Shown here piece after piece: positions 1-64,000 of a stretch of 64,000 nt of DNA; the stretch's first letter is position 1; the number at the start of each line of letters is the position of its first letter. The notes beneath the pieces are model-generated. The model was not told the origin of the DNA. It was given only the letters and a program-made list of their open reading frames with translations, and searched no databases. Location: positions 1 through 64,000 of IMG/VR virus record IMGVR_UViG_3300042564_002302. One strand, 5' to 3'. Source of the stretch: a virus. Position numbers and translations under genes: made by a program.

Positions 1-57
1 CTCAGGTCGTTTGGGTTTAGGTGTCTAGACTTTGTGTGCTAACCCCCCAAAACCTAT

Positions 58-474
58 TTAGAGATACTTAGCAATCTGCTTCATTGTAGAAGCATTTACT
101 GTTTCCTCATCTGTCATCTTGAGAATTGTGAGAGCATTTGTGATGTCCTCTACAATTTCATTGTATGAGTGCTGGTGCATAACTGTGAAATCACGCTCAG
201 GCTCTTTAGGGAAATCGCTTTCCTTTACAATCAAATCAAAATCAACATTGAGAGAGTTGTTCCAAGAACGATAAGATGTGCGGAAGTTTTCAGCCTTCTT
301 GATGTTTGCAATAGCAAAATCCTGAACTTCCTTTTTCCACTTCTCTCTTGACTTCTCATACTTTGCTTCGTTTGCACCCTGCTCAGCATAGTCTTTCTTG
401 ATAGTTGCCAACTTTGTTTCCAAAGCCTTGATAACCTTCGGTGTTGCCACCTTTACTGTAATTGCTCTTGACAT
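58..474 (-). CDS. conserved phage protein, unknown function (138 aa)
   Basis: Reads MSRAITVKVATPKVIKALE at the start and is rich in Lys and Glu in its first half, suggesting a soluble, largely helical protein. I recognise the N-terminal sequence as typical of small early proteins in actinobacteriophages, but no function is known to me. The ATG at 474 is preceded by an AAAGGAAA-type ribosome site about 5 bases upstream and by a TGTCAG-N10-TACAAT promoter at 511-532. It is the last gene of the minus-strand left arm in this window. Confidence 0.75.
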   Translation of the reverse strand: MSRAITVKVATPKVIKALETKLATIKKDYAEQGANEAKYEKSREKWKKEVQDFAIANIKKAENFRTSYRSWNNSLNVDFDLIVKESDFPKEPERDFTVMHQHSYNEIVEDITNALTILKMTDEETVNASTMKQIAKYL

Positions 475-510
475 AGTTTTCCTTTTCTTGTAGTGGGTTG
501 TATTTGGAGT

Positions 511-532
511 ATTGTATCAGAGGGGTCTGACA
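511..532 (-). promoter_or_regulatory. TGTCAG-N10-TACAAT promoter
   Basis: On the minus strand TGTCAG is followed after exactly 10 bases by TGATACAAT, an extended -10. It is one of seven identically spaced copies in the left arm and drives the gene ending at 58. No CRP-like palindrome lies upstream here; instead there is an imperfect inverted repeat at 549-586. Confidence 0.7.
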
Positions 533-612
533 TTTTACCCCGTAGGGTGAGAGTTCTTACTTACGACATTGGGCGAGAACACTCTCTAAACTGCCCCTGT
601 TTCGTTGTTGGA

Positions 613-759
613 TTACTTGATAGTAGTCCAACGCTCTTTACCACCCACATCTAGGCGGACACGCAAAGAGCCATTTGCGTTCTTGACTACTTCCTCAACC
701 TTGCCTGATACACCAGACTTAGCAGTTGTGAAGGTTTCCCCGATTTTTGGAGTTGTCAT
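613..759 (-). CDS. small conserved phage protein (48 aa)
   Basis: Begins MTTPKIGETFTTAKSG and ends GKERWTTIK. Alternating beta-prone residues suggest a small beta-barrel (KOW/SH3-like), which is inference. I chose the ATG at 759 rather than an upstream start at 864, because the promoter at 790-811 and a GAAAGGAAG ribosome site lie between them. Close relatives of this short sequence are familiar from actinophages as unannotated early proteins. It is a single-gene unit. Confidence 0.75.
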   Translation of the reverse strand: MTTPKIGETFTTAKSGVSGKVEEVVKNANGSLRVRLDVGGKERWTTIK

Positions 760-789
760 TTTTGCTTCCTTTCGTTTGTTGTTGAGAGT

Positions 790-811
790 ATTATAGCGGA
801 TAGGTCTGACA
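790..811 (-). promoter_or_regulatory. TGTCAG-N10-TATAAT promoter
   Basis: Minus-strand TGTCAG, then 10 bases, then TATAAT. It drives the 48-aa gene. A perfect TGTGA-N6-TCACA palindrome is centred 65 bp upstream of the -10 centre. Confidence 0.75.
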
Positions 812-849
812 TTTAGCCACCCCAATCCCATTATGCGAGATAGTTTTTG

Positions 850-865
850 TGTGATAAAAATCACA
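850..865. promoter_or_regulatory. CRP/GlxR-like palindrome (site a)
   Basis: TGTGATAAAAATCACA, a perfect TGTGA-N6-TCACA inverted repeat. It overlaps the stop codon (861-863) of the upstream gene and is centred 65 bp from the -10 of the next promoter. Confidence 0.6.
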
Positions 866-1046
866 CGGCAGATAACTCATTAGCCCAGCAAGCATCTTCA
901 AACTTGCGGAAATCAAAGTTAGGATTATCAGCAGAGAACATTTCGCCAAACTCAAATACTAAATCCTCAAAAGAGTTTGAAGGTAGTAGGTCTGAGAATT
1001 GTTCCAAGATTTGTGCAGTTCTTACATAGTCCTTGCGTGTCATCAT
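861..1046 (-). CDS. MTRKDY-family small phage protein, copy 1 (61 aa)
   Basis: Begins MMTRKDYVRTAQILEQF and contains FSADNPNFDFRKFEDAC. It is clearly paralogous to the 55-aa product at 3485-3652: same MTRKDYV start, same SDNPNF/ADNPNF block at about residue 40, same length class. MTRKDY-type small proteins are widespread in tailed phages but have no known function. GAAAGG precedes the double ATG; either could be used. Its stop codon sits inside CRP-like site a. Confidence 0.75.
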   Translation of the reverse strand: MMTRKDYVRTAQILEQFSDLLPSNSFEDLVFEFGEMFSADNPNFDFRKFEDACWANELSAV

Positions 1047-1078
1047 TTTAGTTTGCCTTTCGTAGTTGGTATGGGAGT

Positions 1079-1100
1079 ATTATAGCAAAACCCACTGACA
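1079..1100 (-). promoter_or_regulatory. TGTCAG-N10-TATAAT promoter
   Basis: Minus-strand TGTCAG, 10 bases, then TGCTATAAT (extended -10). It drives the MTRKDY gene at 861-1046. CRP-like site b lies 64 bp upstream of the -10 centre. Confidence 0.75.
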
Positions 1101-1137
1101 TTTTCCAGGTGACACGCCGTAATTTCCCGTAAATCCC

Positions 1138-1153
1138 TGTGATAAAAAACACA
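1138..1153. promoter_or_regulatory. CRP/GlxR-like palindrome (site b)
   Basis: TGTGATAAAAAACACA: one mismatch from the TGTGA-N6-TCACA palindrome. Centred 64 bp from the -10 centre of the 1079 promoter. Confidence 0.55.
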
Positions 1154-1180
1154 CGATCTTAATTTGACTTACTGGCGAGT

Positions 1181-1230
1181 AGGGCGTGGCGCTGTCGGGC
1201 GTGTTGCCCTAGGCGCATATTTATGCAGAG
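1181..1230. repeat. intergenic inverted repeat and module repeats
   Basis: AGGGC (1181-1185) pairs with GCCCT (1206-1210) around a GC-rich centre that reads ACACGCCCGAC on the minus strand, a motif shared with 2533 and 3338. GCATATTTATGCAGAG at 1215-1230 recurs with one change at 2574-2589. It lies just 3' of the operon ending at 1241 and could be its terminator, but has no clear T-run. Confidence 0.4.
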
Positions 1231-1240
1231 TTATGAATAA

Positions 1241-1519
1241 TTATTCATATTCATCGTTGCACCAATTTTCTAAGTGGTGCGACATTATAATCTGATTAGC
1301 GGGAGCAGCTAAATTTCCACGCCAAGAAACGCCTTCAGGTAATTCAATCTCACGATAATAATCGCCTTCGTTATATGCTTCTATTGCTTCAATGCAAACG
1401 GGCACCATAGAATAAGGAACGGGCGGATAATGATTATTGCGTAATTGAATTGTAATTGCAGTGTTTAGATCAATACCAAAATCATTTTCTGCAAGTTCAG
1501 TAGATAGTGTATTTCCCAT
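1241..1519 (-). CDS. conserved actinophage protein (92 aa)
   Basis: Begins MGNTLSTELAENDFGIDLN and contains LPEGVSWRGNLAAPA. I recognise this as a common unannotated protein of actinophages. The start at 1519 is preferred over an in-frame ATG at 1567 because it forms a TAATG overlap with the stop of the upstream gene, the arrangement used throughout this operon. It is acidic, without membrane segments or signal peptide. Function unknown. Last gene of the 2341-1241 operon. Confidence 0.75.
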   Translation of the reverse strand: MGNTLSTELAENDFGIDLNTAITIQLRNNHYPPVPYSMVPVCIEAIEAYNEGDYYREIELPEGVSWRGNLAAPANQIIMSHHLENWCNDEYE

Positions 1520-1728
1520 TAGCGTGTTACCACCCTTCCATCTCGATAAAAAATCTTTGTGTAGCATTTTGCGCTAGGCGTATAAATATTTACAGTTGAA
1601 TATTCATTAGCCATTCCCCAGTCTTTGAATAGGAAGAAATTTTTCCACGCTTCCATTTCATCGTCATATTTCCCAGTCCAGTGTGGGCTTTCTTCATAGT
1701 CATATTGACAAGTTACTTTGTATTCCAT
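1519..1728 (-). CDS. small aromatic-rich phage protein (69 aa)
   Basis: Begins MEYKVTCQYDYEESPHW and ends GRVVTR. Very rich in Trp, Tyr and Phe and probably a small beta-rich fold; similar short proteins occur in other actinophages without assigned function. It is translationally coupled on both sides: its ATG overlaps the preceding stop at 1728 and its TAA overlaps the next ATG at 1519. Confidence 0.7.
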   Translation of the reverse strand: MEYKVTCQYDYEESPHWTGKYDDEMEAWKNFFLFKDWGMANEYSTVNIYTPSAKCYTKIFYRDGRVVTR

Positions 1729-1892
1729 TATTCATTCACCCAATCTAAAGTCAATTCATCTTCTACATCTGCGACACAATCGCAAGGCTCGACATCGTAG
1801 TCATATTCATTTCCAAAAAATACGAAGCCTGCGCCACCGCATTCATCGCAAGGGGCTGCAACAATTTCCATTAGTTGTTTTACATTAGCCAT
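1728..1892 (-). CDS. small zinc-finger-like protein, DnaJ-type CxxCxGxG (54 aa)
   Basis: Contains APCDECGGAGFVFFG (Cys15, Cys18) followed by EPCDC (Cys37, Cys39), so four cysteines could bind one Zn. CDECGGAG matches half of the CxxCxGxG repeat of DnaJ zinc domains. The remainder is acidic. The start at 1892 is preferred over an in-frame ATG at 1997 because a GAAAGGAAA ribosome site precedes it and the upstream stretch encodes a different gene in another frame. Function unknown; one of several Cys-rich mini-proteins in this arm. Confidence 0.7.
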   Translation of the reverse strand: MANVKQLMEIVAAPCDECGGAGFVFFGNEYDYDVEPCDCVADVEDELTLDWVNE

Positions 1893-1893
1893 A

Positions 1894-2007
1894 TTAGTTT
1901 TCCTTTCGTGTTGTTGCGGATATTGTAGCAGATAGCACTGACAAGGCTTCTGCCTTGCTTGCCTCTCGCTGAGCGAGAACGGCGGCTCTAAATTCATCTA
2001 GATTCAT
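1894..2007 (-). CDS. tiny helical protein (37 aa) with an internal promoter
   Basis: Reads MNLDEFRAAVLAQREASKAE, then a Ser/Thr/Ala-rich tail ending TTRKEN. Its ATG overlaps the TAA of the upstream 40-aa gene (TAATG) and its stop is two bases before the next start, as expected in this coupled operon. A TGTCAG-N10-TACAAT promoter lies inside the coding sequence at 1922-1943, so the 3' genes may also be transcribed separately. No family recognised. Confidence 0.55.
   Translation of the reverse strand: MNLDEFRAAVLAQREASKAEALSVLSATISATTRKEN
1922..1943 (-). promoter_or_regulatory. intragenic TGTCAG-N10-TACAAT promoter
   Basis: Same spacing as the other copies (10 bases between TGTCAG and TACAAT, with a TGC extended -10), but located inside the 37-aa gene. 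It would drive the genes at 1892, 1728 and 1519. No CRP-like site is visible upstream. Confidence 0.6.
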
Positions 2008-2129
2008 TAGATAGCACCTTCCTGAAATAATCCAATTTCAATGTCTAGTAATTCTTCAGGGGTTGCCTTAGATAAATCTACCCAAGACACGCCCTCTTCA
2101 TTTATGCGAGCAAATTCAATGTATCCCAT
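2007..2129 (-). CDS. tiny acidic protein (40 aa)
   Basis: Reads MGYIEFARINEEGVSW then an acidic helix with ATPEELLDIEIGLF. The reading frame is closed by a TAA at 2007-2009 overlapping the next ATG. No domain recognised. It sits three bases from the gene at 2132-2341, in the same operon, so translation is probably coupled. Confidence 0.6.
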   Translation of the reverse strand: MGYIEFARINEEGVSWVDLSKATPEELLDIEIGLFQEGAI

Positions 2130-2131
2130 TA

Positions 2132-2341
2132 TTACTCACCTACCTTTACCGCAATAGTTGCGTATTGTGTGCGTATTTTGCCTTTAGCATTTACGCCGAT
2201 TACATAGGCTTCAGTATTTTCACCATACCAAATACCTTCACGCTTTTCAGCGGAGATAATCTCACCCGAAAAAAATCGGTTGCGTGAGCGATAGTGTTTT
2301 CCTATAAGTAGGCTTTCGATAGTGTATAGTTTAGTAGCCAT
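2132..2341 (-). CDS. small basic phage protein (69 aa)
   Basis: Begins MATKLYTIESLLIGKHYRSRNR and continues with beta-prone segments around IWYGENTEAYVIGV. The ATG at 2341 is used because GAAGGTG lies about 6 bases before it; an upstream GTG at 2350 would overlap that ribosome site. First gene of an operon running to 1241, under the promoter at 2376-2397. Function unknown. Confidence 0.65.
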   Translation of the reverse strand: MATKLYTIESLLIGKHYRSRNRFFSGEIISAEKREGIWYGENTEAYVIGVNAKGKIRTQYATIAVKVGE

Positions 2342-2375
2342 AAGTGGCACCTTCTTTCTTTGTTGTTATGCCGTA

Positions 2376-2397
2376 AGTATAACAGAACCCACTGACA
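2376..2397 (-). promoter_or_regulatory. TGTCAG-N10-TATACT promoter
   Basis: Minus-strand TGTCAG, 10 bases, then TGTTATACT. It drives the six-gene operon 2341-1241. CRP-like site c lies 76 bp upstream of the -10 centre, one helical turn further than at the other promoters. Confidence 0.7.
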
Positions 2398-2446
2398 TTT
2401 TTCACATTACTAGCCAGTAAGTCCAAATAGTAAGACGCTCAAGCCG

Positions 2447-2462
2447 TGTGTTTTATCTCACA
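2447..2462. promoter_or_regulatory. CRP/GlxR-like palindrome (site c)
   Basis: TGTGTTTTATCTCACA, with the central TA of the GlxR-type consensus and one arm mismatch. Centred 76 bp from the -10 centre of the 2376 promoter. Confidence 0.5.
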
Positions 2463-2481
2463 CCAAAATGTCCGTTTTGTC

Positions 2482-2554
2482 TGTCAAATCGACACACCGT
2501 AAATCCCAGCCTTTTTTATAACAATTTCATAAAGACACGCCCGACCCCGCCTCG
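2482..2554. repeat. intergenic module repeats, copy 1
   Basis: TGTCAAATCGACACACCG (2482-2499) recurs exactly at 3386-3403. AGACACGCCCGAC followed by CCCGCCTCG (2533-2554) recurs with one change at 3338-3359. The two elements are in opposite order at the second site, so this is not a simple duplication. Confidence 0.65.
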
Positions 2555-2579
2555 AATTTTTATGCATTGCGTTGCATAT

Positions 2580-2711
2580 TTATTCAGAGAATTTATTTTT
2601 GTATTTTTGTTTTCGTGAATAAACTTTTTTAGATTTTACAAACGAAGCTGCGTTTGATCTTCGCAACTCCATTAGTTTTCTAATTTGTTCTTTTGTTTTT
2701 TTAAATTCCAT
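2580..2711 (-). CDS. tiny highly basic protein (43 aa)
   Basis: Begins MEFKKTKEQIRKLMELRR and ends with a Lys-rich tail (KYKNKFSE). About a third of residues are Lys or Arg, consistent with nucleic-acid binding, which is inference only. A strong GAGAGGTG ribosome site lies within the end of the upstream gene, and its ATG overlaps that gene's TAA. Last gene of the 3153-2580 operon of mini-proteins. Confidence 0.65.
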   Translation of the reverse strand: MEFKKTKEQIRKLMELRRSNAASFVKSKKVYSRKQKYKNKFSE

Positions 2712-2809
2712 TACCAACACCTCTCACATAACACGGTTAAAAATTCTGCGTCTTCTTCAGACATTTCCATTACGAATTCATCGCAACCTTTACAATTCAT
2801 ATCTTTCAT
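2711..2809 (-). CDS. four-cysteine zinc-ribbon-like mini-protein (32 aa)
   Basis: Begins MKDMNCKGCDEFV and ends LCERCW. The two CxxC pairs (Cys6/Cys9 and Cys28/Cys31) separated by an acidic helix are a minimal zinc ribbon. It is coupled to the next gene by TAATG and starts one base before the stop of the preceding gene. No named family recognised. The retained Cys spacing supports it being real despite its size. Confidence 0.6.
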   Translation of the reverse strand: MKDMNCKGCDEFVMEMSEEDAEFLTVLCERCW

Positions 2810-2980
2810 TTATTCACACTCACAATTTCCATATGGGTCAAACTCGCAGAAGTAGCAACCCATTTGCTCACCGTGAGCCTTGCATACATAAACAAACTGT
2901 GATTCATCACAGCAGAAGTGCTGACGGTCAATGATTTCATAGAATTCATTTTGGTCAATTACAATAGTTGAATTTATCAT
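2810..2980 (-). CDS. cysteine-rich mini-protein (56 aa)
   Basis: Contains HFCCDE (Cys23, Cys24), VCKAHG (Cys33, His36), GCYFCEF (Cys42, Cys45) and NCECE (Cys53, Cys55): seven cysteines and two histidines in 56 residues, so probably one or two Zn sites. A GGAAGG ribosome site lies within the upstream gene, whose TGA overlaps this ATG (ATGA). Function unknown. Confidence 0.65.
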   Translation of the reverse strand: MINSTIVIDQNEFYEIIDRQHFCCDESQFVYVCKAHGEQMGCYFCEFDPYGNCECE

Positions 2981-3153
2981 TTAGATACCTTCCAATCTCT
3001 CCACATTGGGAGTCTTTCATAGTCGGTATCATCATACCAACTTTCAATATTATTTTCACACACTTCGCAAAATGTGTATCGCATATCATCTACAATAGAG
3101 ATAGCAGGTTTGAAGGGAGTGTGCTCTTTGCACATTGTAATTGTTGAATTCAT
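2977..3153 (-). CDS. small CxxC protein (58 aa)
   Basis: Begins MNSTITMCKEHTPFK and contains FCEVCEN: Cys8, His11, Cys29 and Cys32 form a possible Zn site. The C-terminus is Trp-rich and acidic. First gene of the mini-protein operon. Its leader carries a hairpin and AAAGGAATTC directly before the ATG, shared with the genes at 4533 and 4878, and its N-terminus MNS is shared with those two products. Confidence 0.65.
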   Translation of the reverse strand: MNSTITMCKEHTPFKPAISIVDDMRYTFCEVCENNIESWYDDTDYERLPMWRDWKVSK

Positions 3154-3189
3154 TTGAATTCCTTTCTAGTTTGAGAACCTTTCTCAACT
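3145..3189 (-). promoter_or_regulatory. shared 5' leader: hairpin plus AAAGGAATTC ribosome site
   Basis: TTGAGAA (3171-3177), a 3-base loop, TTCTCAA (3181-3187), then AGAAAGGAATTC and the start ATGAATTC. The same arrangement precedes the genes at 4533 and 4878. The hairpin is near the predicted mRNA 5' end. Confidence 0.5.
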
Positions 3190-3203
3190 TTCTTTATAAT
3201 GGA

Positions 3204-3225
3204 ATTATAGCAGGGGGGTCTGACA
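3204..3225 (-). promoter_or_regulatory. TGTCAG-N10-TATAAT promoter
   Basis: Minus-strand TGTCAG, 10 bases, TGCTATAAT. It drives the Cys-rich operon 3153-2580. Two CRP-like sites (d1, d2) are centred 66 and 107 bp upstream of its -10 centre. Confidence 0.75.
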
Positions 3226-3264
3226 TTTACTGACGGGTAATGCCACAAATCGGACATTTTGAAA

Positions 3265-3321
3265 TGTGATGTAGGTCATGTGGATAACTCACGCTCAAAT
3301 TCCAGTGTGATGTGCGTCATG
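3265..3321. promoter_or_regulatory. two CRP/GlxR-like sites in direct repeat (sites d1 and d2)
   Basis: TGTGATGTAGGTCATG (3265-3280) and TGTGATGTGCGTCATG (3306-3321) are near-identical 16-mers 41 bp apart, each followed by TGGATAA or TGTATAA. The second half-site is degenerate (TCATG for TCACA). This lies in the longest gene-free stretch (3154-3420), which otherwise holds the promoter, the leader and the module repeats. Confidence 0.5.
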
Positions 3322-3337
3322 TGTATAAACCTGTGGA

Positions 3338-3403
3338 AGACACGCCCGACGCCGCCTCGGAGATCGCAGCGAATTTTTTGCGATATGTCAAATCGACACA
3401 CCG
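3338..3403. repeat. intergenic module repeats, copy 2
   Basis: AGACACGCCCGAC plus GCCGCCTCG (3338-3359) and TGTCAAATCGACACACCG (3386-3403) match 2533-2554 and 2482-2499. Between them GATCGCAGCGAA precedes TTTTTTGCGATA, giving a possible TCGCA/TGCGA hairpin. Confidence 0.6.
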
Positions 3404-3484
3404 CAAAAAACTTTTTTATTTTATAAAATTATTAAACCGATTGCTAAAGCTAAGGCGCCTAATAAAATTAAATAAAATTCTGCT

Positions 3485-3652
3485 TTAATTTTTATAAACC
3501 GCCTCTCTAAATTTTGTTTCGTTAAAATTTGGATTATCGCTTGCAAAATATTCGGAGAAATCTTTTACAATATTTCCAGAAACGGCGGGATGAAGATTTG
3601 AAATGTAAGAATTTAAAATCTCTGCAGTTTTTACGTAGTCTTTTCTAGTCAT
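3485..3652 (-). CDS. MTRKDY-family small phage protein, copy 2 (55 aa)
   Basis: Begins MTRKDYVKTAEILNSYISN and contains FASDNPNFNETKFREAV. It is a paralogue of 861-1046. Its ATG overlaps the stop of the upstream small membrane gene (TAATG). Immediately after, in the +1 frame, an open stretch to 3421 encodes a 22-residue hydrophobic segment with no ordinary start codon. Function unknown; last clear gene of the 4240-3485 operon. Confidence 0.7.
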   Translation of the reverse strand: MTRKDYVKTAEILNSYISNLHPAVSGNIVKDFSEYFASDNPNFNETKFREAVYKN

Positions 3653-3756
3653 TAGTTTAGTCCATTTTCTCTTAGGTCTTTGATTACAAGGCGGAGCATA
3701 AGTAGCGCAGGAATTCCAATTCCTATTTGCACTAGTGTAGTTAGTAGTCTGTTCAT
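3652..3756 (-). CDS. tiny membrane protein (34 aa)
   Basis: Begins MNRLLTTLVQIGIGIPALL and ends IKDLRENGLN. One membrane helix (about residues 4-23) followed by a charged cytoplasmic tail. It starts directly after the stop of the preceding membrane gene and overlaps the next start. No family recognised. Confidence 0.55.
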   Translation of the reverse strand: MNRLLTTLVQIGIGIPALLMLRLVIKDLRENGLN

Positions 3757-3894
3757 TTATTTATTCTTCTTTCTCTTATAAATTTTGTAAGCGATTAACG
3801 CAATAGCGGACGGGATCAAAACTTGCCACGATAGGGCTATGTAGCAAACATAGGTGTCAAACTCTAAGCCGTAGTCATTTAGTTCTAGTGTCAT
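3757..3894 (-). CDS. small single-pass membrane protein (45 aa)
   Basis: An acidic N-terminus (MTLELNDYGLEFDTY) is followed by a hydrophobic helix at about residues 17-37 and a strongly basic tail (YKRKKNK). By the positive-inside rule the C-terminus is cytoplasmic. Its ATG overlaps the upstream TAA. It could be a small membrane effector in the host envelope; this is inference. Confidence 0.6.
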   Translation of the reverse strand: MTLELNDYGLEFDTYVCYIALSWQVLIPSAIALIAYKIYKRKKNK

Positions 3895-4049
3895 TACTTA
3901 TTTACCTCTACTTCTCTAATGTTATAGGTAAAGCCTTTACCTAGTTTATTTAGTTCAGCGATTACCGCTAAAATTTCTTCGGGCTTGCTAGCCTTTTGAT
4001 TTACGGCTAATAGTTGAGAGCCTTGCCATAGTGTGTAGGTGATAGTCAT
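3894..4049 (-). CDS. small soluble protein (51 aa)
   Basis: Begins MTITYTLWQGSQLLAVNQ and continues with an amphipathic helix around KPEEILAVIAELNK, then a beta strand. It could be an alpha/beta mini-domain. It is coupled on both sides by TAATG. No family recognised. Confidence 0.6.
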   Translation of the reverse strand: MTITYTLWQGSQLLAVNQKASKPEEILAVIAELNKLGKGFTYNIREVEVNK

Positions 4050-4240
4050 TAGAGCATTTCCGCCATTTCTGATAGTAGAGCACTTACTTGCTCATCTGTT
4101 AATTCTTCATCTAGGAAATCCTCATCTTCTGAGGTTTCCATTTCTTCATCTAGGTAGGCGTAGGCGTCTGCTACATCTTCCTGAATTGTATCCCACTTAG
4201 AGTAGGTTGATTGTGTAAAGTTGTAATTTGAGTAAGACAT
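4049..4240 (-). CDS. acidic small protein (63 aa)
   Basis: Begins MSYSNYNFTQSTYSKWD and is then extremely acidic (YLDEEMETSEDEDFLDEELTDEQ), ending in a short amphipathic helix. Such charge suggests a DNA mimic or an inhibitor of a nucleic-acid-binding host protein, which is inference. The ATG at 4240 follows GAAAGAAGATAAAA. First gene of the operon under the promoter at 4275-4304. Confidence 0.65.
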   Translation of the reverse strand: MSYSNYNFTQSTYSKWDTIQEDVADAYAYLDEEMETSEDEDFLDEELTDEQVSALLSEMAEML

Positions 4241-4274
4241 TTTTTATCTTCTTTCTTTAGTAGTTATAGGGTTA

Positions 4275-4304
4275 ATTATAGGGGGACGATTTAGGGAAAG
4301 TCAA
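4275..4304 (-). promoter_or_regulatory. sigma70-type promoter TTGACT-N18-TATAAT
   Basis: Minus-strand TTGACT, 18 bases, TATAAT. It lacks the TGTCAG box. CRP-like site e is centred 45 bp from the -10 centre, about two helical turns closer than at the TGTCAG promoters. Confidence 0.7.
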
Positions 4305-4314
4305 ATCTATTTCG

Positions 4315-4330
4315 TGTGATTTAGCGCACA
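4315..4330. promoter_or_regulatory. CRP/GlxR-like palindrome (site e)
   Basis: TGTGATTTAGCGCACA, with central TA and one arm mismatch. It includes the stop codon (4321-4323) of the upstream gene. Confidence 0.55.
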
Positions 4331-4533
4331 CGATTAGCGAATACCCACTTACTTTCGTTAGGGGTTAGATAGCGGTGAGAAATCATATTCTCAGAGGCTA
4401 CCATATGAACGAACGCCATTCGGCTAATGTAGTTACCATTAGCAAGGCGGAAGATATTTTTATTCTTAGTGTTAGAGGAAGCCATTGGGTGGCTAGGCTC
4501 TACTACTACTGTTAGTGTATTTAGTGAATTCAT
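4321..4533 (-). CDS. small protein of unknown function (70 aa)
   Basis: Begins MNSLNTLTVVVEPSHPM and ends SKWVFANRVR. Basic, no membrane segment and no cysteines. It shares the MNS start and AAAGGAATTC leader with the genes at 3153 and 4878. It has its own promoter at 4649-4677 and a leader of about 110 bases. Function unknown. Confidence 0.65.
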   Translation of the reverse strand: MNSLNTLTVVVEPSHPMASSNTKNKNIFRLANGNYISRMAFVHMVASENMISHRYLTPNESKWVFANRVR

Positions 4534-4574
4534 TTTAGAATTCCTTTCTTTTTATTTGGTTAGTATTTCTAACC
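4525..4574 (-). promoter_or_regulatory. shared 5' leader: hairpin plus AAAGGAATTC
   Basis: GGTTAG (4558-4563) pairs with CTAACC (4569-4574) across a 5-base loop, followed by AAAGAAAGGAATTC and the start. The base sequence of the stem differs from the other two leaders, so the fold rather than the sequence is conserved. Confidence 0.45.
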
Positions 4575-4648
4575 TTTTCCTTGACCTAACTTATTTGCCC
4601 TATTGCTAGGGGCTCATTTAGGATTTTCTATTTAATTGTTATGGCTTA

Positions 4649-4677
4649 AGCCTAGCACACCATTTCGGGAAAATCAA
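4649..4677 (-). promoter_or_regulatory. sigma70-type promoter TTGATT-N17-TAGGCT
   Basis: Minus-strand TTGATT, 17 bases, with TGC directly before TAGGCT (extended -10). It drives the 70-aa gene. CRP-like site f is centred 44 bp from the -10 centre. Confidence 0.6.
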
Positions 4678-4687
4678 GCCCATTTGG

Positions 4688-4703
4688 TGTGGTGTTGCTC
4701 ACA
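4688..4703. promoter_or_regulatory. CRP/GlxR-like palindrome (site f)
   Basis: TGTGGTGTTGCTCACA; one mismatch in the left arm. It contains the stop codon (4699-4701) of the upstream gene. Confidence 0.5.
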
Positions 4704-4878
4704 CTAGGCGAGGGTCTGTCCTAGAGTCAAACCGCCACTCTGGTGTGGGGCAAGTAGCCTGATGAACTACATATCCTAACCAGTTATTATCACAGTTAGG
4801 GCAAACCATATGCAATGGCTTAGGCATATCCTTAACATCGGACATCCAACTATTTCTATTTTCAAACAGTGAATTCAT
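4699..4878 (-). CDS. CxxC small protein (59 aa)
   Basis: Begins MNSLFENRNSWMSDVKD and contains HMVCPNCDNNWLGY (Cys26, Cys29) plus Cys43 and His39, a possible zinc knuckle. It ends RFDSRTDPRLV. It shares the MNS start and leader with 3153 and 4533. Its stop codon lies in CRP-like site f. Most upstream gene of the minus-strand left arm, under the promoter at 4933-4954. Function unknown. Confidence 0.65.
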   Translation of the reverse strand: MNSLFENRNSWMSDVKDMPKPLHMVCPNCDNNWLGYVVHQATCPTPEWRFDSRTDPRLV

Positions 4879-4919
4879 TTTGAATTCCTTTCTTTTTTCT
4901 GTTGATAACCTTTATCAAC
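4870..4919 (-). promoter_or_regulatory. shared 5' leader: hairpin plus AAAGGAATTC
   Basis: GTTGATAA (4901-4908), 3-base loop, TTATCAAC (4912-4919), then AAAGAAAGGAATTC and the ATG. The hairpin starts within about 7 bases of the predicted transcript start. Confidence 0.5.
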
Positions 4920-4932
4920 TTTCTATAGTAGA

Positions 4933-4954
4933 ACTATAACACCTACCACTGACA
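4933..4954 (-). promoter_or_regulatory. TGTCAG-N10-TATAGT promoter
   Basis: Minus-strand TGTCAG, 10 bases, TGTTATAGT. It drives the gene at 4878. CRP-like site g lies 65 bp upstream of the -10 centre. Confidence 0.7.
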
Positions 4955-4992
4955 AATTGGGGGGTTTTTGGGGTGTTTTTCAAAACTATTTT

Positions 4993-5008
4993 TGTGATTT
5001 AGACCACA
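4993..5008. promoter_or_regulatory. CRP/GlxR-like palindrome (site g)
   Basis: TGTGATTTAGACCACA, with central TA and one arm mismatch. It marks the start of the minus-strand left arm; the plus-strand tRNA region begins shortly after. Confidence 0.55.
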
Positions 5009-5110
5009 TCTAGGGCTATGGGCGCACTAAATGTCCGATTTTTACCTTTTCAGATCGTGCATCATACATGAAAAATATATATTAACATTTTTATAAATCT
5101 GAAAAAGCAG

Positions 5111-5140
5111 TTGACCAAAATAAAAGGGCGGAGGTATAAT
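5111..5140 (+). promoter_or_regulatory. sigma70 promoter TTGACC-N18-TATAAT, leaderless type
   Basis: TTGACC (5111-5116), 18 bases, TATAAT (5135-5140). The first ATG is only 6 bases after the -10, so it falls at the predicted +1. An AT-rich upstream segment (5071-5110) is duplicated at 5543-5585. It probably also transcribes the tRNA. Confidence 0.75.
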
Positions 5141-5146
5141 AAGATC

Positions 5147-5224
5147 ATGAGAACAATACTTGCCATAGCTATAGTCACCACAATGACTTTTATCTTTGGC
5201 ATATGCTTTCAGATATTTGCATAA
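5147..5224 (+). CDS. tiny membrane peptide (25 aa), leaderless
   Basis: Reads MRTILAIAIVTTMTFIFGIC and ends FQIFA. Nearly all hydrophobic, one membrane helix. There is no ribosome site; the ATG coincides with the predicted transcription start, a common format in Actinobacteria. It ends 5 bases before the tRNA. It could be coincidental, but two more mini-genes of the same type follow. Confidence 0.45.
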   Translation: MRTILAIAIVTTMTFIFGICFQIFA

Positions 5225-5229
5225 CCCTA

Positions 5230-5304
5230 GGGGATATAGCTTAATCTGGTTAAAGCATTTGTCTTATATACAAACGACTCTGGGTTCAAATCCCAGTATC
5301 CCTA
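5230..5304 (+). tRNA. tRNA-Ile (anticodon UAU)
   Basis: The acceptor stem GGGGATA pairs with TATCCCT (terminal G-U), the D arm GCTT...AAGC, the anticodon stem TTTGT/ACAAA with loop CTTATAT (anticodon TAT), and the T arm CTGGG/CCCAG with loop TTCAAAT. No CCA is encoded. UAU reads the AUA codon, which is common in this phage but rare in GC-rich actinobacterial hosts, so the tRNA probably supplements the host. It lies between two membrane mini-genes on the same strand. Confidence 0.93.
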
Positions 5305-5307
5305 CAA

Positions 5308-5316
5308 TGATATAAT
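5308..5316 (+). promoter_or_regulatory. extended -10 promoter TGATATAAT, leaderless type
   Basis: TGA-TATAAT, with the next ATG (5323) 6 bases downstream, at the predicted +1. No good -35 is seen; the tRNA 3' end occupies that region. Confidence 0.5.
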
Positions 5317-5322
5317 TATCCT

Positions 5323-5469
5323 ATGCATGATCATGATAATTTTGTAATAGCTACAGGTGGCGGAATAAGTGAGATGACACTTATGTGGATCATCATGGGA
5401 GCTATGGCTATACATCACATTTGGATGTGGCATAAAATGAAATCCAAAAAGTGCAAGTGTAAGAAATGA
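5323..5469 (+). CDS. small membrane protein with basic Cys tail (48 aa)
   Basis: His/Asp-rich start (MHDHDNFVIATGGGISEM), one hydrophobic helix around TLMWIIMGAMAIHHIWMW, then a basic tail KMKSKKCKCKK with two cysteines. N-out/C-in topology is likely. The HDHD, HH and WH residues suggest metal binding, which is inference. Leaderless start; its TGA overlaps the next ATG (ATGA). Confidence 0.6.
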   Translation: MHDHDNFVIATGGGISEMTLMWIIMGAMAIHHIWMWHKMKSKKCKCKK

Positions 5470-5543
5470 ATTGGATACAAGCAACAATTATCTTTGGACC
5501 TATAGTGGTTCTATTAATTGCATTTAGAAAAGACATTTTCTAA
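5466..5543 (+). CDS. tiny membrane peptide (25 aa)
   Basis: Reads MNWIQATIIFGPIVVLLIAF, ending RKDIF: one membrane helix with a short charged tail. It overlaps the upstream gene by ATGA and is presumably translated by coupling. Unknown function. Confidence 0.5.
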   Translation: MNWIQATIIFGPIVVLLIAFRKDIF

Positions 5544-5627
5544 AAAAAATATTATATTAACATTTCTAAATATCTAATATTTTAGTTGACTAAGATATAT
5601 ATGATATATATTCTAGTTGACTAAGAT
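5543..5627 (+). promoter_or_regulatory. duplicated AT-rich promoter-like element
   Basis: An A-run, ATTATATTAACATTTCTAAA, then AGTTGACT at 5584-5591 resembles the upstream part of the 5111 promoter (5071-5116). TTGACT (5586-5591) is followed after 17 bases by TATTCT (5609-5614). TAGTTGACTAAGAT occurs twice (5583-5596 and 5614-5627). No plus-strand gene is seen downstream, so its product may be an RNA, or the element may be decayed. Confidence 0.4.
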
Positions 5628-5722
5628 TTATGTTCTTTTAAATGACGATTATATGTCATATAAGCAAAGTCTGATCTGACTTGAATTTCTTTCTTACATA
5701 TCTCACATACTATAACCTTCAA
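5621..5722 (-). CDS. C2H2-like zinc-finger mini-protein (33 aa), TTG start
   Basis: Reads MKVIVCEICKKEIQVRSDF and ends NRHLKEHKS. CxxC (Cys6, Cys9), 17 residues and HxxxH (His27, His31) form a single zinc-finger-like unit. AAAGGA lies 8 bases before the TTG at 5722. It is alone on the minus strand; a hairpin AGAGCT-TT-AGCTCT (5754-5767) lies in its upstream region. Function unknown. Confidence 0.55.
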   Translation of the reverse strand: MKVIVCEICKKEIQVRSDFAYMTYNRHLKEHKS

Positions 5723-5845
5723 AAGAGTATCCTTTCAAAATGGAACGGCAGCTAGAGCTTTAGCTCTCTTGGCTCATAGAGGCATATAAGCCCAATTAGA
5801 ACCATATATATCTAAAAGTACTATAGTGAGCAATGCCACAGTATA
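5723..5845. other. stretch with no confident gene
   Basis: Only the 5754-5767 hairpin and short open stretches are visible. A minus-strand frame from about 5930 down to 5780 encodes a hydrophobic segment but has no normal start codon. Confidence 0.5.
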
Positions 5846-5937
5846 TCTAAAAAGGCCTTGGAAGCCAATATTAGGAACTTTTAGCCTTAGAGGGTACTCA
5901 TCTATCAGAATGATAGAGTTTGGTACCTTAGAAGGCC
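5846..5937 (-). terminator. structured 3' element with terminal T-run
   Basis: On the minus strand GGCCTT (5937-5932) pairs with AAGGCC (5859-5854), closing about 84 bases. An inner helix pairs GGTAC with GTACC, and a hairpin CTATCA-TTC-TGATAG lies inside it. TTTTT follows at 5853-5849. It begins 10 bases after the stop of the last gene of the thyX operon. It fits a terminator or a stable small RNA made from the operon end. Confidence 0.45.
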
Positions 5938-5946
5938 ATATAGAAT

Positions 5947-6162
5947 TTATTCTTCGGAATTAAGACTAGGTTCTGGACCTAATAGATTTCCCTGTCTATG
6001 TTGATCAAGTAATGTCATGAGTTCCTCGCCTTTTCCGACTCCGTCTGCTATTAAGCAGAGAACGTCGTATATGCGAGATAGCATGATATATGTGACAATA
6101 CCGATATTATCATCAATTGATCCTGGTTGACTAAGATTGTCTTCTGGCGCCGAATCACTCAT
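5947..6162 (-). CDS. conserved phage protein of unknown function (71 aa)
   Basis: Contains DDNIGIVTYIMLSRIYDVLCLIAD and ends LLGPEPSLNSEE. I recognise this short helical family (NIG.V.Y..L.R.YDVL, then a LLGP.P.L tail) from other actinophages, where it is unannotated. It overlaps the end of thyX by 8 bases and is the last gene of the operon starting at 7592. Confidence 0.75.
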   Translation of the reverse strand: MSDSAPEDNLSQPGSIDDNIGIVTYIMLSRIYDVLCLIADGVGKGEELMTLLDQHRQGNLLGPEPSLNSEE

Positions 6163-6850
6163 TTTCGAACACTACCTTATAAGTTTCAGGAAATGAATCC
6201 TTAGTTAGTTCTTTAACAGCTCTAGCATATTCCTGGATCTCAAACTGTGCATCATGTTCTAGTCTCTGCTCTAGGAAGTTTAATACTCCATGTAGAGATG
6301 TTGTCCAACGCCAGCGCACATACATTGAATATGCTGGAAGAAGCATACGAGCAAGTTCTGGAGCAATTCCATCTTCTAGAGCCTCGTGATATTTAGATTC
6401 TCCAAAATCAATGATATGACGCAAAGCCTGTGTGTATTTTGCGCCGATCACTACATTGACAGGTTCCGCCGAGCCCTGCTTAGAGTTTTCTGGAGCTCCA
6501 CGCCATTCATCTGGCAGTGGAAGATAGAAATGTTCCTTCTCTGTAATGTATCGTCGTGAAGATTCATTCCAGCCGTTCTGATCATCAATGTGTGTTGATG
6601 AGACAGCATACTTCCACCACTGTCTTGCTACGAAAAGTGGGGCATAGATTTCAAAAGTAACTGCTGCATGTCTAAAAGGACTCGTGTGATTTTCTTTCCA
6701 TAGAAAGCGGAGTAGGTTTGTATCCTTTGGACTTAATTCTTTTGATTCCTTATCGTAGGAAACTCTGGCTGCATTTACAACTGCAAGGTCATCACCCAAA
6801 ACTGAGACGAGTCTGACTGACCCTTTATCTAGTACTTTTAATTGTGTCAT
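6155..6850 (-). CDS. thyX: flavin-dependent thymidylate synthase
   Basis: It methylates dUMP to dTMP using methylene-THF and FAD/NADPH. The phage-type ThyX signature is visible as FVARQWWKYAVSSTH (residues 73-87), followed by GWNESSRRY (93-101), with HTSPFRHA at 55-62. The C-terminal half has SLHGVLNFLEQRLEHDAQFEI, the substrate-binding helix region. At 231 aa it is of normal length. It overlaps both neighbours, so it is coupled within the lysozyme-thyX operon. With the RNR at 8729 it supplies DNA precursors. Confidence 0.95.
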   Translation of the reverse strand: MTQLKVLDKGSVRLVSVLGDDLAVVNAARVSYDKESKELSPKDTNLLRFLWKENHTSPFRHAAVTFEIYAPLFVARQWWKYAVSSTHIDDQNGWNESSRRYITEKEHFYLPLPDEWRGAPENSKQGSAEPVNVVIGAKYTQALRHIIDFGESKYHEALEDGIAPELARMLLPAYSMYVRWRWTTSLHGVLNFLEQRLEHDAQFEIQEYARAVKELTKDSFPETYKVVFENE

Positions 6851-7043
6851 TTAATGCTGCTTTCATTTTATCGTAATGGTTTAGGCCAATATAAATTTTA
6901 TAGTTGCAGGCCAGGCAATATGCAAAAACCTTATCTTCATTATCAAGGTTCGAGTAAAGAATACCATGAAGGCTATCCAAACCGCAAATAAGCTCATCTG
7001 GATAGCGCTTCATGAATTCTCTGACAATTCGAATGTCAATCAA
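6825..7043 (-). CDS. unknown protein with CLAC motif (72 aa)
   Basis: Contains KRYPDELICGLDSLHG and AYCLACNYKIYIGLN; the CxxC at about residues 43-46 plus Cys20 could bind metal. The reading frame begins at a TTG (7043) immediately after the lysozyme-like gene's TAA; an ATG at 7013 is the alternative start. It overlaps thyX by 26 bases. Family not recognised. Confidence 0.6.
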   Translation of the reverse strand: MIDIRIVREFMKRYPDELICGLDSLHGILYSNLDNEDKVFAYCLACNYKIYIGLNHYDKMKAALNDTIKSTR

Positions 7044-7592
7044 TTATTTTTTAGCTTTCTTGTTTAAGTAAAGCTCTGCATACTGTGCATATGCATCACG
7101 GTACCTAGATTTTCCATAGGTACTCCATGAAGACCAGTCTCGTCCTCCTTGAGACATGTAGAAAGCAATCTTAGCACTCTCTACAGGGTTAAAGAGATCA
7201 GTCTTCTTGTCAAGGTTAAACTTTTCAAGACGGTCCTGTCCTAGGATTCCCAACATGTTGATTTGGAAAATGCCGTAAGAGTTATCTCCTGTTTTTACGT
7301 TACCATTAAACGCCAATGGTCGCCCATTGGATTCTGCTTTTGAAATTGCCCATGCTTCACGGAGGTTAGTTCCTGTAAAGCCAGCAATCTTCAACACTGC
7401 CACTAGATCATCATCGTTCAGTGTAGTAGCTTCAGAAAGAATCTCTTCTTGACTTTTCTGTGCTTCTTGCTGTACAATGTTTTCAGCGGCATATGCCACC
7501 TCTGATTTTGGAGGGATACCTGGGATTAAGACAAGCGCTAGTAAAATACCGCCCAACTTAATCGGGGTCTCGCCCATATTTTGAGTAAACAT
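7044..7592 (-). CDS. secreted lysozyme-like / SLT-type muramidase (182 aa)
   Basis: The hydrophobic segment IKLGGILLALVLIPGIP (about residues 11-27) and a VAYAAEN cleavage-like site form a signal peptide or membrane anchor. The mature part has AWAISKAESNGRPLAFNGN, with the catalytic Glu in ISKAESN, and SYGIFQINM, the typical lysozyme/transglycosylase core, then WSSWSTYGK. It would cleave peptidoglycan and could be the lysis enzyme or act from the cell surface. A consensus promoter at 7600-7628 puts the ATG at the predicted +1. First gene of the thyX operon. No holin was recognised next to it. Confidence 0.85.
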   Translation of the reverse strand: MFTQNMGETPIKLGGILLALVLIPGIPPKSEVAYAAENIVQQEAQKSQEEILSEATTLNDDDLVAVLKIAGFTGTNLREAWAISKAESNGRPLAFNGNVKTGDNSYGIFQINMLGILGQDRLEKFNLDKKTDLFNPVESAKIAFYMSQGGRDWSSWSTYGKSRYRDAYAQYAELYLNKKAKK

Positions 7593-7599
7593 AAATACT

Positions 7600-7628
7600 A
7601 TCTTAACCTAATTCGGAAGGCCTGTCAA
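7600..7628 (-). promoter_or_regulatory. sigma70 promoter TTGACA-N17-TAAGAT, leaderless
   Basis: Minus-strand TTGACA (7628-7623), 17 bases, TAAGAT (7605-7600), then 7 bases to the ATG at 7592. It is divergent from, and overlaps the ribosome site of, the plus-strand glycosyltransferase gene starting at 7632. Confidence 0.8.
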
Positions 7629-7631
7629 GTC

Positions 7632-8648
7632 ATGATTATAAGTTTTAACACAAACCCAGGAAATTTATCTATTAATACTGGATATGGTTATGCAGGTTTC
7701 CATATGGTAACAAGTTTACAGAAACTAGGATACAAAGTTCCGTATAAATATGACAAAGCACCAGTTCAAATAAGCTTTTGTCAACCACAGTTTTTTGATC
7801 ATAAGTCAAATCAATATCAAATTGGTTATATGCCATGGGAATCTACAGAATTTAAAGAAGGTTGGTTAGAAGAATTAAATTCATGTGATGAAGTTTGGAC
7901 AACTTCTGAATGGTGTAAAAATATTTTTATCAAGGCGGGTATTGAAAAACCTATATATGTATATCATCATGGTATTGAAGATATATGGACACCATTAAAA
8001 AGAACTAGAGGAAATACTTTAAGATTTCTACATGTTGGAGAACCAGCACCTAGAAAAGGTGGACAAATGGTTCTTGAAGCCTTTATGGAAGTTTTTGGAA
8101 ATGATCCAAGTTATCGCCTGACACTAAAAGCTCATAATCAATCAACTCTTAGAAATCATAATAAATATAATAAAAATAATATATTTAATAATATATATAA
8201 TATTAATGATATATCTAATATATATAATAATATATCTATTATAACAAATGAAGTTACTACAAGTCAACTCGTGGGATTATTTCATACTCATCACGCTCTA
8301 TTATATCCATCTTACGGAGAAGGTTTTGGTTTCATTCCGCTTCAAGCACTTGCAACTGGCATGCCAACAATTTGTACTGGAGAATGGGCACCATATAAAA
8401 ATTACTTACACGATCTTGCCGTAGATTCTCAATATGTGGACAGCCCGTGGCACATGATGCACCCTGGACTTGTAGTTGAGCCGTCTTATGAAGATCTTAA
8501 GAGTAAAATGATCAAGGTAGCTGATGACTATGAAACTTACTCAGATAAGTTTTTTGATCAAGCTAAAGCTGTACATGAGGATTACAATTGGTTGCAGTTG
8601 ACCAAGAATGCCTTTAGCAGAATTGAAGAAAAATTTTCTGAAAGCTAG
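7632..8648 (+). CDS. GT-B fold glycosyltransferase (GT4-like)
   Basis: The N-terminal half starts MIISFNTNPGNLSINTGYGY and has DEVWTTSEWCKN and VYHHGIED, typical of phage and bacterial GT4-like enzymes. The C-terminal half has FLHVGEPAPRKGGQMVLEAF and YPSYGEGFGFIPLQALATGM, the nucleotide-sugar binding motif. The start at 7632 is preferred over an upstream ATG at 7581 because GGAAGG precedes it. Between the domains lies an Asn/Ile-rich insert encoded by nearly pure A/T (8155-8245). It may glycosylate virion proteins, DNA or host surface; target unknown. Confidence 0.85.
   Translation: MIISFNTNPGNLSINTGYGYAGFHMVTSLQKLGYKVPYKYDKAPVQISFCQPQFFDHKSNQYQIGYMPWESTEFKEGWLEELNSCDEVWTTSEWCKNIFIKAGIEKPIYVYHHGIEDIWTPLKRTRGNTLRFLHVGEPAPRKGGQMVLEAFMEVFGNDPSYRLTLKAHNQSTLRNHNKYNKNNIFNNIYNINDISNIYNNISIITNEVTTSQLVGLFHTHHALLYPSYGEGFGFIPLQALATGMPTICTGEWAPYKNYLHDLAVDSQYVDSPWHMMHPGLVVEPSYEDLKSKMIKVADDYETYSDKFFDQAKAVHEDYNWLQLTKNAFSRIEEKFSES
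8155..8245 (+). repeat. A/T-only low-complexity insert inside the glycosyltransferase gene
   Basis: AATAATATATTTAATAATAT-type sequence for about 90 bases, encoding Asn/Ile/Tyr-rich residues between the two GT-B domains. It contains many AUA codons. It keeps the frame, so the protein probably tolerates it as a surface loop. Confidence 0.75.
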
Positions 8649-8675
8649 ACTTTCTAAAATCTATTTAGTACAATT
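8647..8675 (+). promoter_or_regulatory. promoter TAGACT-N17-TACAAT for the RNR gene
   Basis: TACAAT (8670-8675) with a moderate -35 at 8647-8652 overlapping the preceding stop codon. The leader holds a small hairpin ACCCA...TGGGT (8696-8711) and the ribosome site AGAGGAGA. No B12 riboswitch is apparent in this short leader. Confidence 0.5.
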
Positions 8676-8728
8676 GGTAATATCACATAACAAACCCATT
8701 AGAGTGGGTCCTAGAGGAGACTTTTAAA

Positions 8729-10660
8729 ATGCAAGAAACAATTCAAAATCCATACGAGAACTTTATCGCTTTGTCAAGATATGCGAGATGGCTTCCAGAA
8801 GACAATCGTCGTGAGACATGGGGAGAAACAGTAGATCGCTTTGTGTCATACATGACAAAGCATCTAAAAGAGAATCATAGCTATGAGCCATCGGCATCAC
8901 TTACCTTAGAAATTAGAGACGCAATTTTTAATCGTGACATTATGCCATCAATGCGTTCTGTTATGACTGCTGGTTCCGCTTTGGATAGAGATAATGTTGC
9001 TGGATACAACTGCTCTTTCTTGCCAGTCGATTCACTTCGTTCTTTTGACGAAGCAATGTACATTTTGATGTGCGGTACTGGTGTTGGATTCTCTGTCGAA
9101 TCAGTTTATGTTGATAAGCTTCCAATTGTTAATGAGCATTTTGAAAAGTCTAGTACAGTTATTGTTGTTGAAGATTCAAAAGCTGGTTGGGCAAAAGCAC
9201 TTCGTGAGTTGCTTGCACTTCTATGGCAGGGACAAATTCCTACATGGGATGTTTCTCAAGTAAGACCAGCAGGAGCACGTCTTAAGACATTTGGTGGTCG
9301 TGCATCAGGTCCAGAGCCATTGGTAAATCTTTTTGAGTTCTGCGTTACAACAGTAAAGCATGCAGCTGGAAGAAAGCTTCGTCCTATTGAAGCACATGAC
9401 ATTATGTGTAAGGTTGGAGAGGTTGTTGTAGTAGGTGGAGTTCGTCGTTCTGCACTTATCTCACTTTCTGATCTTCGTGATAACGATATGGCTAAAGCAA
9501 AAGCTGGAGCATGGTGGGAAGCAACAGGACATCGTGCACTTGCAAATAATTCAGTAGCATATGCTGATCGTCCTTCGATGTCAGACTTCATTGCAGAGTG
9601 GAAGAATCTTTATGACTCAAAGTCTGGAGAGCGTGGAATTTATAATATCAAGGCTGCACAGAAGCAGGCTGCAAAGTATGGTCGTCGTGATGAGTCAATT
9701 CGTTATGGAACAAATCCTTGCTCAGAAATTATTTTGCGTCCTTATCAGTTCTGCAACCTATCCGAAATCATTGTCAGAGAAGAAGATACGGAAAAGACAC
9801 TTGCACGTAAGGTAGAGCTTGCTACTATTCTTGGAACATGGCAGTCAACACTTACTAACTTTAAGTACCTAAGAAAAATATGGAAAGAAAACACAGAAGA
9901 AGAAAGACTGCTTGGTGTTTCTATCACTGGACAATTTGGCAATGAACTAATGTCTGGCAAGAAGGGTATGGATAAGCTTTCAGACATTCTAAACACTCTT
10001 CGTGAACTTGCAGTATCTACAAACGTAGATGAAGCTGGAAAGATTGGTATTAACCCATCTGCTGCAGTTACCTGTGTTAAGCCTTCTGGTACCGTCTCAC
10101 AGCTTACTGGAGTATCTTCTGGAATGCATCCATGGCACAACGATTATTATATTCGTACGGTTCGTGGAGACAAGAAAGATCCACTTACTCAATTTCTTAT
10201 CGAAGCTGGAGTTCCAGCAGAAGATGATTTTATGAATCCTACACAAACAAAGGTATTCTCATTTCCAATTAAGGCACCAAAGGGAGCAGTTCTTAGAAAT
10301 GACCTAACTGCAATTGAGCACCTTAATATTTGGCTTACATATCAAAGAGCATGGTGTGAGCATAAGCCTTCTATTACCGTTTCTGTTCGTGAAGAAGAGT
10401 GGATGGAAGTAGGAGCTTGGGTTTGGGAGCACTTTGACGAAGTTTCTGGAATCTCATTCTTGCCTTATTCAGATCATACATATAAGCAGGCCCCATATCA
10501 GGATGCAACGGAAGAAGAATACCTTGCTGCAGTGGCAAAGATGCCAGAGCAAATTATGTGGTCTCTTCTTAGCATGTATGAGACAGAAGACACTACTTCT
10601 GGAACTCAAAATCTAGCATGCTCTGCAGATGCAGGCTGTGAAGTGGTTGATATTAGTTAA
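8729..10660 (+). CDS. nrdJ: adenosylcobalamin-dependent ribonucleotide reductase (class II, monomeric)
   Basis: It reduces ribonucleotides to deoxyribonucleotides. Residues expected of the class are visible: redox Cys95 in YNCSF, the radical site TNPCSEI (Asn329, Cys331, Glu333), partner Cys342 in FCNLSEI, and a C-terminal Cys pair (Cys631, Cys637 in ACSADAGC) for regeneration. GTGVGFSVE at about 116-124 and VKPSGTVSQLTG are conserved loops. At 643 aa it is a compact monomeric type with no separate small subunit. It has its own promoter and ribosome site AGAGGAG. The enzyme depends on host B12, so the host must supply cobalamin. Confidence 0.93.
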   Translation: MQETIQNPYENFIALSRYARWLPEDNRRETWGETVDRFVSYMTKHLKENHSYEPSASLTLEIRDAIFNRDIMPSMRSVMTAGSALDRDNVAGYNCSFLPVDSLRSFDEAMYILMCGTGVGFSVESVYVDKLPIVNEHFEKSSTVIVVEDSKAGWAKALRELLALLWQGQIPTWDVSQVRPAGARLKTFGGRASGPEPLVNLFEFCVTTVKHAAGRKLRPIEAHDIMCKVGEVVVVGGVRRSALISLSDLRDNDMAKAKAGAWWEATGHRALANNSVAYADRPSMSDFIAEWKNLYDSKSGERGIYNIKAAQKQAAKYGRRDESIRYGTNPCSEIILRPYQFCNLSEIIVREEDTEKTLARKVELATILGTWQSTLTNFKYLRKIWKENTEEERLLGVSITGQFGNELMSGKKGMDKLSDILNTLRELAVSTNVDEAGKIGINPSAAVTCVKPSGTVSQLTGVSSGMHPWHNDYYIRTVRGDKKDPLTQFLIEAGVPAEDDFMNPTQTKVFSFPIKAPKGAVLRNDLTAIEHLNIWLTYQRAWCEHKPSITVSVREEEWMEVGAWVWEHFDEVSGISFLPYSDHTYKQAPYQDATEEEYLAAVAKMPEQIMWSLLSMYETEDTTSGTQNLACSADAGCEVVDIS

Positions 10661-10671
10661 GACCGCTTGTG

Positions 10672-10680
10672 TGATAAAAT
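10672..10680 (+). promoter_or_regulatory. extended -10 TGATAAAAT before the tail-fibre block
   Basis: TGTGATAAAAT directly after the RNR stop codon, 24 bases before the next ATG. The -35 is weak. Confidence 0.4.
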
Positions 10681-10704
10681 TAAGTTATATCACCAGGAGA
10701 TTTC

Positions 10705-11052
10705 ATGTCTTTTATCACTAAGAATTTTAATGTAGATCAAGGCTCTACTTTTACCTTTTCCATAGTATGGAAAGATGGTAATGACCAGCCAATTGATGTA
10801 ACTGGATACTCTGCAAAAATGCAGGCTAGAGATTCTCAAGGCGGAAAGATACTTGCTTTTACACTTACTCACACAGATGGCATAGTAGTTGGTGGTTCAA
10901 ATGGAACTATATCAGTTACTATAAGCCCAGAGAGAACAAACAAGTTAATATTCCCAAAGACATTCTACGATATTCTTATAACCTCACCTTCTGGCACAAA
11001 AACCAGAATCCTTGAGGGAGTAATTACTCCAAATAGGGCGGTAACAGTTTAA
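10705..11052 (+). CDS. small beta-rich virion-associated protein (115 aa)
   Basis: Begins MSFITKNFNVDQGSTFTFSI and contains PIDVTGYSAKMQARD and ERTNKLIFPKTFYDI. This pattern (a strand-rich domain with a DVTGYSA.M..R motif) is familiar from baseplate and tail-associated small proteins of many phages. The ribosome site CCAGGAGA fits. It opens the fibre block and overlaps the next start by one base. The exact role is inferred from position. Confidence 0.65.
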   Translation: MSFITKNFNVDQGSTFTFSIVWKDGNDQPIDVTGYSAKMQARDSQGGKILAFTLTHTDGIVVGGSNGTISVTISPERTNKLIFPKTFYDILITSPSGTKTRILEGVITPNRAVTV

Positions 11053-11534
11053 TGGCTGAAACAATTATAGTAACAGAAATCAATCAGACAGTTCAGGTTG
11101 ATGAAAATACTACTGTAATTCAAATAGCAACAACTGGACCACAAGGTCCATCTGGAAGAACTATCCTAAATGGGTCAGGTAATCCAAATGATGCTCTTGG
11201 AGCCATTGGAGACTTTTACTACGATACTACTGGGTATAAATTTTGGGGACCAAAGATATCTACAGGAAATGGATCATCTACAGGAACCTGGATTGGCTCA
11301 ACTGTAATACCATTTAATGAACCAGTAGCTTTTGAGTATAGCTGGGATTCTATGACTTTACATCAGTCTGGAGAGTATAGAGTAGTAATAAACCACGGGC
11401 TTAACTTCCGTCCAAATGTTACTGTTAAGACCTCTGGCGGTGCTGTATTAGAGACTGGTATAGAGTATAATAATCTTAGTACACTTACTTTATCAGCAAG
11501 TGCAAATTTTAGTGGGACAGCGTACCTGTCTTAA
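11052..11534 (+). CDS. tail-fibre-like protein with short collagen-like motif (160 aa)
   Basis: Contains TTGPQGPSGRTILNGSGNP, a short Gly-X-Y stretch, then GDFYYDTTGYKFWGP, the common fibre module in which G..YYDT precedes an aromatic. The C-terminal half (INHGLNFRPNVTVKTSGG) resembles phage receptor-binding beta domains. Presumably a minor fibre component. Confidence 0.65.
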   Translation: MAETIIVTEINQTVQVDENTTVIQIATTGPQGPSGRTILNGSGNPNDALGAIGDFYYDTTGYKFWGPKISTGNGSSTGTWIGSTVIPFNEPVAFEYSWDSMTLHQSGEYRVVINHGLNFRPNVTVKTSGGAVLETGIEYNNLSTLTLSASANFSGTAYLS

Positions 11535-11546
11535 CGAGGAGTTATA

Positions 11547-13040
11547 ATGGCAAGACTATTTGCTGTAAATATTGATCTAGCAAAAAATCAACTTATCAAT
11601 GCTAGAGTCCATAACGCTGCAGCTTCAACAGATATATCTAACCCAGGCGTTGGTCAGCTTTACTACAATACAACAGATAACTTCCTATACTTCTGGAACG
11701 GCACCACATGGCTAAGAGCCTCTGGTGATTTTGGTGCTGGTGGAGAAACATCAGCAATTAGATTTAATGCTACAGAGTCAGATGGTACATCGCTTGCTGT
11801 AGCTCGTGCAGATCATACACATGAGATGCCAGATGTGCTTGGCACAACAAACCAGATTACAGTAACTAAAGATGCTACAACTGGGGATGCAACATTCTCT
11901 CTTCCTAATGATGTAACTGTACAAGGAAATATCTCTGCTGCTACATTTACTGGTTCCTTTACTGGAAATGCAGATACAGCATCTAAGTTAAAAGATGCTA
12001 GAGAGATTAAGCTTACTGGTGATGTAACTGGTTCTGTAAACTTTGATGGTTCCGCAAATGTTGAAATTGCAGCTACAGTTGCTCCAAATTCTGTAGCACT
12101 TGGTGATGATACAACTGGATCATTCGTACAGACAGTATCTGTAAGTGGAAATGGTCTTTCAAAGACTGGTGGAGTTGGCGAAAAAGAAGATATAACAATT
12201 TCTTCAAATGCTACCTATCTTTCAACACCAGAAACAATAGTATTCCGTGACTCAGAGGGTGACTTTGAAGCTCACGACATTACAGCTAATAAGGTAATTA
12301 TTACTGGAACCCCAACTTCTGCTACAGATGCAGTGACTAAGGGTTATGTAGATGGGCTAAAGCAAGGCCTTGATGTTAAAGACTCAGTAAAACTTGCAAC
12401 AACAGTAAATATTGCACTTGACAACACAACTACAGCAGTAGATGGTGTATCAATTGTTACTGGAGATAGAATTCTTGTAAAGAATCAAGATACTGGATCC
12501 CAGAACGGCGTATATGTTGCTAGCACAACTGGAGCATGGTCAAGAGCAGAAGATTTTGTTCAAGGTAAAGTATCTGCAGGAGCATTTTTCTTTGTAGAGG
12601 CTGGTAACCTAAACGGCAATAATGGTTTTACGCTAACTACAGATGATCCAATCTCAATTGGCAATACAGCACTAACATTTACTCAGTTCTCAGGAGCTGG
12701 TCAGGTAATTGATGGCGACGGTATTAATAAGAACGGAAATACACTTTCTGTAAATGTTGGAACTGGTATAGTAATTGAAACAGATGCTGTTTCTATTGAT
12801 AAAACAGTAGTAGTTCGTAAGGTAATTGGAACTATTCCAGCAGCTTCAACAGGAACTCAATTTGATATTGGACATAACTTAAATAATGCATATCCAGTAG
12901 TTCAAGTATTTAGAGCTTCTAACGGTACTCTTGTAGAAACCGATGTTGAAAGCGTTGATGCAAATACAACTAAAATTAGAGTAGCAACTGCACCTGCAGA
13001 TCTCGGTCTAGGAGACCTTAAAGTAGTAATTCACGGATAG
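11547..13040 (+). CDS. tail fibre protein (497 aa)
   Basis: The N-terminal module has GVGQLYYNTTDNFLYFWNGT, followed by HTHEMPDVLG and beta-repeats (ATFTGSFTGNADTASKL, TGDVTGSVNFDGSAN) typical of long fibres. A central region TPTSATDAVTKGYVDGLK and a C-terminal GHNLNNAYPVVQVF domain follow. Very Thr/Gly/Ala-rich with no catalytic motif. It is preceded by the ribosome site GAGGAG. It likely forms a trimeric fibre next to the two neighbouring fibre proteins. Confidence 0.8.
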   Translation: MARLFAVNIDLAKNQLINARVHNAAASTDISNPGVGQLYYNTTDNFLYFWNGTTWLRASGDFGAGGETSAIRFNATESDGTSLAVARADHTHEMPDVLGTTNQITVTKDATTGDATFSLPNDVTVQGNISAATFTGSFTGNADTASKLKDAREIKLTGDVTGSVNFDGSANVEIAATVAPNSVALGDDTTGSFVQTVSVSGNGLSKTGGVGEKEDITISSNATYLSTPETIVFRDSEGDFEAHDITANKVIITGTPTSATDAVTKGYVDGLKQGLDVKDSVKLATTVNIALDNTTTAVDGVSIVTGDRILVKNQDTGSQNGVYVASTTGAWSRAEDFVQGKVSAGAFFFVEAGNLNGNNGFTLTTDDPISIGNTALTFTQFSGAGQVIDGDGINKNGNTLSVNVGTGIVIETDAVSIDKTVVVRKVIGTIPAASTGTQFDIGHNLNNAYPVVQVFRASNGTLVETDVESVDANTTKIRVATAPADLGLGDLKVVIHG

Positions 13041-13049
13041 GAGTAGTAA

Positions 13050-16000
13050 ATGGCTAAACAGTTCCTATCTACAGTTGCCCTACCTAGTTTAGAACAAAGC
13101 CCAGATGGTACATATCCTGGTGAGCTTTATTATAATTCTACAGACAGCACAGTCTACACATTTGATGGTATAAATTGGGGTCCAGTTTCTGTTGACTACC
13201 TAAAACAGATGTTTGTTGGTGGATCACACTCTGGAATAGATGTTTCATATAATGCAGCAACAAATACCTTAGATTTAAAATTAGAATCTATAGAATATTC
13301 ACAAGAGCCATCTGGATTTCCAGATAGAACCACTACATCAATATCATATAGCGCTCCATCTAGAACTTTTTCTATAGGGCCAAATGCAAATGAGGGTAAC
13401 TCAGAGTTTGAAGTATTTATTGCTGGGAAAAAGGTTGTAAAGACTACACAAGAGTCCGTAACTCTCCCAGATCAGCCAGGAATATATTATATATACTATA
13501 ACAATAACTATGTTTTAACGTATAGCACTACTGTATTTGACTTTCAATATGATGTTCCAGTTTCAGTAGTTGTTTTAGGACAAAGCCTCGAACCATTAAC
13601 AGTTACCGATGAAAGACATGGAATTGTTATGGATTGGGCAACACATTATTATCTTCATAGAGTTAATGGTACTCAGATAGTAAATGGTGGATTTAATGCT
13701 GGGAACTATACACTTGGCGGAGACGGAACAAACGACTCGCAAGCAAAGCTATCAATAGGAAATGGAACTATCTTTGATGAGGATAATCAGTTTTCTATTA
13801 CACATAGTGATAATCCTGCAGGATATTATGAACAGTATCTAAATCCAAACACAAGGCTTCCAGTATTTTACAGGCTTAACGGTTCATGGGAAAAATCTGG
13901 AATTACAGACTATGCATTTTACTCAGTAGATGGTGTACCACAGATAAATGCTGTTTCTGGATCTACATGGTCACTTTTACCAGAAACAAACAACAAATAT
14001 TTTGCATCATATATAGTAGCAACAAATAGCATAACTTATCCAATTATTGCAATAATGGGACAGAGGTCTGACAACAACATAGGAAATGCAATTGCAAATA
14101 ATAACTTTGCAGACCTAGACCTATCTGGACTTCCAGAAGTTGAGTTTGCTCCACTTTATAGAGTTATTTATAAGTATAATACAGGGTTTACAAGTACATC
14201 TAAGGTTATTATAGAAGATGTATCAAGCATTAAAAAATCTAGCGGATCAAGCGCATCTTCTGTGTCAAGTAATGATCATGGAAATCTTGTAGGGCTAAAC
14301 GATGATGATCATATTCAGTATATACATATTTCTAATCCAAGAACCATAACAGCAGCACATACTTTCAACAATACTGGTGCACCGTTTGTACTTGGACCAA
14401 ATTCATCTGGACAGCTTGTTATTGGATTAAACTCAGAAAAACTTGGCGGTAAGACTTTATCTGAAGTTGAGCATACAGCATTTGGCTATGCACAAGATGC
14501 ACAATCGGCAGCTTTAGCTGCTGCAAAGGGCTATACAGACCAGGAGATAGCAGATCTTGTAGGAACTGCACCTAACCTTTTAAATACCCTTGGTGAGCTA
14601 TCAGATGCCCTAAATGACGATGCCAATTTTGCAGCCACAGTAACCTCAGCACTTGCAGGAAAAGCTTCAACAACACATACACATGCAGCCTCTTCAATAA
14701 CTAATTTTTCAGAAGAAGTTCAAGATGCAGCGGCATCATTATTTACTCACTTAAATCACAATAATATAACAGCAACATATGATGATGTAACAAATCAGAT
14801 AGTATTTACAGCAACAGCTCAGTTAACACAAGAGCAGGTTCAAGATTTTGTATCCCCACTTCTTGTTCATAACAACCACACAAATATTCAGGCAGCATAT
14901 GATGATGACAATAATCAATTAGTTCTTGAGGCAATAATTCCTCCATCAAAGGCTATCATGTCTGCTGCCGCTCCTTCAACTCCAGCAAATGGAGAGTTTT
15001 GGTTTGACCTAGATGAGTTTAGAAGTGGATCAACAAAAGCACTAAAGATATATAATGCTTTCCCACCAGCATACTTGGGCGCATATAATAATGGTGCAGA
15101 TTATTATCCTGGAGATATAGTTTCATATAATGGATCTTTCTATATAAGAATTTTAGAGCCAAATCCTGGATACCCACCTGGAACACCTTATTGGGAAGCA
15201 TATACATTTACACCTGGTTGGGAGTATGTAAGCTCTAACCTATCTTTGTCAACTACAAATGTGTGGACTGCAAAAAATACATTTAATAACGGCGTAATTA
15301 TTGGCCTAAACTCAGCACCTACCGCCCCAGTGCTTGGACAAATTTACTATGATTCAACAACGCTTAAGCTAAGAGCATACAATGGAACAGCTTGGGTAAA
15401 TATAGAAGGCGGCGGCGGTGGCGGCGGAGCAGCATTTGATCTAGTATCAACAGATACATCAGCAGTTCCAGCAATTATGTTCTTTGGTGCAGCAGCACCA
15501 ACAACTGCTCCAAATACTGGAGATATCTGGATAGATATAGACGATGTTGTTGGAGAATCAGAATATATTCACGTAGGTCCAGATGCACCTTCAAACTTTG
15601 GATCAAATACACTGTGGGTTGATACAGATGAAGTAAATGGCCCACTAATATATTCAGATGAAGATCCACCAACATCAACTCCAACAGAAGGAGACTTTTG
15701 GGTAGATCTAGATGATCTTGCAGGGCAACTTGTTGCAGTTGGGTCATCAGCTCCAGACGAGGACACCACAACACTTTGGATTGATACAACAACAGAAGAA
15801 GGTTTAGAAAACTTTACTATAAAGAACGTATTTGAGGGAAATAGATCTGTCTACTCGACATACTCCGCTTTACCAAACCCAGCAACCCACGGCGGAATGA
15901 TTGCATTTGTTGAGTCTGAGCAACAGTTTTATTTAGCATTTTCAGATGTTCCAAATTTAGTTGCTGGAACAACATTTACTGTTACTAAAACAGAATCACC

Positions 16001-16358
16001 TATGGAATATGTGATTAACAATAATCGTGAGCCAGTAATAAACCTTGAAAGAGGAAAGCGGTATGTATTTAATGTTAATACTCCAGGTCACCCATTTTGG
16101 ATTAAAACAGATCCAATAATAGGTGTAGACTATGGCTATCCAACTGGAGTTACAAACAATGGAATATCTTCGGGAACAATTACATTTGATGTTCCTTACA
16201 ATGCTCCTGACGAATTACATTACATTTGCCAAAATCATGCACATATGACAAATAAAATTAATATAACAGGTGTTGTAAATCCAACTGGTGGATGGAATAG
16301 ATTACTTCCAGATAGAGTGCAGGATAATATGGTTGTTCTTTCATGGATGGGATTCTAG
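13050..16358 (+). CDS. large tail fibre with cupredoxin-like C-terminal domain (1102 aa)
   Basis: The N-terminal module PGELYYNSTDSTVYTFDG is shared with the previous gene. The middle part has HTH/NHNNI beta repeats. Residues about 630-920 contain at least five copies of a GDxWxDxDD-type repeat (EFWFDLDE, DIWIDIDD, TLWVDTDE, DFWVDLDD, TLWIDTTT) and a Gly8 run near 15411. The last 130 residues resemble a type I copper fold: GHPFWIKT (His1014) and YICQNHAHM (Cys1060, His1063, His1065, Met1066). It probably binds the host surface; the copper site is inferred from residue spacing only. Confidence 0.8.
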   Translation: MAKQFLSTVALPSLEQSPDGTYPGELYYNSTDSTVYTFDGINWGPVSVDYLKQMFVGGSHSGIDVSYNAATNTLDLKLESIEYSQEPSGFPDRTTTSISYSAPSRTFSIGPNANEGNSEFEVFIAGKKVVKTTQESVTLPDQPGIYYIYYNNNYVLTYSTTVFDFQYDVPVSVVVLGQSLEPLTVTDERHGIVMDWATHYYLHRVNGTQIVNGGFNAGNYTLGGDGTNDSQAKLSIGNGTIFDEDNQFSITHSDNPAGYYEQYLNPNTRLPVFYRLNGSWEKSGITDYAFYSVDGVPQINAVSGSTWSLLPETNNKYFASYIVATNSITYPIIAIMGQRSDNNIGNAIANNNFADLDLSGLPEVEFAPLYRVIYKYNTGFTSTSKVIIEDVSSIKKSSGSSASSVSSNDHGNLVGLNDDDHIQYIHISNPRTITAAHTFNNTGAPFVLGPNSSGQLVIGLNSEKLGGKTLSEVEHTAFGYAQDAQSAALAAAKGYTDQEIADLVGTAPNLLNTLGELSDALNDDANFAATVTSALAGKASTTHTHAASSITNFSEEVQDAAASLFTHLNHNNITATYDDVTNQIVFTATAQLTQEQVQDFVSPLLVHNNHTNIQAAYDDDNNQLVLEAIIPPSKAIMSAAAPSTPANGEFWFDLDEFRSGSTKALKIYNAFPPAYLGAYNNGADYYPGDIVSYNGSFYIRILEPNPGYPPGTPYWEAYTFTPGWEYVSSNLSLSTTNVWTAKNTFNNGVIIGLNSAPTAPVLGQIYYDSTTLKLRAYNGTAWVNIEGGGGGGGAAFDLVSTDTSAVPAIMFFGAAAPTTAPNTGDIWIDIDDVVGESEYIHVGPDAPSNFGSNTLWVDTDEVNGPLIYSDEDPPTSTPTEGDFWVDLDDLAGQLVAVGSSAPDEDTTTLWIDTTTEEGLENFTIKNVFEGNRSVYSTYSALPNPATHGGMIAFVESEQQFYLAFSDVPNLVAGTTFTVTKTESPMEYVINNNREPVINLERGKRYVFNVNTPGHPFWIKTDPIIGVDYGYPTGVTNNGISSGTITFDVPYNAPDELHYICQNHAHMTNKINITGVVNPTGGWNRLLPDRVQDNMVVLSWMGF

Positions 16359-16381
16359 TGCTTCCATTAGGTATAAATATT

Positions 16382-16390
16382 TGGTATAAT
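16382..16390 (+). promoter_or_regulatory. extended -10 promoter TGGTATAAT
   Basis: TGG-TATAAT, 20 bases before the collagen-like gene start, in the gap after the 1102-aa fibre gene. The same TGGTAtAAT form recurs at 23064, 35497, 53926 and 62178. Confidence 0.55.
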
Positions 16391-16410
16391 TCTATAAGGA
16401 GTGTGGGCTA

Positions 16411-16971
16411 ATGTCATTAAAACGTTGGGATGGTACCCAGTGGGTAACCGTTGCAGGATCTAGACCAGGACCAACTGGTCCACAAGGTCCAGCAGGACCT
16501 ACAGGTCCACAAGGCCCAGCAGGGCCACAGGGAGTTGCAGGCCCAGCAGGGCCAGCAGGTGTCCAAGGTGTTGCAGGTCCAGCAGGACCACAAGGTGTTC
16601 AGGGAGTTCAGGGTCCAGTAGGTCCTAGAGGTTCTCAAATCTATAGCGGTAATTCAAATCCGTCACCATCATCTTTATATGCCGACGGTGATTTTTTTAT
16701 AAATAGCGTCACTGGAGACGCTTTCATATATAATAATACTAGCGATACATGGACATTACAAACAAATGTAAAGGGTCCAACAGGTCCAACAGGTCCGCAA
16801 GGTCCAGTAGGTCCTACTGGAGAAGTAGTCGTTGCAGATATTGAAAGAAGAGTTTCTGCTTACGAGATTGACACACTGCTAAATCTTGGCATATATTATC
16901 CAAAATATACAACTTTAGCAAACTTAACTCAGCTGACTGGCACAATGCATGCCACAAGCTTTATAATTTAG
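16411..16971 (+). CDS. collagen-like tail protein (186 aa)
   Basis: After [15 protein letters not shown] a Gly-X-Y region begins at about residue 19 ([19 protein letters not shown]) and runs about 18 triplets to GPVGPRG, with a second run [16 protein letters not shown] at about 124-139. Between them is a fibre module [17 protein letters not shown]. Proline occupies many X and Y positions, as in collagen. It would form a trimeric rod. The nearby oxygenase-like genes (31688-33824) could hydroxylate it; that is inference. Confidence 0.85.
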
Positions 16972-16981
16972 GAGACACAAG

Positions 16982-19900
16982 ATGGCAAGAAAAGTATTAA
17001 AGGATACCTACTATACATTTGATCCAGTAAACAGAAAGATCACTGTTGCTAAGATCATTCAAAGAGAACGTTTGATGCTTATTACAAACGTTGTCACAGG
17101 AAAGGTAATCTATAACTTTTCAGACCCATCTTTAGGTGCCTCAGACTACGAATTAACAAAAGATACACAGTTTCCAAAAACAATAATCACACTCGAATAC
17201 AATACTGCAAATATGTCTGCTACAGACGAATTGCAGATTATGATGGATGAGTGGGAAGAGACTTTTAAGCCTACAGATAACCTTCTAGATGCAGTTGGCA
17301 AGCTTAGAGTAGCAATGCCACAGTCCCTTATTGATACCGACTTTGAATACGGTGCACAGCCATCTAAATGGGAAACATTAGTACTTCAAAATAACTATCC
17401 AACATTTTTTGCTCGTGCAACTGGTGGTAACTCACTTGATGTTGTTTCAATTGTAGGAAATGGAGTATCTCCAAGATCTACAGTAACAGTTACTTGCGCC
17501 CAGGACCACTTCCTTTCAGACGGAGACGTAGTTTCTGTTAATGAAGCTTTAGAAAATAACGCAGAAGGAACATTCCTTGTAAATCAGATCTCATCAACAG
17601 TATTTGAGTATGTTGCAAAGGGTGTTGTTTCTGGAAACGTTCTTGAAGGTACTTTAACATCCGTATATGGTGGAGGAATCTTTGATAATGCACACGTTCC
17701 AGGAGGAGCTGCTGGAGCACTTAATACATGGAGAGCAGAATCAGATCAGCTAACTCCATCAACAATTACAGTTACAACCACACAGCCGCATGGACTGTAT
17801 CCAGGAACACCAATTCTTATTTCAACAACTTCAGGAAGCCCACTGAATGGTAGCTGGTTAATTACTAAGGTTGCAACAACAAGAACATTTGAATTTACAG
17901 TATTTGATCGTGTTACAAACCCAATCAATACAAATCAGGTTGGACTTTACACAAAGCCAGAAGGTTATGTAGACCACAGACCATTTGACGGTGGTGTTGT
18001 TATGTCAACAGGAAATAACGTTTGCGGAACACAAACAATTCGTCAAACACGTCGTTACTTTAGATACCAGTCTGGTAAGTCGATTCAGTTCTCAACAGGA
18101 ACTAAGTTCACACCAGCATTTGACATTTCTTACATTGGATCGTCTTCAACCTCAAGCGGCGCTAATACAATTACAATTGAAACACTTCAACCAAATAACT
18201 TACAGCCAGGTGCTATAGTTAAGATTGAAGGAATTGAAACTGTTGGAGCATACAATCCGTTTAATGGTGAGTATGAGGTTAACTCAATTCTTACAGCAGA
18301 AAGATTTACAGTAGTAAAGAATTTTACTAGCTCAATAAATCCAATCGATCAACTACCAGGTGGTATTAACGCCTTTGTGACAGCATATCAGTGGAAAGGC
18401 TCAGCAACAAGAGCTGGACTTTTTGACGATCAGAACGGATTCTTTATTGAGTACGATGGAGATAAGCTATATGCGTGTCTAAGATCATCAATTAAGGAAC
18501 TTTTTGGTAAAATCAGCGTTACAAAGTACTCAAGCCTAGTAACTGGAACAGGAACAAGATTTAGAAAGCAGCTTGTTGTTGGAGATATGATTGTTATTCG
18601 TGGTCAGTCTTATAGAGTTCTAAATATTCAAGACGACTCTACAATGAACATATCCCCAGCGTATCGTGGAGAGTCAACAGCTAGCGCAAGATATCTTTTG
18701 ACACAAACTACAAGAGTTCCTCAAACAGAGTGGAATATTGATAGAGTTGACTCAACTGGTCCTTCAGGATACACACTTGATGTATCTAAGATGCAGATGA
18801 CATTTATCGACTATTCTTGGTACGGTGCTGGAACAATTAGATATGGCTTCCGTGGAATTAACGGAGAAATTATCTGGTGTCACTCACTTCCAAATAACAA
18901 CGTAAATACTGCAGCTTACATGCGTTCTGGTAACCTTCCAGCACGTTACGAATCAATTAATGAGCCAAACCACTCAGCAAGACTTATCTCTGGTGGTACA
19001 GCAGTCAAGGGTTCAGTATTAACTCCAAACGAATCATTAATATATGTTGACGATGTAAGCAGATGGCCAAATAATGGATATCTACGCATTGCAGATAACA
19101 CAAACTTTGAAATTTGCAGATATACTAACGTTGGAGCATACAATCCTACAGTTGGTGGATACCCAGTAACAGTAATCAGAAGATCATCAATGCCTCTCTA
19201 CTACTCTGGTCAACCATATGCTCTATATGGCACATCATCAGCAGTAAACTTTGCTCCAGATGCATCAATTCCTGGTGGTGGAGGAACTTCACAAGTTTCA
19301 GTTCAAACAATTTCTCAAAACTGTGCTCCAGTACTTAGCCACTGGGGTTCATCAGTAATTATGGATGGAAAGTATGATCAAGACCAGTCGTTTATCTTTA
19401 CTGCAGGTATGCAGAGATATCTACAGGTTGGTGGATCTGGTACAGTTACAGCAAACATTGCTGCATATCAGGTTGCATCAGGTGTTGTTACATTAACAAC
19501 AGTTGGTAACCATACACTTCAAAACGGTCAGCCAGTAAATATTTCTGGAATCGGTGCAGAAGCTTTCTTGACAGCATATCAAAGATTTAATAATACTGCT
19601 ACAGTTTATATTACTGGTAATAACCCATTCCAAGTTGGAGATGTTATTACTGTAACTGGACTAAACCCAGCATATAATGGTACATATAGCGTTACTGCAA
19701 GAACAGCAACTAACCTATCTTACTCAAACCCAGGTGGAAACCAAGGATTTACATCCCAGAACCCAGTTGGAAAGGCAGTAGGTACACTTAATCTTAATGG
19801 AACATATACAATCACATCTGTATCTGGTACAACATTCACATACAATAAGGTAAACGTTCAGGATATTGCATTTACAGCCGTAACAAGCGGTGTTGGTTCA

Positions 19901-20473
19901 GCAACACAGTCATTCGGAGCAACACCTACACCACGTCCTCTAGTATCGATTAGAATTGCACCTTCTGCAGATAACGGTCTAGGAAGAAACTTTGGTGTTC
20001 GTGAAATTGCAAACCGAATGCAGCTTAAGCTTGACTCAATTGGTGTACTTTCACAGGGCCAGTTCTTGATTGAAGGAATTCTAAATCCTGCAACACTAAA
20101 CGGTGCTGCAATTCCTTCAGCATGGGAGAACGTAAGAGTTGGTTCTGGTTCCCTTGCACAGGTTCTTTACCACGATAATACAGGAACTCGTGGAGATGGA
20201 ACTCCAGTTACTTCTCCTACAAATACTATTAACGGCGGAGACCGTGTGTTCGCATTCTACACAGAAAACTCTGGTGGTAACAACTACTCAGTCTCTACAC
20301 AAGATCTTACAAAGGTACGAGACCTTGGTAACTCAATCTTGAATGGAAATGGAAGCAATACTAACCCAGGATTCCCTAATGGTCCAGATATTCTTACAAT
20401 CCAAGCAACAAACATTGGTTCAACAGCTGCAAACGTACTTTGCAGAATCTCATGGACTGAAGCTCAGGCATAA
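16982..20473 (+). CDS. large virion structural protein (1163 aa)
   Basis: Begins MARKVLKDTYYTFDPVNRK, and the first 130 residues (RERLMLITNVVTGKVIYNFSD, then QSLIDTDFEYGAQPSKWE) match a family I know from many marine and freshwater phages as a large virion structural protein. It is beta-rich with repeated strand-turn units such as ITVTTTQPHGLYPGTPI and VTLTTVGNHTLQNGQPV. Probably part of the tail tip or fibre base. No enzymatic motif seen. Confidence 0.75.
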   Translation: MARKVLKDTYYTFDPVNRKITVAKIIQRERLMLITNVVTGKVIYNFSDPSLGASDYELTKDTQFPKTIITLEYNTANMSATDELQIMMDEWEETFKPTDNLLDAVGKLRVAMPQSLIDTDFEYGAQPSKWETLVLQNNYPTFFARATGGNSLDVVSIVGNGVSPRSTVTVTCAQDHFLSDGDVVSVNEALENNAEGTFLVNQISSTVFEYVAKGVVSGNVLEGTLTSVYGGGIFDNAHVPGGAAGALNTWRAESDQLTPSTITVTTTQPHGLYPGTPILISTTSGSPLNGSWLITKVATTRTFEFTVFDRVTNPINTNQVGLYTKPEGYVDHRPFDGGVVMSTGNNVCGTQTIRQTRRYFRYQSGKSIQFSTGTKFTPAFDISYIGSSSTSSGANTITIETLQPNNLQPGAIVKIEGIETVGAYNPFNGEYEVNSILTAERFTVVKNFTSSINPIDQLPGGINAFVTAYQWKGSATRAGLFDDQNGFFIEYDGDKLYACLRSSIKELFGKISVTKYSSLVTGTGTRFRKQLVVGDMIVIRGQSYRVLNIQDDSTMNISPAYRGESTASARYLLTQTTRVPQTEWNIDRVDSTGPSGYTLDVSKMQMTFIDYSWYGAGTIRYGFRGINGEIIWCHSLPNNNVNTAAYMRSGNLPARYESINEPNHSARLISGGTAVKGSVLTPNESLIYVDDVSRWPNNGYLRIADNTNFEICRYTNVGAYNPTVGGYPVTVIRRSSMPLYYSGQPYALYGTSSAVNFAPDASIPGGGGTSQVSVQTISQNCAPVLSHWGSSVIMDGKYDQDQSFIFTAGMQRYLQVGGSGTVTANIAAYQVASGVVTLTTVGNHTLQNGQPVNISGIGAEAFLTAYQRFNNTATVYITGNNPFQVGDVITVTGLNPAYNGTYSVTARTATNLSYSNPGGNQGFTSQNPVGKAVGTLNLNGTYTITSVSGTTFTYNKVNVQDIAFTAVTSGVGSATQSFGATPTPRPLVSIRIAPSADNGLGRNFGVREIANRMQLKLDSIGVLSQGQFLIEGILNPATLNGAAIPSAWENVRVGSGSLAQVLYHDNTGTRGDGTPVTSPTNTINGGDRVFAFYTENSGGNNYSVSTQDLTKVRDLGNSILNGNGSNTNPGFPNGPDILTIQATNIGSTAANVLCRISWTEAQA

Positions 20474-20484
20474 AAGGAGTATAA

Positions 20485-21165
20485 ATGCCAGATTACACAA
20501 CGCTTGCCGCTCAAGTCGAGCTGTTTAAGGATAAGGTAGATGCCTTATCTGCAACTACACTCGATGCTAATGAACTTGTTCTTTTAGCTTCAGCGCTAAA
20601 GGCACTTGGCGAAGGCATGGGTGTAAATGATATTATTGACGCATCTACTTCAGAAATTGCAAGAATTACTGATGCAGCAGATGATGAGATTGCTAGAATA
20701 AACGGTACTTCAGCTGGTGCAATGATTCTAGAACACGATTCATCACTCACAGCACTTGAGTCATGGAGACCAAATGTTGATAACTATATTAATACTAATC
20801 AGCAAAATCTTCAAGATGTTCTTTCAGATATATCAACACTTCAATCAACAACAGCTTCTATTCCTGCGGTATATAAGGTGATGTCAGACATTACTTATAA
20901 TGTTCAAAATAGAGAACAGCTTTTCCTACAGCCAGATCCAGTACAAGGACAAACAATTGTTTTGCCTACTGGCCCAGCACTTGGAGACTTTGTTATTCTT
21001 ACAGATATCTCTGGACTTCCAAATCTTGGAACAGGTGATAAGGTTAAGATTGATCCAGGCAATAAGCTTATTATGGGTGTTGCAGGAATAATGAATTTTG
21101 ACGTAGACTATGCTAGTATTCAACTAACATATTCGAATGAAGCTTACGGATGGAGAATATCATAA
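20485..21165 (+). CDS. fibre-associated protein with coiled N-terminus (226 aa)
   Basis: Begins MPDYTTLAAQVELFKDKVDA; the N-terminal 70 residues are helical and homologous to the 109-aa product at 23099 (QIELFKTKVSALS, then LGVNDV). The C-terminal half is beta-rich (GPALGDFVILTDISGLPN, then YGWRIS), resembling fibre-tip domains. It is coupled to the next gene by TAATG. Probably links a receptor-binding domain to the tail by a shared helical adaptor. Confidence 0.65.
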   Translation: MPDYTTLAAQVELFKDKVDALSATTLDANELVLLASALKALGEGMGVNDIIDASTSEIARITDAADDEIARINGTSAGAMILEHDSSLTALESWRPNVDNYINTNQQNLQDVLSDISTLQSTTASIPAVYKVMSDITYNVQNREQLFLQPDPVQGQTIVLPTGPALGDFVILTDISGLPNLGTGDKVKIDPGNKLIMGVAGIMNFDVDYASIQLTYSNEAYGWRIS

Positions 21166-22604
21166 TGCCAACATCATTAAATAACGTACTAAAAACAATT
21201 CAGGGGGTTGTATCAGAAGCATCTTCAGCTCCAGCATGGCAGCAAGATCCATATCTACAGCCAGCGTTCTTTGTCAGAAATAACCAGACATGGCCAGGAG
21301 CAGGTGCTCTTATTTTTAACCATTACATGGATGTAATGGGTAAGATGGACCAGTCTCCAGAATCATATACAACTAACCGATGGGATTCATATTCTGGTGA
21401 TGAGTTTGGCGGAGGTTATAGAGGGTATAGCGGATGGGCACCATCATCTAACGGAAATACAACATGGAATGCTTCAACATCCATGAATACAGATTTAGGA
21501 CACACATACTTTAGACCAGTCGGAACAATTGGTTCTGGATCCATCACAGGTTCTGGTGATAATACACATGCAACACCATCAATGCATGGAAATCAGGTTG
21601 GTGCGACATTGACTCACAAGTCAGCATTTGTAAATGATCAGACACGTTTTGGTATTGGTACAAAGAACCTTGTAGACCTAACTCAGATTAGATATAATAA
21701 TACAACATATCAGACTAAAGCATGGACTACATTCCCCACGGGACTGTTTGCAGCATCACACGATGCAGTAATTGGCGGAATCTCATATAACATTAAGAAC
21801 AAGTGGCTAGTAATAATGGAAAGGTCTGGATATAACCATAGACCAATTATTATTAAAAATATGCCAAATCCAGATACATACATTCAAGATGCAGAAGCAT
21901 ACAAAGCTTTAATTACAACCAGATTGTCAGAGGCTGGAAACGTAGTAAGAACAACATCATATCACTATAAGCCAACAAACAATGGTAACGAAGATAACTT
22001 AAGAGGTGTTCCAGTTATATGTGATGATGGAACAATTTACTATACACAGGCAATTCGTGACTGGGGATACACAATCTCATATTGGACATTTGACGGAACA
22101 ACAATTTCAACAAATACAAACCTTCATCAAAGATCATGGACTACCATGTATGGATGGGGAGATGACAGAAACCAGGGCGGAATGCACTGGATTGTTTCAA
22201 ACGATGGAACAAAGATTAGAATTCAGTCACAAGCATACTATTATCACTCAGGATTCTACGGTGTAATGATCGATGTTTTAACTGGAAGATGTGTATATGA
22301 CTATTACTGGCATAACTCATCATGGTGCCGTCCAGTAGTACCAATTCAAAAAGATTTGTTTATAGTTGCCGCAGAAGACGGAAACAACGACAACGGACCA
22401 GGTATGTACTTGCATGTATCTAACTTTGAAGATGAGTGGAGATATGCTGGAAGAAATACATCTAATGCTAAAGTAAGAAATGCAACTTCTGACCCATACT
22501 GGGCTGGAAAGAACTATATGTTCAATACGCCATATCACTCAACACACTATACAACACCAATGATGTGGCCAAACTATGATAGATATTCGGTAGGTAACAG
22601 ATAA
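21165..22604 (+). CDS. putative receptor-binding / tail tip protein (479 aa)
   Basis: Starts MPTSLNNVLKTIQGVVSEAS. The ATG at 21165 is preferred because it overlaps the preceding TAA. It is rich in Trp, Tyr, Asn and His (e.g. DSYSGDEFGGGYRGYSGWAP, YYYHSGFYGVMIDVLTGRC), consistent with a beta-propeller-like or sugar-binding surface. No family identified. It is followed immediately by a small acidic/helical partner gene. Confidence 0.6.
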   Translation: MPTSLNNVLKTIQGVVSEASSAPAWQQDPYLQPAFFVRNNQTWPGAGALIFNHYMDVMGKMDQSPESYTTNRWDSYSGDEFGGGYRGYSGWAPSSNGNTTWNASTSMNTDLGHTYFRPVGTIGSGSITGSGDNTHATPSMHGNQVGATLTHKSAFVNDQTRFGIGTKNLVDLTQIRYNNTTYQTKAWTTFPTGLFAASHDAVIGGISYNIKNKWLVIMERSGYNHRPIIIKNMPNPDTYIQDAEAYKALITTRLSEAGNVVRTTSYHYKPTNNGNEDNLRGVPVICDDGTIYYTQAIRDWGYTISYWTFDGTTISTNTNLHQRSWTTMYGWGDDRNQGGMHWIVSNDGTKIRIQSQAYYYHSGFYGVMIDVLTGRCVYDYYWHNSSWCRPVVPIQKDLFIVAAEDGNNDNGPGMYLHVSNFEDEWRYAGRNTSNAKVRNATSDPYWAGKNYMFNTPYHSTHYTTPMMWPNYDRYSVGNR

Positions 22605-23053
22605 TGGAACTATTACAATTTAATGATTCAGGTGTGTGCGTAGGCACATCCCCATTTGGAACACATGCAAGCCCAGACCCAGATTCTACTCCATTTAGAT
22701 GGAAGCTAGATGATGATGGAACGGTTGTAGATGCCTTCCCAGGTATTGATGATGAAGATATTATGGAGGCATACAATGCGTCCATAGTCTTGGATAGCAT
22801 CGAAAGACTTAAAAAGGAAAAGATTAAGAAGGTCAAGGAAGCGGCGGCAGGATATATCCAAGAGCTTCAATGGAAGGTAGATAGAGCCCTTGAGAGAGAT
22901 CTCCTAAATGGAACTTCTACAGTCAACGAGATTTATGCAATAAAGGAAGATATCAGACAGGCAAGCAATGCAGTAGAATTGCTTATTAGTCAAGCTGACT
23001 CAGAAGAGGCTGTAAATCAAATTAGCCATTCTCGCTGGTGGCCTGCTCAATGA
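22604..23053 (+). CDS. small partner protein of the tail tip gene (149 aa)
   Basis: The acidic N-terminal half (FRWKLDDDGTVVDAFPGID) is followed by a long helix (SIERLKKEKIKKVKEAAAGY). It overlaps the upstream gene by one base. The pairing of a large adhesin with a small following gene is repeated twice at 23766-27587, so a fibre chaperone or capping role is plausible but unproven. Confidence 0.55.
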   Translation: MELLQFNDSGVCVGTSPFGTHASPDPDSTPFRWKLDDDGTVVDAFPGIDDEDIMEAYNASIVLDSIERLKKEKIKKVKEAAAGYIQELQWKVDRALERDLLNGTSTVNEIYAIKEDIRQASNAVELLISQADSEEAVNQISHSRWWPAQ

Positions 23054-23063
23054 AAACCTTTAA

Positions 23064-23072
23064 TGGTATAAT
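23064..23072 (+). promoter_or_regulatory. extended -10 promoter TGGTATAAT
   Basis: It lies in the 45-base gap before 23099. The ribosome site CGGAGGAAA follows. The -35 is weak. Confidence 0.55.
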
Positions 23073-23098
23073 TAATTTATTCGGAGGAAATTACCACA

Positions 23099-23428
23099 AT
23101 GGCATATGATAGCTTAAATACACAGATTGAGCTCTTTAAGACTAAGGTCTCAGCTCTATCTGGTTCAACACTAAATGCACAGGACCTCGTGTTCCTTGCC
23201 AAAGCAATTGAGTCAATGGGTAATCTCCTTGGTGTCAATGATGTTCTAGCTGTTACAGCAGAAAAAGTAAATGAAATTCAGAATGCATCTTCAGGTGCAG
23301 TAACACAAATTGGAAACGCTGGTAGCGTTCAGATCGCTGCCGTTGCAACATCAGCTGCAACAGCAAGCGCTAATCTCCAAAGCACAATTGATACATTCAG
23401 AATTTATTCAGAAATGGGAGTGATTTAA
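23099..23428 (+). CDS. helical adaptor protein, paralogue of the 20485 N-terminus (109 aa)
   Basis: Reads MAYDSLNTQIELFKTKVSAL and continues LVFLAKAIESMGNLLGVNDV, closely matching residues 1-60 of the 226-aa protein at 20485, but without that protein's C-terminal beta domain. Probably a short helical attachment module for the adhesins downstream. Confidence 0.6.
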   Translation: MAYDSLNTQIELFKTKVSALSGSTLNAQDLVFLAKAIESMGNLLGVNDVLAVTAEKVNEIQNASSGAVTQIGNAGSVQIAAVATSAATASANLQSTIDTFRIYSEMGVI

Positions 23429-23429
23429 T

Positions 23430-23747
23430 ATGGCCGTAGTAAGCTTACCAAACAGATATTTTGCTGGAGAACTAACAACTCAGGAAGCCCTGGTTGCAAC
23501 AGTTCCATCAGCGACAACAGATGTAGTCACATGCATTACATTTGACAATCTTACAGATGTTGCACAGAAGGCAACAGTAAAGCTAGCAGATGTGCTTTTT
23601 GCGAAGGACTTGGACATTGCTCCAAGATCACTTGTTGTCCTTGACTTCAAGCAAACACTAAATGCAGCAGATACAATTAAAGTACAGGCATCAGCAAATT
23701 CAGCAGTTACATGCTTTATTTCTGGTGTAAGAATTACAAATTCTTAA
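23430..23747 (+). CDS. small beta-sandwich-like virion protein (105 aa)
   Basis: Begins MAVVSLPNRYFAGELTTQEA and ends CFISGVRITNS. Its pattern (variable N-terminus, TxDVVTCITFDNLTD, ALNAADTIKVQ, final VSGV) resembles the 108-aa product at 29205, suggesting diverged paralogues. It may be a small head or tail decoration; position favours tail. Confidence 0.5.
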   Translation: MAVVSLPNRYFAGELTTQEALVATVPSATTDVVTCITFDNLTDVAQKATVKLADVLFAKDLDIAPRSLVVLDFKQTLNAADTIKVQASANSAVTCFISGVRITNS

Positions 23748-23765
23748 TAGAAAATAGGAGTCAAA

Positions 23766-25328
23766 GTGCCAACGTCATCAACAACTAACCAGATTTATAT
23801 TCCTGGACTAACAGACCAGATTAATGATGGTATTGCAAATATCACGCCACAACAGATGGTGGAAGAAAGATTCTACGATAGCGGTGTCTGGACAAAACCA
23901 GATGGAGTTAACAGAGTAGAGGTTATTGTTGTTGGTGGAGGTGGCGGTGGCGGAGCATCTCGCTATGGAAACGTTGGCGGTGGAGGCGGTGCTGGAGAGT
24001 ACCGCAGAGCAACTTTTGCTGTTTCATCAGGTGTAAATATTACAGTTGGAACAGGTGGAACTGGTGGCCTATACGACAGAAACCCAGGAAACCCAGGAAA
24101 CCAATCATCATTTGGAACGCTTCTTGTTGCAGATGGCGGACAAGGCGGAATGGGAGGATCAAACGTTGGTCCTATTAGAACTTATGGCTCTACAGGTGGA
24201 GCAACCTGGGATGGAGTAAATAACTATAACCATCAAGCAGGTGGCGGTGGCGGAGCAGGATCACCAGGAAAGTCTGGAGACCATGGACCACACCCAAGAT
24301 ACACTTCTTGGAGCGCACACTCTGTTTACAAGAGAAGAAACTCTTGGGTAAACACAGGTGGATTCGGTGCATACAACGATAACTCATCTTCTTACTCACC
24401 TACATTTGACTCAGGAATGGGTGGAGAGGGTATTGACGGCATTGCAGGTGGCGGAGCAGGTGGAGGACAAACATATTCCTATGATTCAAACTCATATGCA
24501 GGATATCGTTTAGGTCACTCAGGCGGAGGAGACTCTGGTTTTGCAAGACTTCGTGGTAAAGCATGGAACCTAACAAACAACACATATTATGACTTAGATC
24601 AACTTTGGATGCATGATGGTCTTCCAGCTATTCCAGGTACTGGATCAGGTGGAGGGGGAGCAAATATGCTACCACAAAGCAGCAACTACCACATGACAAG
24701 ATCTGAGTGGGCAGATCCACTAGTAAATCCATTTAGAATGGAATACGGAAATACAGATTATCGTGGTTGGAGATCAATCACAGATTTAGTAGCATCACTT
24801 CCTGGAGAAACAGGATATGCAACTGGAACAGCAGTTAGCTACAACGGCGAGAACTGGTCCTGGCAAGCTGGATCACAAAGAATGACAGCTTCTACTTCAG
24901 GTAAAGCTGTTATGCAGCCTAACTCATTAATGCCATATGTATACGGATTGCACTATGTTCCAAGCGTTGGAACTTTTGCATCCTATCAGCCAGGCGGATC
25001 AACAACAACACAGTTTGGTTGGGCAATTTATAACAGAGACCGCCAATTGCTTGGCTACACATTAAAAGCAACTCAGTATTCTACTGGAACTGGATGGACT
25101 TCAAGTTATGGTTATAATGGAAGCACAAACGACTATAATACGTTTGCCATAACAAATAATTTCTATCATCCAGATGCATTCTTTATGGCTCCAATTATTT
25201 ATGTAAACAACGTTATTGCAGGCAGCTATTATGCTTGCGACACTTCAGATTCTGGAAGATATTATAATTCTGGACGTGGTGGAGATGGTGGAAAGGGTAT
25301 CGTAATTGTACGATATGCGGTGAAATAA
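23766..25328 (+). CDS. glycine-rich adhesin A (520 aa), GTG start
   Basis: Begins MPTSSTTNQIYIPGLTDQ (GTG). NRVEVIVVGGGGGGGASRYG starts a poly-Gly scaffold with repeated GGGGGA blocks, the organisation of Gly-rich phage adhesins in which Gly-rich helices support variable loops. The C-terminal half has GNTDYRGWRSITDLV and ends GGKGIVIVRYAVK. It is a close paralogue of the 525-aa protein at 25678, sharing both ends while central loops differ. It overlaps the next gene by one base. Confidence 0.8.
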   Translation: MPTSSTTNQIYIPGLTDQINDGIANITPQQMVEERFYDSGVWTKPDGVNRVEVIVVGGGGGGGASRYGNVGGGGGAGEYRRATFAVSSGVNITVGTGGTGGLYDRNPGNPGNQSSFGTLLVADGGQGGMGGSNVGPIRTYGSTGGATWDGVNNYNHQAGGGGGAGSPGKSGDHGPHPRYTSWSAHSVYKRRNSWVNTGGFGAYNDNSSSYSPTFDSGMGGEGIDGIAGGGAGGGQTYSYDSNSYAGYRLGHSGGGDSGFARLRGKAWNLTNNTYYDLDQLWMHDGLPAIPGTGSGGGGANMLPQSSNYHMTRSEWADPLVNPFRMEYGNTDYRGWRSITDLVASLPGETGYATGTAVSYNGENWSWQAGSQRMTASTSGKAVMQPNSLMPYVYGLHYVPSVGTFASYQPGGSTTTQFGWAIYNRDRQLLGYTLKATQYSTGTGWTSSYGYNGSTNDYNTFAITNNFYHPDAFFMAPIIYVNNVIAGSYYACDTSDSGRYYNSGRGGDGGKGIVIVRYAVK

Positions 25329-25675
25329 TGTCAAAGGTAATTCTTAAATTAGATGAAACACATAAAATTGTATTAAATGCATTTTCTGCTCCAGATGATT
25401 GGGCAACTTCAGAGGATGAGTTTGATACTACGGTAGATGACAGATATCAGTATTGTGCTCCAAGCCAAGGTTGGCAATGGAATGATGAGGTTGGAGCTTT
25501 TGTATCACCTCGTCCACAAGACTCAGACACAGAGACATGGTCAATTACAAATTCACTACAGTGGGTATCAGACCTTGTATCACCAGAACCAGAAGAAGAA
25601 AATACAGAAAGAATTGAAATCCCTGGGCCAGGTACTGAGCCAGGGCTTCCAGGAGACGCACTAGAGGATAACTAA
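25328..25675 (+). CDS. small acidic partner of adhesin A (115 aa)
   Basis: Begins MSKVILKLDETHKIVLNAFS and contains RYQYCAPSQGWQWNDEVGAF; the tail is Pro/Glu/Gly-rich. It is a paralogue of 27252-27587. Its conserved position behind each Gly-rich adhesin suggests a tail-fibre assembly chaperone or cap (inference). Confidence 0.6.
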   Translation: MSKVILKLDETHKIVLNAFSAPDDWATSEDEFDTTVDDRYQYCAPSQGWQWNDEVGAFVSPRPQDSDTETWSITNSLQWVSDLVSPEPEEENTERIEIPGPGTEPGLPGDALEDN

Positions 25676-25677
25676 GA

Positions 25678-27255
25678 ATGCCTACATCATCAACTACTAC
25701 ACAAGTTTATCTTGGAGGCTTACAATCTGAATTAGCATTAGCAGTTTCAGGTATTAAGCCAACACAGATAATGGAAGAGCGCTTCATCTCAAGCGGCACA
25801 TGGGTAAAACCAGATAATGTCAATAGAGTTGAAGTTATCGTCGTAGGTGGAGGCGGAGGCGGAGGCGCATCTCGCTATGGCCAAGCAGGTGGCGGAGGAG
25901 GGGCTGGAGAGTGGCGCACAGGCACTTTTGCAGTAAACGCTAACGTAACAGTCACAATTGGTAATGGAGGCGCTGGTGGCGTCTATGACCGTCAATCTGG
26001 ATCGGCAGGAAGCCCCTCATCATTTGGTAGCTTTCTTGTATCAGATGGTGGAGAAGGCGGTTGGGGTCAGGCATCAAACCCAATAAGAACGCATGGCTCA
26101 ACTGGCGGCTGCACCTGGAAAGAAGGTGTTGATGATAGAGTTATTCACGCAGGCGGCGGTGGCGGAGCAGGTTCAGTAGGACAGGTTGCTCAAATTAATG
26201 GTGCAAACGACTGGGTTAGAAACTTTCCAGCTAATCAACCATTAAAAAGAAAGAATTCAAGAGTAAATGCTGGTGGTTCTGGACAGTACTACGGCGGAAC
26301 AGATAGATCATTTGCTGGTTCACCAAATGGTGGAATGGGTGTAGATGGCATTGCAGGCGGCGGCGGTGGCGGAGCTCAAGGCTACTCATACGATATTAAC
26401 TACTCTTCTTTTGGAAGAGGTTCAGATGGTGGCGGAGACGCAGGATTTAGAAATAGAACAGGTAGAGGTTTTAACCTAATATCTGGAGCAGAGTATGACC
26501 TAGACTCACTTTGGTACAGAGATGGTTTGTGGGGTATTCCAGGAACTGGTTCAGGTGGTGGAGGAGCAAATGTTCTTTCTCAGGGTTCACAATATCACAT
26601 TAGAGATACAAACTGGTCACCAAGTTTAACAGAGCCATTCTATATGTCTTACGGAAATACAGATTATCGTGGTTGGAGATCAATCAATGATTTAGTTTCC
26701 ACATTAACAACAGCTACAGCTCAAAACCACACTCAGTCTGGTTGGGCAGCAGGTTCTTCAATTAACTATAACGGAGAAAACTGGTCCTGGCAGGGTGGGT
26801 CACAGAGAGTTACAGCAACAGGAAACGGAAAGGTTATAGTACAGCCAAATAATCTTATGCCTTATATTCACGGTCTCTCATATGTTCCAACATGGTCGTC
26901 ATTTGTTTCATACCAGCCAGCTGGAGCAACTCAACTTAGATTTGGATGGGCTATCTATAACAAGAATAGACAGCTTCTTGACTATACACTAAAGAATACA
27001 GACTATAACACAGGAACATCTTCTTGGGGTACAGCATATTCTATCAATACAAGCACAAATAACTGGGATCAGGGTATATATAACGATGCTTGGCATGAAG
27101 ACGCTTATTATATGGCACCAATTATTTACGTTAACAACGTGATATCAGGAAGCTACGTAGCATTTGACACAAACGACTCAGCTGGATTCTTCCAGTGTGC
27201 TAGAGGCGGAAACGGAGGAAGAGGTATCGTGATTGTGAGGTATGCATTAACATGA
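25678..27255 (+). CDS. glycine-rich adhesin B (525 aa)
   Basis: Begins MPTSSTTTQVYLGGLQSELA. It shares the NRVEVIVVGGGGGGGASRYG block, FGSFLVSDGGEGGWG, GNTDYRGWRSINDLV and a GRGIVIVRYALT end with adhesin A, but differs in the loops between, as expected when receptor specificity diversifies. It overlaps its partner gene by 4 bases. Confidence 0.8.
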   Translation: MPTSSTTTQVYLGGLQSELALAVSGIKPTQIMEERFISSGTWVKPDNVNRVEVIVVGGGGGGGASRYGQAGGGGGAGEWRTGTFAVNANVTVTIGNGGAGGVYDRQSGSAGSPSSFGSFLVSDGGEGGWGQASNPIRTHGSTGGCTWKEGVDDRVIHAGGGGGAGSVGQVAQINGANDWVRNFPANQPLKRKNSRVNAGGSGQYYGGTDRSFAGSPNGGMGVDGIAGGGGGGAQGYSYDINYSSFGRGSDGGGDAGFRNRTGRGFNLISGAEYDLDSLWYRDGLWGIPGTGSGGGGANVLSQGSQYHIRDTNWSPSLTEPFYMSYGNTDYRGWRSINDLVSTLTTATAQNHTQSGWAAGSSINYNGENWSWQGGSQRVTATGNGKVIVQPNNLMPYIHGLSYVPTWSSFVSYQPAGATQLRFGWAIYNKNRQLLDYTLKNTDYNTGTSSWGTAYSINTSTNNWDQGIYNDAWHEDAYYMAPIIYVNNVISGSYVAFDTNDSAGFFQCARGGNGGRGIVIVRYALT

Positions 27256-27587
27256 AATCTATAGTCACCTTAGACGAGAATAGAATTGTACTATCAGCCA
27301 AAGTTGTTGAAGACAATTATATGGTAAAATTAGATGAGTTGGACTGCTCGACAGATCCAATTTATCAGTACTCACCTCCATCACTAGGATGGTTTTGGCT
27401 AGAAGAAGCAGGAAGACTTGTTCCTCCAATGCCAAGCACAAAAGAGGATTGGAAGTGGGAAGATAACCACTGGAGATCTAGTTTAGAATCACCAGCAGGT
27501 AATCCAGAAGTTTTGGCAGAGCAAGTTCCAACAAGTACTCCAGAATTTCCAGCAGGACCAGTAAAACCAACACCAGGAGATAATTAA
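27252..27587 (+). CDS. small acidic partner of adhesin B (111 aa)
   Basis: Begins MKSIVTLDENRIVLSAKVV and contains IYQYSPPSLGWFWLEEAGRL. It is a paralogue of the 25328 product: the YQY.xPSxGWxW block and Pro-rich tail are shared. It starts inside the adhesin B stop region (ATGA overlap). Confidence 0.6.
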   Translation: MKSIVTLDENRIVLSAKVVEDNYMVKLDELDCSTDPIYQYSPPSLGWFWLEEAGRLVPPMPSTKEDWKWEDNHWRSSLESPAGNPEVLAEQVPTSTPEFPAGPVKPTPGDN

Positions 27588-27588
27588 G

Positions 27589-28014
27589 ATGGGTATAACA
27601 TCATCACCACAACAGGTAACACCAGCACTCTGGTCGTATACCTACGTACAAGCGCCAGTTAATGGCAATGGCTACGACTACTTCAATGTTTCTGTTCGTA
27701 GAAAGAACTATGGAAACGTATCAACAGCATGGGCTGTTACAGTAGATGAAGCAGCAGTACATAAGGCAGTTCTCACTGGTAATACAACAGTTTCATTCAC
27801 AGGTCTAGCAGCTTCTCTTGGTGGAGTTATGGTCTGGCAGGTAGAAATCAAGGGTGGATCACTCTTCACAGTAACTTGGCCAGCAGCAGTCAAGTGGGAC
27901 TCTTCTGCAAGTGCTCCGTCGCTTTCAGCAAATACAACAGTTCTAAACTTCTTTACACCAGATAACGGAACAACAATTTACGGCGGATTAGCTTTCGCAG
28001 ACATAAACGCATAA
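27589..28014 (+). CDS. beta-rich virion protein (141 aa)
   Basis: Begins MGITSSPQQVTPALWSYTYV and includes NTTVSFTGLAASLGGVM and LNFFTPDNGTTIYGGLAFAD, typical of small C-terminal fibre or capsid decoration domains in phages. No catalytic motif. Follows adhesin B's partner by one base. Confidence 0.55.
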   Translation: MGITSSPQQVTPALWSYTYVQAPVNGNGYDYFNVSVRRKNYGNVSTAWAVTVDEAAVHKAVLTGNTTVSFTGLAASLGGVMVWQVEIKGGSLFTVTWPAAVKWDSSASAPSLSANTTVLNFFTPDNGTTIYGGLAFADINA

Positions 28015-28023
28015 GGAGAAAAA

Positions 28024-28458
28024 GTGTACGCAATAGTAGAAAATCAAAAGGTAGTTTCAAGTGGAACTCTAACTGAGCTATTCCCTAGCATCTCTTTCCC
28101 AGCGACTGGTCCAGACCAGGAGTTCTGCAAAGAAAATAATCTTACAGCAGTTGAAATGACTGCTAAATATAACAAAGATACTGAAGAACTTGTTTTCCTA
28201 GATACACCTAAAGTTACAAAGGGTGGGAAAGTCGTAGGAGTAGAAGTTAAGAAGCTTTCAGATGAAGATGCATGGACAAGAATTAAGACAAAGAGAGACC
28301 AATTGCTTACATCAACAGACTGGACACAACTCCCAGACACACTTGATGCAGCTAAGACAAAAGCATACGCAGAATATAGAGCGGCCCTAAGAGACATCAC
28401 ATCAGCTAAGTCTCCAGCAGATGTAGCATGGCCCAAGGACCCAAATGAGGGAAAGTAA
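28024..28458 (+). CDS. tail fibre assembly chaperone-like protein (144 aa), GTG start
   Basis: The C-terminal half reads AWTRIKTKRDQLLTSTDWTQ and then YRAALRDITSAKSPADVAWP. This W..IR..RD.LL..TDW.Q...AYR.ALRDI pattern is the phage tail assembly chaperone (APC-type) C-terminal domain. The GTG at 28024 is preceded by AAGGAGAAAAA. It likely chaperones the lectin or adhesin neighbours. Confidence 0.75.
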   Translation: MYAIVENQKVVSSGTLTELFPSISFPATGPDQEFCKENNLTAVEMTAKYNKDTEELVFLDTPKVTKGGKVVGVEVKKLSDEDAWTRIKTKRDQLLTSTDWTQLPDTLDAAKTKAYAEYRAALRDITSAKSPADVAWPKDPNEGK

Positions 28459-29190
28459 GTGTTCCCTAATAACCTACTAACATTTAAGACAGACGCCCGT
28501 AGACCGTTTCCAATATCTACTGGTCTTCAGCTTCACTATGATGCAGATGCTCCACTTACAATTGTAAAAGACTCAGTCGGAAGAGTTTCTCAATGGAAAG
28601 ATCGCTCAGGATTTAATAGACATGCTGTTCAAACAACACAAGTAAACCAGCCAATATACTCACTAAGACAAATCGGCGGAAAACCAGCAGTTGTATTTGA
28701 TGGTTCAAATGACTTTATGCTTATTGGTGATGGAACAATGTCATTTCTTAATACAGCAGATATAACAATGTTCTTGGTATTTGATAGACCAGATACTCCA
28801 GTTAACAAGCCGATATTTGGTGGAACTGGATCAATTACAAGACAAAACTTTTCAGCTGGATTTAACTCAGCTACCAACTTCGGTATAAGATTTCAAAATG
28901 ATGATGCAAACGCACTTATTCCAAATGTGGCTGCAGGAACACCAGAACTTATAACATTTACATTTGATTCTTTAACTAACGGTAAAATCGTTAGAAGAAA
29001 TAAAGTTCAAGAGCTTGAATCAGCAGGTACTGGATCACTTTCTGGTATGATTGGTCAAGCGCTTGGAAGATATCTTACACAGTACGGTAATATTCAATTG
29101 GGAGAGGTTGCTATATTCAATAGAGTACTGACCCAGGCGGAAATTGATAATGCGGAAGGCTCCCTTGCAATCAAGTGGGGCGTATCTTAA
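28459..29190 (+). CDS. LamG/concanavalin-like lectin tail protein (243 aa), GTG start
   Basis: GLQLHYDADAPLTIVKDSVG, QWKDRSGFNRHAVQ and GGKPAVVFDGSNDFM, then LGEVAIFNRVLTQAEIDNAEG, is the LamG-like jelly-roll consensus (W.D.SG..., VxFDGxxD, the E.I.YxRxLT..E motif). It probably binds surface sugars. The GTG start follows the preceding TAA directly. Confidence 0.8.
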   Translation: MFPNNLLTFKTDARRPFPISTGLQLHYDADAPLTIVKDSVGRVSQWKDRSGFNRHAVQTTQVNQPIYSLRQIGGKPAVVFDGSNDFMLIGDGTMSFLNTADITMFLVFDRPDTPVNKPIFGGTGSITRQNFSAGFNSATNFGIRFQNDDANALIPNVAAGTPELITFTFDSLTNGKIVRRNKVQELESAGTGSLSGMIGQALGRYLTQYGNIQLGEVAIFNRVLTQAEIDNAEGSLAIKWGVS

Positions 29191-29204
29191 GTTAGGAGTA
29201 GTAA

Positions 29205-29531
29205 ATGGCATATGTACCAGCAAGATTGGTTGGCCCATATAATCTGGTAGATAGCTATCAGTCTCTTTATGCTGCAACTTCAGCAACAATTGTCAAGCAA
29301 ATAGTTTTATCAAATATTACTGGGTCAGATACTACAGTTAGACTTCACCTAACAACTTCTACACAACAACCATCATCTTCAAACGCCCTTCTTCAGGATG
29401 TTGAAATTGAAGCTAACTCCACAGTTATTGCTGACATGACTCAGGTTATGAACACTGGAGATAGACTTTACGGCAGAACTGCAATATCAGGCGCCGTCAA
29501 CATTACTGTATCGGGCGTAGAAGATAAATGA
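29205..29531 (+). CDS. small beta-sandwich-like virion protein (108 aa)
   Basis: Begins MAYVPARLVGPYNLVDSYQS; IVKQIVLSNITGSDTTVRLH and a C-terminal VNITVSGVEDK give the same strand pattern as the 105-aa product at 23430. The stop TGA overlaps the next ATG. Confidence 0.5.
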   Translation: MAYVPARLVGPYNLVDSYQSLYAATSATIVKQIVLSNITGSDTTVRLHLTTSTQQPSSSNALLQDVEIEANSTVIADMTQVMNTGDRLYGRTAISGAVNITVSGVEDK

Positions 29532-31123
29532 GTGGCGTACAGTCTATACCCCCAAGAAAAAATTTAGGTGTCTCTAGTACTTCAGAGCCACCATTAAAGC
29601 TTGCTGCCCCAGATATATCTGGATTAACATTAGAACAAGCAAAAGTTAAAATTATTGATTCTGGATTTAGATACGACATAGATTATCTAATTGACGATAC
29701 TCGTGTAGATGGAGTTATCTTAGGGCAATACCCTCCAGCAGAAACCTTGAGACGTGAAAACGGAAAAATAAAAATTCAGGTTAACTCTAGAAGTAGTTCT
29801 ATAATGCCAGATTTAATAGGTAAAACTGAAGCAGAGGCTACAGCATTGCTTCAAGAGCAACAGATATTGTTTGTTATTACAAGAATTGATACACCACAAG
29901 CAGCATATGCAAATAAAATTTTTTATCAGTCTTCACCATATGGCACTGTCTTAGCCAGAAATATAGCAGTGGTAAGCCTGTCTCTTGGAAACTATGTGGC
30001 AGCCACAATTGGTTCACTTCCTAGCGTTTTAGGTTTAACTTATGATTTGGCCCTACAACAAATGTCTGTTGCAGGATTTTCTAATATTCAGAGGGTGCTT
30101 GATACATCTAATACAGTAGAGTATCAAACTAAGAATGGTGTTGTTAAAGAGCAGTTCCCTCCTGGAGGACAAACAACATCATTTACTCAGGTAATTCAAC
30201 TTAAAACATATGCTTACAGCGGTGTTGTAGTTCCTAATCTTTCTGGCTTAACTGTTTCAGAGGCTCAGTCACAGATATCCGCACTTGGCTTAAATTATGC
30301 AGTTGGATCATCAGTAGATACTTCAAACTCAACCCTAGGAAACAAGGTTTCTTCTCAATCTCCAGCCGCTGGTTCAACAGTGGTTTCTGGATCAACAGTT
30401 ACATATAATTATTACACATATGTATATGTAGCACCAGTTCCACCAGTTGCAGTGTCTCCAGCACCACCTACTCCACCAGTGGCTCCAGTAGATCCACCAA
30501 TTGGAGTTATTCCAGCTCCACCAGTGGCTCCAGTAGATCCACCAATAGTTCCTATTTCACCAGATGTGCCACCTGTTGGACCCATTTATGTATACCCAAT
30601 TGATATTCCACCAATTGATTTCCCTATCGGAGTTTCACCAGCCACAGGAAAGTCAGTTGGTATCAATACACTTGTAAGAACTCCAGATGGCTTAGTAGCA
30701 GCAAAAGACTTAAGAGTTGGTGATACTCTAATTTCCGCTGATATAAATACATTCCCAAGTGAAGGGTTTAATGCAACGGACCTTGCACTTGCATGGAAAG
30801 ACTCTACTCCAGAAATAAATATTGTAAATACAGTAATTGATGGAATATCGAGAAAGATGTCATCTTATGCAGTAGTCATTAATAATGATTTATTCTCAGA
30901 CAGCCACTACATCCTTGCAAAAAGAAATGGAGACGCACAGTTTGTAAAGTCCCTAGATATTGAGTCTTCTGATTTAATTTATTCATATCAGGATAACGAT
31001 TGGGTTGAAATTACAACATTAGAAAAGGTTCAGGTTGACCATGAAATTATTTCTATCAACTGTGAGCCATACGATATATTCTTTACAGAGAATATGCTTA
31101 CACACGATTCGCATAGTGTTTAA
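29528..31123 (+). CDS. four-PASTA, Pro-rich, Hint-domain tail protein (531 aa)
   Basis: Four PASTA repeats lie at about residues 27-87, 91-153, 163-227 and 232-296 (e.g. PDLIGKTEAEATALLQEQ; PNLSGLTVSEAQSQISALG). A proline-rich linker follows (300-372), then a Hint (hedgehog/intein) fold from about 376 (SVGINTLVRTPDG, DLRVGDTLIS) to ENMLTHDSHSV at the end. The usual first Cys is Ser and the terminal His-Asn is His-Asp, so splicing is doubtful but cleavage is possible. PASTA domains bind peptidoglycan and point to a Gram-positive host. Confidence 0.85.
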   Translation: MSGVQSIPPRKNLGVSSTSEPPLKLAAPDISGLTLEQAKVKIIDSGFRYDIDYLIDDTRVDGVILGQYPPAETLRRENGKIKIQVNSRSSSIMPDLIGKTEAEATALLQEQQILFVITRIDTPQAAYANKIFYQSSPYGTVLARNIAVVSLSLGNYVAATIGSLPSVLGLTYDLALQQMSVAGFSNIQRVLDTSNTVEYQTKNGVVKEQFPPGGQTTSFTQVIQLKTYAYSGVVVPNLSGLTVSEAQSQISALGLNYAVGSSVDTSNSTLGNKVSSQSPAAGSTVVSGSTVTYNYYTYVYVAPVPPVAVSPAPPTPPVAPVDPPIGVIPAPPVAPVDPPIVPISPDVPPVGPIYVYPIDIPPIDFPIGVSPATGKSVGINTLVRTPDGLVAAKDLRVGDTLISADINTFPSEGFNATDLALAWKDSTPEINIVNTVIDGISRKMSSYAVVINNDLFSDSHYILAKRNGDAQFVKSLDIESSDLIYSYQDNDWVEITTLEKVQVDHEIISINCEPYDIFFTENMLTHDSHSV

Positions 31124-31125
31124 CA

Positions 31126-31695
31126 ATGCCTACAACAGTTTCCCATTTAGAGACAGATGGTGTTCCAACACCGTCTTATTCTCAATACCCCTCAGAACTA
31201 GATAAATCTTGGATCCAAGTAACATTCTTTGAAGATCATCCAAAGCTTGCGGGTGTAATTTCAATATATAAAAATGATAAATATCCTACAGGAACAATTA
31301 TATTCTCTAGGCACATATTAAATGACTATCCAGATATGTATATGACATTAAATAAAGGTGGAGACACATATGCAACTACAGGGAAAAATGTTGTGCTATC
31401 AGATAGAATTTATACAAATCCTATTTACAGAAGAAGAGGATATTGGAAATGGGCTGGAAGTATGATGAGATCAATACTCTATTCGTACAACGGCCTAGTC
31501 CTTGATGGAACAGATGATAGGGCTTTAGCTATAGAAAAGATATATGTAAAAGCAATGAAGCTTGGGGGTCAAAAGAAATGGTTTCCAAATAATGGAAGAA
31601 TGTTTAACCATAAAGGCTGGGAAAAAGAGCCACCAAGAGAACCCGCCTTTCCCTATATATGGTATAATCAAAGACTAGGAGGAAAAAATGGATAA
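31126..31695 (+). CDS. possible GNAT-like acetyltransferase (189 aa)
   Basis: Contains IYTNPIYRRRGYWKWAGSMM then KIYVKAMKLGGQKKW, where RRRGYWKWAG resembles the acyl-CoA loop (R..GxG/A) of GNAT enzymes and YNGLVLDG the preceding or following strand. The match is partial. It overlaps the oxygenase-like gene by 8 bases, suggesting co-translation. If real, it could acetylate virion proteins. Confidence 0.4.
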   Translation: MPTTVSHLETDGVPTPSYSQYPSELDKSWIQVTFFEDHPKLAGVISIYKNDKYPTGTIIFSRHILNDYPDMYMTLNKGGDTYATTGKNVVLSDRIYTNPIYRRRGYWKWAGSMMRSILYSYNGLVLDGTDDRALAIEKIYVKAMKLGGQKKWFPNNGRMFNHKGWEKEPPREPAFPYIWYNQRLGGKNG

Positions 31696-32251
31696 AGAAC
31701 ACTTAGGTTCTGGAATAGTTGTATACAGCAATGTATTTAATCAAAATGAGGATCTTATTCAAGCATTAAAATCTTCAGAAAATATAACCTGGCTTAACTC
31801 AATGGTTGGTATGGGTGGAGAAGCAAAGCTTCGTGAAACATCAAGAAAGTCAAAAAATGCAAATATAACTCAAGATGGCAGAGAGGTTTCAAATATGATT
31901 TCTCTAAGAACTAAGCTAGCTGTTGCTATGATACCAATGCTAAGAGACTACTGTGATACATTTAATGCTTCCTACTACTGGATAGAAAGCTTAGAGTTTC
32001 TTAAATATGACGAAACAGATTTTTTCCAGGAGCATAACGACTTAGGTCAAGGGCTTACAAGAAGAATATCTTTAGTTTTTTATCCAAATGACGACTATGT
32101 TGGCGGAGAGATAGATTTTGTTAATCACGGATTAAAGGTAAAGCCAAAAGCAAACCAGCTCATTGTTTTTCCTTCAGACTACGAATATCTACACAAGGTT
32201 CATGAGATTACAGAAGGAATTAAGTTCTCAGTAGCCTCATTCTTGAGGTAG
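31688..32251 (+). CDS. 2OG-Fe(II) oxygenase-like protein 1 (187 aa)
   Basis: The double-stranded beta-helix core is visible: LEFLKYDETDFFQEHND (His116, Asp118 as HxD), VFYPNDDYVGGEIDF, PKANQLIVFPSDYEYLHKVH (distal His169 or 172) and GIKFSVASFL (Lys179 in the 2OG-binding position). This is the prolyl-4-hydroxylase-type arrangement. Likely a hydroxylase of protein side chains; substrate unknown, and collagen-like fibres of this phage are plausible. Confidence 0.8.
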   Translation: MDKEHLGSGIVVYSNVFNQNEDLIQALKSSENITWLNSMVGMGGEAKLRETSRKSKNANITQDGREVSNMISLRTKLAVAMIPMLRDYCDTFNASYYWIESLEFLKYDETDFFQEHNDLGQGLTRRISLVFYPNDDYVGGEIDFVNHGLKVKPKANQLIVFPSDYEYLHKVHEITEGIKFSVASFLR

Positions 32252-32253
32252 TT

Positions 32254-32799
32254 ATGCCCAAAGCATTTGTTGAAAAAGAAGTCTTTGATAGGCAGTACTT
32301 TAATGATCTAAAGAATCATTTTATTTCACATCCGTTTTTAAACGATGCTAGTTATGATTATTATGGCAGCAAAAGAATAGATTCTTATGAAGAGTCATAC
32401 TTAAAGGATGCCCTAGAAAGACTTCATGAAAAAGCAAAGGTTCTTTTTGGCTCTAAGGCCCTAGTTCCAACATATGCAGTATTTTCTGAATATTCTGGAC
32501 AGCAAGCAATGCTAGATGAGCATTTTGATATTGGACCCTGTACCTACACAATAGATCTATGTCTTTATGAGAAAGAAACTTGGCCACTTATTATAGAAGG
32601 CGAGAGCTACTATTTTGGACCAAATGAGGCAGTTTGTTTTTATGCAAATGAGCAAAAACACTGGAAGCCAGAATTTCCAAGCCCAGATACAAACAGGGTT
32701 GGAATAGTTTTATTACACTATGTAGAGCCAGACCACCCATGGTGTTTGCTATCAGAATCTGCTAAGCCGATTATACGAAAGAAACTTTATGCTAAATAA
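32254..32799 (+). CDS. 2OG-Fe(II) oxygenase-like protein 2 (181 aa)
   Basis: LDEHFDIGPCTYTIDLCLYE gives His90 and Asp92 (HxD); ESYYFGPNEAVCFYANEQKH gives the distal His136; NRVGIVLLHYV gives Arg148 for 2OG. The order and spacing are those of the DSBH fold. It starts 3 bases after gene 1 and overlaps gene 3. Confidence 0.7.
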   Translation: MPKAFVEKEVFDRQYFNDLKNHFISHPFLNDASYDYYGSKRIDSYEESYLKDALERLHEKAKVLFGSKALVPTYAVFSEYSGQQAMLDEHFDIGPCTYTIDLCLYEKETWPLIIEGESYYFGPNEAVCFYANEQKHWKPEFPSPDTNRVGIVLLHYVEPDHPWCLLSESAKPIIRKKLYAK

Positions 32800-33376
32800 T
32801 GAGACTGATATACTAATTAGAAGGTCTAGCAATCCTGAAATAATAAGATCAAAAGTCAATGTATCTTTATATAAAGATATAATAGAAAATGTATCATCAG
32901 ATGTTGAGCACGTATTAATATTTAATTCTGGGATAAAGGCAGACTTTGTTGAGTCTGTTAAGCCATATGACAGTAGGTTTAGCAACTTCCTTGGACTTTA
33001 CTACCCAGACGTTCACGATGCCTTCATTATAGTTAGAGACCTTGTAAAAGATATGTGTTGGAAGTTTGATATAAACTATTCAAAATCTTCATACTATATG
33101 TCTTCTGATTTTATGACATTGGATAATGATCATTGGTATGATGGCGGCGGTCTAAGAATTCCAGCCTTTAATGGTTTAATTATAGTTGATTCCCAGCCAA
33201 ACACTAAACTCTGGGTCTCAGAAACCGAGATTGATGTAAACCCAGGAGACGTCTTATTGTTTGAGGCAGGCCATAAGGTAGCTTTTGGTAATAGCAATAG
33301 TTTGGTGATATCATTTAACGTAGCACCACTTTCAATGTTAAACGGACAGTATCCAAATAAATGGATACCATTATAG
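32789..33376 (+). CDS. DSBH/oxygenase-like protein 3, divergent (195 aa)
   Basis: TLDNDHWYDGGGLRIPAFNG, VSETEIDVNPGDVLLFEAGH and VISFNVAPLSML form a recognisable beta-helix pattern with PGD..LFEAGHKV. The first metal motif is atypical (DHWYDGG instead of HxD), so activity is uncertain. It overlaps the preceding gene by 11 bases. Confidence 0.55.
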   Translation: MLNNETDILIRRSSNPEIIRSKVNVSLYKDIIENVSSDVEHVLIFNSGIKADFVESVKPYDSRFSNFLGLYYPDVHDAFIIVRDLVKDMCWKFDINYSKSSYYMSSDFMTLDNDHWYDGGGLRIPAFNGLIIVDSQPNTKLWVSETEIDVNPGDVLLFEAGHKVAFGNSNSLVISFNVAPLSMLNGQYPNKWIPL

Positions 33377-33386
33377 GAGAAAAAGA

Positions 33387-33824
33387 ATGAACTGCATAGA
33401 AATATACAAGATTGATCCATTAGACATAGACCCTGAGATGGATTTGTCTAGTCAAGAATTTGAAGACATTGTGTCTTCTCGCATCCAGCCAGCCATTGAT
33501 GAATATGTCATCAAGCATAAGCTACCAAGAGTTGGACGAGGGTGGAAGATGGTAAACAATGAGTCTGCTACTGAGTCTGCATTAACTGTTGATGATGTAA
33601 AAGAAGAGCAGTCCGTATATACTGTTAAAGTATTTTTAAACAGCTCTTTCTCTGGCGGAGAGTTTAATTTTGTACACAGAGATGTTATTTCTCAGGTTTC
33701 TCCAGGAGACATCTTGATTTATCCGTCATCATATATAAACGCATATAAGGTTATGCCAGTAACATCTGGATCTCAAAAGTATTTGGTAAATAAGTATAGA
33801 TTTCCAGGAACTGCAGAGGGTTAA
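33387..33824 (+). CDS. DSBH/oxygenase-like protein 4, apparently without HxD (145 aa)
   Basis: SVYTVKVFLNSSFSGGEFNF, SPGDILIYPSSYINAYKVMP and SQKYLVNKYRF follow the same strand order as gene 1 (GGEIDF; VFPSDYEYLHKVH), but the HxD and distal His positions are replaced (e.g. INAYKV for YLHKVH). It looks like a metal-less structural paralogue or partner subunit. Confidence 0.5.
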   Translation: MNCIEIYKIDPLDIDPEMDLSSQEFEDIVSSRIQPAIDEYVIKHKLPRVGRGWKMVNNESATESALTVDDVKEEQSVYTVKVFLNSSFSGGEFNFVHRDVISQVSPGDILIYPSSYINAYKVMPVTSGSQKYLVNKYRFPGTAEG

Positions 33825-33826
33825 AA

Positions 33827-35452
33827 TTGAAGATAGTAGACCTACAGTATAATGCAAATACTTCAGCCATAACCGACGTATCACCATTTGGACACTCTGT
33901 AACACATAATGTTTCTGGCAGATATATGCCATTTAGCTCTAAGTATTTTTCGTCTACACCAAAAACTGGCATCTCCTCTTGTTACATCCCAGCAGCAAAA
34001 AATATAAAGGTAACAACAAATAAGATTGGCTTAACCCATCAGATTGAGAATGAATTCTCAATCTCTATGATTTTTAGTCCTGTATCTTCTGGTTCATACA
34101 CAATATTCTCTATGGACGGAGACAAATGTTTATTAGAATATATTGATGGCGTTGTTAGGTTTAGCGTTGCTTATGTAGATGAAAATACACACTACGCTGT
34201 ATCTTACCCACTTCCATCCGTAGATAAGGCATACCATTTGGTTTGTTCATACAGGCGTGGATCCATAGGTATTAATTCAAATGGCCTTTTAAAGGCCACA
34301 GCGGGCCTACCAACAGACTTTAAGTTCATCTCTGATGTATCTGGTCAGACCGAAATAACATTTGGCGGAAACACGTCTGGAAACTTCTTTATTGATGATA
34401 TATCCATAGATAATAAGTATCTTTCAGAAGACGAAATACTTTTGTCTTCAAATGGATATGGATCTCCACACACATTTGACCAGATTGTTTTTGGGGCAAA
34501 CGCATCATATGCTAATCCACTAGACCACAACGAAAAAGAGATTATTTTTAAATATTCATATCCTCAAGACAAAGCTTTTTCAGAAGCATATTCTATGTCT
34601 TATATGACATTAAAAAATAATATTTTATATTCAGACTCGGACGGAACTACCGTACCAGAGTTTGTCGATATTATAAATTTTCCAATTATAGACTCAACTA
34701 GCCATAATCAGATAGACTATGATGGGTACGGAATTACTGCCTCATATAGTTTTGATGGAGATACTTATACTAGTCTAAATAATCATTCTTCTATTCCAAA
34801 TTTTTCTGGAGGTCAAGTATACTTTAAGCTTGAGTTATCTCCTGATAGTAGTTCAAGAATAGACTCATTATCATTCAGAGTATTTGAATCAACCAATTTC
34901 TATACAAGAAGATCTCAGGAGCCAGTATCTTCTACTGCGACATATAGATGTGGGTATGGTACTACAAGCATTTTAAGCAACTCTTCTGGTGTAGGTGTCC
35001 TGCCATCAGATCCACTAGTTATAGACAATCAAGACGGCGTCTCAGTTGTTGAGATGATGTTTAAGGCCACATCTTCTTCAAGATCGGTCTTGCTATCTGA
35101 TGCAGTTGGGCTTTCAGCAAACGGCACACCAAATGTATTTACAAACATAGAGGAATGCTATGTCAATGGAGAGTATGTAACAGCAATGCCTACAGTTATA
35201 CCAGGCGTATGGTACCACCTTGTAGTATATCTAACTAATCCAGTAGACACGAATACCATAACAATTGGCGAGGCTAGCAAAAGCATTATATACTCAAACA
35301 TAGCACTATACAAAGATCAAACACTAGTAGAGAATAACTATTATTCTTATTTCTATAAGGATTTAATAACTGCACCATCAGACCACATTCAGCCCGACGA
35401 CCTAGGCTTTAAGACATTCTATGTGGACAAGGTAGTGCTCTCAACATCCTGA
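33827..35452 (+). CDS. LamG-like lectin tail protein (541 aa), TTG start
   Basis: Two jelly-roll modules are suggested: residues about 60-210 (EFSISMIFSPVSSGSYTIFS, AYHLVCSYRRGSIGINSNG, FFIDDISIDNKYLSEDEI) and about 400-541 (SVVEMMFKATSSSRSVLLSD, GVWYHLVVYLTNPV, NIALYKDQTL). Both carry the H.V..Y.......I and F.DDIxIxxxxLSxxEI features of LamG proteins. It closes the adhesin block before the head genes and likely binds glycans. Confidence 0.7.
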   Translation: MKIVDLQYNANTSAITDVSPFGHSVTHNVSGRYMPFSSKYFSSTPKTGISSCYIPAAKNIKVTTNKIGLTHQIENEFSISMIFSPVSSGSYTIFSMDGDKCLLEYIDGVVRFSVAYVDENTHYAVSYPLPSVDKAYHLVCSYRRGSIGINSNGLLKATAGLPTDFKFISDVSGQTEITFGGNTSGNFFIDDISIDNKYLSEDEILLSSNGYGSPHTFDQIVFGANASYANPLDHNEKEIIFKYSYPQDKAFSEAYSMSYMTLKNNILYSDSDGTTVPEFVDIINFPIIDSTSHNQIDYDGYGITASYSFDGDTYTSLNNHSSIPNFSGGQVYFKLELSPDSSSRIDSLSFRVFESTNFYTRRSQEPVSSTATYRCGYGTTSILSNSSGVGVLPSDPLVIDNQDGVSVVEMMFKATSSSRSVLLSDAVGLSANGTPNVFTNIEECYVNGEYVTAMPTVIPGVWYHLVVYLTNPVDTNTITIGEASKSIIYSNIALYKDQTLVENNYYSYFYKDLITAPSDHIQPDDLGFKTFYVDKVVLSTS

Positions 35453-35496
35453 TTTGTCCAAATCAAGGCACATATTCCTAGTTAAGCAAGAGAAAA

Positions 35497-35505
35497 TGGT
35501 ACAAT
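35497..35505 (+). promoter_or_regulatory. leaderless promoter TGGTACAAT before the head operon
   Basis: TGG-TACAAT with only 6 bases between the -10 and the ATG at 35512. No ribosome site is present, so the first head gene would be leaderless. Confidence 0.6.
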
Positions 35506-35511
35506 AGACAA

Positions 35512-35844
35512 ATGAACAAAATTAAATCACAGGCAATAGAAGAAACAATCTACGGACTCTATGTTTGGCAGATGCCAGATGGTAAGTGGGTCGGAGATGA
35601 TGATGGTAACTATTTAAATATACCTTCAGTTAAGAACGATAAGAAAAAGATGGCTATCTTAAAAGAGGTTGTTGGGTCTTATGGCGTAGAAGAGGGTGGA
35701 CCAGTATTCCTTTCAGGAAGACGTAGAGTTACAGACGAAGAGTATGCCCATCAAAGACAAAGGCTTGAATGGGGTCTTACACCAGACCCATATGACATTG
35801 GTGAAAGTTTAGATCAAATGAAGAGGATAAAAAATGGCAACTGA
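35512..35844 (+). CDS. conserved protein upstream of portal (110 aa)
   Basis: Begins MNKIKSQAIEETIYGLYVWQ and contains GKWVGDDDGNYLNIPSVKND and RRRVTDEEYAHQRQRLEWGL. Such a small protein directly before the portal is recurrent in actinophages; function unknown. It overlaps the portal start and is predicted leaderless. Confidence 0.65.
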   Translation: MNKIKSQAIEETIYGLYVWQMPDGKWVGDDDGNYLNIPSVKNDKKKMAILKEVVGSYGVEEGGPVFLSGRRRVTDEEYAHQRQRLEWGLTPDPYDIGESLDQMKRIKNGN

Positions 35845-37405
35845 GTTTGAAGATGAAAAAGACCTTATTGAAATAAGTCATTCAGGAGATCTGCCACTTA
35901 ACGGACAGATGGATGAATATGGAGATCCCTTCAAGAGGGACTTTGATTCGATAAAAAAGATGAATGGTTTCAGCACTAACTTTAAAAAGAAGTTAGCCAG
36001 AACAGATCTCAATAAATTCTTGCGTGGCAATGGTTCAGAAAGTAATGCAATCATTGAGCCATTTATGATTACTGGCTATAGCATATTAGACGTTGTGCAG
36101 CCACCTTACAATATGGATTACCTCTCAAAGATTTATGAAGTTTCTTCAGCTCACTATGGAGCGGTTAATGCAAAGGTTGCAAACATTGTTGGCTTGGGGT
36201 ATGACTTTGTTGAAAGCCAGGCTACAAAAGAAAAGCTTGCAGATATAACAGATGATGTGCAGCTTGAGAGAGCACGTAGAAAGCTAGAGAGAATTAAGAT
36301 TAGTCTTCATGAGTGGCTAGAGTCTACTAACGAAGAGGAAACTGTAGTAGAGACATTGTCTAGAGTCTGGAAGGACTACGAGACAACTGGAAATGGTTAT
36401 ATTGAAATCGGCAGAAAGAATACTGGAGAAATTGGATATATTGGACATGTGCCAGCGGCATCTATGCGTGTTCGTAGACTAAGAGACGGCTTTGTTCAAA
36501 TCATTGGAAATCAGTCTGTATTCTTTAGAAACTATGGATCAGAAGATGATACTAATCCAATAACAGCAGACACTAGACCTAATGAGATTATCCACCTAAA
36601 GAACTATACACCTACAAATGGATATTACGGTGTTCCAGATATTATTGCTTCAAAGAATGCTATGGCTGGAAACGAGTTTGCTGCAAGATTTAACCTTGAC
36701 TACTTTGAGAATAAGGCTGTTCCAAGATATATTATCACAGTAAAGGGTGCCAAGCTTTCAAATGATTCAGAGAAGAAGCTGCTAGAGTTCTTCCAGACTG
36801 GACTAAAGGGTCAAAATCATAGATCACTATATATTCCACTCCCAGCAGATAATCAGGACTCTAAGGTTGAGTTTAAGATGGATGCGGTTGAGGCTGGAGT
36901 TCAAGACTCTTCCTTTAATAACTATAGAACAGCGAATAGAGATGAGATATTAATGTCTCATCGTGTTCCAGTAAATAAGATTGGAACACCTTCTGGCGTC
37001 TCACTTGCCAATGCTCGTGATGCAGACAAGACATTTAAAGAGCAGGTATGTCGTCCAGCACAGAAGAATCTTGAAAAGAGACTTAATAAGATTATCTCTG
37101 AAAAGACAGATATGTTCCTTCTTAAGTTTAATGAGCTTACCCTTACAGATGAAGATACTCAGTCAAAGATTGATGAAAGATATCTTAGAATGAAGGTTTT
37201 AGTACCAAACGAAGTAAGATCCAGAATGGGTCTTCCAGGAATTGCTGGCGGAGACGATCCAGTAGAGCTAAAGCCACAGCAGGCAGCAGAGCAAACAGCT
37301 CAAGCAAGTGGCAATAGAAATCGTGATCAGCAAAGACAAGGTAATCAGCCAGATGTATCTGGAGAGGGAAGAAATGCTCAAGGCGATGGAAGACAGCAAA
37401 ATTAG
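35834..37405 (+). CDS. portal protein (523 aa)
   Basis: Typical HK97-type portal: an N-terminal clip/wing part, TRPNEIIHLKNYTPTNGYYG and VPDIIASKNAMAGNEFAARF (the conserved H.....p..pyG.p....a), then RVPVNKIGTPSGVSLANARD, and a Gln/Asn-rich tail after residue 480. It forms the 12-mer DNA channel at the capsid vertex. The order portal, protease-scaffold, capsid is canonical. Terminase is not present immediately upstream, unlike many phages. Confidence 0.9.
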   Translation: MATEFEDEKDLIEISHSGDLPLNGQMDEYGDPFKRDFDSIKKMNGFSTNFKKKLARTDLNKFLRGNGSESNAIIEPFMITGYSILDVVQPPYNMDYLSKIYEVSSAHYGAVNAKVANIVGLGYDFVESQATKEKLADITDDVQLERARRKLERIKISLHEWLESTNEEETVVETLSRVWKDYETTGNGYIEIGRKNTGEIGYIGHVPAASMRVRRLRDGFVQIIGNQSVFFRNYGSEDDTNPITADTRPNEIIHLKNYTPTNGYYGVPDIIASKNAMAGNEFAARFNLDYFENKAVPRYIITVKGAKLSNDSEKKLLEFFQTGLKGQNHRSLYIPLPADNQDSKVEFKMDAVEAGVQDSSFNNYRTANRDEILMSHRVPVNKIGTPSGVSLANARDADKTFKEQVCRPAQKNLEKRLNKIISEKTDMFLLKFNELTLTDEDTQSKIDERYLRMKVLVPNEVRSRMGLPGIAGGDDPVELKPQQAAEQTAQASGNRNRDQQRQGNQPDVSGEGRNAQGDGRQQN

Positions 37406-37416
37406 TCTACCAATAT

Positions 37417-37448
37417 TTGCGTTTTAATCATCTAAGCGATATTATTTA
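37417..37448 (+). promoter_or_regulatory. promoter TTGCGT-N17-TATTAT with extended shared motif (copy 1)
   Basis: TTTGCGTTTTAA, 8 bases, then GCGATATTATTTA, ending 7 bases before the protease ATG at 37455. It is shared with 43277-43309 at identical spacing. The predicted start leaves almost no leader. Confidence 0.65.
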
Positions 37449-37454
37449 TACACC

Positions 37455-39005
37455 ATGGAAATATTAAAAGCCAACTGGACAACAGATGGGGATAGCATTA
37501 AAATTGCTGTTCCGTTCTCCAAAGTCGACATTGAAAAGCGTACAGTATCAGGTTTCGCTACCCTAGATAACGTAGACTCACACGGAGATGTTGTTACATC
37601 AGAGGCAAGCGTATCTGCATTTAAGAGATTCAGAGGCAACCTAAGAGAAATGCATCAGCCATTGGCTGTAGGAAAGGTTGTATCGTTTGAACCAAAGGAT
37701 TACTATGATCCAGCAGATGGAAAAGTTTATAGCGGCGTATATGTCACATCATACGTTTCAAAGGGTGCACAGGATACTTGGGAAAAAGTTCTTGATGGAA
37801 CACTTTCTGGATTCTCAATTGGCGGAGCAATCAAGTCAGTAGAAAACGAATTCGTCGCAGATAAAGATGCTATGGTTAGATTTATTAAAGACTATGACCT
37901 TGTAGAACTTTCACTAGTTGATAACCCAGCAAACCAACTTGCAAATATCTTTTCTATTGAAAAGGTAAATGGAGAAATGGTTATGAAGGGTATGGCAACA
38001 GAAGTCAACGCAGAAAATATTTTTTGGTGCGGAGACGATTTTGTAGCAATAACATCTTCACAAGATAACGCTAGCTGCGAGTCTTGCGGAACAGAGATGG
38101 AAAAGGTTGGATGGGTTGAAAAAGATGCAGAGGGAGACACAGTAGAAATTAGAGATGTCTCAGAAGAATATTTCTCAAAGTCTGCATTCAAATCAGGAGA
38201 TTTTGTTTCATGGAATATATCAAATGGAACAGCAAGAGGAAAAGTTTTAAAGTATAACAAATCAAATATTATAGTTGAACTATATCGTCCAAGTGGAAAT
38301 GGTTGGTCTACAACAGAGAAGTCAATGTCAGTTGACATGTCTGCACTAAAAAAGATCTCACCACTTAAGGTAAACACAGAAAAGAATTCTGAGATTGACA
38401 AGGTCACAGAAGAGCGTCGTGAGTCTATTAACGGCGGCGTTTTAAATAAAGAAATAGCCAAAGAAGGAGGTACAGACGTGGAAGATACAACTAATGTTGC
38501 AGCTGAAGAAGTTGCAGTAGAAGCTACCACAGAAGTAGCCTCTGAAGCGGCAGCTGTAGAGGAAGCTGTTGTAGAAGAGGTTGCTGCAGAAACAGCTCCA
38601 GAAGGCGATGACACTGCTGTTGAAAAGGCAGCCGATATTCAGGAAGTCGCCGTCGAAGAGTTGGATTTCGCAAAGAAGCTTGATGAACTCAAGGATTTCT
38701 TTGCTGCAGGATTTGCAAAGAATGCGTCAGAAAGCGCTACTGGACTTGATTCAGTAAAGGCAGAAATCGCAGAAATCGCAAAGTCATCAGACGCTAAGTA
38801 TGATGAGCTTTCAAAGAAGTATGATGAAGTTTCTGCAACACTAGCTGCACTTAAGGGTGGGCTTGATGTTACAGAGAAAAGAATTGATGCAGTTGAATCA
38901 GATACTGCTATCAAGAAGTCTGTTGATCTTGGCGGAACAACAGAAGAACCCATTAAGAAGAGTAAGTGGGGCGGCACATTCCTCGGTGTGCAAAACATTC
39001 TCTAA
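37455..39005 (+). CDS. capsid maturation protease fused to scaffold (516 aa)
   Basis: Protease domain at residues 1-170 with His67 in REMHQPL and Ser121 in GTLSGFSIGGA, the prohead-protease dyad region, and VELSLVDNPAN. An inserted small domain at about 240-300 (FKSGDFVSWNISNGTARGKV, then MSALKKISPL) resembles a DUF2945/Tudor-like beta barrel. The acidic Ala/Glu/Val-rich region (330-400) and coiled coil (DSVKAEIAEIAKSSDAKYDE) at 420-490 are scaffold-like. It lies just before the major capsid gene. Confidence 0.85.
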   Translation: MEILKANWTTDGDSIKIAVPFSKVDIEKRTVSGFATLDNVDSHGDVVTSEASVSAFKRFRGNLREMHQPLAVGKVVSFEPKDYYDPADGKVYSGVYVTSYVSKGAQDTWEKVLDGTLSGFSIGGAIKSVENEFVADKDAMVRFIKDYDLVELSLVDNPANQLANIFSIEKVNGEMVMKGMATEVNAENIFWCGDDFVAITSSQDNASCESCGTEMEKVGWVEKDAEGDTVEIRDVSEEYFSKSAFKSGDFVSWNISNGTARGKVLKYNKSNIIVELYRPSGNGWSTTEKSMSVDMSALKKISPLKVNTEKNSEIDKVTEERRESINGGVLNKEIAKEGGTDVEDTTNVAAEEVAVEATTEVASEAAAVEEAVVEEVAAETAPEGDDTAVEKAADIQEVAVEELDFAKKLDELKDFFAAGFAKNASESATGLDSVKAEIAEIAKSSDAKYDELSKKYDEVSATLAALKGGLDVTEKRIDAVESDTAIKKSVDLGGTTEEPIKKSKWGGTFLGVQNIL

Positions 39006-39027
39006 GAAAAAGGTGGTGAAAAAATAA

Positions 39028-40098
39028 ATGAGCAACGAATTGTTAGAAAAAGCAATTACAACAACAAACTTGGGAACCTCTGCTGGCGATGACGCTAGAG
39101 GCGGTCTCCTAAAGCCAGAACAAGCTAATCGTTTCATCGATTACATGTTTGATGCCACAGTTATTACTAAGGTAGCTCGTACTATACGTATGAGATCAGA
39201 CATTCAAGAAATCGATAAGATTGGCGTTGGCGAGAGAATCCTTCGTGTCGCAACAGAGGCACAGGATACTTCATCTGCACAAGGTGTAGTATTTTCAAAG
39301 ATCTCTCTAGCTACAAAGAAGCTTCGTCTTGACTGGGAACTTTCAAGCGAATCTCTAGAGGATGGTATCGAGGGTGCAGATCTAGAAGATCACATTGCAA
39401 GAATGATGGCTACTCAGGTCGGAAACGACGTTGAGGATCTAGTTATCAACGGTAATGGTGCATCACAAGACCCACTTCTAAAGGCATTTGACGGAGTTCG
39501 CAAGTTGGCAACAACTCACGGACACGTAGTAGATGCAGGTGGAGCAGCAATCACTAAGGGTATCTTCAATGATGCACTTAAGAAGATGCCACGTCGCTAC
39601 AAGCAACGTCGCAACCAGCTTCGCTTCCTTTCTGGTTCAAACTTGGTACAGGATTACCTGTTCAGCTTGACCAGCATTCCAGGAACTCCAGAAGATATCG
39701 CTTCAGGTATCGTTCGTGGTGACGTAGTCGCTAATAACGGAGCTCCAGGAGGAGTCATTCCTTACGCATTTGGTATTCCAGTAGTGGAAGTTCCAATGCT
39801 TGATGAAAACCAAACTGGAACATACTCAGGTGCATCAGGAGCACACGGTGATATTCACCTTACATTCCCTGATAACGTACTTGTCGGTATCAAGCGTGAT
39901 ATCGTAGTACACCGTGAGTTCAAGCCAAAGAAGGATACAATTGAATACACATTGTTCCTTCGTGTTGGAACTGCAATCGAAAATCCAGATGCTTTTGTCG
40001 TCGTAAAGAACGTCAAGATCTCTGCAGGATACGATTCACGTGACTTCGCAGCCGCAACTGGCGGAAGCTACACAAACTATCCAGCAAACCGTCCATAA
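39028..40098 (+). CDS. major capsid protein, HK97 fold (356 aa)
   Basis: Starts MSNELLEKAITTTNLGTSAG. ARTIRMRSDIQEIDKIGVGE, WELSSESLEDGIEGADLEDH and DVEDLVINGNGASQD mark the HK97-fold P-domain helices and loop; the C-terminal VLVGIKRDIVVHREFKPKKD is the usual end. It uses more C-ending codons than its neighbours, as expected for the most abundant protein. Ribosome site AAAGGTGG; strong terminator directly downstream. Confidence 0.92.
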   Translation: MSNELLEKAITTTNLGTSAGDDARGGLLKPEQANRFIDYMFDATVITKVARTIRMRSDIQEIDKIGVGERILRVATEAQDTSSAQGVVFSKISLATKKLRLDWELSSESLEDGIEGADLEDHIARMMATQVGNDVEDLVINGNGASQDPLLKAFDGVRKLATTHGHVVDAGGAAITKGIFNDALKKMPRRYKQRRNQLRFLSGSNLVQDYLFSLTSIPGTPEDIASGIVRGDVVANNGAPGGVIPYAFGIPVVEVPMLDENQTGTYSGASGAHGDIHLTFPDNVLVGIKRDIVVHREFKPKKDTIEYTLFLRVGTAIENPDAFVVVKNVKISAGYDSRDFAAATGGSYTNYPANRP

Positions 40099-40120
40099 TA
40101 ACGGTTTAAAGGTGCTTTGG

Positions 40121-40156
40121 AGTGGGATCCCTTAAGGGGGATCCCACTTCTCTTTT
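40121..40156 (+). terminator. rho-independent terminator after the capsid gene
   Basis: AGTGGGATCCC, loop TTAAGG, GGGATCCCACT, then TCTCTTTT: an 11-bp GC-rich stem with a T-rich tail. It separates capsid from connector transcription. Confidence 0.92.
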
Positions 40157-40162
40157 AGCTTC

Positions 40163-40176
40163 TATAATGATATAAT
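40163..40176 (+). promoter_or_regulatory. TATAAT / TGATATAAT promoter for the connector operon
   Basis: Two overlapping -10 candidates, TATAAT at 40163 and TGA-TATAAT at 40168-40176, lie just after the terminator; ribosome site TGGAGAAA before the ATG at 40199. Confidence 0.65.
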
Positions 40177-40198
40177 TGTTACAAAGAATGGAGAAATA

Positions 40199-40591
40199 AT
40201 GTCATTTGACACTATGAAATTATCTGAACTAAAGAAGGTCGCTGAAGATTTCGGCGTAGATTTAGAGAATGCAAAAACAAAGGCAGAGATTATTGCCGCA
40301 TTAGCAGAAGAAGGCGTGAACTTTGATTTACTTGATAAGTTCACAAATGTAGAAAAAGAAGATTTGCCAGAGGCTCCGATGTTTGATAAACTATCAAAAG
40401 TTGATCTTGGATCTGATACAGCCCTAGTAAAGATGGAAAGATTGAACAGAAGCTATGAGACGTTTGGCTTTACGTTTAGTCAGGACCACCCATTTGTGCC
40501 AATGCCAATGCATTTAGCCCAAGAGATTTTTGACAACGAAGAAGGATTTAGACTGGCTACCCCAAGGGAAGTCAACGAGTTTTACTCATAA
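40199..40591 (+). CDS. HeH/LEM-domain head protein (130 aa)
   Basis: Residues 6-38 (KLSELKKVAEDFGVDLENAK, then AEIIAALAEEG) form the helix-extended-loop-helix (HeH/LEM/SAP-like) motif seen in phage head-tail joining proteins. The rest, with HPFVPMPMHLAQEIFDNEEG, is conserved in phage head modules. It probably acts at the capsid-connector interface. Confidence 0.7.
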   Translation: MSFDTMKLSELKKVAEDFGVDLENAKTKAEIIAALAEEGVNFDLLDKFTNVEKEDLPEAPMFDKLSKVDLGSDTALVKMERLNRSYETFGFTFSQDHPFVPMPMHLAQEIFDNEEGFRLATPREVNEFYS

Positions 40592-40602
40592 GGAGATAGT
40601 AC

Positions 40603-41535
40603 ATGGCGGAGTTGCACTACGGTTCACAAGGAATCATTCATTTTAATACCTTGATCGGTAGCCAATATATTGACTCATCATCTATAACTGCAACACTAAG
40701 GCCAAATCCAACAACATTGGTCCCTTCACCAGCAGCAGTAGCATTGACGGTTGTAAACGATGATGTTAATGAGGGTAGCTATTGTGCCTATGTGCCAAAC
40801 TCCCTAACTGCATACGGAGCATATAACTATCTAGATCTAGATGTTTCATACGCAATACCAGGAGATGCAACTCCGTCTACCCTAAGAAGAAGATACTACT
40901 TAGTAAAGCCATATGCACATATGGATGAGATCATCCACGAACTAGGATTTGGTATAGACACTTCAGATCCAAACTATAAGACAACATCTGAACTAATGGC
41001 TGCAGAAAGATGGGCTAGGTTTAAGATTGATGCTTATACTGGGCAGACATATGGAATTGAGACAAAGTCTGTCGAGGTAATTGGAGACGGCACCGATGTT
41101 TTGTTGCTACCAGAAAGACTAGAGTCATTCTCTCAGGTATCATGTGATGATGTAGTAATTCAGGATGCAACATTTAAGATTACTCCAACAAACTATGCAA
41201 TAAGAATTAATAAAGAGCCAGGAATCGATGTGTTTGAGACATACCCTTATGTTTCAGATATTGCAACACCTGGATATTTTTCAAAAGGCAAGAGATATAC
41301 AATAGCTGGTGTATTTGGATATGTTCACACACCAAGAGCTATTGTGGAATGCACTCTTAAGCTGGTTAATGATTTCTTCTGTCAGGATACAGTATGGAGA
41401 GATAAGTATGTGAAGAGAATGCAGACTGGAGATTACACAGTTGAGATATCACCACAAGCATTTTCAGGAACAGGTAACTCATCAGTAGACAGAGTGCTTG
41501 ACTCAATGATAGCAAACAGGATGGTCATTATTTAA
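40603..41535 (+). CDS. head-tail connector / adaptor-like protein (310 aa)
   Basis: The N-terminal half is beta-rich. Residues about 110-170 (IIHELGFGIDTSDPNYKTTS, AERWARFKIDAYTGQTYGIE) and LLPERLESFSQV resemble the helical gp6/gp15-type adaptor. Position between capsid and tail terminator supports the role. It overlaps the next gene by one base. Confidence 0.65.
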   Translation: MAELHYGSQGIIHFNTLIGSQYIDSSSITATLRPNPTTLVPSPAAVALTVVNDDVNEGSYCAYVPNSLTAYGAYNYLDLDVSYAIPGDATPSTLRRRYYLVKPYAHMDEIIHELGFGIDTSDPNYKTTSELMAAERWARFKIDAYTGQTYGIETKSVEVIGDGTDVLLLPERLESFSQVSCDDVVIQDATFKITPTNYAIRINKEPGIDVFETYPYVSDIATPGYFSKGKRYTIAGVFGYVHTPRAIVECTLKLVNDFFCQDTVWRDKYVKRMQTGDYTVEISPQAFSGTGNSSVDRVLDSMIANRMVII

Positions 41536-41963
41536 TGAAGAGCTGCCTAGTCGGTTCAAATTTTTTCATGAAAATGGATATCTATGAAAGAATTACAACC
41601 CAGGATGAAAATACTGGAGCCCTAAAAAAGGTTTGGGGTTTTAAGTCAACCCAGAGCTGCCTTGCTCGTGGTCAGATTACCGATAGCGCAACTTCACCAG
41701 GAAGCAATGATAAGGTCGGAGAAAGATATTTTAATACAGAATTTATTAAAATAGAATCTCCAGTTAGACTGTCTAAAACGCAAAGAATTACTAACATAAG
41801 AAATCAGCAGAATGAGTATATCTGGATAGAGCAAGATAGCTACACACAAGATCCAACTGTGTTTGACGTACTTGGATGCATACCAGTTATGGACCCATTC
41901 GGCGCAATCATTTCTTATAACGTAACAGCCAAGCGTTCTGAGGTACAGTCAATTGAAAGCTAA
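41535..41963 (+). CDS. head-tail joining / stopper-like protein (142 aa)
   Basis: MDIYERITTQDENTGALKKV and TQRITNIRNQQNEYIWIEQD (beta-barrel segments around IYERITT.D..TG) fit the SPP1 gp16-type stopper, which closes the head exit. Inferred mainly from order. Confidence 0.6.
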   Translation: MKSCLVGSNFFMKMDIYERITTQDENTGALKKVWGFKSTQSCLARGQITDSATSPGSNDKVGERYFNTEFIKIESPVRLSKTQRITNIRNQQNEYIWIEQDSYTQDPTVFDVLGCIPVMDPFGAIISYNVTAKRSEVQSIES

Positions 41964-42741
41964 TATAATATCCCAGATAAAAGGAATAGAATCAGCTCTA
42001 GCAACTAAGAAGCCAGGAGCATTTTCTGATTCAGGCGGAACTGCAAAGATGGCTGCAGCAATATACTATAAAGCAGCTACATTAGAGTATCTATTAAATT
42101 CTGAAAGAACACAAGATTCAGTATCAAATAAAATTTTTGGCCAGATAAATAAAGACTTTGGATCATATACCGATTTACTAGCAGCTAGCAATACGGCAAG
42201 ACTACATCACGTTTATGAATGGAAAAGGGCTGGAGATCCGTCAGCTAGACTATGGGTTTTAAAAAATACTCGTGGCAAAAATTATAATATGTCAATATCA
42301 TATCAGTTTAAGCAATCAAAAACTAATGTCCCAAATCAAAAGTCATTGAAGAAGTATGTGTTTAAAGAAAAAGCTAGAATAATGGAGTATAGAATTCCTG
42401 TACTCATCAAACCAAGATCACTTGGCGGAAGGCTGGTTTTTGAGGGAAGAGACGGAAAGACAATATTTATGCCAAAGGGTCGCTCTGTTGTAGTAAATAA
42501 CCCAGGTGGAACAATGGTCTATCAGGGCTTTTCAACCACATATAATAAGTTCTTTACAACAAAAATGGTATATGATTCAATAGAAAGATCTGGGGTGAAG
42601 AAGTCTTTAAGTTCTGCTAGTAAAAAGGCAGCAAAGCTTCCTTCGACTATATCTGGAAAACTAACATTTTCAAGAATATCTGCATCTGCAGTAAGGTCTT
42701 TAGCAAAGTCTAGCGCAAGCAATGCATCAAGGAGTATATAA
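41953..42741 (+). CDS. neck / tail-completion protein (262 aa), TTG start
   Basis: Begins MKANIISQIKGIESALATKK (TTG), overlapping the previous stop. It is basic, with EKARIMEYRIPVLIKPRSLG and a Ser/Ala/Lys-rich C-terminus (SSASKKAAKLPSTISGKLTF). It occupies the HK97 gp10-type neck position; family assignment is tentative. Confidence 0.5.
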   Translation: MKANIISQIKGIESALATKKPGAFSDSGGTAKMAAAIYYKAATLEYLLNSERTQDSVSNKIFGQINKDFGSYTDLLAASNTARLHHVYEWKRAGDPSARLWVLKNTRGKNYNMSISYQFKQSKTNVPNQKSLKKYVFKEKARIMEYRIPVLIKPRSLGGRLVFEGRDGKTIFMPKGRSVVVNNPGGTMVYQGFSTTYNKFFTTKMVYDSIERSGVKKSLSSASKKAAKLPSTISGKLTFSRISASAVRSLAKSSASNASRSI

Positions 42742-43274
42742 TGGCAAACTATTCAATTAACGCATCATCGGCTATTCGTAATTACTTATGGGATCAGCTA
42801 AAGTCTCAAAACTCAGATGTCAATATAGGTCAAAAAATGTTTGATGAGCAAGAGTATGATTATCAAAATACAGGGAATATATGGATTCCGATATTTCCAT
42901 CACAGCAAGAACCAGAACTAGACGGATTCTTTCAAAACAAAAAACATATAATTTATAACTATGTGGCAGATGGCTACGAGGACAACTGGCTTATTTGCAG
43001 AGACTCAATGCTATTCACTATATATTCAAGTAACTACTCAGAGATAGTAGAGGTCCAGGAGTTTATGCTAGACCTATTTAGAAGAATGGATGATTCAGCT
43101 AAGGATGTCAATAACTACCTTGGTCAGACATCACCCTTTATATTCTATTCAATTAGCCTTACAGATATGCTTTCCCCAGAGCCAGAGGTGGAAAAGGCAG
43201 GCTTGATGGCAGGTCAGGTAATGATAAGATACAAGTATGGGCGAGTAGTAACAAAGGCTGGAAGATTCGCATAG
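42741..43274 (+). CDS. tail terminator-like protein (177 aa)
   Basis: MANYSINASSAIRNYLWDQL, WIPIFPSQQEPELDGFFQNK and ISLTDMLSPEPEVEKAGLMA correspond to the usual alpha/beta fold and location (directly before the major tail protein) of tail terminators. Sequence alone does not prove it. Confidence 0.6.
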   Translation: MANYSINASSAIRNYLWDQLKSQNSDVNIGQKMFDEQEYDYQNTGNIWIPIFPSQQEPELDGFFQNKKHIIYNYVADGYEDNWLICRDSMLFTIYSSNYSEIVEVQEFMLDLFRRMDDSAKDVNNYLGQTSPFIFYSISLTDMLSPEPEVEKAGLMAGQVMIRYKYGRVVTKAGRFA

Positions 43275-43276
43275 GC

Positions 43277-43309
43277 TTTGCGTTTTAACCCAAAAGGCGA
43301 TACTATTTA
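43277..43309 (+). promoter_or_regulatory. promoter TTGCGT-N17-TACTAT with extended shared motif (copy 2)
   Basis: TTTGCGTTTTAA, 8 bases, GCGATACTATTTA: the same elements and spacing as 37417-37448. Here a leader of about 70 bases with GGAGGTGG precedes the tail-tube gene. Confidence 0.7.
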
Positions 43310-43383
43310 CCTATCGAGGATTGAGCTTAGCCAGCTTACTTAGTAATAAAAATATTTTTCCAATTTAAATGGAGGTGGAATAA

Positions 43384-44061
43384 ATGGCAACAACAGACGT
43401 ACGTAACGTTATCGTCGGTGCAGCAGAAGTTTTCGTTTCAGCGAAGGACTCAACAGATGTACCACTATGGCCAACATATGCACTACCAACACTAGAGGCA
43501 AATAAGCCAGCAGCATCCAAGTTTGAAGCAGACGCAACAAACTGGAGAGGCGTAGGATTTACAACTGAAGGTATTGAAGTAGCATACTCACCAGATTACG
43601 GTGACATTCAGGTTGACCAGTTGCTTGATACAGCTAAGCTGTTCAAGCAGGGAATGACAGTATCGATTAACACAACTCTTGCAGAAGCAACACTTGAGAA
43701 TCTTCTCGTAGTTTTTGCTCAAAAGGGTTCAACAAAGAAGAAAGACGCATCTGTCTCATCAGAGTACTTTGGTGGAGGAACAGGAGCAGAGTCTCTCGGA
43801 ATTGAAGCAGGTGCACTTGGTCAGGAGCCAGTAGAAAGATCATTGGTCTTTATTGGTAACGCTCCAAGAACTGCAACAGGTAAGAAGCGTGAAAGAATGT
43901 ACCACATTCGTCGTGCTCTCAACGTTGAGGCATCATCACACTCATACCGTCGTAACGAAGCAACAGTTTTCCCAGTTTCTTTCCGTTTGCTTCCAGACTC
44001 ATCCTTCTCAGGAGCAGAGTACGGAACAATCGTAGACAGACTGATCGAAGCAGCTTCATAA
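43384..44061 (+). CDS. major tail (tube) protein (225 aa)
   Basis: VRNVIVGAAEVFVSAKDSTD, FTTEGIEVAYSPDYGDIQVD and QGMTVSINTTLAEATLENLL are the typical tail-tube pattern (EV.VS, D.G...V.VD, v.itl.e.T..nl). A strong ribosome site GGAGGTGG, its own promoter and a downstream terminator fit high expression. It polymerises around the tape measure. Confidence 0.88.
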   Translation: MATTDVRNVIVGAAEVFVSAKDSTDVPLWPTYALPTLEANKPAASKFEADATNWRGVGFTTEGIEVAYSPDYGDIQVDQLLDTAKLFKQGMTVSINTTLAEATLENLLVVFAQKGSTKKKDASVSSEYFGGGTGAESLGIEAGALGQEPVERSLVFIGNAPRTATGKKRERMYHIRRALNVEASSHSYRRNEATVFPVSFRLLPDSSFSGAEYGTIVDRLIEAAS

Positions 44062-44096
44062 TTAAAAATTAATATATTAGTTTTTAGCTAACAAGG

Positions 44097-44120
44097 GCCC
44101 CCAGGAGACTGGGGGCTTCT
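44097..44120 (+). terminator. rho-independent terminator after the tail tube gene
   Basis: GCCCCCAG, loop GAGA, CTGGGGGC, then TTCTT: an 8-bp GC-rich stem with a short T-rich tail. Confidence 0.85.
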
Positions 44121-44148
44121 TGCCTTAGTACCTTTTATTTAGTATAAT
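44120..44148 (+). promoter_or_regulatory. promoter TTGCCT-N17-TATAAT for the tail operon
   Basis: TTGCCT (44120-44125), 17 bases, TATAAT (44143-44148), right after the terminator. The ribosome site AATAGGAG precedes the TTG start at 44181. Confidence 0.7.
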
Positions 44149-44180
44149 TATAGAGATCTTTCAGAATAGGAGAATACACC

Positions 44181-44513
44181 TTGGCAACTAAGGTTTATGA
44201 AACATACGAAATAGAACTACAAGACGGCACTGCCGTTACACTAAAGCCACTTCCAATTAACTCTTTAAGAGAGTTTATGGGTCACATGGGCAAGCTTGAT
44301 GGCACTTTAACAGAAGGTGATGCAGTCGATGTACTTATCGATGCAGCTGCTGTTGGAATAAAGCTATCCGCACCAGAACTAGCAGCAGACAAGAATCGTC
44401 TTGGCGACGTTCTTGACATGCCAACAATAATGAAAATTATTGAGGTGTGTGGAGGCATTAAGATGGATGACCCAAATTTAATGGCGGCGGCTCTACTAGC
44501 TGGTCAGAACTAG
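44181..44513 (+). CDS. tail assembly chaperone, short form (gpG-like, 110 aa), TTG start
   Basis: Reads MATKVYETYEIELQDGTAVT with LKPLPINSLREFMGHMGKLD and ends LMAAALLAGQN. This is the usual first chaperone reading frame before a tape measure, with length and position fitting gpG-type proteins. A slippery CCCAAATTTA at 44471-44480 lies 33 bases before its stop and would shift some ribosomes to -1. Confidence 0.8.
   Translation: MATKVYETYEIELQDGTAVTLKPLPINSLREFMGHMGKLDGTLTEGDAVDVLIDAAAVGIKLSAPELAADKNRLGDVLDMPTIMKIIEVCGGIKMDDPNLMAAALLAGQN
44471..44480 (+). promoter_or_regulatory. programmed -1 frameshift site CCCAAATTTA
   Basis: In the zero frame GAC CCA AAT TTA. Two overlapping X-XXY-YYZ heptamers (CCCAAAT and AAATTTA) are present. 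The -1 frame is closed by TGA at 44468-44470 just before and open afterwards to 44833. Confidence 0.85.
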
Positions 44514-44833
44514 ATTTAGTCGCCATTGAATCTGAGGCATTTCTTCTAGGCCTCTGGAAAAACTATGAAGAGCTTGAGTCTTCGATATCTATGCCAGAGC
44601 TTTTAGCAATACTAGAAGCAAAGAGAAAAGCAGATAACGAAGAAAAAAGATTTCTTGCATCATTGCAAGGTATTGATCTAGGTAAGGAAACTGCTCCTGC
44701 TGGAACAAAGACCTTGGAAGATGTACAGAAAAAGGTACTTGATGAACATGCAGGTATCGATGATTCGATGTATGACCTGATGCAAAAAGACGGTTTCGGA
44801 ATTGGCGCAGGGTTAGGATATCGTCAGGAGTAA
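44471..44833 (+). CDS. tail assembly chaperone frameshift extension (gpGT-like T part)
   Basis: The -1 frame reads NGGGSTSWSELDLVAIESEA after the slip, then AFLLGLWKNYEELESS and MPELLAILEAKRKADNEEKR. It is translated only as a C-terminal extension of the 44181 product, giving a protein of about 217 residues. A start at 44591 (ATG) is possible but has no ribosome site. It overlaps the chaperone stop and precedes the tape measure by 8 bases. Confidence 0.8.
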   Translation, partial: PKFNGGGSTSWSELDLVAIESEAFLLGLWKNYEELESSISMPELLAILEAKRKADNEEKRFLASLQGIDLGKETAPAGTKTLEDVQKKVLDEHAGIDDSMYDLMQKDGFGIGAGLGYRQE

Positions 44834-44841
44834 TAGTGTAA

Positions 44842-47800
44842 ATGGCAGAAATTCTAAATACAGAATTTAAAGCGACGGCAGATTTTGGTCAGTTAATTTC
44901 AGAGGCCAATCGTGCCGTTGCTGCTCTTTCTAAACTCAGAAACGAATCATCAAAAGGCAATATGAATATTGCTGCAGATTTTGCTGCAGCCAACAATCAA
45001 TTTAGACAGGCAGTTACATCAACTGGATTATTTACAGCATCCATGGTTGATGTTACCAGTAATACACAAAAGTTTGGAAAGTCTTTAGATCAAGGTAAGT
45101 TGAAACTAAAAGACTACTTTACAACTTGGCGTGATTATAGCAGAGGAACTGCTGGAGATATTAGAAAGCTTGCACAAGAGCAAGTTAGAATGCAACAGTC
45201 TGTTGTCCAGAGTCTTGGAAGAGACATGTCTGGTGCTTCAAAGGCAATGGTTATTACCCCTACTGGTATTGATGCAGTAGCGAATGCTGGAAGAATTGCT
45301 TCTCAAGAATTATCTATATATAACAAGGTTCTCAAAGATGGAGCTACGTCACTTATTAACTGGGGTAAGAATACACAGTGGGCTGGACGTCAGCTTACCG
45401 TAGGACTCACAGTACCTCTTACAATATTTGGAAAAGCTGCTGCAGATGCATTTAAGCAAGCAGATATGGAACTAACAAGACTTACAAAGGTTTACGGCGG
45501 AGCAGCTGGATCATCAGCAGAAGAGTTAGCAATGGTAAGAGACAATGTGTCAGCACTTGCTAGAGAGCTAGCACAAAACTATGGTGCTGCTTATAAAGAA
45601 ACTCTAGCTCTTTCAGCAGACATTGCAGCAACAGGTGCTGAAGGTGAAGCGCTTCTAGGTTCTATTGCAGAAACTACAAGACTTTCTACACTCGGTGAAA
45701 TTGATCGTCAAGAAGCTATGAAGGCAACTCTTGCACTTCAAACTGCATTCAACATGAATACAAAAGAGCTCTCTGAATCAATTAACTTTCTTAACGCAGT
45801 TGAAAACCAAACATCAACAACACTTTCAGATTTAGTTGAAGCAATTCCAAAAGCTGGCCCAGTCATTAGAGGTCTTGGTGGAGACATTGAAGATCTAGCG
45901 CTTCTTATAACAGCGATGAAGGAAGGTGGAATCGGAGCAGCAGAAGGTGCTAACGCACTAAAGTCAGGACTTGGTTCCCTTATTAATCCATCTAAAGCAG
46001 CATCACAGTATATGGCTGGATTTGGTATAAGCCTACAAGGTATTGTTGATAGCAATGCTGGTGACCTTATGGGAACAATTATGGATTTCAAGAAAGCGCT
46101 TGATACCTTAGATCCACTAGCAAAGCAGAAAGCAATCGAATCAATTTTTGGTAAGTATCAGTTTGCAAGAATCGGTGCACTGTTCGATAACATTGGTGAG
46201 CAAGGTAGCCAGACATTACAGGTAATGGATCTCATGAAATTATCTGCTACAGACCTAGGAACAATTGCTGATCGAGAATTAAAACTTCTAACAGAGTCTG
46301 CATCAGGTAGATACAGAAGAGCACTTGAAACATTTAAGGCATCCATATCACAAATTGGTGAGCCATTCTTAAAGGTAGCCGCAGGCCTTCTGGATGTTGG
46401 ATCTAAATTAATTAATATCTTTAATAGCCTTCCAAAGCCAATCAAGGCATTTGCTGCAGGGCTTGGAGTTATAACAGCAGTAATTGGACCAATGATTATG
46501 TTGGCTGGTGTATTTGCTAACTTCCTTGGATATGTTGTCAAGGGTATAGCAATGCTTACCAAGTTTGGTAATAAAGCAGAGTCATTTAAATTAGTAACAA
46601 CTGCCACAGTTGCAGCAGATCAAGTGGCAGACGCCTACACATCTTCATTATATAATCAAGAACAGGCTGCAAGCATTCTTAGAGCCGAATTAGAGCGTTT
46701 GGCAATGGCATATAGGGATATAGCTACTGCAGCCTCTATGCCCCCTCCAGGGGCTCCTGGTGGCGGAATTAGAGGTCCTGGTGGACCAGATAATAACGGC
46801 GGTGGGGGAACTCCTCCAATTATGGTTCCAACATCAACTGCCCCAGAGTTCCAAGACCTTACTGGAACTGTTGAGTCAATTAAGAATGACCCAGCAAAAG
46901 CAAAGTCAATGGAAGTATTTAGTAAGAGAATTAAGGCCTTAGAAGCAGAAGGTCTAAGTACAGCCAGAGCACAGACTGTAGCAATGGCCGAAGTTCAAGA
47001 CATGCTTATGGTTAGCACAGCAGGTGGAAATGCAACTGGATTTGCTACGGCAGTTCAGGGCGGATTTGCTGGATTTGAAAATGGAGTAGTTGGTGGATAT
47101 GGTGGAGACAGAATTGATCTTACATCTGCAAATGCTATGGATGCTCCAAATATTGCACATACAGACCCTGCTGGAAAAAGAAAGGGTGTTCAAACTCTTG
47201 CTCCAACAGTTCAATCAAAAGGTGCAAACGAAGCTTCAAAGAAGTTAAAGGCAGACCCATTTGAATACAATGGAAGAACTTATGATGCTGGACAATTAAG
47301 TATTTATACACCAGAAGAAATTGTAACAATGGGAGGCCAGGGAGTATATATGGGCTCTGGTGTATCTGGTGCATATAAAGCTGCCCCTCAATTTGATGTT
47401 GGAGAGACAGCAATAAGCAAGAAGAAAACTAAGATTGGTAAGCAGGTTGCACTGTTTAAAGAGAGATTTGTTGGTAGAGGATCAGAGCTATCTGCTACAA
47501 CTCCAGTTCCAGTTGCAATGCCAGCACCACAAACACCAGCTAATAAACGTAGTGCAATTGATGTTTATAATGACCCAAATACAGATCAGGCAACAAAGAA
47601 GTCAATTGATCGAAATAGAAAAAAGCAGGGCATGGCACCTCTAGGTGGAGTTGTAAATACACGTGGACTTGAAAAGGGAATGCGTTCTTCTTCAAAGTAT
47701 GCGGCACTATTTAATAATAAAATGATGGCATCTGTAGGAACAGTTGGTATGATTACAAGCATGCTTAACTCTATGACAGGAGTTCAGAACAGCTTAGTAA

Positions 47801-50412
47801 ACAACGCCGCTAACTTTGCAATGACACTAGGATATGGTTTGCCAGCAATTAAGTCTATGGGTAAAGGTCTTAAAGAAGGCGTTGGCCTTATGGCTAAGCA
47901 GGGTGGGCTTATGGGTAAAGTCGGTAAGGGTGTTCAGGGTGTAGGTCGTGGACTTATGGCCATGGGTCTTACTGGACCATGGGGAATGGCAGCAATTGCT
48001 GGAGTAGTTGCAATCGGTTTTGCAATTAAGTACATGAATCAAAAGCATCAAGAATATCTTCGCAAGACTAAAGCAGACATTAATGTATCTGATGCAGCAC
48101 TAAAGAAGTTTGGTGGAACAGCGCTAGATGCAACTAAGCCTTTTGAAAAGTTTGTTAAAGATGCACAGGCATTAGGCGAAAGATTAGGAAGCGCAAAGAG
48201 CGGAAAGAAAGACCTACTAGGTCTACCAACTAGAGAAGAGCTAGATGCAATATCTAAAGATGTAGACAAACTATTTGAAGATCAAATAAAGAGATTCAAG
48301 GATATAAAGAGTGGGTCAGAGGCAAATGCTCTAGCAAAGAATCTTAAGGCCACACTTGTTGCACAGGGTGTAGACACTAAGGATGCAGATAAGATTATTA
48401 TGTCAATTCTTGAAAAGGCTGGAAAGACACAATACTCAGTTCCAGTGTTTATGGAAATACAAGGAATTACAAATCAGGCAGACGCCTTAGATAGATTAAA
48501 GCGTGATGCATCTAAGTCATTTAAAGACATACAAGATTCACTTAAGTTAGACACTGGATATATTGATGAAGCTGCAACTGGAAGAGTTCTAGTTCAGATG
48601 GACAACCTTTCAGCAGCAGCAATTGCCTCAGTAAAGGACTTCAAGGATTTGGGTGGAGTAATGAATCTTCTTCCAGAAAATATGAAGAACCTAAGCTTTG
48701 AGCAGCTTAATGCTACTGTTAACGGAAAAGCATTTCTTAAAGAAATGGAAAAGTCAAATAAAGCACTATATGATGCTTTCAAGCAAGCAGGAAGTCTTGG
48801 CAATGCAGTTCAGTTTGCAGCAGCAAACGCTTTGGGATTAACTACAGCTCTTTCTGGTGTAGCTGGACAGCTAGATATTGTTTCTCAGCAGGCACAAGGT
48901 CAACTGACAGATCAGTTTATGGCATCATCTGGTGTTGAGAAATATTATAATGCAGCAATAAAGAAAGAAAATGCTGCAATTGCTAAGATTAGAGAAAGAA
49001 TTGCTGGGCTGGATAAATATACAGAGAATCAAATTAAGGCAATTGAAAAAAGAATTGATGCTGAGAATAAAGCATATGAAGCGCTACAAAAGCAAACAGA
49101 TGAAAGAAAGAGACAGCTTAAGCTGCAACAAGAATCAGAAAATTTTGCATTAACACTTTCTGGTAAAGAGCAGGAGAAGCAGTTTGCGCTATTGACTGGA
49201 AACAGACAAGAAGCTGCAATGATAGGTATTGATATTGAAAAGATGCTTCAGGATAGATCCGTTGATCTAGCCGAGAATGCCTTGGACGAAAAGGCAAAGG
49301 CCGATGAAGAGGCACACAAGAAGAAGCTAGAATTGCTTGATGCAGAAAAAGACAAGATAAAAGAACTTGGCGATGCTGAAAAGGAAAGAATAGCAGCAAC
49401 ACTTAATAAGCAAATTCAAGCCCATGAAAAGGTAATCGAAAACTTAAGAACCCAGATGGCAACTAAGCTACTAGAGGTAAAGAAGCTTATGATGGATGCC
49501 CTTTCTGGTGGAGAAATTGGCAAAGAAGCATGGGATAAGCTTCAGAAGATATTTAAAGATATGGGTGGAGATATGACTGTCTTAAAGACAGGCGTAGGAT
49601 CATTTATTAGTTCTATGACAAAAGACTTTATGAAGTTCTTCTCAGACTCACTGCAGATGATGCTTGGCACAAAATATACGGTTGATCAAGAGACTGGAGA
49701 TATTTATGCTACTAAAAAAGATAAGTCTGGTAAAGCTATTCGTGATAAGAATGGCGCCTTGGTTGCAGATAAGTCTGGAGGTGCCAGAGGAAATATTGGT
49801 GACCTTGGACTTCTGATAGCTGGAGGAAATCCTACTGGAAGCAAGGCTTTCTACTCTGTTCCAAAGAATGCAAAGTTCTCATCTGATTTTGGCGGAACAA
49901 GAGCCTACATGACATTTAGAGATGCACAAGGTATTACCAAAACTGATTCTATTATTGATTTCCCTGGCGGTGCAACAATAGATGAAGATGCCAAAGATAT
50001 GTACGACAAGTATATAGCAGATGGGTACACTTTTGTTGGCTATGGAAATAAAGGACAGTATGCCAATGGCGGACATGCAAAGAAATCTTACATGTCTATG
50101 GGAGCAAGAAAGTTTGCATATAATGGTGCTGCAATGCAAAGAGCATACTACAAGGATGCAAATGCCCAAGCCTACCTTGTAGGAGAAAAGGGTCCAGAGT
50201 TATTTATTCCTGATATGAATGGAAATGTTGTATCAAACAGAAGACTTGTTCAGGCGGTAAGAGATATGAGTGTAACTGGTGGAACTGGATCTAACTATAA
50301 TATTGTTGTTAATGTTACAAATCCTGGTGCAAGCGCAGACCAGATTGCTAATACAATTGCAGGCAGAATGAAGCTTGAGCAAATGAGAGTTGGGGAAAGT
50401 AGGTACGCATAA
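44842..50412 (+). CDS. tail tape measure protein (1856 aa)
   Basis: N-terminal helices (LNTEFKATADFGQLISEANR), two hydrophobic stretches (FAAGLGVITAVIGPMIMLAG and GPWGMAAIAGVVAIGFAIK), a Gly/Pro linker near 46740-46820, a coiled coil around 48960-49500 (NQIKAIEKRIDAENKAYEAL) and the frequent tape-measure tail motif VGEKGPELFIPDMNGN near residue 1780. It sets tail length; at about 1.5 Angstrom per residue this predicts a tail near 280 nm. It overlaps the next gene by 1 base. Confidence 0.92.
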   Translation: MAEILNTEFKATADFGQLISEANRAVAALSKLRNESSKGNMNIAADFAAANNQFRQAVTSTGLFTASMVDVTSNTQKFGKSLDQGKLKLKDYFTTWRDYSRGTAGDIRKLAQEQVRMQQSVVQSLGRDMSGASKAMVITPTGIDAVANAGRIASQELSIYNKVLKDGATSLINWGKNTQWAGRQLTVGLTVPLTIFGKAAADAFKQADMELTRLTKVYGGAAGSSAEELAMVRDNVSALARELAQNYGAAYKETLALSADIAATGAEGEALLGSIAETTRLSTLGEIDRQEAMKATLALQTAFNMNTKELSESINFLNAVENQTSTTLSDLVEAIPKAGPVIRGLGGDIEDLALLITAMKEGGIGAAEGANALKSGLGSLINPSKAASQYMAGFGISLQGIVDSNAGDLMGTIMDFKKALDTLDPLAKQKAIESIFGKYQFARIGALFDNIGEQGSQTLQVMDLMKLSATDLGTIADRELKLLTESASGRYRRALETFKASISQIGEPFLKVAAGLLDVGSKLINIFNSLPKPIKAFAAGLGVITAVIGPMIMLAGVFANFLGYVVKGIAMLTKFGNKAESFKLVTTATVAADQVADAYTSSLYNQEQAASILRAELERLAMAYRDIATAASMPPPGAPGGGIRGPGGPDNNGGGGTPPIMVPTSTAPEFQDLTGTVESIKNDPAKAKSMEVFSKRIKALEAEGLSTARAQTVAMAEVQDMLMVSTAGGNATGFATAVQGGFAGFENGVVGGYGGDRIDLTSANAMDAPNIAHTDPAGKRKGVQTLAPTVQSKGANEASKKLKADPFEYNGRTYDAGQLSIYTPEEIVTMGGQGVYMGSGVSGAYKAAPQFDVGETAISKKKTKIGKQVALFKERFVGRGSELSATTPVPVAMPAPQTPANKRSAIDVYNDPNTDQATKKSIDRNRKKQGMAPLGGVVNTRGLEKGMRSSSKYAALFNNKMMASVGTVGMITSMLNSMTGVQNSLVNNAANFAMTLGYGLPAIKSMGKGLKEGVGLMAKQGGLMGKVGKGVQGVGRGLMAMGLTGPWGMAAIAGVVAIGFAIKYMNQKHQEYLRKTKADINVSDAALKKFGGTALDATKPFEKFVKDAQALGERLGSAKSGKKDLLGLPTREELDAISKDVDKLFEDQIKRFKDIKSGSEANALAKNLKATLVAQGVDTKDADKIIMSILEKAGKTQYSVPVFMEIQGITNQADALDRLKRDASKSFKDIQDSLKLDTGYIDEAATGRVLVQMDNLSAAAIASVKDFKDLGGVMNLLPENMKNLSFEQLNATVNGKAFLKEMEKSNKALYDAFKQAGSLGNAVQFAAANALGLTTALSGVAGQLDIVSQQAQGQLTDQFMASSGVEKYYNAAIKKENAAIAKIRERIAGLDKYTENQIKAIEKRIDAENKAYEALQKQTDERKRQLKLQQESENFALTLSGKEQEKQFALLTGNRQEAAMIGIDIEKMLQDRSVDLAENALDEKAKADEEAHKKKLELLDAEKDKIKELGDAEKERIAATLNKQIQAHEKVIENLRTQMATKLLEVKKLMMDALSGGEIGKEAWDKLQKIFKDMGGDMTVLKTGVGSFISSMTKDFMKFFSDSLQMMLGTKYTVDQETGDIYATKKDKSGKAIRDKNGALVADKSGGARGNIGDLGLLIAGGNPTGSKAFYSVPKNAKFSSDFGGTRAYMTFRDAQGITKTDSIIDFPGGATIDEDAKDMYDKYIADGYTFVGYGNKGQYANGGHAKKSYMSMGARKFAYNGAAMQRAYYKDANAQAYLVGEKGPELFIPDMNGNVVSNRRLVQAVRDMSVTGGTGSNYNIVVNVTNPGASADQIANTIAGRMKLEQMRVGESRYA

Positions 50413-50864
50413 TGGGAACAAATAATAACTTTAACTTAACTTTACCAAAGGGTTCCATCCTTGAAATCGAGGATGGCGGAGTATGGAAAAAAGTTACTGA
50501 GCATAACCGTCGTGAGCTCAGTATAGGAAACACCCGCATAGAAGAAACAAAAAGAATGGCTAACGGGACACTAAGAAAGCATTACGTTGCAGATAAATTG
50601 ACTTTCTCTCTTAGCTGGGACATGGTTCCAGGAAACTCTATCAATGCGGTAGAAGGTAGAAGTAGCGGTGTATGGGCTGTAGATAATCTAAAGACGTTTT
50701 ATTCGTCTGCTGCTGGAAGATCATCATTTAGAATACAAATTAAAAAAGCAGATTTATCCTATGAAGGTCCATACACCGTTATTTTTAAAGAATTCTCTCC
50801 AACAATAGTTAAAAGAGGAATTGACACATACTATAACTTGTCTATAGAACTTGAAGAGGTATAA
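50412..50864 (+). CDS. small tail protein after the tape measure (150 aa)
   Basis: MGTNNNFNLTLPKGSILEIE, KVTEHNRRELSIGNTRIEET, LSWDMVPGNSINAVEGRSSG and a C-terminal FKEFSPTIVKRGIDTYYNLS. Position and beta-rich pattern suggest a distal tail or tube-like protein shorter than normal Dit; role inferred from order. It is coupled to both neighbours. Confidence 0.6.
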   Translation: MGTNNNFNLTLPKGSILEIEDGGVWKKVTEHNRRELSIGNTRIEETKRMANGTLRKHYVADKLTFSLSWDMVPGNSINAVEGRSSGVWAVDNLKTFYSSAAGRSSFRIQIKKADLSYEGPYTVIFKEFSPTIVKRGIDTYYNLSIELEEV

Positions 50865-53800
50865 TGCTAAGTACAACCCCAGCTCTATTAGATATCTTTA
50901 AGAAGAACACATCTATCAAGATTGTTCCCAAAGTCGTGCTTGAAAACAATATGAATTATATGGCTAAAAATATTGTTGTTACAAGTACTAATAAAACTGG
51001 TAACGCAACAGACGCAAACCTTGCAACACTATTTCCAGCCTCATCTGTCATTGAACTATTTAGACCATCAAAGCCTGGAATAAAGTATTCTCTTCAAGAA
51101 GCTTCTAAAGACAAGCTTAGCTCATACACATCAAAGACTACCCCAGCAGCAAGAGTTTATCTTGTAGGAAAGAACTCAAAGTATAAGTATTATGTAGCCA
51201 ATCAAGCTGGATCAATCAACATTAACTATGGCCAGAATATTCAGGCAAATAAATTTGTAATGAAGTTTGAAGTAAACCACACAAGACCAACAGTAAATAT
51301 CCAAGCTGGAACAACAGTTGTATTTAATGGTCAGGTTCCAGAAAGTGGAATTATAGAAAAGTGGTATAACGGAAGTGCTTGGCAAGATACTGATACATCT
51401 GCATCTAACACTAAACAAACATTTATAACACTTTCTTTGACAGCTACTAGCCCTGGGTTTATTGGAATTATTGAAATTTCACCACTACACGTAGTGGACA
51501 TGACCAATGTTGTTTCTGAGTTGTCAATAAAGAAAGATGATTCATCTTCATCAGATTTGCTTCCAGTTGGAATGATCACCTCTAACTCTATGTCTATGAG
51601 TTTGTTTGAAGATAAAACTTATGACGTAGTCCCATTTATAAAGGGCAATGCTATTGATACAACAAAGATTCAAATTGGAGTAAACTCTAAGTTTAAAGTT
51701 TCAGCAGTCGTGGACGACACAAATACAGTACAGCAGGGAATATTCTACGCAGTATCAGTTAACGAAGGCGAGTTTGGCTCATTTTCTGTAGACGCCCTTG
51801 ATGTTGCTAAGCACTTACAAGAAATGAAATGTCCAGAAATTTTAATTGATAATGCACCATTTCAGTCAGTTATATGGAGACTGCTTGACGCAGCTGGCTT
51901 TGTAGACTACGATTTTACAAACTGTCAAAATCAAATTCTTACAGTTAAGTACTGGTGGGGAGATGACAGCAAAACTGTATGGCAAGCTATTCAAGAACTA
52001 TGTAGAGAAACACAAACAGTCGCCTATGTTGACGAATATGGAAAATTAGTATTCTATGACAAGACTTTATTTTATAGTAATGCTAAGTCCGCATCATGGA
52101 CCTTTAGATATGCTGCAGATGGGGACAACAAACCAGATATTATTGGTCTTTCTAAAAAAGAAACACCAACATCAAACAACATTACGGTTAACTACTCAGT
52201 CCCAATGGTTAGCAGCCTTGAAAAAACATCTAATCCAGCATGGGATGAACAATCTCCATCTACTCTATACGCTGCTCCGTTCCAAGGTATTGTCTCAGAA
52301 GGTGGATCAGACTATATAAAGTACTCATTGCAGAATGTATTTTCTACAAGTATTCCAACAAGAATGAATTCTTATGTAATTATTGATCAGGAAGTTATTG
52401 AATATGAAGGCATCGAATTTTCATACCCATCAATTAAAGAGGAAGATGCAGCAGGAGTAGTTCAGACTGTTGCGGCTGGAAAGAAAGTTATTACAAACGA
52501 CAATGACTTTTTAGAAATGAGATCTAGGTACGGCAACACGCTTGTTGAAACTGGCAGATTAAAGATTAAGACCAGAGGCGTATTTGGAACAACATCAGCT
52601 ACACATAACTCAGACCCATCAGCATTTATATCTCCATGGTCAGCAAAACACTATAATCCTACCTCAAGTCCAGTTTATTCTAATGGCGTTACCTGGACTG
52701 TTGCTGAAACAGATGCAAAGTCCTTATTGTCAGGAAAGGGATCTGCTGGAGAAAATCTATCAGCACTGGTTATAAATAAAAATCCAGCTGGCAAGAAGAA
52801 TACATATACTGTTGCCTATAAAGCTATGGCTGGCACATATTCAACCTATACACAATATGGGACAAAGTTTGGATTCAAACTAGAAGAAAACGTATCTGGG
52901 CAAGAAGCAGGTATGATAATTAACTGGGATCCATCAACAAAAAGTGGATACCGTGTAAAGATAGTAAGTACTAAAACTGCAGCATCTGCAGGTACTAATG
53001 AACTTACTATACAAAAAATTGTAGGCGGTGTGCCTACTCAATTTAGCAAACCACTAGCAGTCAATGTATTTGAAAACAGATACTACCCTCTAGAAGTTGT
53101 GCTTGAAAAGCAGTCTGGTAAAAATATAATAACTGCATATGTTGGAGCTGGCAACAAATCAACGTGGGAAGATTCGGTATCACCATTACCAGATTCTGGA
53201 AACATAGCAGTGTATTCTGGATCACAGAGCACAGCGTACTTTGACTATATTTACGCAACCTCCCTTGTATCTGCAAATCCAGACTTCAGTGTTAACAGAA
53301 ATATATCGGCAATCAACCTGCTGTATAGTTTTGGTGGATACAACATGACCAACTTTAAGCAAGAAGCAGCAAGTAAAGATATTTATGAGTTTGGATCTGT
53401 TGCACGAGAGATGTATAAATATGATATTGCGTATTATATTAAACCTTCAATCCCACAGGTGGTTGCATCAACCAATCCCTACGTAGAGGCAATCGGCCTG
53501 AGACTTGGCGCATTTGGCGGAGAGTTCTTTTTGGTAAACACATCTAGCTCTACAGTTGAACTGGCTGGGGATAATGGTATAAAAACAATTGTTGTAGCAA
53601 AGAATATTAATAAGAGCGGACCAATGACAATTGAGAAAAAGCCAACTAGTGGGGACATAAGTCAGTCTATGAAGTTTGAAACATCATGGATACAGACCAA
53701 GGCATCGGCAGAGAGTCTTGCCACATGGCTACAAACACAATGGTCGAAGGCTACAGTAGATGTTGAGATGGAGTGCTTTGGTAATCCACTCTTTCAGATC

Positions 53801-53932
53801 GGAGATATAGTTTCAATTAATTATCCAGACAGAGGTTTTGATGGGTCTGGAAAATACGTTATTAGATCAATTAATCATTCATTCTCTACTGGGCTAAATA
53901 CGTCTCTAGTTCTAAGGTCAATTTTGGTATAA
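50864..53932 (+). CDS. tail hub / baseplate protein with inserted sugar-binding-like domain (1022 aa)
   Basis: A central part (AVSVNEGEFGSFSVDALDVA, LLDAAGFVDYDFTNC, YVDEYGKLVFYDKTLFY) and the C-terminal FGNPLFQIGDIVSINYPDRG and INHSFSTGLNTSLVLRSI match gp27/gp44-like hub proteins, where GD.V.i..P..G..G.Y.i..I.h....G..T.L.LR is diagnostic. Residues about 640-790 resemble an inserted jelly-roll (KFGFKLEENVSGQEAGMIIN). It probably forms the tail tip ring. Confidence 0.75.
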   Translation: MLSTTPALLDIFKKNTSIKIVPKVVLENNMNYMAKNIVVTSTNKTGNATDANLATLFPASSVIELFRPSKPGIKYSLQEASKDKLSSYTSKTTPAARVYLVGKNSKYKYYVANQAGSININYGQNIQANKFVMKFEVNHTRPTVNIQAGTTVVFNGQVPESGIIEKWYNGSAWQDTDTSASNTKQTFITLSLTATSPGFIGIIEISPLHVVDMTNVVSELSIKKDDSSSSDLLPVGMITSNSMSMSLFEDKTYDVVPFIKGNAIDTTKIQIGVNSKFKVSAVVDDTNTVQQGIFYAVSVNEGEFGSFSVDALDVAKHLQEMKCPEILIDNAPFQSVIWRLLDAAGFVDYDFTNCQNQILTVKYWWGDDSKTVWQAIQELCRETQTVAYVDEYGKLVFYDKTLFYSNAKSASWTFRYAADGDNKPDIIGLSKKETPTSNNITVNYSVPMVSSLEKTSNPAWDEQSPSTLYAAPFQGIVSEGGSDYIKYSLQNVFSTSIPTRMNSYVIIDQEVIEYEGIEFSYPSIKEEDAAGVVQTVAAGKKVITNDNDFLEMRSRYGNTLVETGRLKIKTRGVFGTTSATHNSDPSAFISPWSAKHYNPTSSPVYSNGVTWTVAETDAKSLLSGKGSAGENLSALVINKNPAGKKNTYTVAYKAMAGTYSTYTQYGTKFGFKLEENVSGQEAGMIINWDPSTKSGYRVKIVSTKTAASAGTNELTIQKIVGGVPTQFSKPLAVNVFENRYYPLEVVLEKQSGKNIITAYVGAGNKSTWEDSVSPLPDSGNIAVYSGSQSTAYFDYIYATSLVSANPDFSVNRNISAINLLYSFGGYNMTNFKQEAASKDIYEFGSVAREMYKYDIAYYIKPSIPQVVASTNPYVEAIGLRLGAFGGEFFLVNTSSSTVELAGDNGIKTIVVAKNINKSGPMTIEKKPTSGDISQSMKFETSWIQTKASAESLATWLQTQWSKATVDVEMECFGNPLFQIGDIVSINYPDRGFDGSGKYVIRSINHSFSTGLNTSLVLRSILV

Positions 53933-53933
53933 T
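53926..53933 (+). promoter_or_regulatory. extended -10 TGGTATAAT overlapping the hub stop codon
   Basis: TTGG-TATAAT ends 8 bases before the next ATG (53942), so a transcript would have almost no leader. A second TATAAT follows at 53936-53941. Confidence 0.45.
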
Positions 53934-53941
53934 GGTATATA

Positions 53942-54358
53942 ATGGTTAAAAACATAATAACATCGTATGATGTATCAGAAAAAGAACCAATGTTGGCTGA
54001 CGCCAACAATGTTGCCGCACAACTTTTAGCTGCTAAGAATATTCGAGTTGGAGCTACTTCTGAAACACTAGGCTACGCAGTAAGACAGCCTGATGCAGAT
54101 GATACTACGCCAGATGAAGAGTCAGATGACGAGGCCTCTGGAGTTCCAGCCCCAAACATTTCCGATATCTTGGTTAAGAATTCGGCTGGATCTTATGTTC
54201 AGGTTCAGACTGGAGCACAGTATGGCAAGCTATACGTGGACGGAAAGACCAAGAAGGTCGAACTAGATTTTAAAGTTATGATTCCAGACGAGCTATTTCA
54301 GCTTGGAAAGGTATCAGTAGAAATACTATCAAAGAATGAGGTGCTGGCTACATTATGA
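53942..54358 (+). CDS. small tail protein (138 aa)
   Basis: MVKNIITSYDVSEKEPMLAD, an acidic low-complexity stretch (DADDTTPDEESDDEASGVP) and a C-terminal beta part (YGKLYVDGKTKKVELDFKVM). It overlaps the next gene by 4 bases. Function unknown; a tail tip component by position. Confidence 0.55.
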   Translation: MVKNIITSYDVSEKEPMLADANNVAAQLLAAKNIRVGATSETLGYAVRQPDADDTTPDEESDDEASGVPAPNISDILVKNSAGSYVQVQTGAQYGKLYVDGKTKKVELDFKVMIPDELFQLGKVSVEILSKNEVLATL

Positions 54359-55185
54359 TTACATCAATAGGTAAGAGATATATCCTTGACTATTTTGCCA
54401 ATAAAACAGCATCACGAACAAAATATATTGCAGTTGGTATAGGTAGCGATACAGCAAGTGTTAATGATATAAAGCTACATTTTGAGACTGGCAGATACCC
54501 AGTTATATCTACATCATTAGATTATGTTAATAGCCAAATCATCTATAAGGCTCAGTTGCCAGTAGATCTATATGCAAAGATATCAGAGCTTGGCCTGTAT
54601 CAAGATAGTGGTGCAAGTCCAACAATATACGATAGCAATGTTGTTTCATTTTTTGACAATGACGCAGAGTGGACAAATGGGACAATTGCCCCATCAGTTC
54701 AATCCAAGGTTGGAGAAAGCATGTTCTTTGTTCAAACTGGAAATGGATCATCGGTAACCACAGAGAAGACAAGAGACTTTGATTTTAGTGGATACTCTGG
54801 AAATGATAAAATTTCTGTAGCATTCTATCAAGATGCCAACCTATCTAATTTTAGATTGAGATTGCATACAACCAATACAGATTACTATTACTATGACTTT
54901 ACAGCAGAAGCTTCTGCTGGATATTATTTAAAAACTATAAGCATGTCAGATATTATTAATAATACTAATAAGCAGGGTAGCCCAACAACAGACTTTGAAA
55001 AGATATCTATAGTTGTTACCCCAGAGTCTGGCACAGTATCAGTGCTTCAATTAGATGCTCTGAGAATAGACGATATGGACATCTATACATACGATAAGGG
55101 AATTATTAGCAGATCAGTGATTACTCCAGTTACTAAAGAATTTGGTAGAGTTATGGATGTTGAATATCGTATGGAGATGTCATAA
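54355..55185 (+). CDS. tail tip protein (276 aa)
   Basis: ITSIGKRYILDYFANKTASR and YIAVGIGSDTASVNDIKLHF at the N-terminus, then KAQLPVDLYAKISELGLYQD, are typical of a phage tail/baseplate wedge-like N-domain; the rest is a jelly-roll-like region (FRLRLHTTNTDYYYYDFTAE). It overlaps the next start by 1 base. Confidence 0.6.
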   Translation: MITSIGKRYILDYFANKTASRTKYIAVGIGSDTASVNDIKLHFETGRYPVISTSLDYVNSQIIYKAQLPVDLYAKISELGLYQDSGASPTIYDSNVVSFFDNDAEWTNGTIAPSVQSKVGESMFFVQTGNGSSVTTEKTRDFDFSGYSGNDKISVAFYQDANLSNFRLRLHTTNTDYYYYDFTAEASAGYYLKTISMSDIINNTNKQGSPTTDFEKISIVVTPESGTVSVLQLDALRIDDMDIYTYDKGIISRSVITPVTKEFGRVMDVEYRMEMS

Positions 55186-57578
55186 TGGCAGATCCAACAC
55201 AGTTTAAAACAGCAAAGATAAATAATCGCACACCTGCGACTACTGAGTCATTTCACTTTAGGTATGTTGTTACAAAAGATGACGGAACAAAGATTGAGGG
55301 TAATACAGCCTCAGTAGATATATCAACAATAGGCAACGGTGTTGCACCTGCAGCAGTAACAGGGTTAACATATACTCCAAAAGCTGGAGATATGATTTTT
55401 AAATGGAATGCAAATACTGAAGGCGACCTAGACGGATACGAAATAACAATATCTGACGGTACAGATATAACAACAAATTTTAAAACATTTAAGCTAAACG
55501 CCACAACCTACACACTTGCACGATCCGAAATCATATCAATATTTGGTATAGCTCTTCAAACTATTAGATTTTCTATAAAGGCAGTAGATACTGGTGGAAA
55601 TAAATCAGCTGCAGCAACTGTTGTAGTTCAATTAGTTGATGATACAGATGGAACTGGTTCACTTAAAACAACAAGCACCCCAGTTCTTACAGCTGGAATT
55701 GAAAGCCTCAGCGTTACTTGGGACGGAAAAGCGGTTGGCAATGTTGCATACTCTGTAAATATAGATAGAGTAGAAGCCACAGTTACACCTGGAAATAAAA
55801 CAATTATTTTTACAGGGGCAAGTACTCAAACACTAAGCGGTCTTACTGGTGGAATAACATATACAGTTTACCTAAAAGCATATGATAAATTTGGTAGAGT
55901 TTCTGCTCAATCAACCCCAGCGTCTATTGAGGTAAGAGCAGTTCCAGCAGCAGAGCCAGAAACACCAAAGGTTGTAAATGCTGCAGCACTTACTGCAACA
56001 GGTGTATTTGCTGGAATTAATCTGACATGGAACGGAACATTTGCAGACAGCTCTACAAAACTTACAGGTTTTGATGCACTAGATGTATATGCGGCTACTG
56101 CTGCAGATGCTGCAACATTTACATTTGTAGGATCATTTAACTCTACTGGGACACAAACAATATTTATACCAGTAAATGGAACAACTATTGCTTATGGTGT
56201 TACATCATATTTTAAAGTAAAAACAAGAGTAGTTGCTGGATCAACTCCTGCTACAACATACCCAGCGTCAGCATTTGGAACGGTGCTAACTGCAACTGGA
56301 ACTCCACAAAGAGCATCAGAAACAGACCTGGGACCAGGAGCTGTCACTATTGCTAAGCTCAAGGGAAATGTTTTAGTATTTGATAATATTAAAGCTGGAA
56401 CTTTAAGTGCAGCATCATTCTTTAGAGTTGGGGCAATGAATCAGCCAGATGGTTTTTCATCTTCGGGCGCAAGAATTGAAATGTCTAGCTCTACTGCAAA
56501 TATAATATCCGTAGTAAATCCATTAAATGATCAAACAGTTTCTTTTCCAGACAGGCCAATTCAGCCTGGTCTATCCGTATACCTTTCTGGACAAAGCCCA
56601 ACATTTCAAGCAGATTTAAGTGGAAACGTAAAAATAGATTTATCTCAAAGTGCTAGCTCAACATTTACAGCTGGTTCTACTGGAGCAAACAAATTTGTTG
56701 TAATGGGTAAGACTGAAATAGATGCTGTTAATACATCTGGCATATACGTGGGAAATGATTTTAGCTCAGCACCATTTAGAGTTGCATTTAATGGTAATTT
56801 AAAAGCAACCCAGGCAGATATTACTGGTGAAGTAAAAGCAACAAGTGGAAAAATTGGTGGATGGAATATTGTTGGTGACCAGATAAGATCTATGCCATCT
56901 GGAACAGATTCTATAACTACTGGCACTGTTACAAAGTACCCAATGGTTATTGATGCCGCCACACAAACAATTCAATTTAATCAAGGGCAAGCAGGGTCCT
57001 TCGTCCTTGATGTAGATTCTGTCACTGTTCCAAATACAGCTACTGGATCATACTCTGGCACTGGTGTTGAGGTTGTTGACGGTGAAGTTGTTGATGATCA
57101 GCATGCCGCCTATTCATATTTTTATGAAAGTGGATCTTCTACGTCAACAACAGCAGAAACAATTTCTATTAAAAGATATAATACTGCTGGAAATATTCAG
57201 CCAAAAATAACATTATCAACTGGTGCAAATGGATTTTTACAACTATATAATAGAAGTAATCCTACAGGAAACGTTCTTGAAACTTCATACATATTGTTAA
57301 AAGATGGTGGAGTTGTTATATCTACACAAAAAGGTTTTCAGATTAAGGGTATGTCTACTGCCGCTCACCACGGATATACAAACTCTCTATATGGTTTAAC
57401 AGGAGTAAGCGGAGAGGCTGGTGCAATGCTAGTTGCTAAATCAGACGGAACAGTATCTCGTGGTAGAGCAATATTTAAAACAACTGGTAAAGAAGTAAAT
57501 ATTACTTCAACTTCAATTTCAAACGTATGGCGTGGTGTAGGTTTGGAAGGGGACCTACTGTTTAGCACAAACAACTAG
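55185..57578 (+). CDS. FN3-domain tail tip protein (797 aa)
   Basis: Three fibronectin-type III-like units lie at about residues 45-150 (VTGLTYTPKAGDMIFKWNAN), 165-255 (GIESLSVTWDGKAVGNVAYS) and 265-370 (GVFAGINLTWNGTFADSSTK). Next come the central tail-fibre J-like segment (LGPGAVTIAKLKGNVLVFDN, FFRVGAMNQPDGFSSSGARI) and a C-terminal part with GKIGGWNIVGDQIRSMPSG. It is likely the central fibre contacting the host cell. Confidence 0.8.
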   Translation: MADPTQFKTAKINNRTPATTESFHFRYVVTKDDGTKIEGNTASVDISTIGNGVAPAAVTGLTYTPKAGDMIFKWNANTEGDLDGYEITISDGTDITTNFKTFKLNATTYTLARSEIISIFGIALQTIRFSIKAVDTGGNKSAAATVVVQLVDDTDGTGSLKTTSTPVLTAGIESLSVTWDGKAVGNVAYSVNIDRVEATVTPGNKTIIFTGASTQTLSGLTGGITYTVYLKAYDKFGRVSAQSTPASIEVRAVPAAEPETPKVVNAAALTATGVFAGINLTWNGTFADSSTKLTGFDALDVYAATAADAATFTFVGSFNSTGTQTIFIPVNGTTIAYGVTSYFKVKTRVVAGSTPATTYPASAFGTVLTATGTPQRASETDLGPGAVTIAKLKGNVLVFDNIKAGTLSAASFFRVGAMNQPDGFSSSGARIEMSSSTANIISVVNPLNDQTVSFPDRPIQPGLSVYLSGQSPTFQADLSGNVKIDLSQSASSTFTAGSTGANKFVVMGKTEIDAVNTSGIYVGNDFSSAPFRVAFNGNLKATQADITGEVKATSGKIGGWNIVGDQIRSMPSGTDSITTGTVTKYPMVIDAATQTIQFNQGQAGSFVLDVDSVTVPNTATGSYSGTGVEVVDGEVVDDQHAAYSYFYESGSSTSTTAETISIKRYNTAGNIQPKITLSTGANGFLQLYNRSNPTGNVLETSYILLKDGGVVISTQKGFQIKGMSTAAHHGYTNSLYGLTGVSGEAGAMLVAKSDGTVSRGRAIFKTTGKEVNITSTSISNVWRGVGLEGDLLFSTNN

Positions 57579-57586
57579 GGTATATT

Positions 57587-60500
57587 ATGGCAGGCAAAGC
57601 ATACATAAAAAACTCAAGTACTCAATGGAAGATTATAAAAAAGGCTTATTATAAAGTAGGTCAGTCATGGGTTCCAATTCAGAAAGCATACGTAAAAGTA
57701 GGCAACCTTTGGAAGAAGGTATTTGACTCTGCATCACAGGCACCAATTGGCACACTTACAAGAATTCTTTATAAAGGGTATGCTCAAAATGGTGGAGTAT
57801 ATGTAGGGGATCTTCCAAGCTCATGGGTAACAATGGGTCCAGATACATCAACATGGGGAACTGGAACCACCTATCTTTGGGGTGAAGACGGAACTTGGGA
57901 CGCAAACGGCGGAACAATTTCATTCTACAGAAGAGGGTTTTACTACAATACCACAAATGATAGAAATACATATACTTTAATTACTGGAACTAATGCTGAG
58001 GGAAATGTTGACGCAGGCGGAGGTGGAGATAAGCTTCGTAATGCCTCTGGCTATATCTCTGACTATGATAATAAATACTTATGGTATGTTACATCTGCAA
58101 CAAATACTGCTGGAGTAACTGGTTTTTCGGCAGCTAACCCGACATTTGTTACAAAGCAGTCACCTGATTTTTCTAATAGTAACTACGACAATTTCTATTT
58201 TGACACTCCAGATTCAATACCGTCTGGCGGAACTGTTAAGTTTAACTTCTATATTGCAGATGAGTGGTACAGAAGAATAGATAAGTCTCTATCGTATATG
58301 GAATTTGCAATATTGGATAATGCAAATGACGGATTTGAGTCTGGAACAAAAATAGGCTCAAATGTACTTATGAGCTCAGTAACGACAAGCACAACTAATG
58401 ATGTTTTGTATGGGTCATATGATTTTACAGTACCAGCATCATCTACGTACCTTGGTAAATATTTAGCAGCTAGAATGTTTTTGAGAAATAGTTATACTGA
58501 GTGGTACATATATACTCCAGTAGAATCTAATACTCAAGTTAGCACTTCCCCTATCACAGCCACGCCAGTTATTGATGTTCTACCAACAATAACAAAAAAA
58601 GATTCATATCAAACACAAGGTTATAATCTTACTGGAAATGTAGGCAGATGGACTCCAGATGCTACTAGCGTTGAGTATGGATGGCAATATTCTGCAAACG
58701 GTACTACTGGCTGGACAGATGTTAGATATGCACAATATTTTCCTGGATCTGGAATGGTATACCCAGTGTTTGTTGGTTCAGCATCTTCTGAAGGGGGCGG
58801 ATATGATTATCTAATCCCAACTACATTCTATACCAACTCAACTGGAACAACCACGCCATCAGAAACAAAGTACTTGAGATTTTGGTCACAAGGCGCTGTC
58901 AATGGTGTCAAGGCCGCAAAGACATACACTGCTGCTTTAGGGCCAATATACAAAGCTCCTACTGTTCCAGGAACTCCAGATATTGCATATTATGAGCAGG
59001 GAACCGTTTCTGGAAATATAACAGCTGGTTTTGTTTGGGATGCTTCAACTTCGTTCTATAGGTATGAGATTGAAAGAAAAACTGGTGGCGGAGTATGGAA
59101 TACAATAGCAACAGGAATTACAACAAATGGTGGGTATTTTTCAAAGTATACTGTAAGCGTACCACTTGGCACAGCAACGTACAGAATTGTTGCCGTAAAT
59201 GAAGATGGTGTCAAAGCATATTCAACAGAAGTAGTATTTACTGCCTCTGGATTGCCAGGAGCATTTAATATAACATCTGCAGTTAAAGACATTCAGTATG
59301 CTGGTTTATTTCAAAACTATAGAGATGTTAAGACATACTGGGGTGCTTCAACAAATGCAGAGCTGTATGCTGTAAGATATCAAGGTACAAATACTGCTCC
59401 AGGAACTCCAGGAAGAGAGTCAACATGGACTGAAGTTCAGCCTGAATTTAATGAATGGAGCTATACAACAGATGCTCCAGCAACAGATGACACCAGAGCT
59501 AATCTTAGGTATATGAAAACTACTGGATTAACTTATTCGTACGGAACTTGGTATATTACAACCTCTGGTAATCATAAACTTAATATTGGACAGGCAGTCT
59601 ATGTACAATGGCCTTCAGCAAGCTCTAGCAATGATGGTGTTTATATATTACAAGGCGCATCTGGAACGTCTCTATCAATAACAGCAAAAAGCTACGCTCC
59701 AGTTACATATTCATCAACAGATAGACCTGAAGTATCGGTTGGTTGGTTAACAGCATCTGATTACCCATCGCTTAGCCCAACAGCATTTTATGGAGGAGAA
59801 AGACAGGCTGACGTCTACACCTACTATCGTGTAGCTGTTCGTGCAGAAAATTCCGCATCATTAGCAGAGCTTAATCCAACATATAGTAATGGTGGAACAT
59901 CTACAAATATTCAATGGTTTGAATTAACTGGAACAGCGCCGTCTGGACTATCTATATCTGAAGATTCAAAAACTTCAACGTCTGTAAATATAACAGCATC
60001 CTATACTAGCACTGGAAGCTCAGCCTTTTCAAAATATCAATGGTCTACTAATGGAACTAATTGGACTGACGACACAACGTCTCCAGTAAATGTAACTGGG
60101 TTAACAGCAGACACAACATATACTATTTATGTTAGGGCTGTAAATGCAGAAGGTTTAGCAAGTGAATATAAAACATTATCTGTTACAACAAAAGCTGGTG
60201 TCGGGGCTTTTAACCTTGGAACAGTTACAAAGGGTAAGCTTGGTGCTAGCGTAGCAAGCAAGAGAAGAATTTCAGCAACATTTACAAACCCTACTAACGC
60301 TGCATATTATGAAATGGAAGTTCAGGCAACAAACACCGAACCAGATACAATACCAAGGACATGGGCTACCCTAGTTTCATTTGCAACAGCATCTCTAATA
60401 TCAAAGCCAACTAGTGGAGATCCTACTTTAACCTATGATGCAAATAATTATAAATATTATAGGGTGGCAGTTCGTGCAACGCCAAGTCCATATGATACAA

Positions 60501-61918
60501 CACAAGCAACTTTTAATAATGGTGGAACATCTGATTCGCCTGTTTATGTTGATGCTGCTGGAACAGCACCAAATGCTGTTACAATGCCAGACACAGCTAC
60601 AGTTACAAAAAATAGCTTAAGCATTGATTATACGCTTCCAACTGGAACTAATACAGGTTCAGCTGCACTATCTACAACTGAATATAAAAATGGAAGCTCT
60701 GGAACATGGACTGCTACAACCGCAGATCCGCTAGTTATATCAAGCTTGGAAGCTGGAACAGATTATACAATTTATATGCGTACTACAAATTTAGATGGAC
60801 TGACAAGCTCAGAAGCAAGTAAGACATATACAACAACTAAGGTTCCATTAGCATTTACTGTTAACAGTATGACATTTACAGATGGAACGGCAGCTACAAT
60901 TGCTGTTAGCAAAGAAATAGCTGTTACCACATCAAATACTTCCTGGACACTTGGTACAGACACAGATACAGCATATTCAGGGGCTGATAAGTATAGAACA
61001 GAAGCGTGGTCATCTAATGCAACTACAATGACATATCCAGGAGGTTCATCTGCTTCTCCTGGGTATACATTTAGAGGAATAAATAAGTATGACTATAGCA
61101 CTTATACTGGATATGGCACATTAAATGTAAGGGTTTCTGGAACTAGCCCAGTACCAAAAACAAAAATCTCATGGAATGCATCAACAAATGCTAAAAGTTA
61201 TACATTTGATTATAAAATTGGTGCACTTACAACTACATATACGTCAGTCGCTCAAACAGACACATTTTATGAGTGGTCTTGGAATAGCTCTATTTTAGAT
61301 ATTACTTTAGTAAAAGTAACAGCATGGAGTAATAATGATGGAACTGGAGACTCTGTCGTAGGAACATTTGCAGCAGGTGCTATAAAAACTGGAAAGCCAA
61401 CTGAGACCTGGGGTACTTCTGTTACTAAAACTGCAACTATTGCTAAGCCATTTGTTTCCCCAACCGCAACAACACCAACACCATCTTTCAGCAGATTTTG
61501 GCAGACTGCTACCACAACAACAAGACAGCAGGGTCTCAACTGGTATTGGAATAATCCAACAGTTAACGATGACGGTCAAATTTTTGGCTGGGACTGGGAA
61601 GTTAGAGTTTCAGATGTTACAAATTATACTGTTGAGCCACACAGATGGGGTTGGGCCACATGGACTGGAAGAACAGGAATTCCATCTGGAACAAATAGGG
61701 GAATGCAGCCATACAATGCAACAAAAGGATATACAGCGCTTGTGTATTCTGGCTCTGGTTCAACAAACAATAACGTTACTGGATCCCCATTTCACAATAG
61801 AATTAGATCTACAAATGATCTTCCTTCATCTAACTCGCTTAGATATGGAAGAATTCGTGTAGTTCTTAAGGGCACCAATGGATCTTATTATCCACAAAGC
61901 TGGTCAGGAAATGTATAA
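57587..61918 (+). CDS. giant FN3-repeat tail protein (1443 aa)
   Basis: The N-terminus holds three copies of an A..KVG..W..I/V motif (KAYYKVGQSWVPIQKAYVKV). At least five FN3-like repeats follow (e.g. TAPSGLSISEDSKTSTSVNI with GLTADTTYTIYVRAVNAEG; AVTMPDTATVTKNSLSIDYT with TDYTIYMRTTNLDGLTS). Aromatic-rich C-terminus. Probably a long side fibre or tail tip extension. It is followed by three small coiled-coil genes. Confidence 0.8.
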   Translation: MAGKAYIKNSSTQWKIIKKAYYKVGQSWVPIQKAYVKVGNLWKKVFDSASQAPIGTLTRILYKGYAQNGGVYVGDLPSSWVTMGPDTSTWGTGTTYLWGEDGTWDANGGTISFYRRGFYYNTTNDRNTYTLITGTNAEGNVDAGGGGDKLRNASGYISDYDNKYLWYVTSATNTAGVTGFSAANPTFVTKQSPDFSNSNYDNFYFDTPDSIPSGGTVKFNFYIADEWYRRIDKSLSYMEFAILDNANDGFESGTKIGSNVLMSSVTTSTTNDVLYGSYDFTVPASSTYLGKYLAARMFLRNSYTEWYIYTPVESNTQVSTSPITATPVIDVLPTITKKDSYQTQGYNLTGNVGRWTPDATSVEYGWQYSANGTTGWTDVRYAQYFPGSGMVYPVFVGSASSEGGGYDYLIPTTFYTNSTGTTTPSETKYLRFWSQGAVNGVKAAKTYTAALGPIYKAPTVPGTPDIAYYEQGTVSGNITAGFVWDASTSFYRYEIERKTGGGVWNTIATGITTNGGYFSKYTVSVPLGTATYRIVAVNEDGVKAYSTEVVFTASGLPGAFNITSAVKDIQYAGLFQNYRDVKTYWGASTNAELYAVRYQGTNTAPGTPGRESTWTEVQPEFNEWSYTTDAPATDDTRANLRYMKTTGLTYSYGTWYITTSGNHKLNIGQAVYVQWPSASSSNDGVYILQGASGTSLSITAKSYAPVTYSSTDRPEVSVGWLTASDYPSLSPTAFYGGERQADVYTYYRVAVRAENSASLAELNPTYSNGGTSTNIQWFELTGTAPSGLSISEDSKTSTSVNITASYTSTGSSAFSKYQWSTNGTNWTDDTTSPVNVTGLTADTTYTIYVRAVNAEGLASEYKTLSVTTKAGVGAFNLGTVTKGKLGASVASKRRISATFTNPTNAAYYEMEVQATNTEPDTIPRTWATLVSFATASLISKPTSGDPTLTYDANNYKYYRVAVRATPSPYDTTQATFNNGGTSDSPVYVDAAGTAPNAVTMPDTATVTKNSLSIDYTLPTGTNTGSAALSTTEYKNGSSGTWTATTADPLVISSLEAGTDYTIYMRTTNLDGLTSSEASKTYTTTKVPLAFTVNSMTFTDGTAATIAVSKEIAVTTSNTSWTLGTDTDTAYSGADKYRTEAWSSNATTMTYPGGSSASPGYTFRGINKYDYSTYTGYGTLNVRVSGTSPVPKTKISWNASTNAKSYTFDYKIGALTTTYTSVAQTDTFYEWSWNSSILDITLVKVTAWSNNDGTGDSVVGTFAAGAIKTGKPTETWGTSVTKTATIAKPFVSPTATTPTPSFSRFWQTATTTTRQQGLNWYWNNPTVNDDGQIFGWDWEVRVSDVTNYTVEPHRWGWATWTGRTGIPSGTNRGMQPYNATKGYTALVYSGSGSTNNNVTGSPFHNRIRSTNDLPSSNSLRYGRIRVVLKGTNGSYYPQSWSGNV

Positions 61919-61929
61919 TATGATACAAT
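61914..61929 (+). promoter_or_regulatory. TATAAT / TACAAT promoter pair before the small coiled-coil genes
   Basis: TATAAT (61914-61919) overlaps the end of the FN3 gene and TACAAT lies at 61924-61929; the ribosome site ATGGAGAT precedes the ATG at 61951. Confidence 0.4.
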
Positions 61930-61950
61930 TCTATAAGAATGGAGATATAA

Positions 61951-62175
61951 ATGAGTAATGAATTAAGTAATCAGGATAAGCAGTACATAATTAATCAAAA
62001 GATCAGGTTCCTTAGAGAGCAGATATATAATGCTGATGTTGATATTCAGCTTGCACAAGCTCAGGAAATTCCAGATACAGAGCAGGTTGAGCTCTATACT
62101 CAGTATAAAGTTGACTGGAACGCAAAAATTGTTGTTCTTGAGGCAATCCTTCAAGAATTGCTAAATGCTCAATAA
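61951..62175 (+). CDS. small coiled-coil protein A (74 aa)
   Basis: MSNELSNQDKQYIINQKIRF then REQIYNADVDIQLAQAQEIP and KIVVLEAILQELLNAQ: an all-helical heptad-like protein. It shares start pattern and length with the next product (NEEKAGIIDQHIRSLDYAIY), suggesting a diverged tandem pair. Function unknown. Confidence 0.65.
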   Translation: MSNELSNQDKQYIINQKIRFLREQIYNADVDIQLAQAQEIPDTEQVELYTQYKVDWNAKIVVLEAILQELLNAQ

Positions 62176-62177
62176 AA

Positions 62178-62186
62178 TGGTAGAAT
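62178..62186 (+). promoter_or_regulatory. TGGTAGAAT promoter
   Basis: TGG-TAGAAT just after the stop of coiled-coil protein A; the ribosome site GTGGAGGC precedes the ATG at 62202. Confidence 0.4.
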
Positions 62187-62201
62187 ATACGTGGAGGCAA
62201 A

Positions 62202-62426
62202 ATGACTACATCACTTACAAATGAAGAAAAGGCTGGCATAATTGACCAGCATATTAGAAGCCTGGACTATGCTATCTATGGCCTTGAGCTAGATAAGATT
62301 GAGGCACAAGCCGCCTCTCCAGTAGATGCTACTGCTGTTACTAACGCTACAGCAAGAATTACATCTCTAACTGCCAAGAGAACAGCTCTTGTGGCAGAAA
62401 AAGACTCATTGTCTTTAGAAGAATAA
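62202..62426 (+). CDS. small coiled-coil protein B (74 aa)
   Basis: MTTSLTNEEKAGIIDQHIRS, ELDKIEAQAASPVDATAVTN and RITSLTAKRTALVAEKDSLS: two helices linked by an Ala-rich turn. Likely a paralogue of protein A by length and N-terminal pattern. Strong ribosome site GGAGG. Confidence 0.65.
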   Translation: MTTSLTNEEKAGIIDQHIRSLDYAIYGLELDKIEAQAASPVDATAVTNATARITSLTAKRTALVAEKDSLSLEE

Positions 62427-62441
62427 TAGAAAAGAGATAAA

Positions 62442-62630
62442 ATGGAAAAAGCGGAACTAATCATTGCCGCTCTACAACAGCGCATGGGAGATCTTGTTTC
62501 TAATTATGAGACTCAGATTGCTATGCTAAGAGCAGAAATTACTTACATGATGAATGAACAATCTCAAAAAGAAAAGGACACTGCAGACTATAATGCTGAA
62601 TTACTTCAAAAGGTCGAAGAGCTCTCCTAA
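62442..62630 (+). CDS. small coiled-coil protein C (62 aa)
   Basis: MEKAELIIAALQQRMGDLVS, YETQIAMLRAEITYMMNEQS and a charged tail ending LLQKVEELS: one long amphipathic helix. Its 3' end overlaps the start region of the next gene. Confidence 0.6.
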   Translation: MEKAELIIAALQQRMGDLVSNYETQIAMLRAEITYMMNEQSQKEKDTADYNAELLQKVEELS

Positions 62631-63015
62631 CCTTGATGAGGTTAAATCCCTTACTGGAAAAGCTTATATGATATCTGGCATGTTCTATAGAACAGAGTCT
62701 GGAAACTTTTATATCAAGTCTAATAAAAGGTATAAGGTTTACTCAGAAAGATGCCTGCAGTCTTGGGCAACACCAGTAATCAACTCTAAGTTTGCCAATA
62801 TATCACATATACCTTACGCAGGAGTTCTTGGTTTTAGAGATGGAACCATTATTCATAACCTAGCAGATGGTAAAATATATATAGTGTCTGACAATCAAAA
62901 GAGGCAAATAAAGACTCCAGACGCCTTCCCAGAAGGCTGGATTGAGCAGTACAAGATATTGGTTAGCGAAAGTGAAGCCAATCTACACAAGGATGGTGCA
63001 GATATAAATGCCTGA
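62593..63015 (+). CDS. unknown virion-associated protein (140 aa from the ATG at 62593)
   Basis: KAYMISGMFYRTESGNFYIK, VLGFRDGTIIHNLADGKIYI and VSDNQKRQIKTPDAFPEGW form a pattern (GxLI.....D.K.Y.V....+R.I..p.aF) seen in phage and actinobacterial surface proteins. An ATG at 62554 in the same frame would add 13 residues within the previous gene; the start is undecided. It overlaps the next gene by 8 bases. Confidence 0.6.
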   Translation: MLNYFKRSKSSPNLDEVKSLTGKAYMISGMFYRTESGNFYIKSNKRYKVYSERCLQSWATPVINSKFANISHIPYAGVLGFRDGTIIHNLADGKIYIVSDNQKRQIKTPDAFPEGWIEQYKILVSESEANLHKDGADINA

Positions 63016-63460
63016 TATTGTAGTTCCTACATTTAGTGCTAATGATCCATTAGATTATGGTAAGCTAACTCAGCTAGCAACAGCCATAACATTGGTAAAT
63101 GCTGCTATTCCAAAGCCTGAAGTAAAAACAGATCCAACAACTGGAACTGAAGTTGCTGTAAAAACTCTTACAAAGACAAGCCCTTCTCCAATAAAGGTAC
63201 CCTTTGATAAGCTTAATGTAAGATATGAAGGGGATATCATCGACCTTGGTGTAACATTTAAATCAACACCCAAGATCTTTTTGACAGTCACATATCCAGC
63301 AACAACTACTACAAATAGAATTGTTGTAGCAAACGTAAAGTCTGCTACACCATCTTCGTTTAAGCCTGAGTATTTTGTATTCCAATGGGGAGCAAAATCA
63401 TCTCAGTCTGGAACAGGAAGCTTTACAATTGATTGGTTAGCAATAGGAGAAATAGCTTAA
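63008..63460 (+). CDS. H-type-lectin-like protein (150 aa)
   Basis: FKSTPKIFLTVTYPATTTTN, SSFKPEYFVFQWGAKSSQSG and FTIDWLAIGEIA match the H-type lectin arrangement (F...P.v.lt...., v.nvt..sF.......I.WiA.G). The N-terminal part carries a trimerisation-like helix (YGKLTQLATAITLVNAAIPK). It probably binds N-acetylated sugars at the host surface. Confidence 0.75.
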   Translation: MPDIVVPTFSANDPLDYGKLTQLATAITLVNAAIPKPEVKTDPTTGTEVAVKTLTKTSPSPIKVPFDKLNVRYEGDIIDLGVTFKSTPKIFLTVTYPATTTTNRIVVANVKSATPSSFKPEYFVFQWGAKSSQSGTGSFTIDWLAIGEIA

Positions 63461-63463
63461 CTA

Positions 63464-63742
63464 ATGAAGAGTGGTTACCAGCCATTAAAAAGCTGGCACC
63501 AACGAAATAGAAGTATAAGTCAGAATGGTTACGTTCTGATATGGGTGCCAGAACATCCCAAAGCCTTTGCAGGAGGCTGGTATTACGAACACGTTTTAGT
63601 GATAGAGAAAGAGATAGATAGATTGATTAATCATTTTGAGTCAATTCATCATATAGATGAGAACAAACAAAACAATCAATCATATAATTTATTTTTGTGC
63701 AGTAGGTATCAGCACGACAAAGCGCATAAAAGATGTGCTTGA
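63464..63742 (+). CDS. HNH-endonuclease-like small protein (92 aa)
   Basis: The C-terminal FESIHHIDENKQNNQSYNLF and CSRYQHDKAHKRCA contain the H-H-[IV]-D-x-N-K-x-N-N core of HNH_3-type nucleases, with YYEHVLVIEKEIDRL the preceding segment. There is no DNA-binding domain (NUMOD) visible, so it is a minimal version. Homing or packaging roles are possible; its place at the end of the structural block is compatible with a free-standing homing gene. Confidence 0.8.
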   Translation: MKSGYQPLKSWHQRNRSISQNGYVLIWVPEHPKAFAGGWYYEHVLVIEKEIDRLINHFESIHHIDENKQNNQSYNLFLCSRYQHDKAHKRCA

Positions 63743-63767
63743 CAATAATAAGACAATAACATAGAAT
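63739..63767 (+). promoter_or_regulatory. consensus promoter TTGACA-N17-TAGAAT
   Basis: TTGACA overlaps the stop codon of the HNH gene; 17 bases; TAGAAT. Transcript start near 63774, followed by the hairpin at 63779-63796. Confidence 0.8.
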
Positions 63768-63778
63768 ATAAGAAAGGC

Positions 63779-63796
63779 GACGAAGAGTCGTCTTTT
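63779..63796 (+). terminator. hairpin with T-run in the leader of the phosphoesterase gene
   Basis: GACGA, loop AGAG, TCGTC then TTTT; a second overlapping pairing is ACGA (63780-63783) with TCGT. It lies directly after the predicted transcription start, so it may be an early terminator or attenuator, or a 5' stabilising hairpin. Confidence 0.5.
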
Positions 63797-63815
63797 CGTC
63801 GTAGTTAGGAATACA

Positions 63816-64000
63816 ATGACAGAAGCAAAGAACGACCTTAAATGGATGATGGTTAGTGACGTTCACTTTCCAAGACATGATCCTAGAAAGGTCGAGTTGT
63901 TCTTAAAGGTTATGAAGTGGTTTAAGCCACATGCAGTTGACCTATTAGGAGACATCGACGATGCTGACTCTACAAGTAGATGGTCAGCTGAACATCCACT
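63816..64000 (+). CDS. metallophosphoesterase (partial, runs off the window)
   Basis: ATG at 63816: MTEAKNDLKWMMVSDVHFPR then KPHAVDLLGDIDDADSTSRW. SDVHFPRHD (Asp15, His17) is the DxH motif and LLGDIDDAD the GDxxD motif of calcineurin-like phosphoesterases. The frame is open to the window edge, so length and remaining motifs (GNH, H) are unseen. Such enzymes in phages may act on nucleic-acid ends or cyclic nucleotides. Confidence 0.85.
   Translation, partial: MTEAKNDLKWMMVSDVHFPRHDPRKVELFLKVMKWFKPHAVDLLGDIDDADSTSRWSAEHP

What the first reader, a model, noticed from the sequence alone, without database searches (positions are those of the whole stretch)
15966..16355. Cupredoxin-like domain at the tip of a tail fibre
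The C-terminus of the 1102-aa fibre has GHPFWIKT and YICQNHAHM, with His1014, Cys1060, His1063/1065 and Met1066 placed as in type I copper sites. I recall similar GHPFW/YICQxH sequences in marine phage fibres. Copper on a fibre tip could serve redox sensing, receptor binding or just stabilise the fold.
Basis: partly seen in the sequence, partly recalled or inferred. Interest (0 to 1): 0.65.

Follow-up and report, generated by a model that had tools for sequence, protein, structure and literature searches.

The report
Copper-protein domain on phage tail fibre
A bacterial virus ends one of its tail-fibre proteins in a domain that folds like the blue copper proteins of photosynthesis and respiration and keeps all four copper-holding residues; the same domain occurs in hundreds of aquatic phages, mostly annotated only as baseplate or tail-fibre parts.

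Summary
The 1102-aa fibre-like ORF (13050-16358 +) carries a ~99-residue domain at aa 975-1073. AlphaFold2 models it confidently (pLDDT 94.4), and all 50 listed PDB matches are cupredoxin-fold proteins (rusticyanin first). His1014, Cys1060, His1063 and Met1066 fit a type-1 copper site with the short amicyanin-type C-x2-H-x2-M loop; His1065 is not conserved, so His1063 is the ligand. Cys1060 is the only cysteine in the protein. In 62 non-redundant viral relatives, 57 keep all four residues. Four of five copies that lost the Cys also lack the second His and/or Met, and all five sit on long branches.

The domain is widespread: about 260 phage records, nearly all cyanophages, including the C-terminus of cyanophage gp9 (baseplate wedge-tail fibre connector), T7-like phages, and exported proteins of bacteria. 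No Pfam model reaches its cut-off on the window domain, and no paper found in the held library describes a cupredoxin in a phage tail.

Most likely it is a copper-binding beta-sandwich module used for fibre architecture and contacts. Copper binding itself, redox function and position at the physical tip remain unshown. Verdict: a known fold in a new, systematic setting; interest 0.6.

The parts
13050..16358 (+). 1102-aa tail-fibre-like virion protein carrying the domain
   Evidence: PHROG tail fibre / tail protein matches around aa 464-593, PHROG 8309 matches, PHROG 677 and 9158 over the C-terminus; homologue of the same layout in L007
13050..13184 (+). N-terminal ~45 aa (GELYYNSTDSTVYTFDGINWGPVS), similar to another structural ORF of this phage and presumably the attachment end
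   Evidence: resemblance to the N-terminus of the neighbouring ORF 11547-13040 and to L007; role inferred
15972..16268 (+). cupredoxin-fold domain, aa 975-1073
   Evidence: family HMM E=2.6e-39 (the family includes this sequence); AlphaFold2 pLDDT 94.4, eight strands; Foldseek: all 50 listed PDB hits are cupredoxin-fold proteins
16089..16091 (+). His1014 codon, first predicted Cu ligand (in GHPFWIKT, the place of rusticyanin His85 in GHSFDITK)
16227..16229 (+). Cys1060 codon, predicted Cu thiolate ligand; the only Cys in the protein
16236..16238 (+). His1063 codon, second predicted His ligand
16245..16247 (+). Met1066 codon, predicted axial ligand
16269..16355 (+). C-terminal 29-aa tail after the domain (ending GGWNRLLPDRVQDNMVVLSWMGF), resembling the tail of L002-L008
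   Evidence: low-confidence strand plus short helix in the second model

Best explanation
The C-terminal domain of this fibre is a genuine cupredoxin-fold module with an intact type-1-style ligand set (His1014, Cys1060, His1063, Met1066; amicyanin-length loop). It belongs to a module family that aquatic phages put into fibre, connector and baseplate proteins. Proposed mechanism: the fibre is made in the cytoplasm as a compact beta-sandwich without disulfides; the domain takes up a single copper ion (in the cell as Cu(I), or after lysis from the water); the metal staples the ligand loops, giving a rigid knob that makes protein-protein or protein-surface contacts at the end of the fibre (in cyanophage gp9, at the end away from the gp9/10-type N-terminus). 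Shown by computation: predicted fold, ligand residues, conservation, joint loss, presence in named fibre and connector proteins. Inferred: copper binding, when it is loaded, and a structural/contact role rather than electron transfer.
For: Fold: pLDDT 94.4, pTM 0.87, with Cys1060 at the end of the penultimate strand and His/Met in the loop before the last; all 50 listed PDB hits are cupredoxin-fold proteins, best rusticyanin E=7.6e-5, with azurin variants carrying the loops CTPHPFM and CAAHAAM (both C-x2-H-x2-M) among them. Sequence: a profile of 41 relatives finds laccase, Cu nitrite reductase, azurin and plastocyanin as top PDB hits, with the Cys, His and Met of azurin and nitrite reductase in register, though weakly (best E=0.009). 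Rusticyanin reads GHSFDITK ... YYYVCQIPGHAATGM with His85, Cys138, His143, Met148, against GHPFWIKT ... HYICQNHAHM here. A cellular member, L085, passes Pfam's cut-off for PF00127 plastocyanin/azurin (26.5 vs 21.2 bits) over the same domain. Selection on the site: 57/62 non-redundant viral domains keep HCHM; of the 5 that lost Cys, 4 also lack His2 and/or Met, against 0 of 57 (Fisher p=9e-6), while 89% of other conserved cells stay; those five have end branches of 0.79-1.32 against a median of 0.27. Sole-Cys pattern in many carriers. Setting: cyanophage gp9 (P-SSM4, S-ShM2, P-RSM4, ACG-2014a/d and others) ends in this domain, with a T4 gp9/10-type N-terminus shown for P-SSM4.
Against: No metal was detected and no spectrum exists. 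AlphaFold models the apo chain, and ligand distances could not be measured. Full-domain Foldseek superpositions are moderate (query TM about 0.45-0.65). Some copies survive without Cys, His or Met, so the fold can serve without copper, and vestigial or apo use is possible in any single case. The domain is not confined to one place in fibres. No partner protein for electron transfer or receptor is known. The Fisher test treats copies as independent, the pattern search favoured copies that keep the first His, and one of the five Cys-less rows (L044, aa 162-253) is simply truncated or unalignable over the C-terminal ligands.
Confidence: 0.6

Rival explanations
1. Apo structural module: the domain is a cupredoxin-fold beta-sandwich used as a fibre building block, and the His/Cys/His/Met cluster is inherited from a cellular exported cupredoxin and rarely or never metallated in virions.
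For: Several viral copies keep the fold's core residues after losing Cys, His2 or Met (L014, L034, L038, L044). The domain is shuffled freely among positions and proteins. Phage proteins are assembled in the cytoplasm, where free copper is scarce (established knowledge).
Against: Ligands are among the most conserved columns at 42% mean column identity, are lost together, and the losers sit on long branches; the tblastn-found cyanophage copies all keep the residues.
Confidence: 0.2
2. Receptor-binding or metal-baited adhesion: the domain at the distal end recognises the host surface, with the copper (or the exposed His) forming part of the contact, comparable to the 'Ferrojan horse' idea for iron on tail fibres.
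For: Near-C-terminal position in this fibre and its closest relatives; a fibre with HxH motifs has been proposed to carry iron that host receptors recognise (PMC11705849).
Against: The domain is mid-protein or N-terminal in other carriers and sits in gp9, a connector. Between the window and L007 it is about as diverged as the rest of the same fibre (50% identity vs 47-73% per 100-aa segment), without the hypervariability usual for receptor tips.
Confidence: 0.15
3. Redox-active module: copper cycles Cu(I)/Cu(II) to sense or exchange electrons at the host surface, for example to trigger fibre deployment near a photosynthetic or respiring envelope.
For: Ligand set and loop match electron-transfer cupredoxins; many carriers infect cyanobacteria.
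Against: No partner, no known signalling path in a virion, and the domain also occurs in phages apparently unrelated to cyanophages (this phage's capsid protein is closest to Streptomyces phages).
Confidence: 0.08
4. Another metal or no specific metal: the cluster binds Zn(II), Fe or Ni rather than copper.
Against: His-Cys-His-Met on this fold with this loop is the canonical copper set; one free Cys with an axial Met is unusual for Zn or Fe (established knowledge).
Confidence: 0.07

Closest known systems
Rusticyanin / amicyanin / plastocyanin / azurin (type-1 cupredoxins, Pfam PF00127)
   Same: Predicted eight-strand cupredoxin fold, His + C-x2-H-x2-M (amicyanin-length loop), GHxFxI[TK] first-His motif as in rusticyanin GHSFDITK
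   Different: Part of a 1102-aa fibre, no PF00127 match for the window copy, identity 12-22% in Foldseek alignments, no known redox partner
PHROG 677, cyanophage gp9 'baseplate wedge tail fiber protein connector'
   Same: Its C-terminal ~100 aa are the same domain with the same four ligands
   Different: P-SSM4 gp9 has a T4 gp9/10-type N-terminus (PF07880); the window fibre shows no PF07880 match and is a much longer protein of an unrelated-looking phage
Pfam PF25489 (At5g54830-like domain)
   Same: Nearest named Pfam family; 8 of 41 relatives match at E<0.01
   Different: Below the curated cut-off for the window copy (19 vs 27 bits); named after a plant protein
Metal-binding tail fibres (HxH iron sites; Alteromonas phage R22Y, PMC11705849; T4 gp37 from own knowledge)
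   Same: Transition metal proposed on a phage tail fibre
   Different: HxH iron sites, versus a mononuclear site inside one cupredoxin domain
Exported cellular homologues (for example L070 Acidobacteria 160 aa, L071 Bdellovibrionales lipoprotein-like, L065 OCS116)
   Same: Same domain, best ones 44-56% identical, same ligands
   Different: Small secreted/lipoprotein-like proteins or fused to other extracellular domains, not virion proteins

Membership tests
Cupredoxin fold superfamily | Greek-key beta-sandwich of about eight strands | tested here: met
   AlphaFold2 pLDDT 94.4 with 8 strands; all 50 listed PDB Foldseek matches are cupredoxin-fold proteins
Type-1 (blue) copper proteins | His, Cys, His, axial Met at canonical sequence positions | tested here: met
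   His1014 before strand 5, Cys1060 at the end of strand 7, His1063 and Met1066 in the loop to strand 8; family profile in register with Cys-His-Met of azurin and nitrite reductase
Type-1 (blue) copper proteins | Ligand side chains within bonding distance of one point | not testable with these tools
   Model coordinates are not exposed; only inferred from topology
Type-1 (blue) copper proteins | Binds copper, ~600 nm absorption, narrow EPR hyperfine splitting | not testable with these tools
   Needs recombinant protein
Pfam PF00127 Copper-bind | Score above curated cut-off | tested here: not met
   Window domain has no PF00127 match; two of 41 relatives match at E<0.01; cellular relative L085 passes (26.5 vs 21.2). 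So the window copy is not filed in PF00127
PHROG 677 (cyanophage gp9) | Match to the C-terminal ~85 positions | tested here: met
   E=5e-17 over profile 327-410 of 412
PHROG 677 (cyanophage gp9) | T4 gp9/10-type N-terminal domain (PF07880) | tested here: not met
   Present in P-SSM4 gp9, no match in the window fibre: it shares the domain but is not a gp9
Electron-transfer cupredoxins | Redox partner or electron-transfer function | not testable with these tools
   No partner gene recognised; single copy in the 90-kb contig
Distal tip of a tail fibre | C-terminus is the free end, N-terminus bound to the tail | not tested
   Inferred from usual fibre polarity and the N-terminus resembling a neighbouring structural ORF

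The most novel reading that the evidence does not exclude
Virions of a large share of aquatic tailed phages, including many T4-like cyanophages through gp9, are copper proteins: each carries many type-1 copper sites on its fibres or fibre connectors, loaded from the host or the water, with a role in fibre deployment or host contact and a measurable part in the binding of dissolved copper.
Probability: 0.3. Interest if true: 0.85.

Novelty: new variant of a known kind. Interest (0 to 1): 0.6.

Why it matters
Cupredoxins are known as periplasmic, thylakoid or secreted electron carriers and enzyme domains; no paper found here describes one as a systematic part of phage tails. If the sites are metallated, hundreds of sequenced cyanophages and many uncultured aquatic phages carry copper on the machinery that touches the host. 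That would give gp9 and related proteins a biochemical handle, link virions to trace-metal chemistry as proposed so far for iron, and be checkable by purifying one domain and looking at its colour.

Tried and rejected
His1065 as a ligand: rejected, position not conserved. CuA-type dinuclear site: rejected, only one Cys. Chance motif: rejected. Sequence artefact: rejected, intact ORF and a 100% identical domain in another contig, L001. A photosynthesis-type auxiliary plastocyanin gene (petE) carried by the phage: rejected, no separate gene, the domain is inside a fibre ORF. Sequence search of the PDB with the single domain gave only chance hits; the profile and fold searches were needed. hhalign against a rusticyanin fragment aligned only the last strand and loop. 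Papers: nothing for cupredoxin with phage tail, tail fiber or cyanophage beyond unrelated text. The second structure model (last 203 aa) is confident only over the domain; the tail and the segment before it are low confidence. Tree of the domain: viral and cellular rows are partly intermixed (7 changes), too few columns to root or date transfers.

Full report
What is there. The window is part of a 90,415-base virus record. Its structural genes (portal 35834-37405, protease 37455-39005, major capsid 39028-40098, tape measure 44842-50412, minor tail 50864-53932) fit a long-tailed phage; no sheath protein was recognised among the ORFs scanned. The ORF 13050-16358 (+) encodes 1102 aa. It has tail-fibre PHROG matches in its middle and PHROG 677 (baseplate wedge tail fiber protein connector) and 9158 matches at its C-terminus. 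A family HMM bounds the domain to aa 975-1073, window 15972-16268, and finds no second copy in the 90 kb.

Fold. AlphaFold2 on a 41-sequence alignment of the window domain and viral relatives gives pLDDT 94.4 and pTM 0.87, eight strands. Foldseek against the PDB lists 50 matches, all cupredoxin-fold proteins: rusticyanin, AcoP, CuA domains, plastocyanins, azurins, pseudoazurins, nitrite reductases, multicopper oxidases. Among them are azurin variants carrying the loops CTPHPFM or CAAHAAM, which have the same C-x2-H-x2-M spacing. Independently, an HMM of the family scanned against PDB sequences returns copper proteins of this fold in nearly every row, weakly (best E 0.009) but with Cys-His-Met in register with azurin and nitrite reductase. 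Rusticyanin reads GHSFDITK...YYYVCQIPGHAATGM with His85, Cys138, His143, Met148, close to GHPFWIKT...HYICQNHAHM here. A cellular relative (L085) passes Pfam's cut-off for PF00127; the window copy has no PF00127 match.

The site. In alignment A1 His1014 is invariant and Cys1060, His1063 and Met1066 are at least 90% conserved at a mean column identity of 42%; His1065 is not conserved. In 62 non-redundant viral domains 57 keep all four. The five without Cys keep most of the fold's other conserved residues (89% of cells), but four of them also lack the second His and/or the Met, against none of 57 (Fisher p=9e-6). These five have end branches of 0.79-1.32 changes per column against a median of 0.27. 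This is what relaxed constraint after loss of a metal site would look like; limits are that rows are related, that the scan pattern favoured copies with the first His, and that one of the five rows does not align over the C-terminal ligands at all. Cys1060 is the only Cys in the 1102-aa protein, and many other carriers likewise have no Cys outside the motif. Copies from named cyanophages were found by tblastn, not by that pattern, and all domains read in 16 records keep the first His and C-x2-H-x2-M, most with HPFRI or the like instead of HPFWI.

Where else. tblastn finds the domain in 245-264 phage records, almost all cyanophages. In T4-like cyanophages it is the C-terminal end of gp9, in P-SSM4 and S-ShM2 directly after gp7; P-SSM4 gp9 starts with a T4 gp9/10-type N-terminus (PF07880). 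It is in fibre-like proteins of P-SSM2 and Bellamy, near the N-terminus of a structural-region ORF of the T7-like phages P-SCSP2 and P-GSP1, and at the end of a protein annotated as a subtilisin-like protease. In uncultured viruses it often occurs twice in one protein, and in L002-L005 in two adjacent genes. Cellular genomes hold it too, in Pseudomonadota, Bacteroidota, Myxococcota, Acidobacteriota and others, as small exported or lipoprotein-like proteins or fused to other extracellular domains. Viral and cellular copies are partly intermixed in the tree, so more than one transfer is likely, but the tree is too short to root.

How it probably works. Shown: predicted fold, ligand residues, conservation as a set, presence on fibre and connector proteins. 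Inferred: that copper is bound, and what for. The least demanding account is a metal-stapled interaction knob: phage fibres fold in a reducing cytoplasm where disulfides do not help, and a one-ion site would rigidify loops equally well. In gp9 the domain sits opposite the baseplate-type N-terminus, and T4 gp9 meets the long tail fibre there (own knowledge), so contact with another fibre protein is at least as likely as contact with a receptor. Redox sensing is possible but has no known partner.

Known or new. The fold is old and the phage proteins are in databases under baseplate or fibre names. The text searches of the held papers found no description of a cupredoxin domain in phage tails; subscription papers and database-only annotations are not covered. 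Closest precedent in idea is iron on tail fibres (PMC11705849). I rate it a new variant of a known kind.

Noticed in passing
window 39028-40098: Major capsid protein is 59-62% identical to those of Streptomyces phages (Coruscant, Mandalore, Braelyn), so the host may be an aquatic actinobacterium rather than a cyanobacterium.
   Followed up: partly
L005:2473-2805, L003:2473-2802: The gene just upstream of the homologous fibre gene ends in a second, divergent cupredoxin-like domain with the same ligands.
   Followed up: partly
L014:3965-4255, L034:2297-2599, L038:2818-3126, L044:1466-1780, L050:4025-4354: Degenerate copies of the domain that lost Cys, usually together with His2 and/or Met, while keeping most of the fold's core residues; in L034 and L038 a second copy in the same protein is intact.
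   Followed up: yes
BFVD matches A0A481Z7Q7, A0A481Z6J5, A0A481YVH3: 'Beta-sandwich proteins' of Pithovirus and Marseillevirus metagenome genomes (LCPAC/LCMAC) share the predicted fold, 24-27% identity: the module may also occur in giant viruses.
   Followed up: no
L065:4134-5399 and relatives L060, L063, L064, L067, L074, L075: Marine alphaproteobacteria (OCS116/PS1/Rhodobiaceae) carry a ~420-aa protein with two such domains, one divergent (HPLAIS...YYYCLFHSGM), one close to the phage copies.
   Followed up: no
L173:1741-3231, L175:1744-3228: The gene after gp9 in T4-like cyanophages carries a further distant variant (YYFCYNHANM; FSYFCRYHGLM), so one baseplate may hold two kinds of site.
   Followed up: no
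window 16411-16971: Collagen-like ORF (Gly-X-Y repeats, Pfam Collagen) directly after the fibre gene, probably another fibre shaft.
   Followed up: no
window 8729-10660 and 6155-6850 (-): Ribonucleotide reductase with a B12-dependent (class II) insertion domain and a thymidylate synthase next to the structural genes.
   Followed up: no
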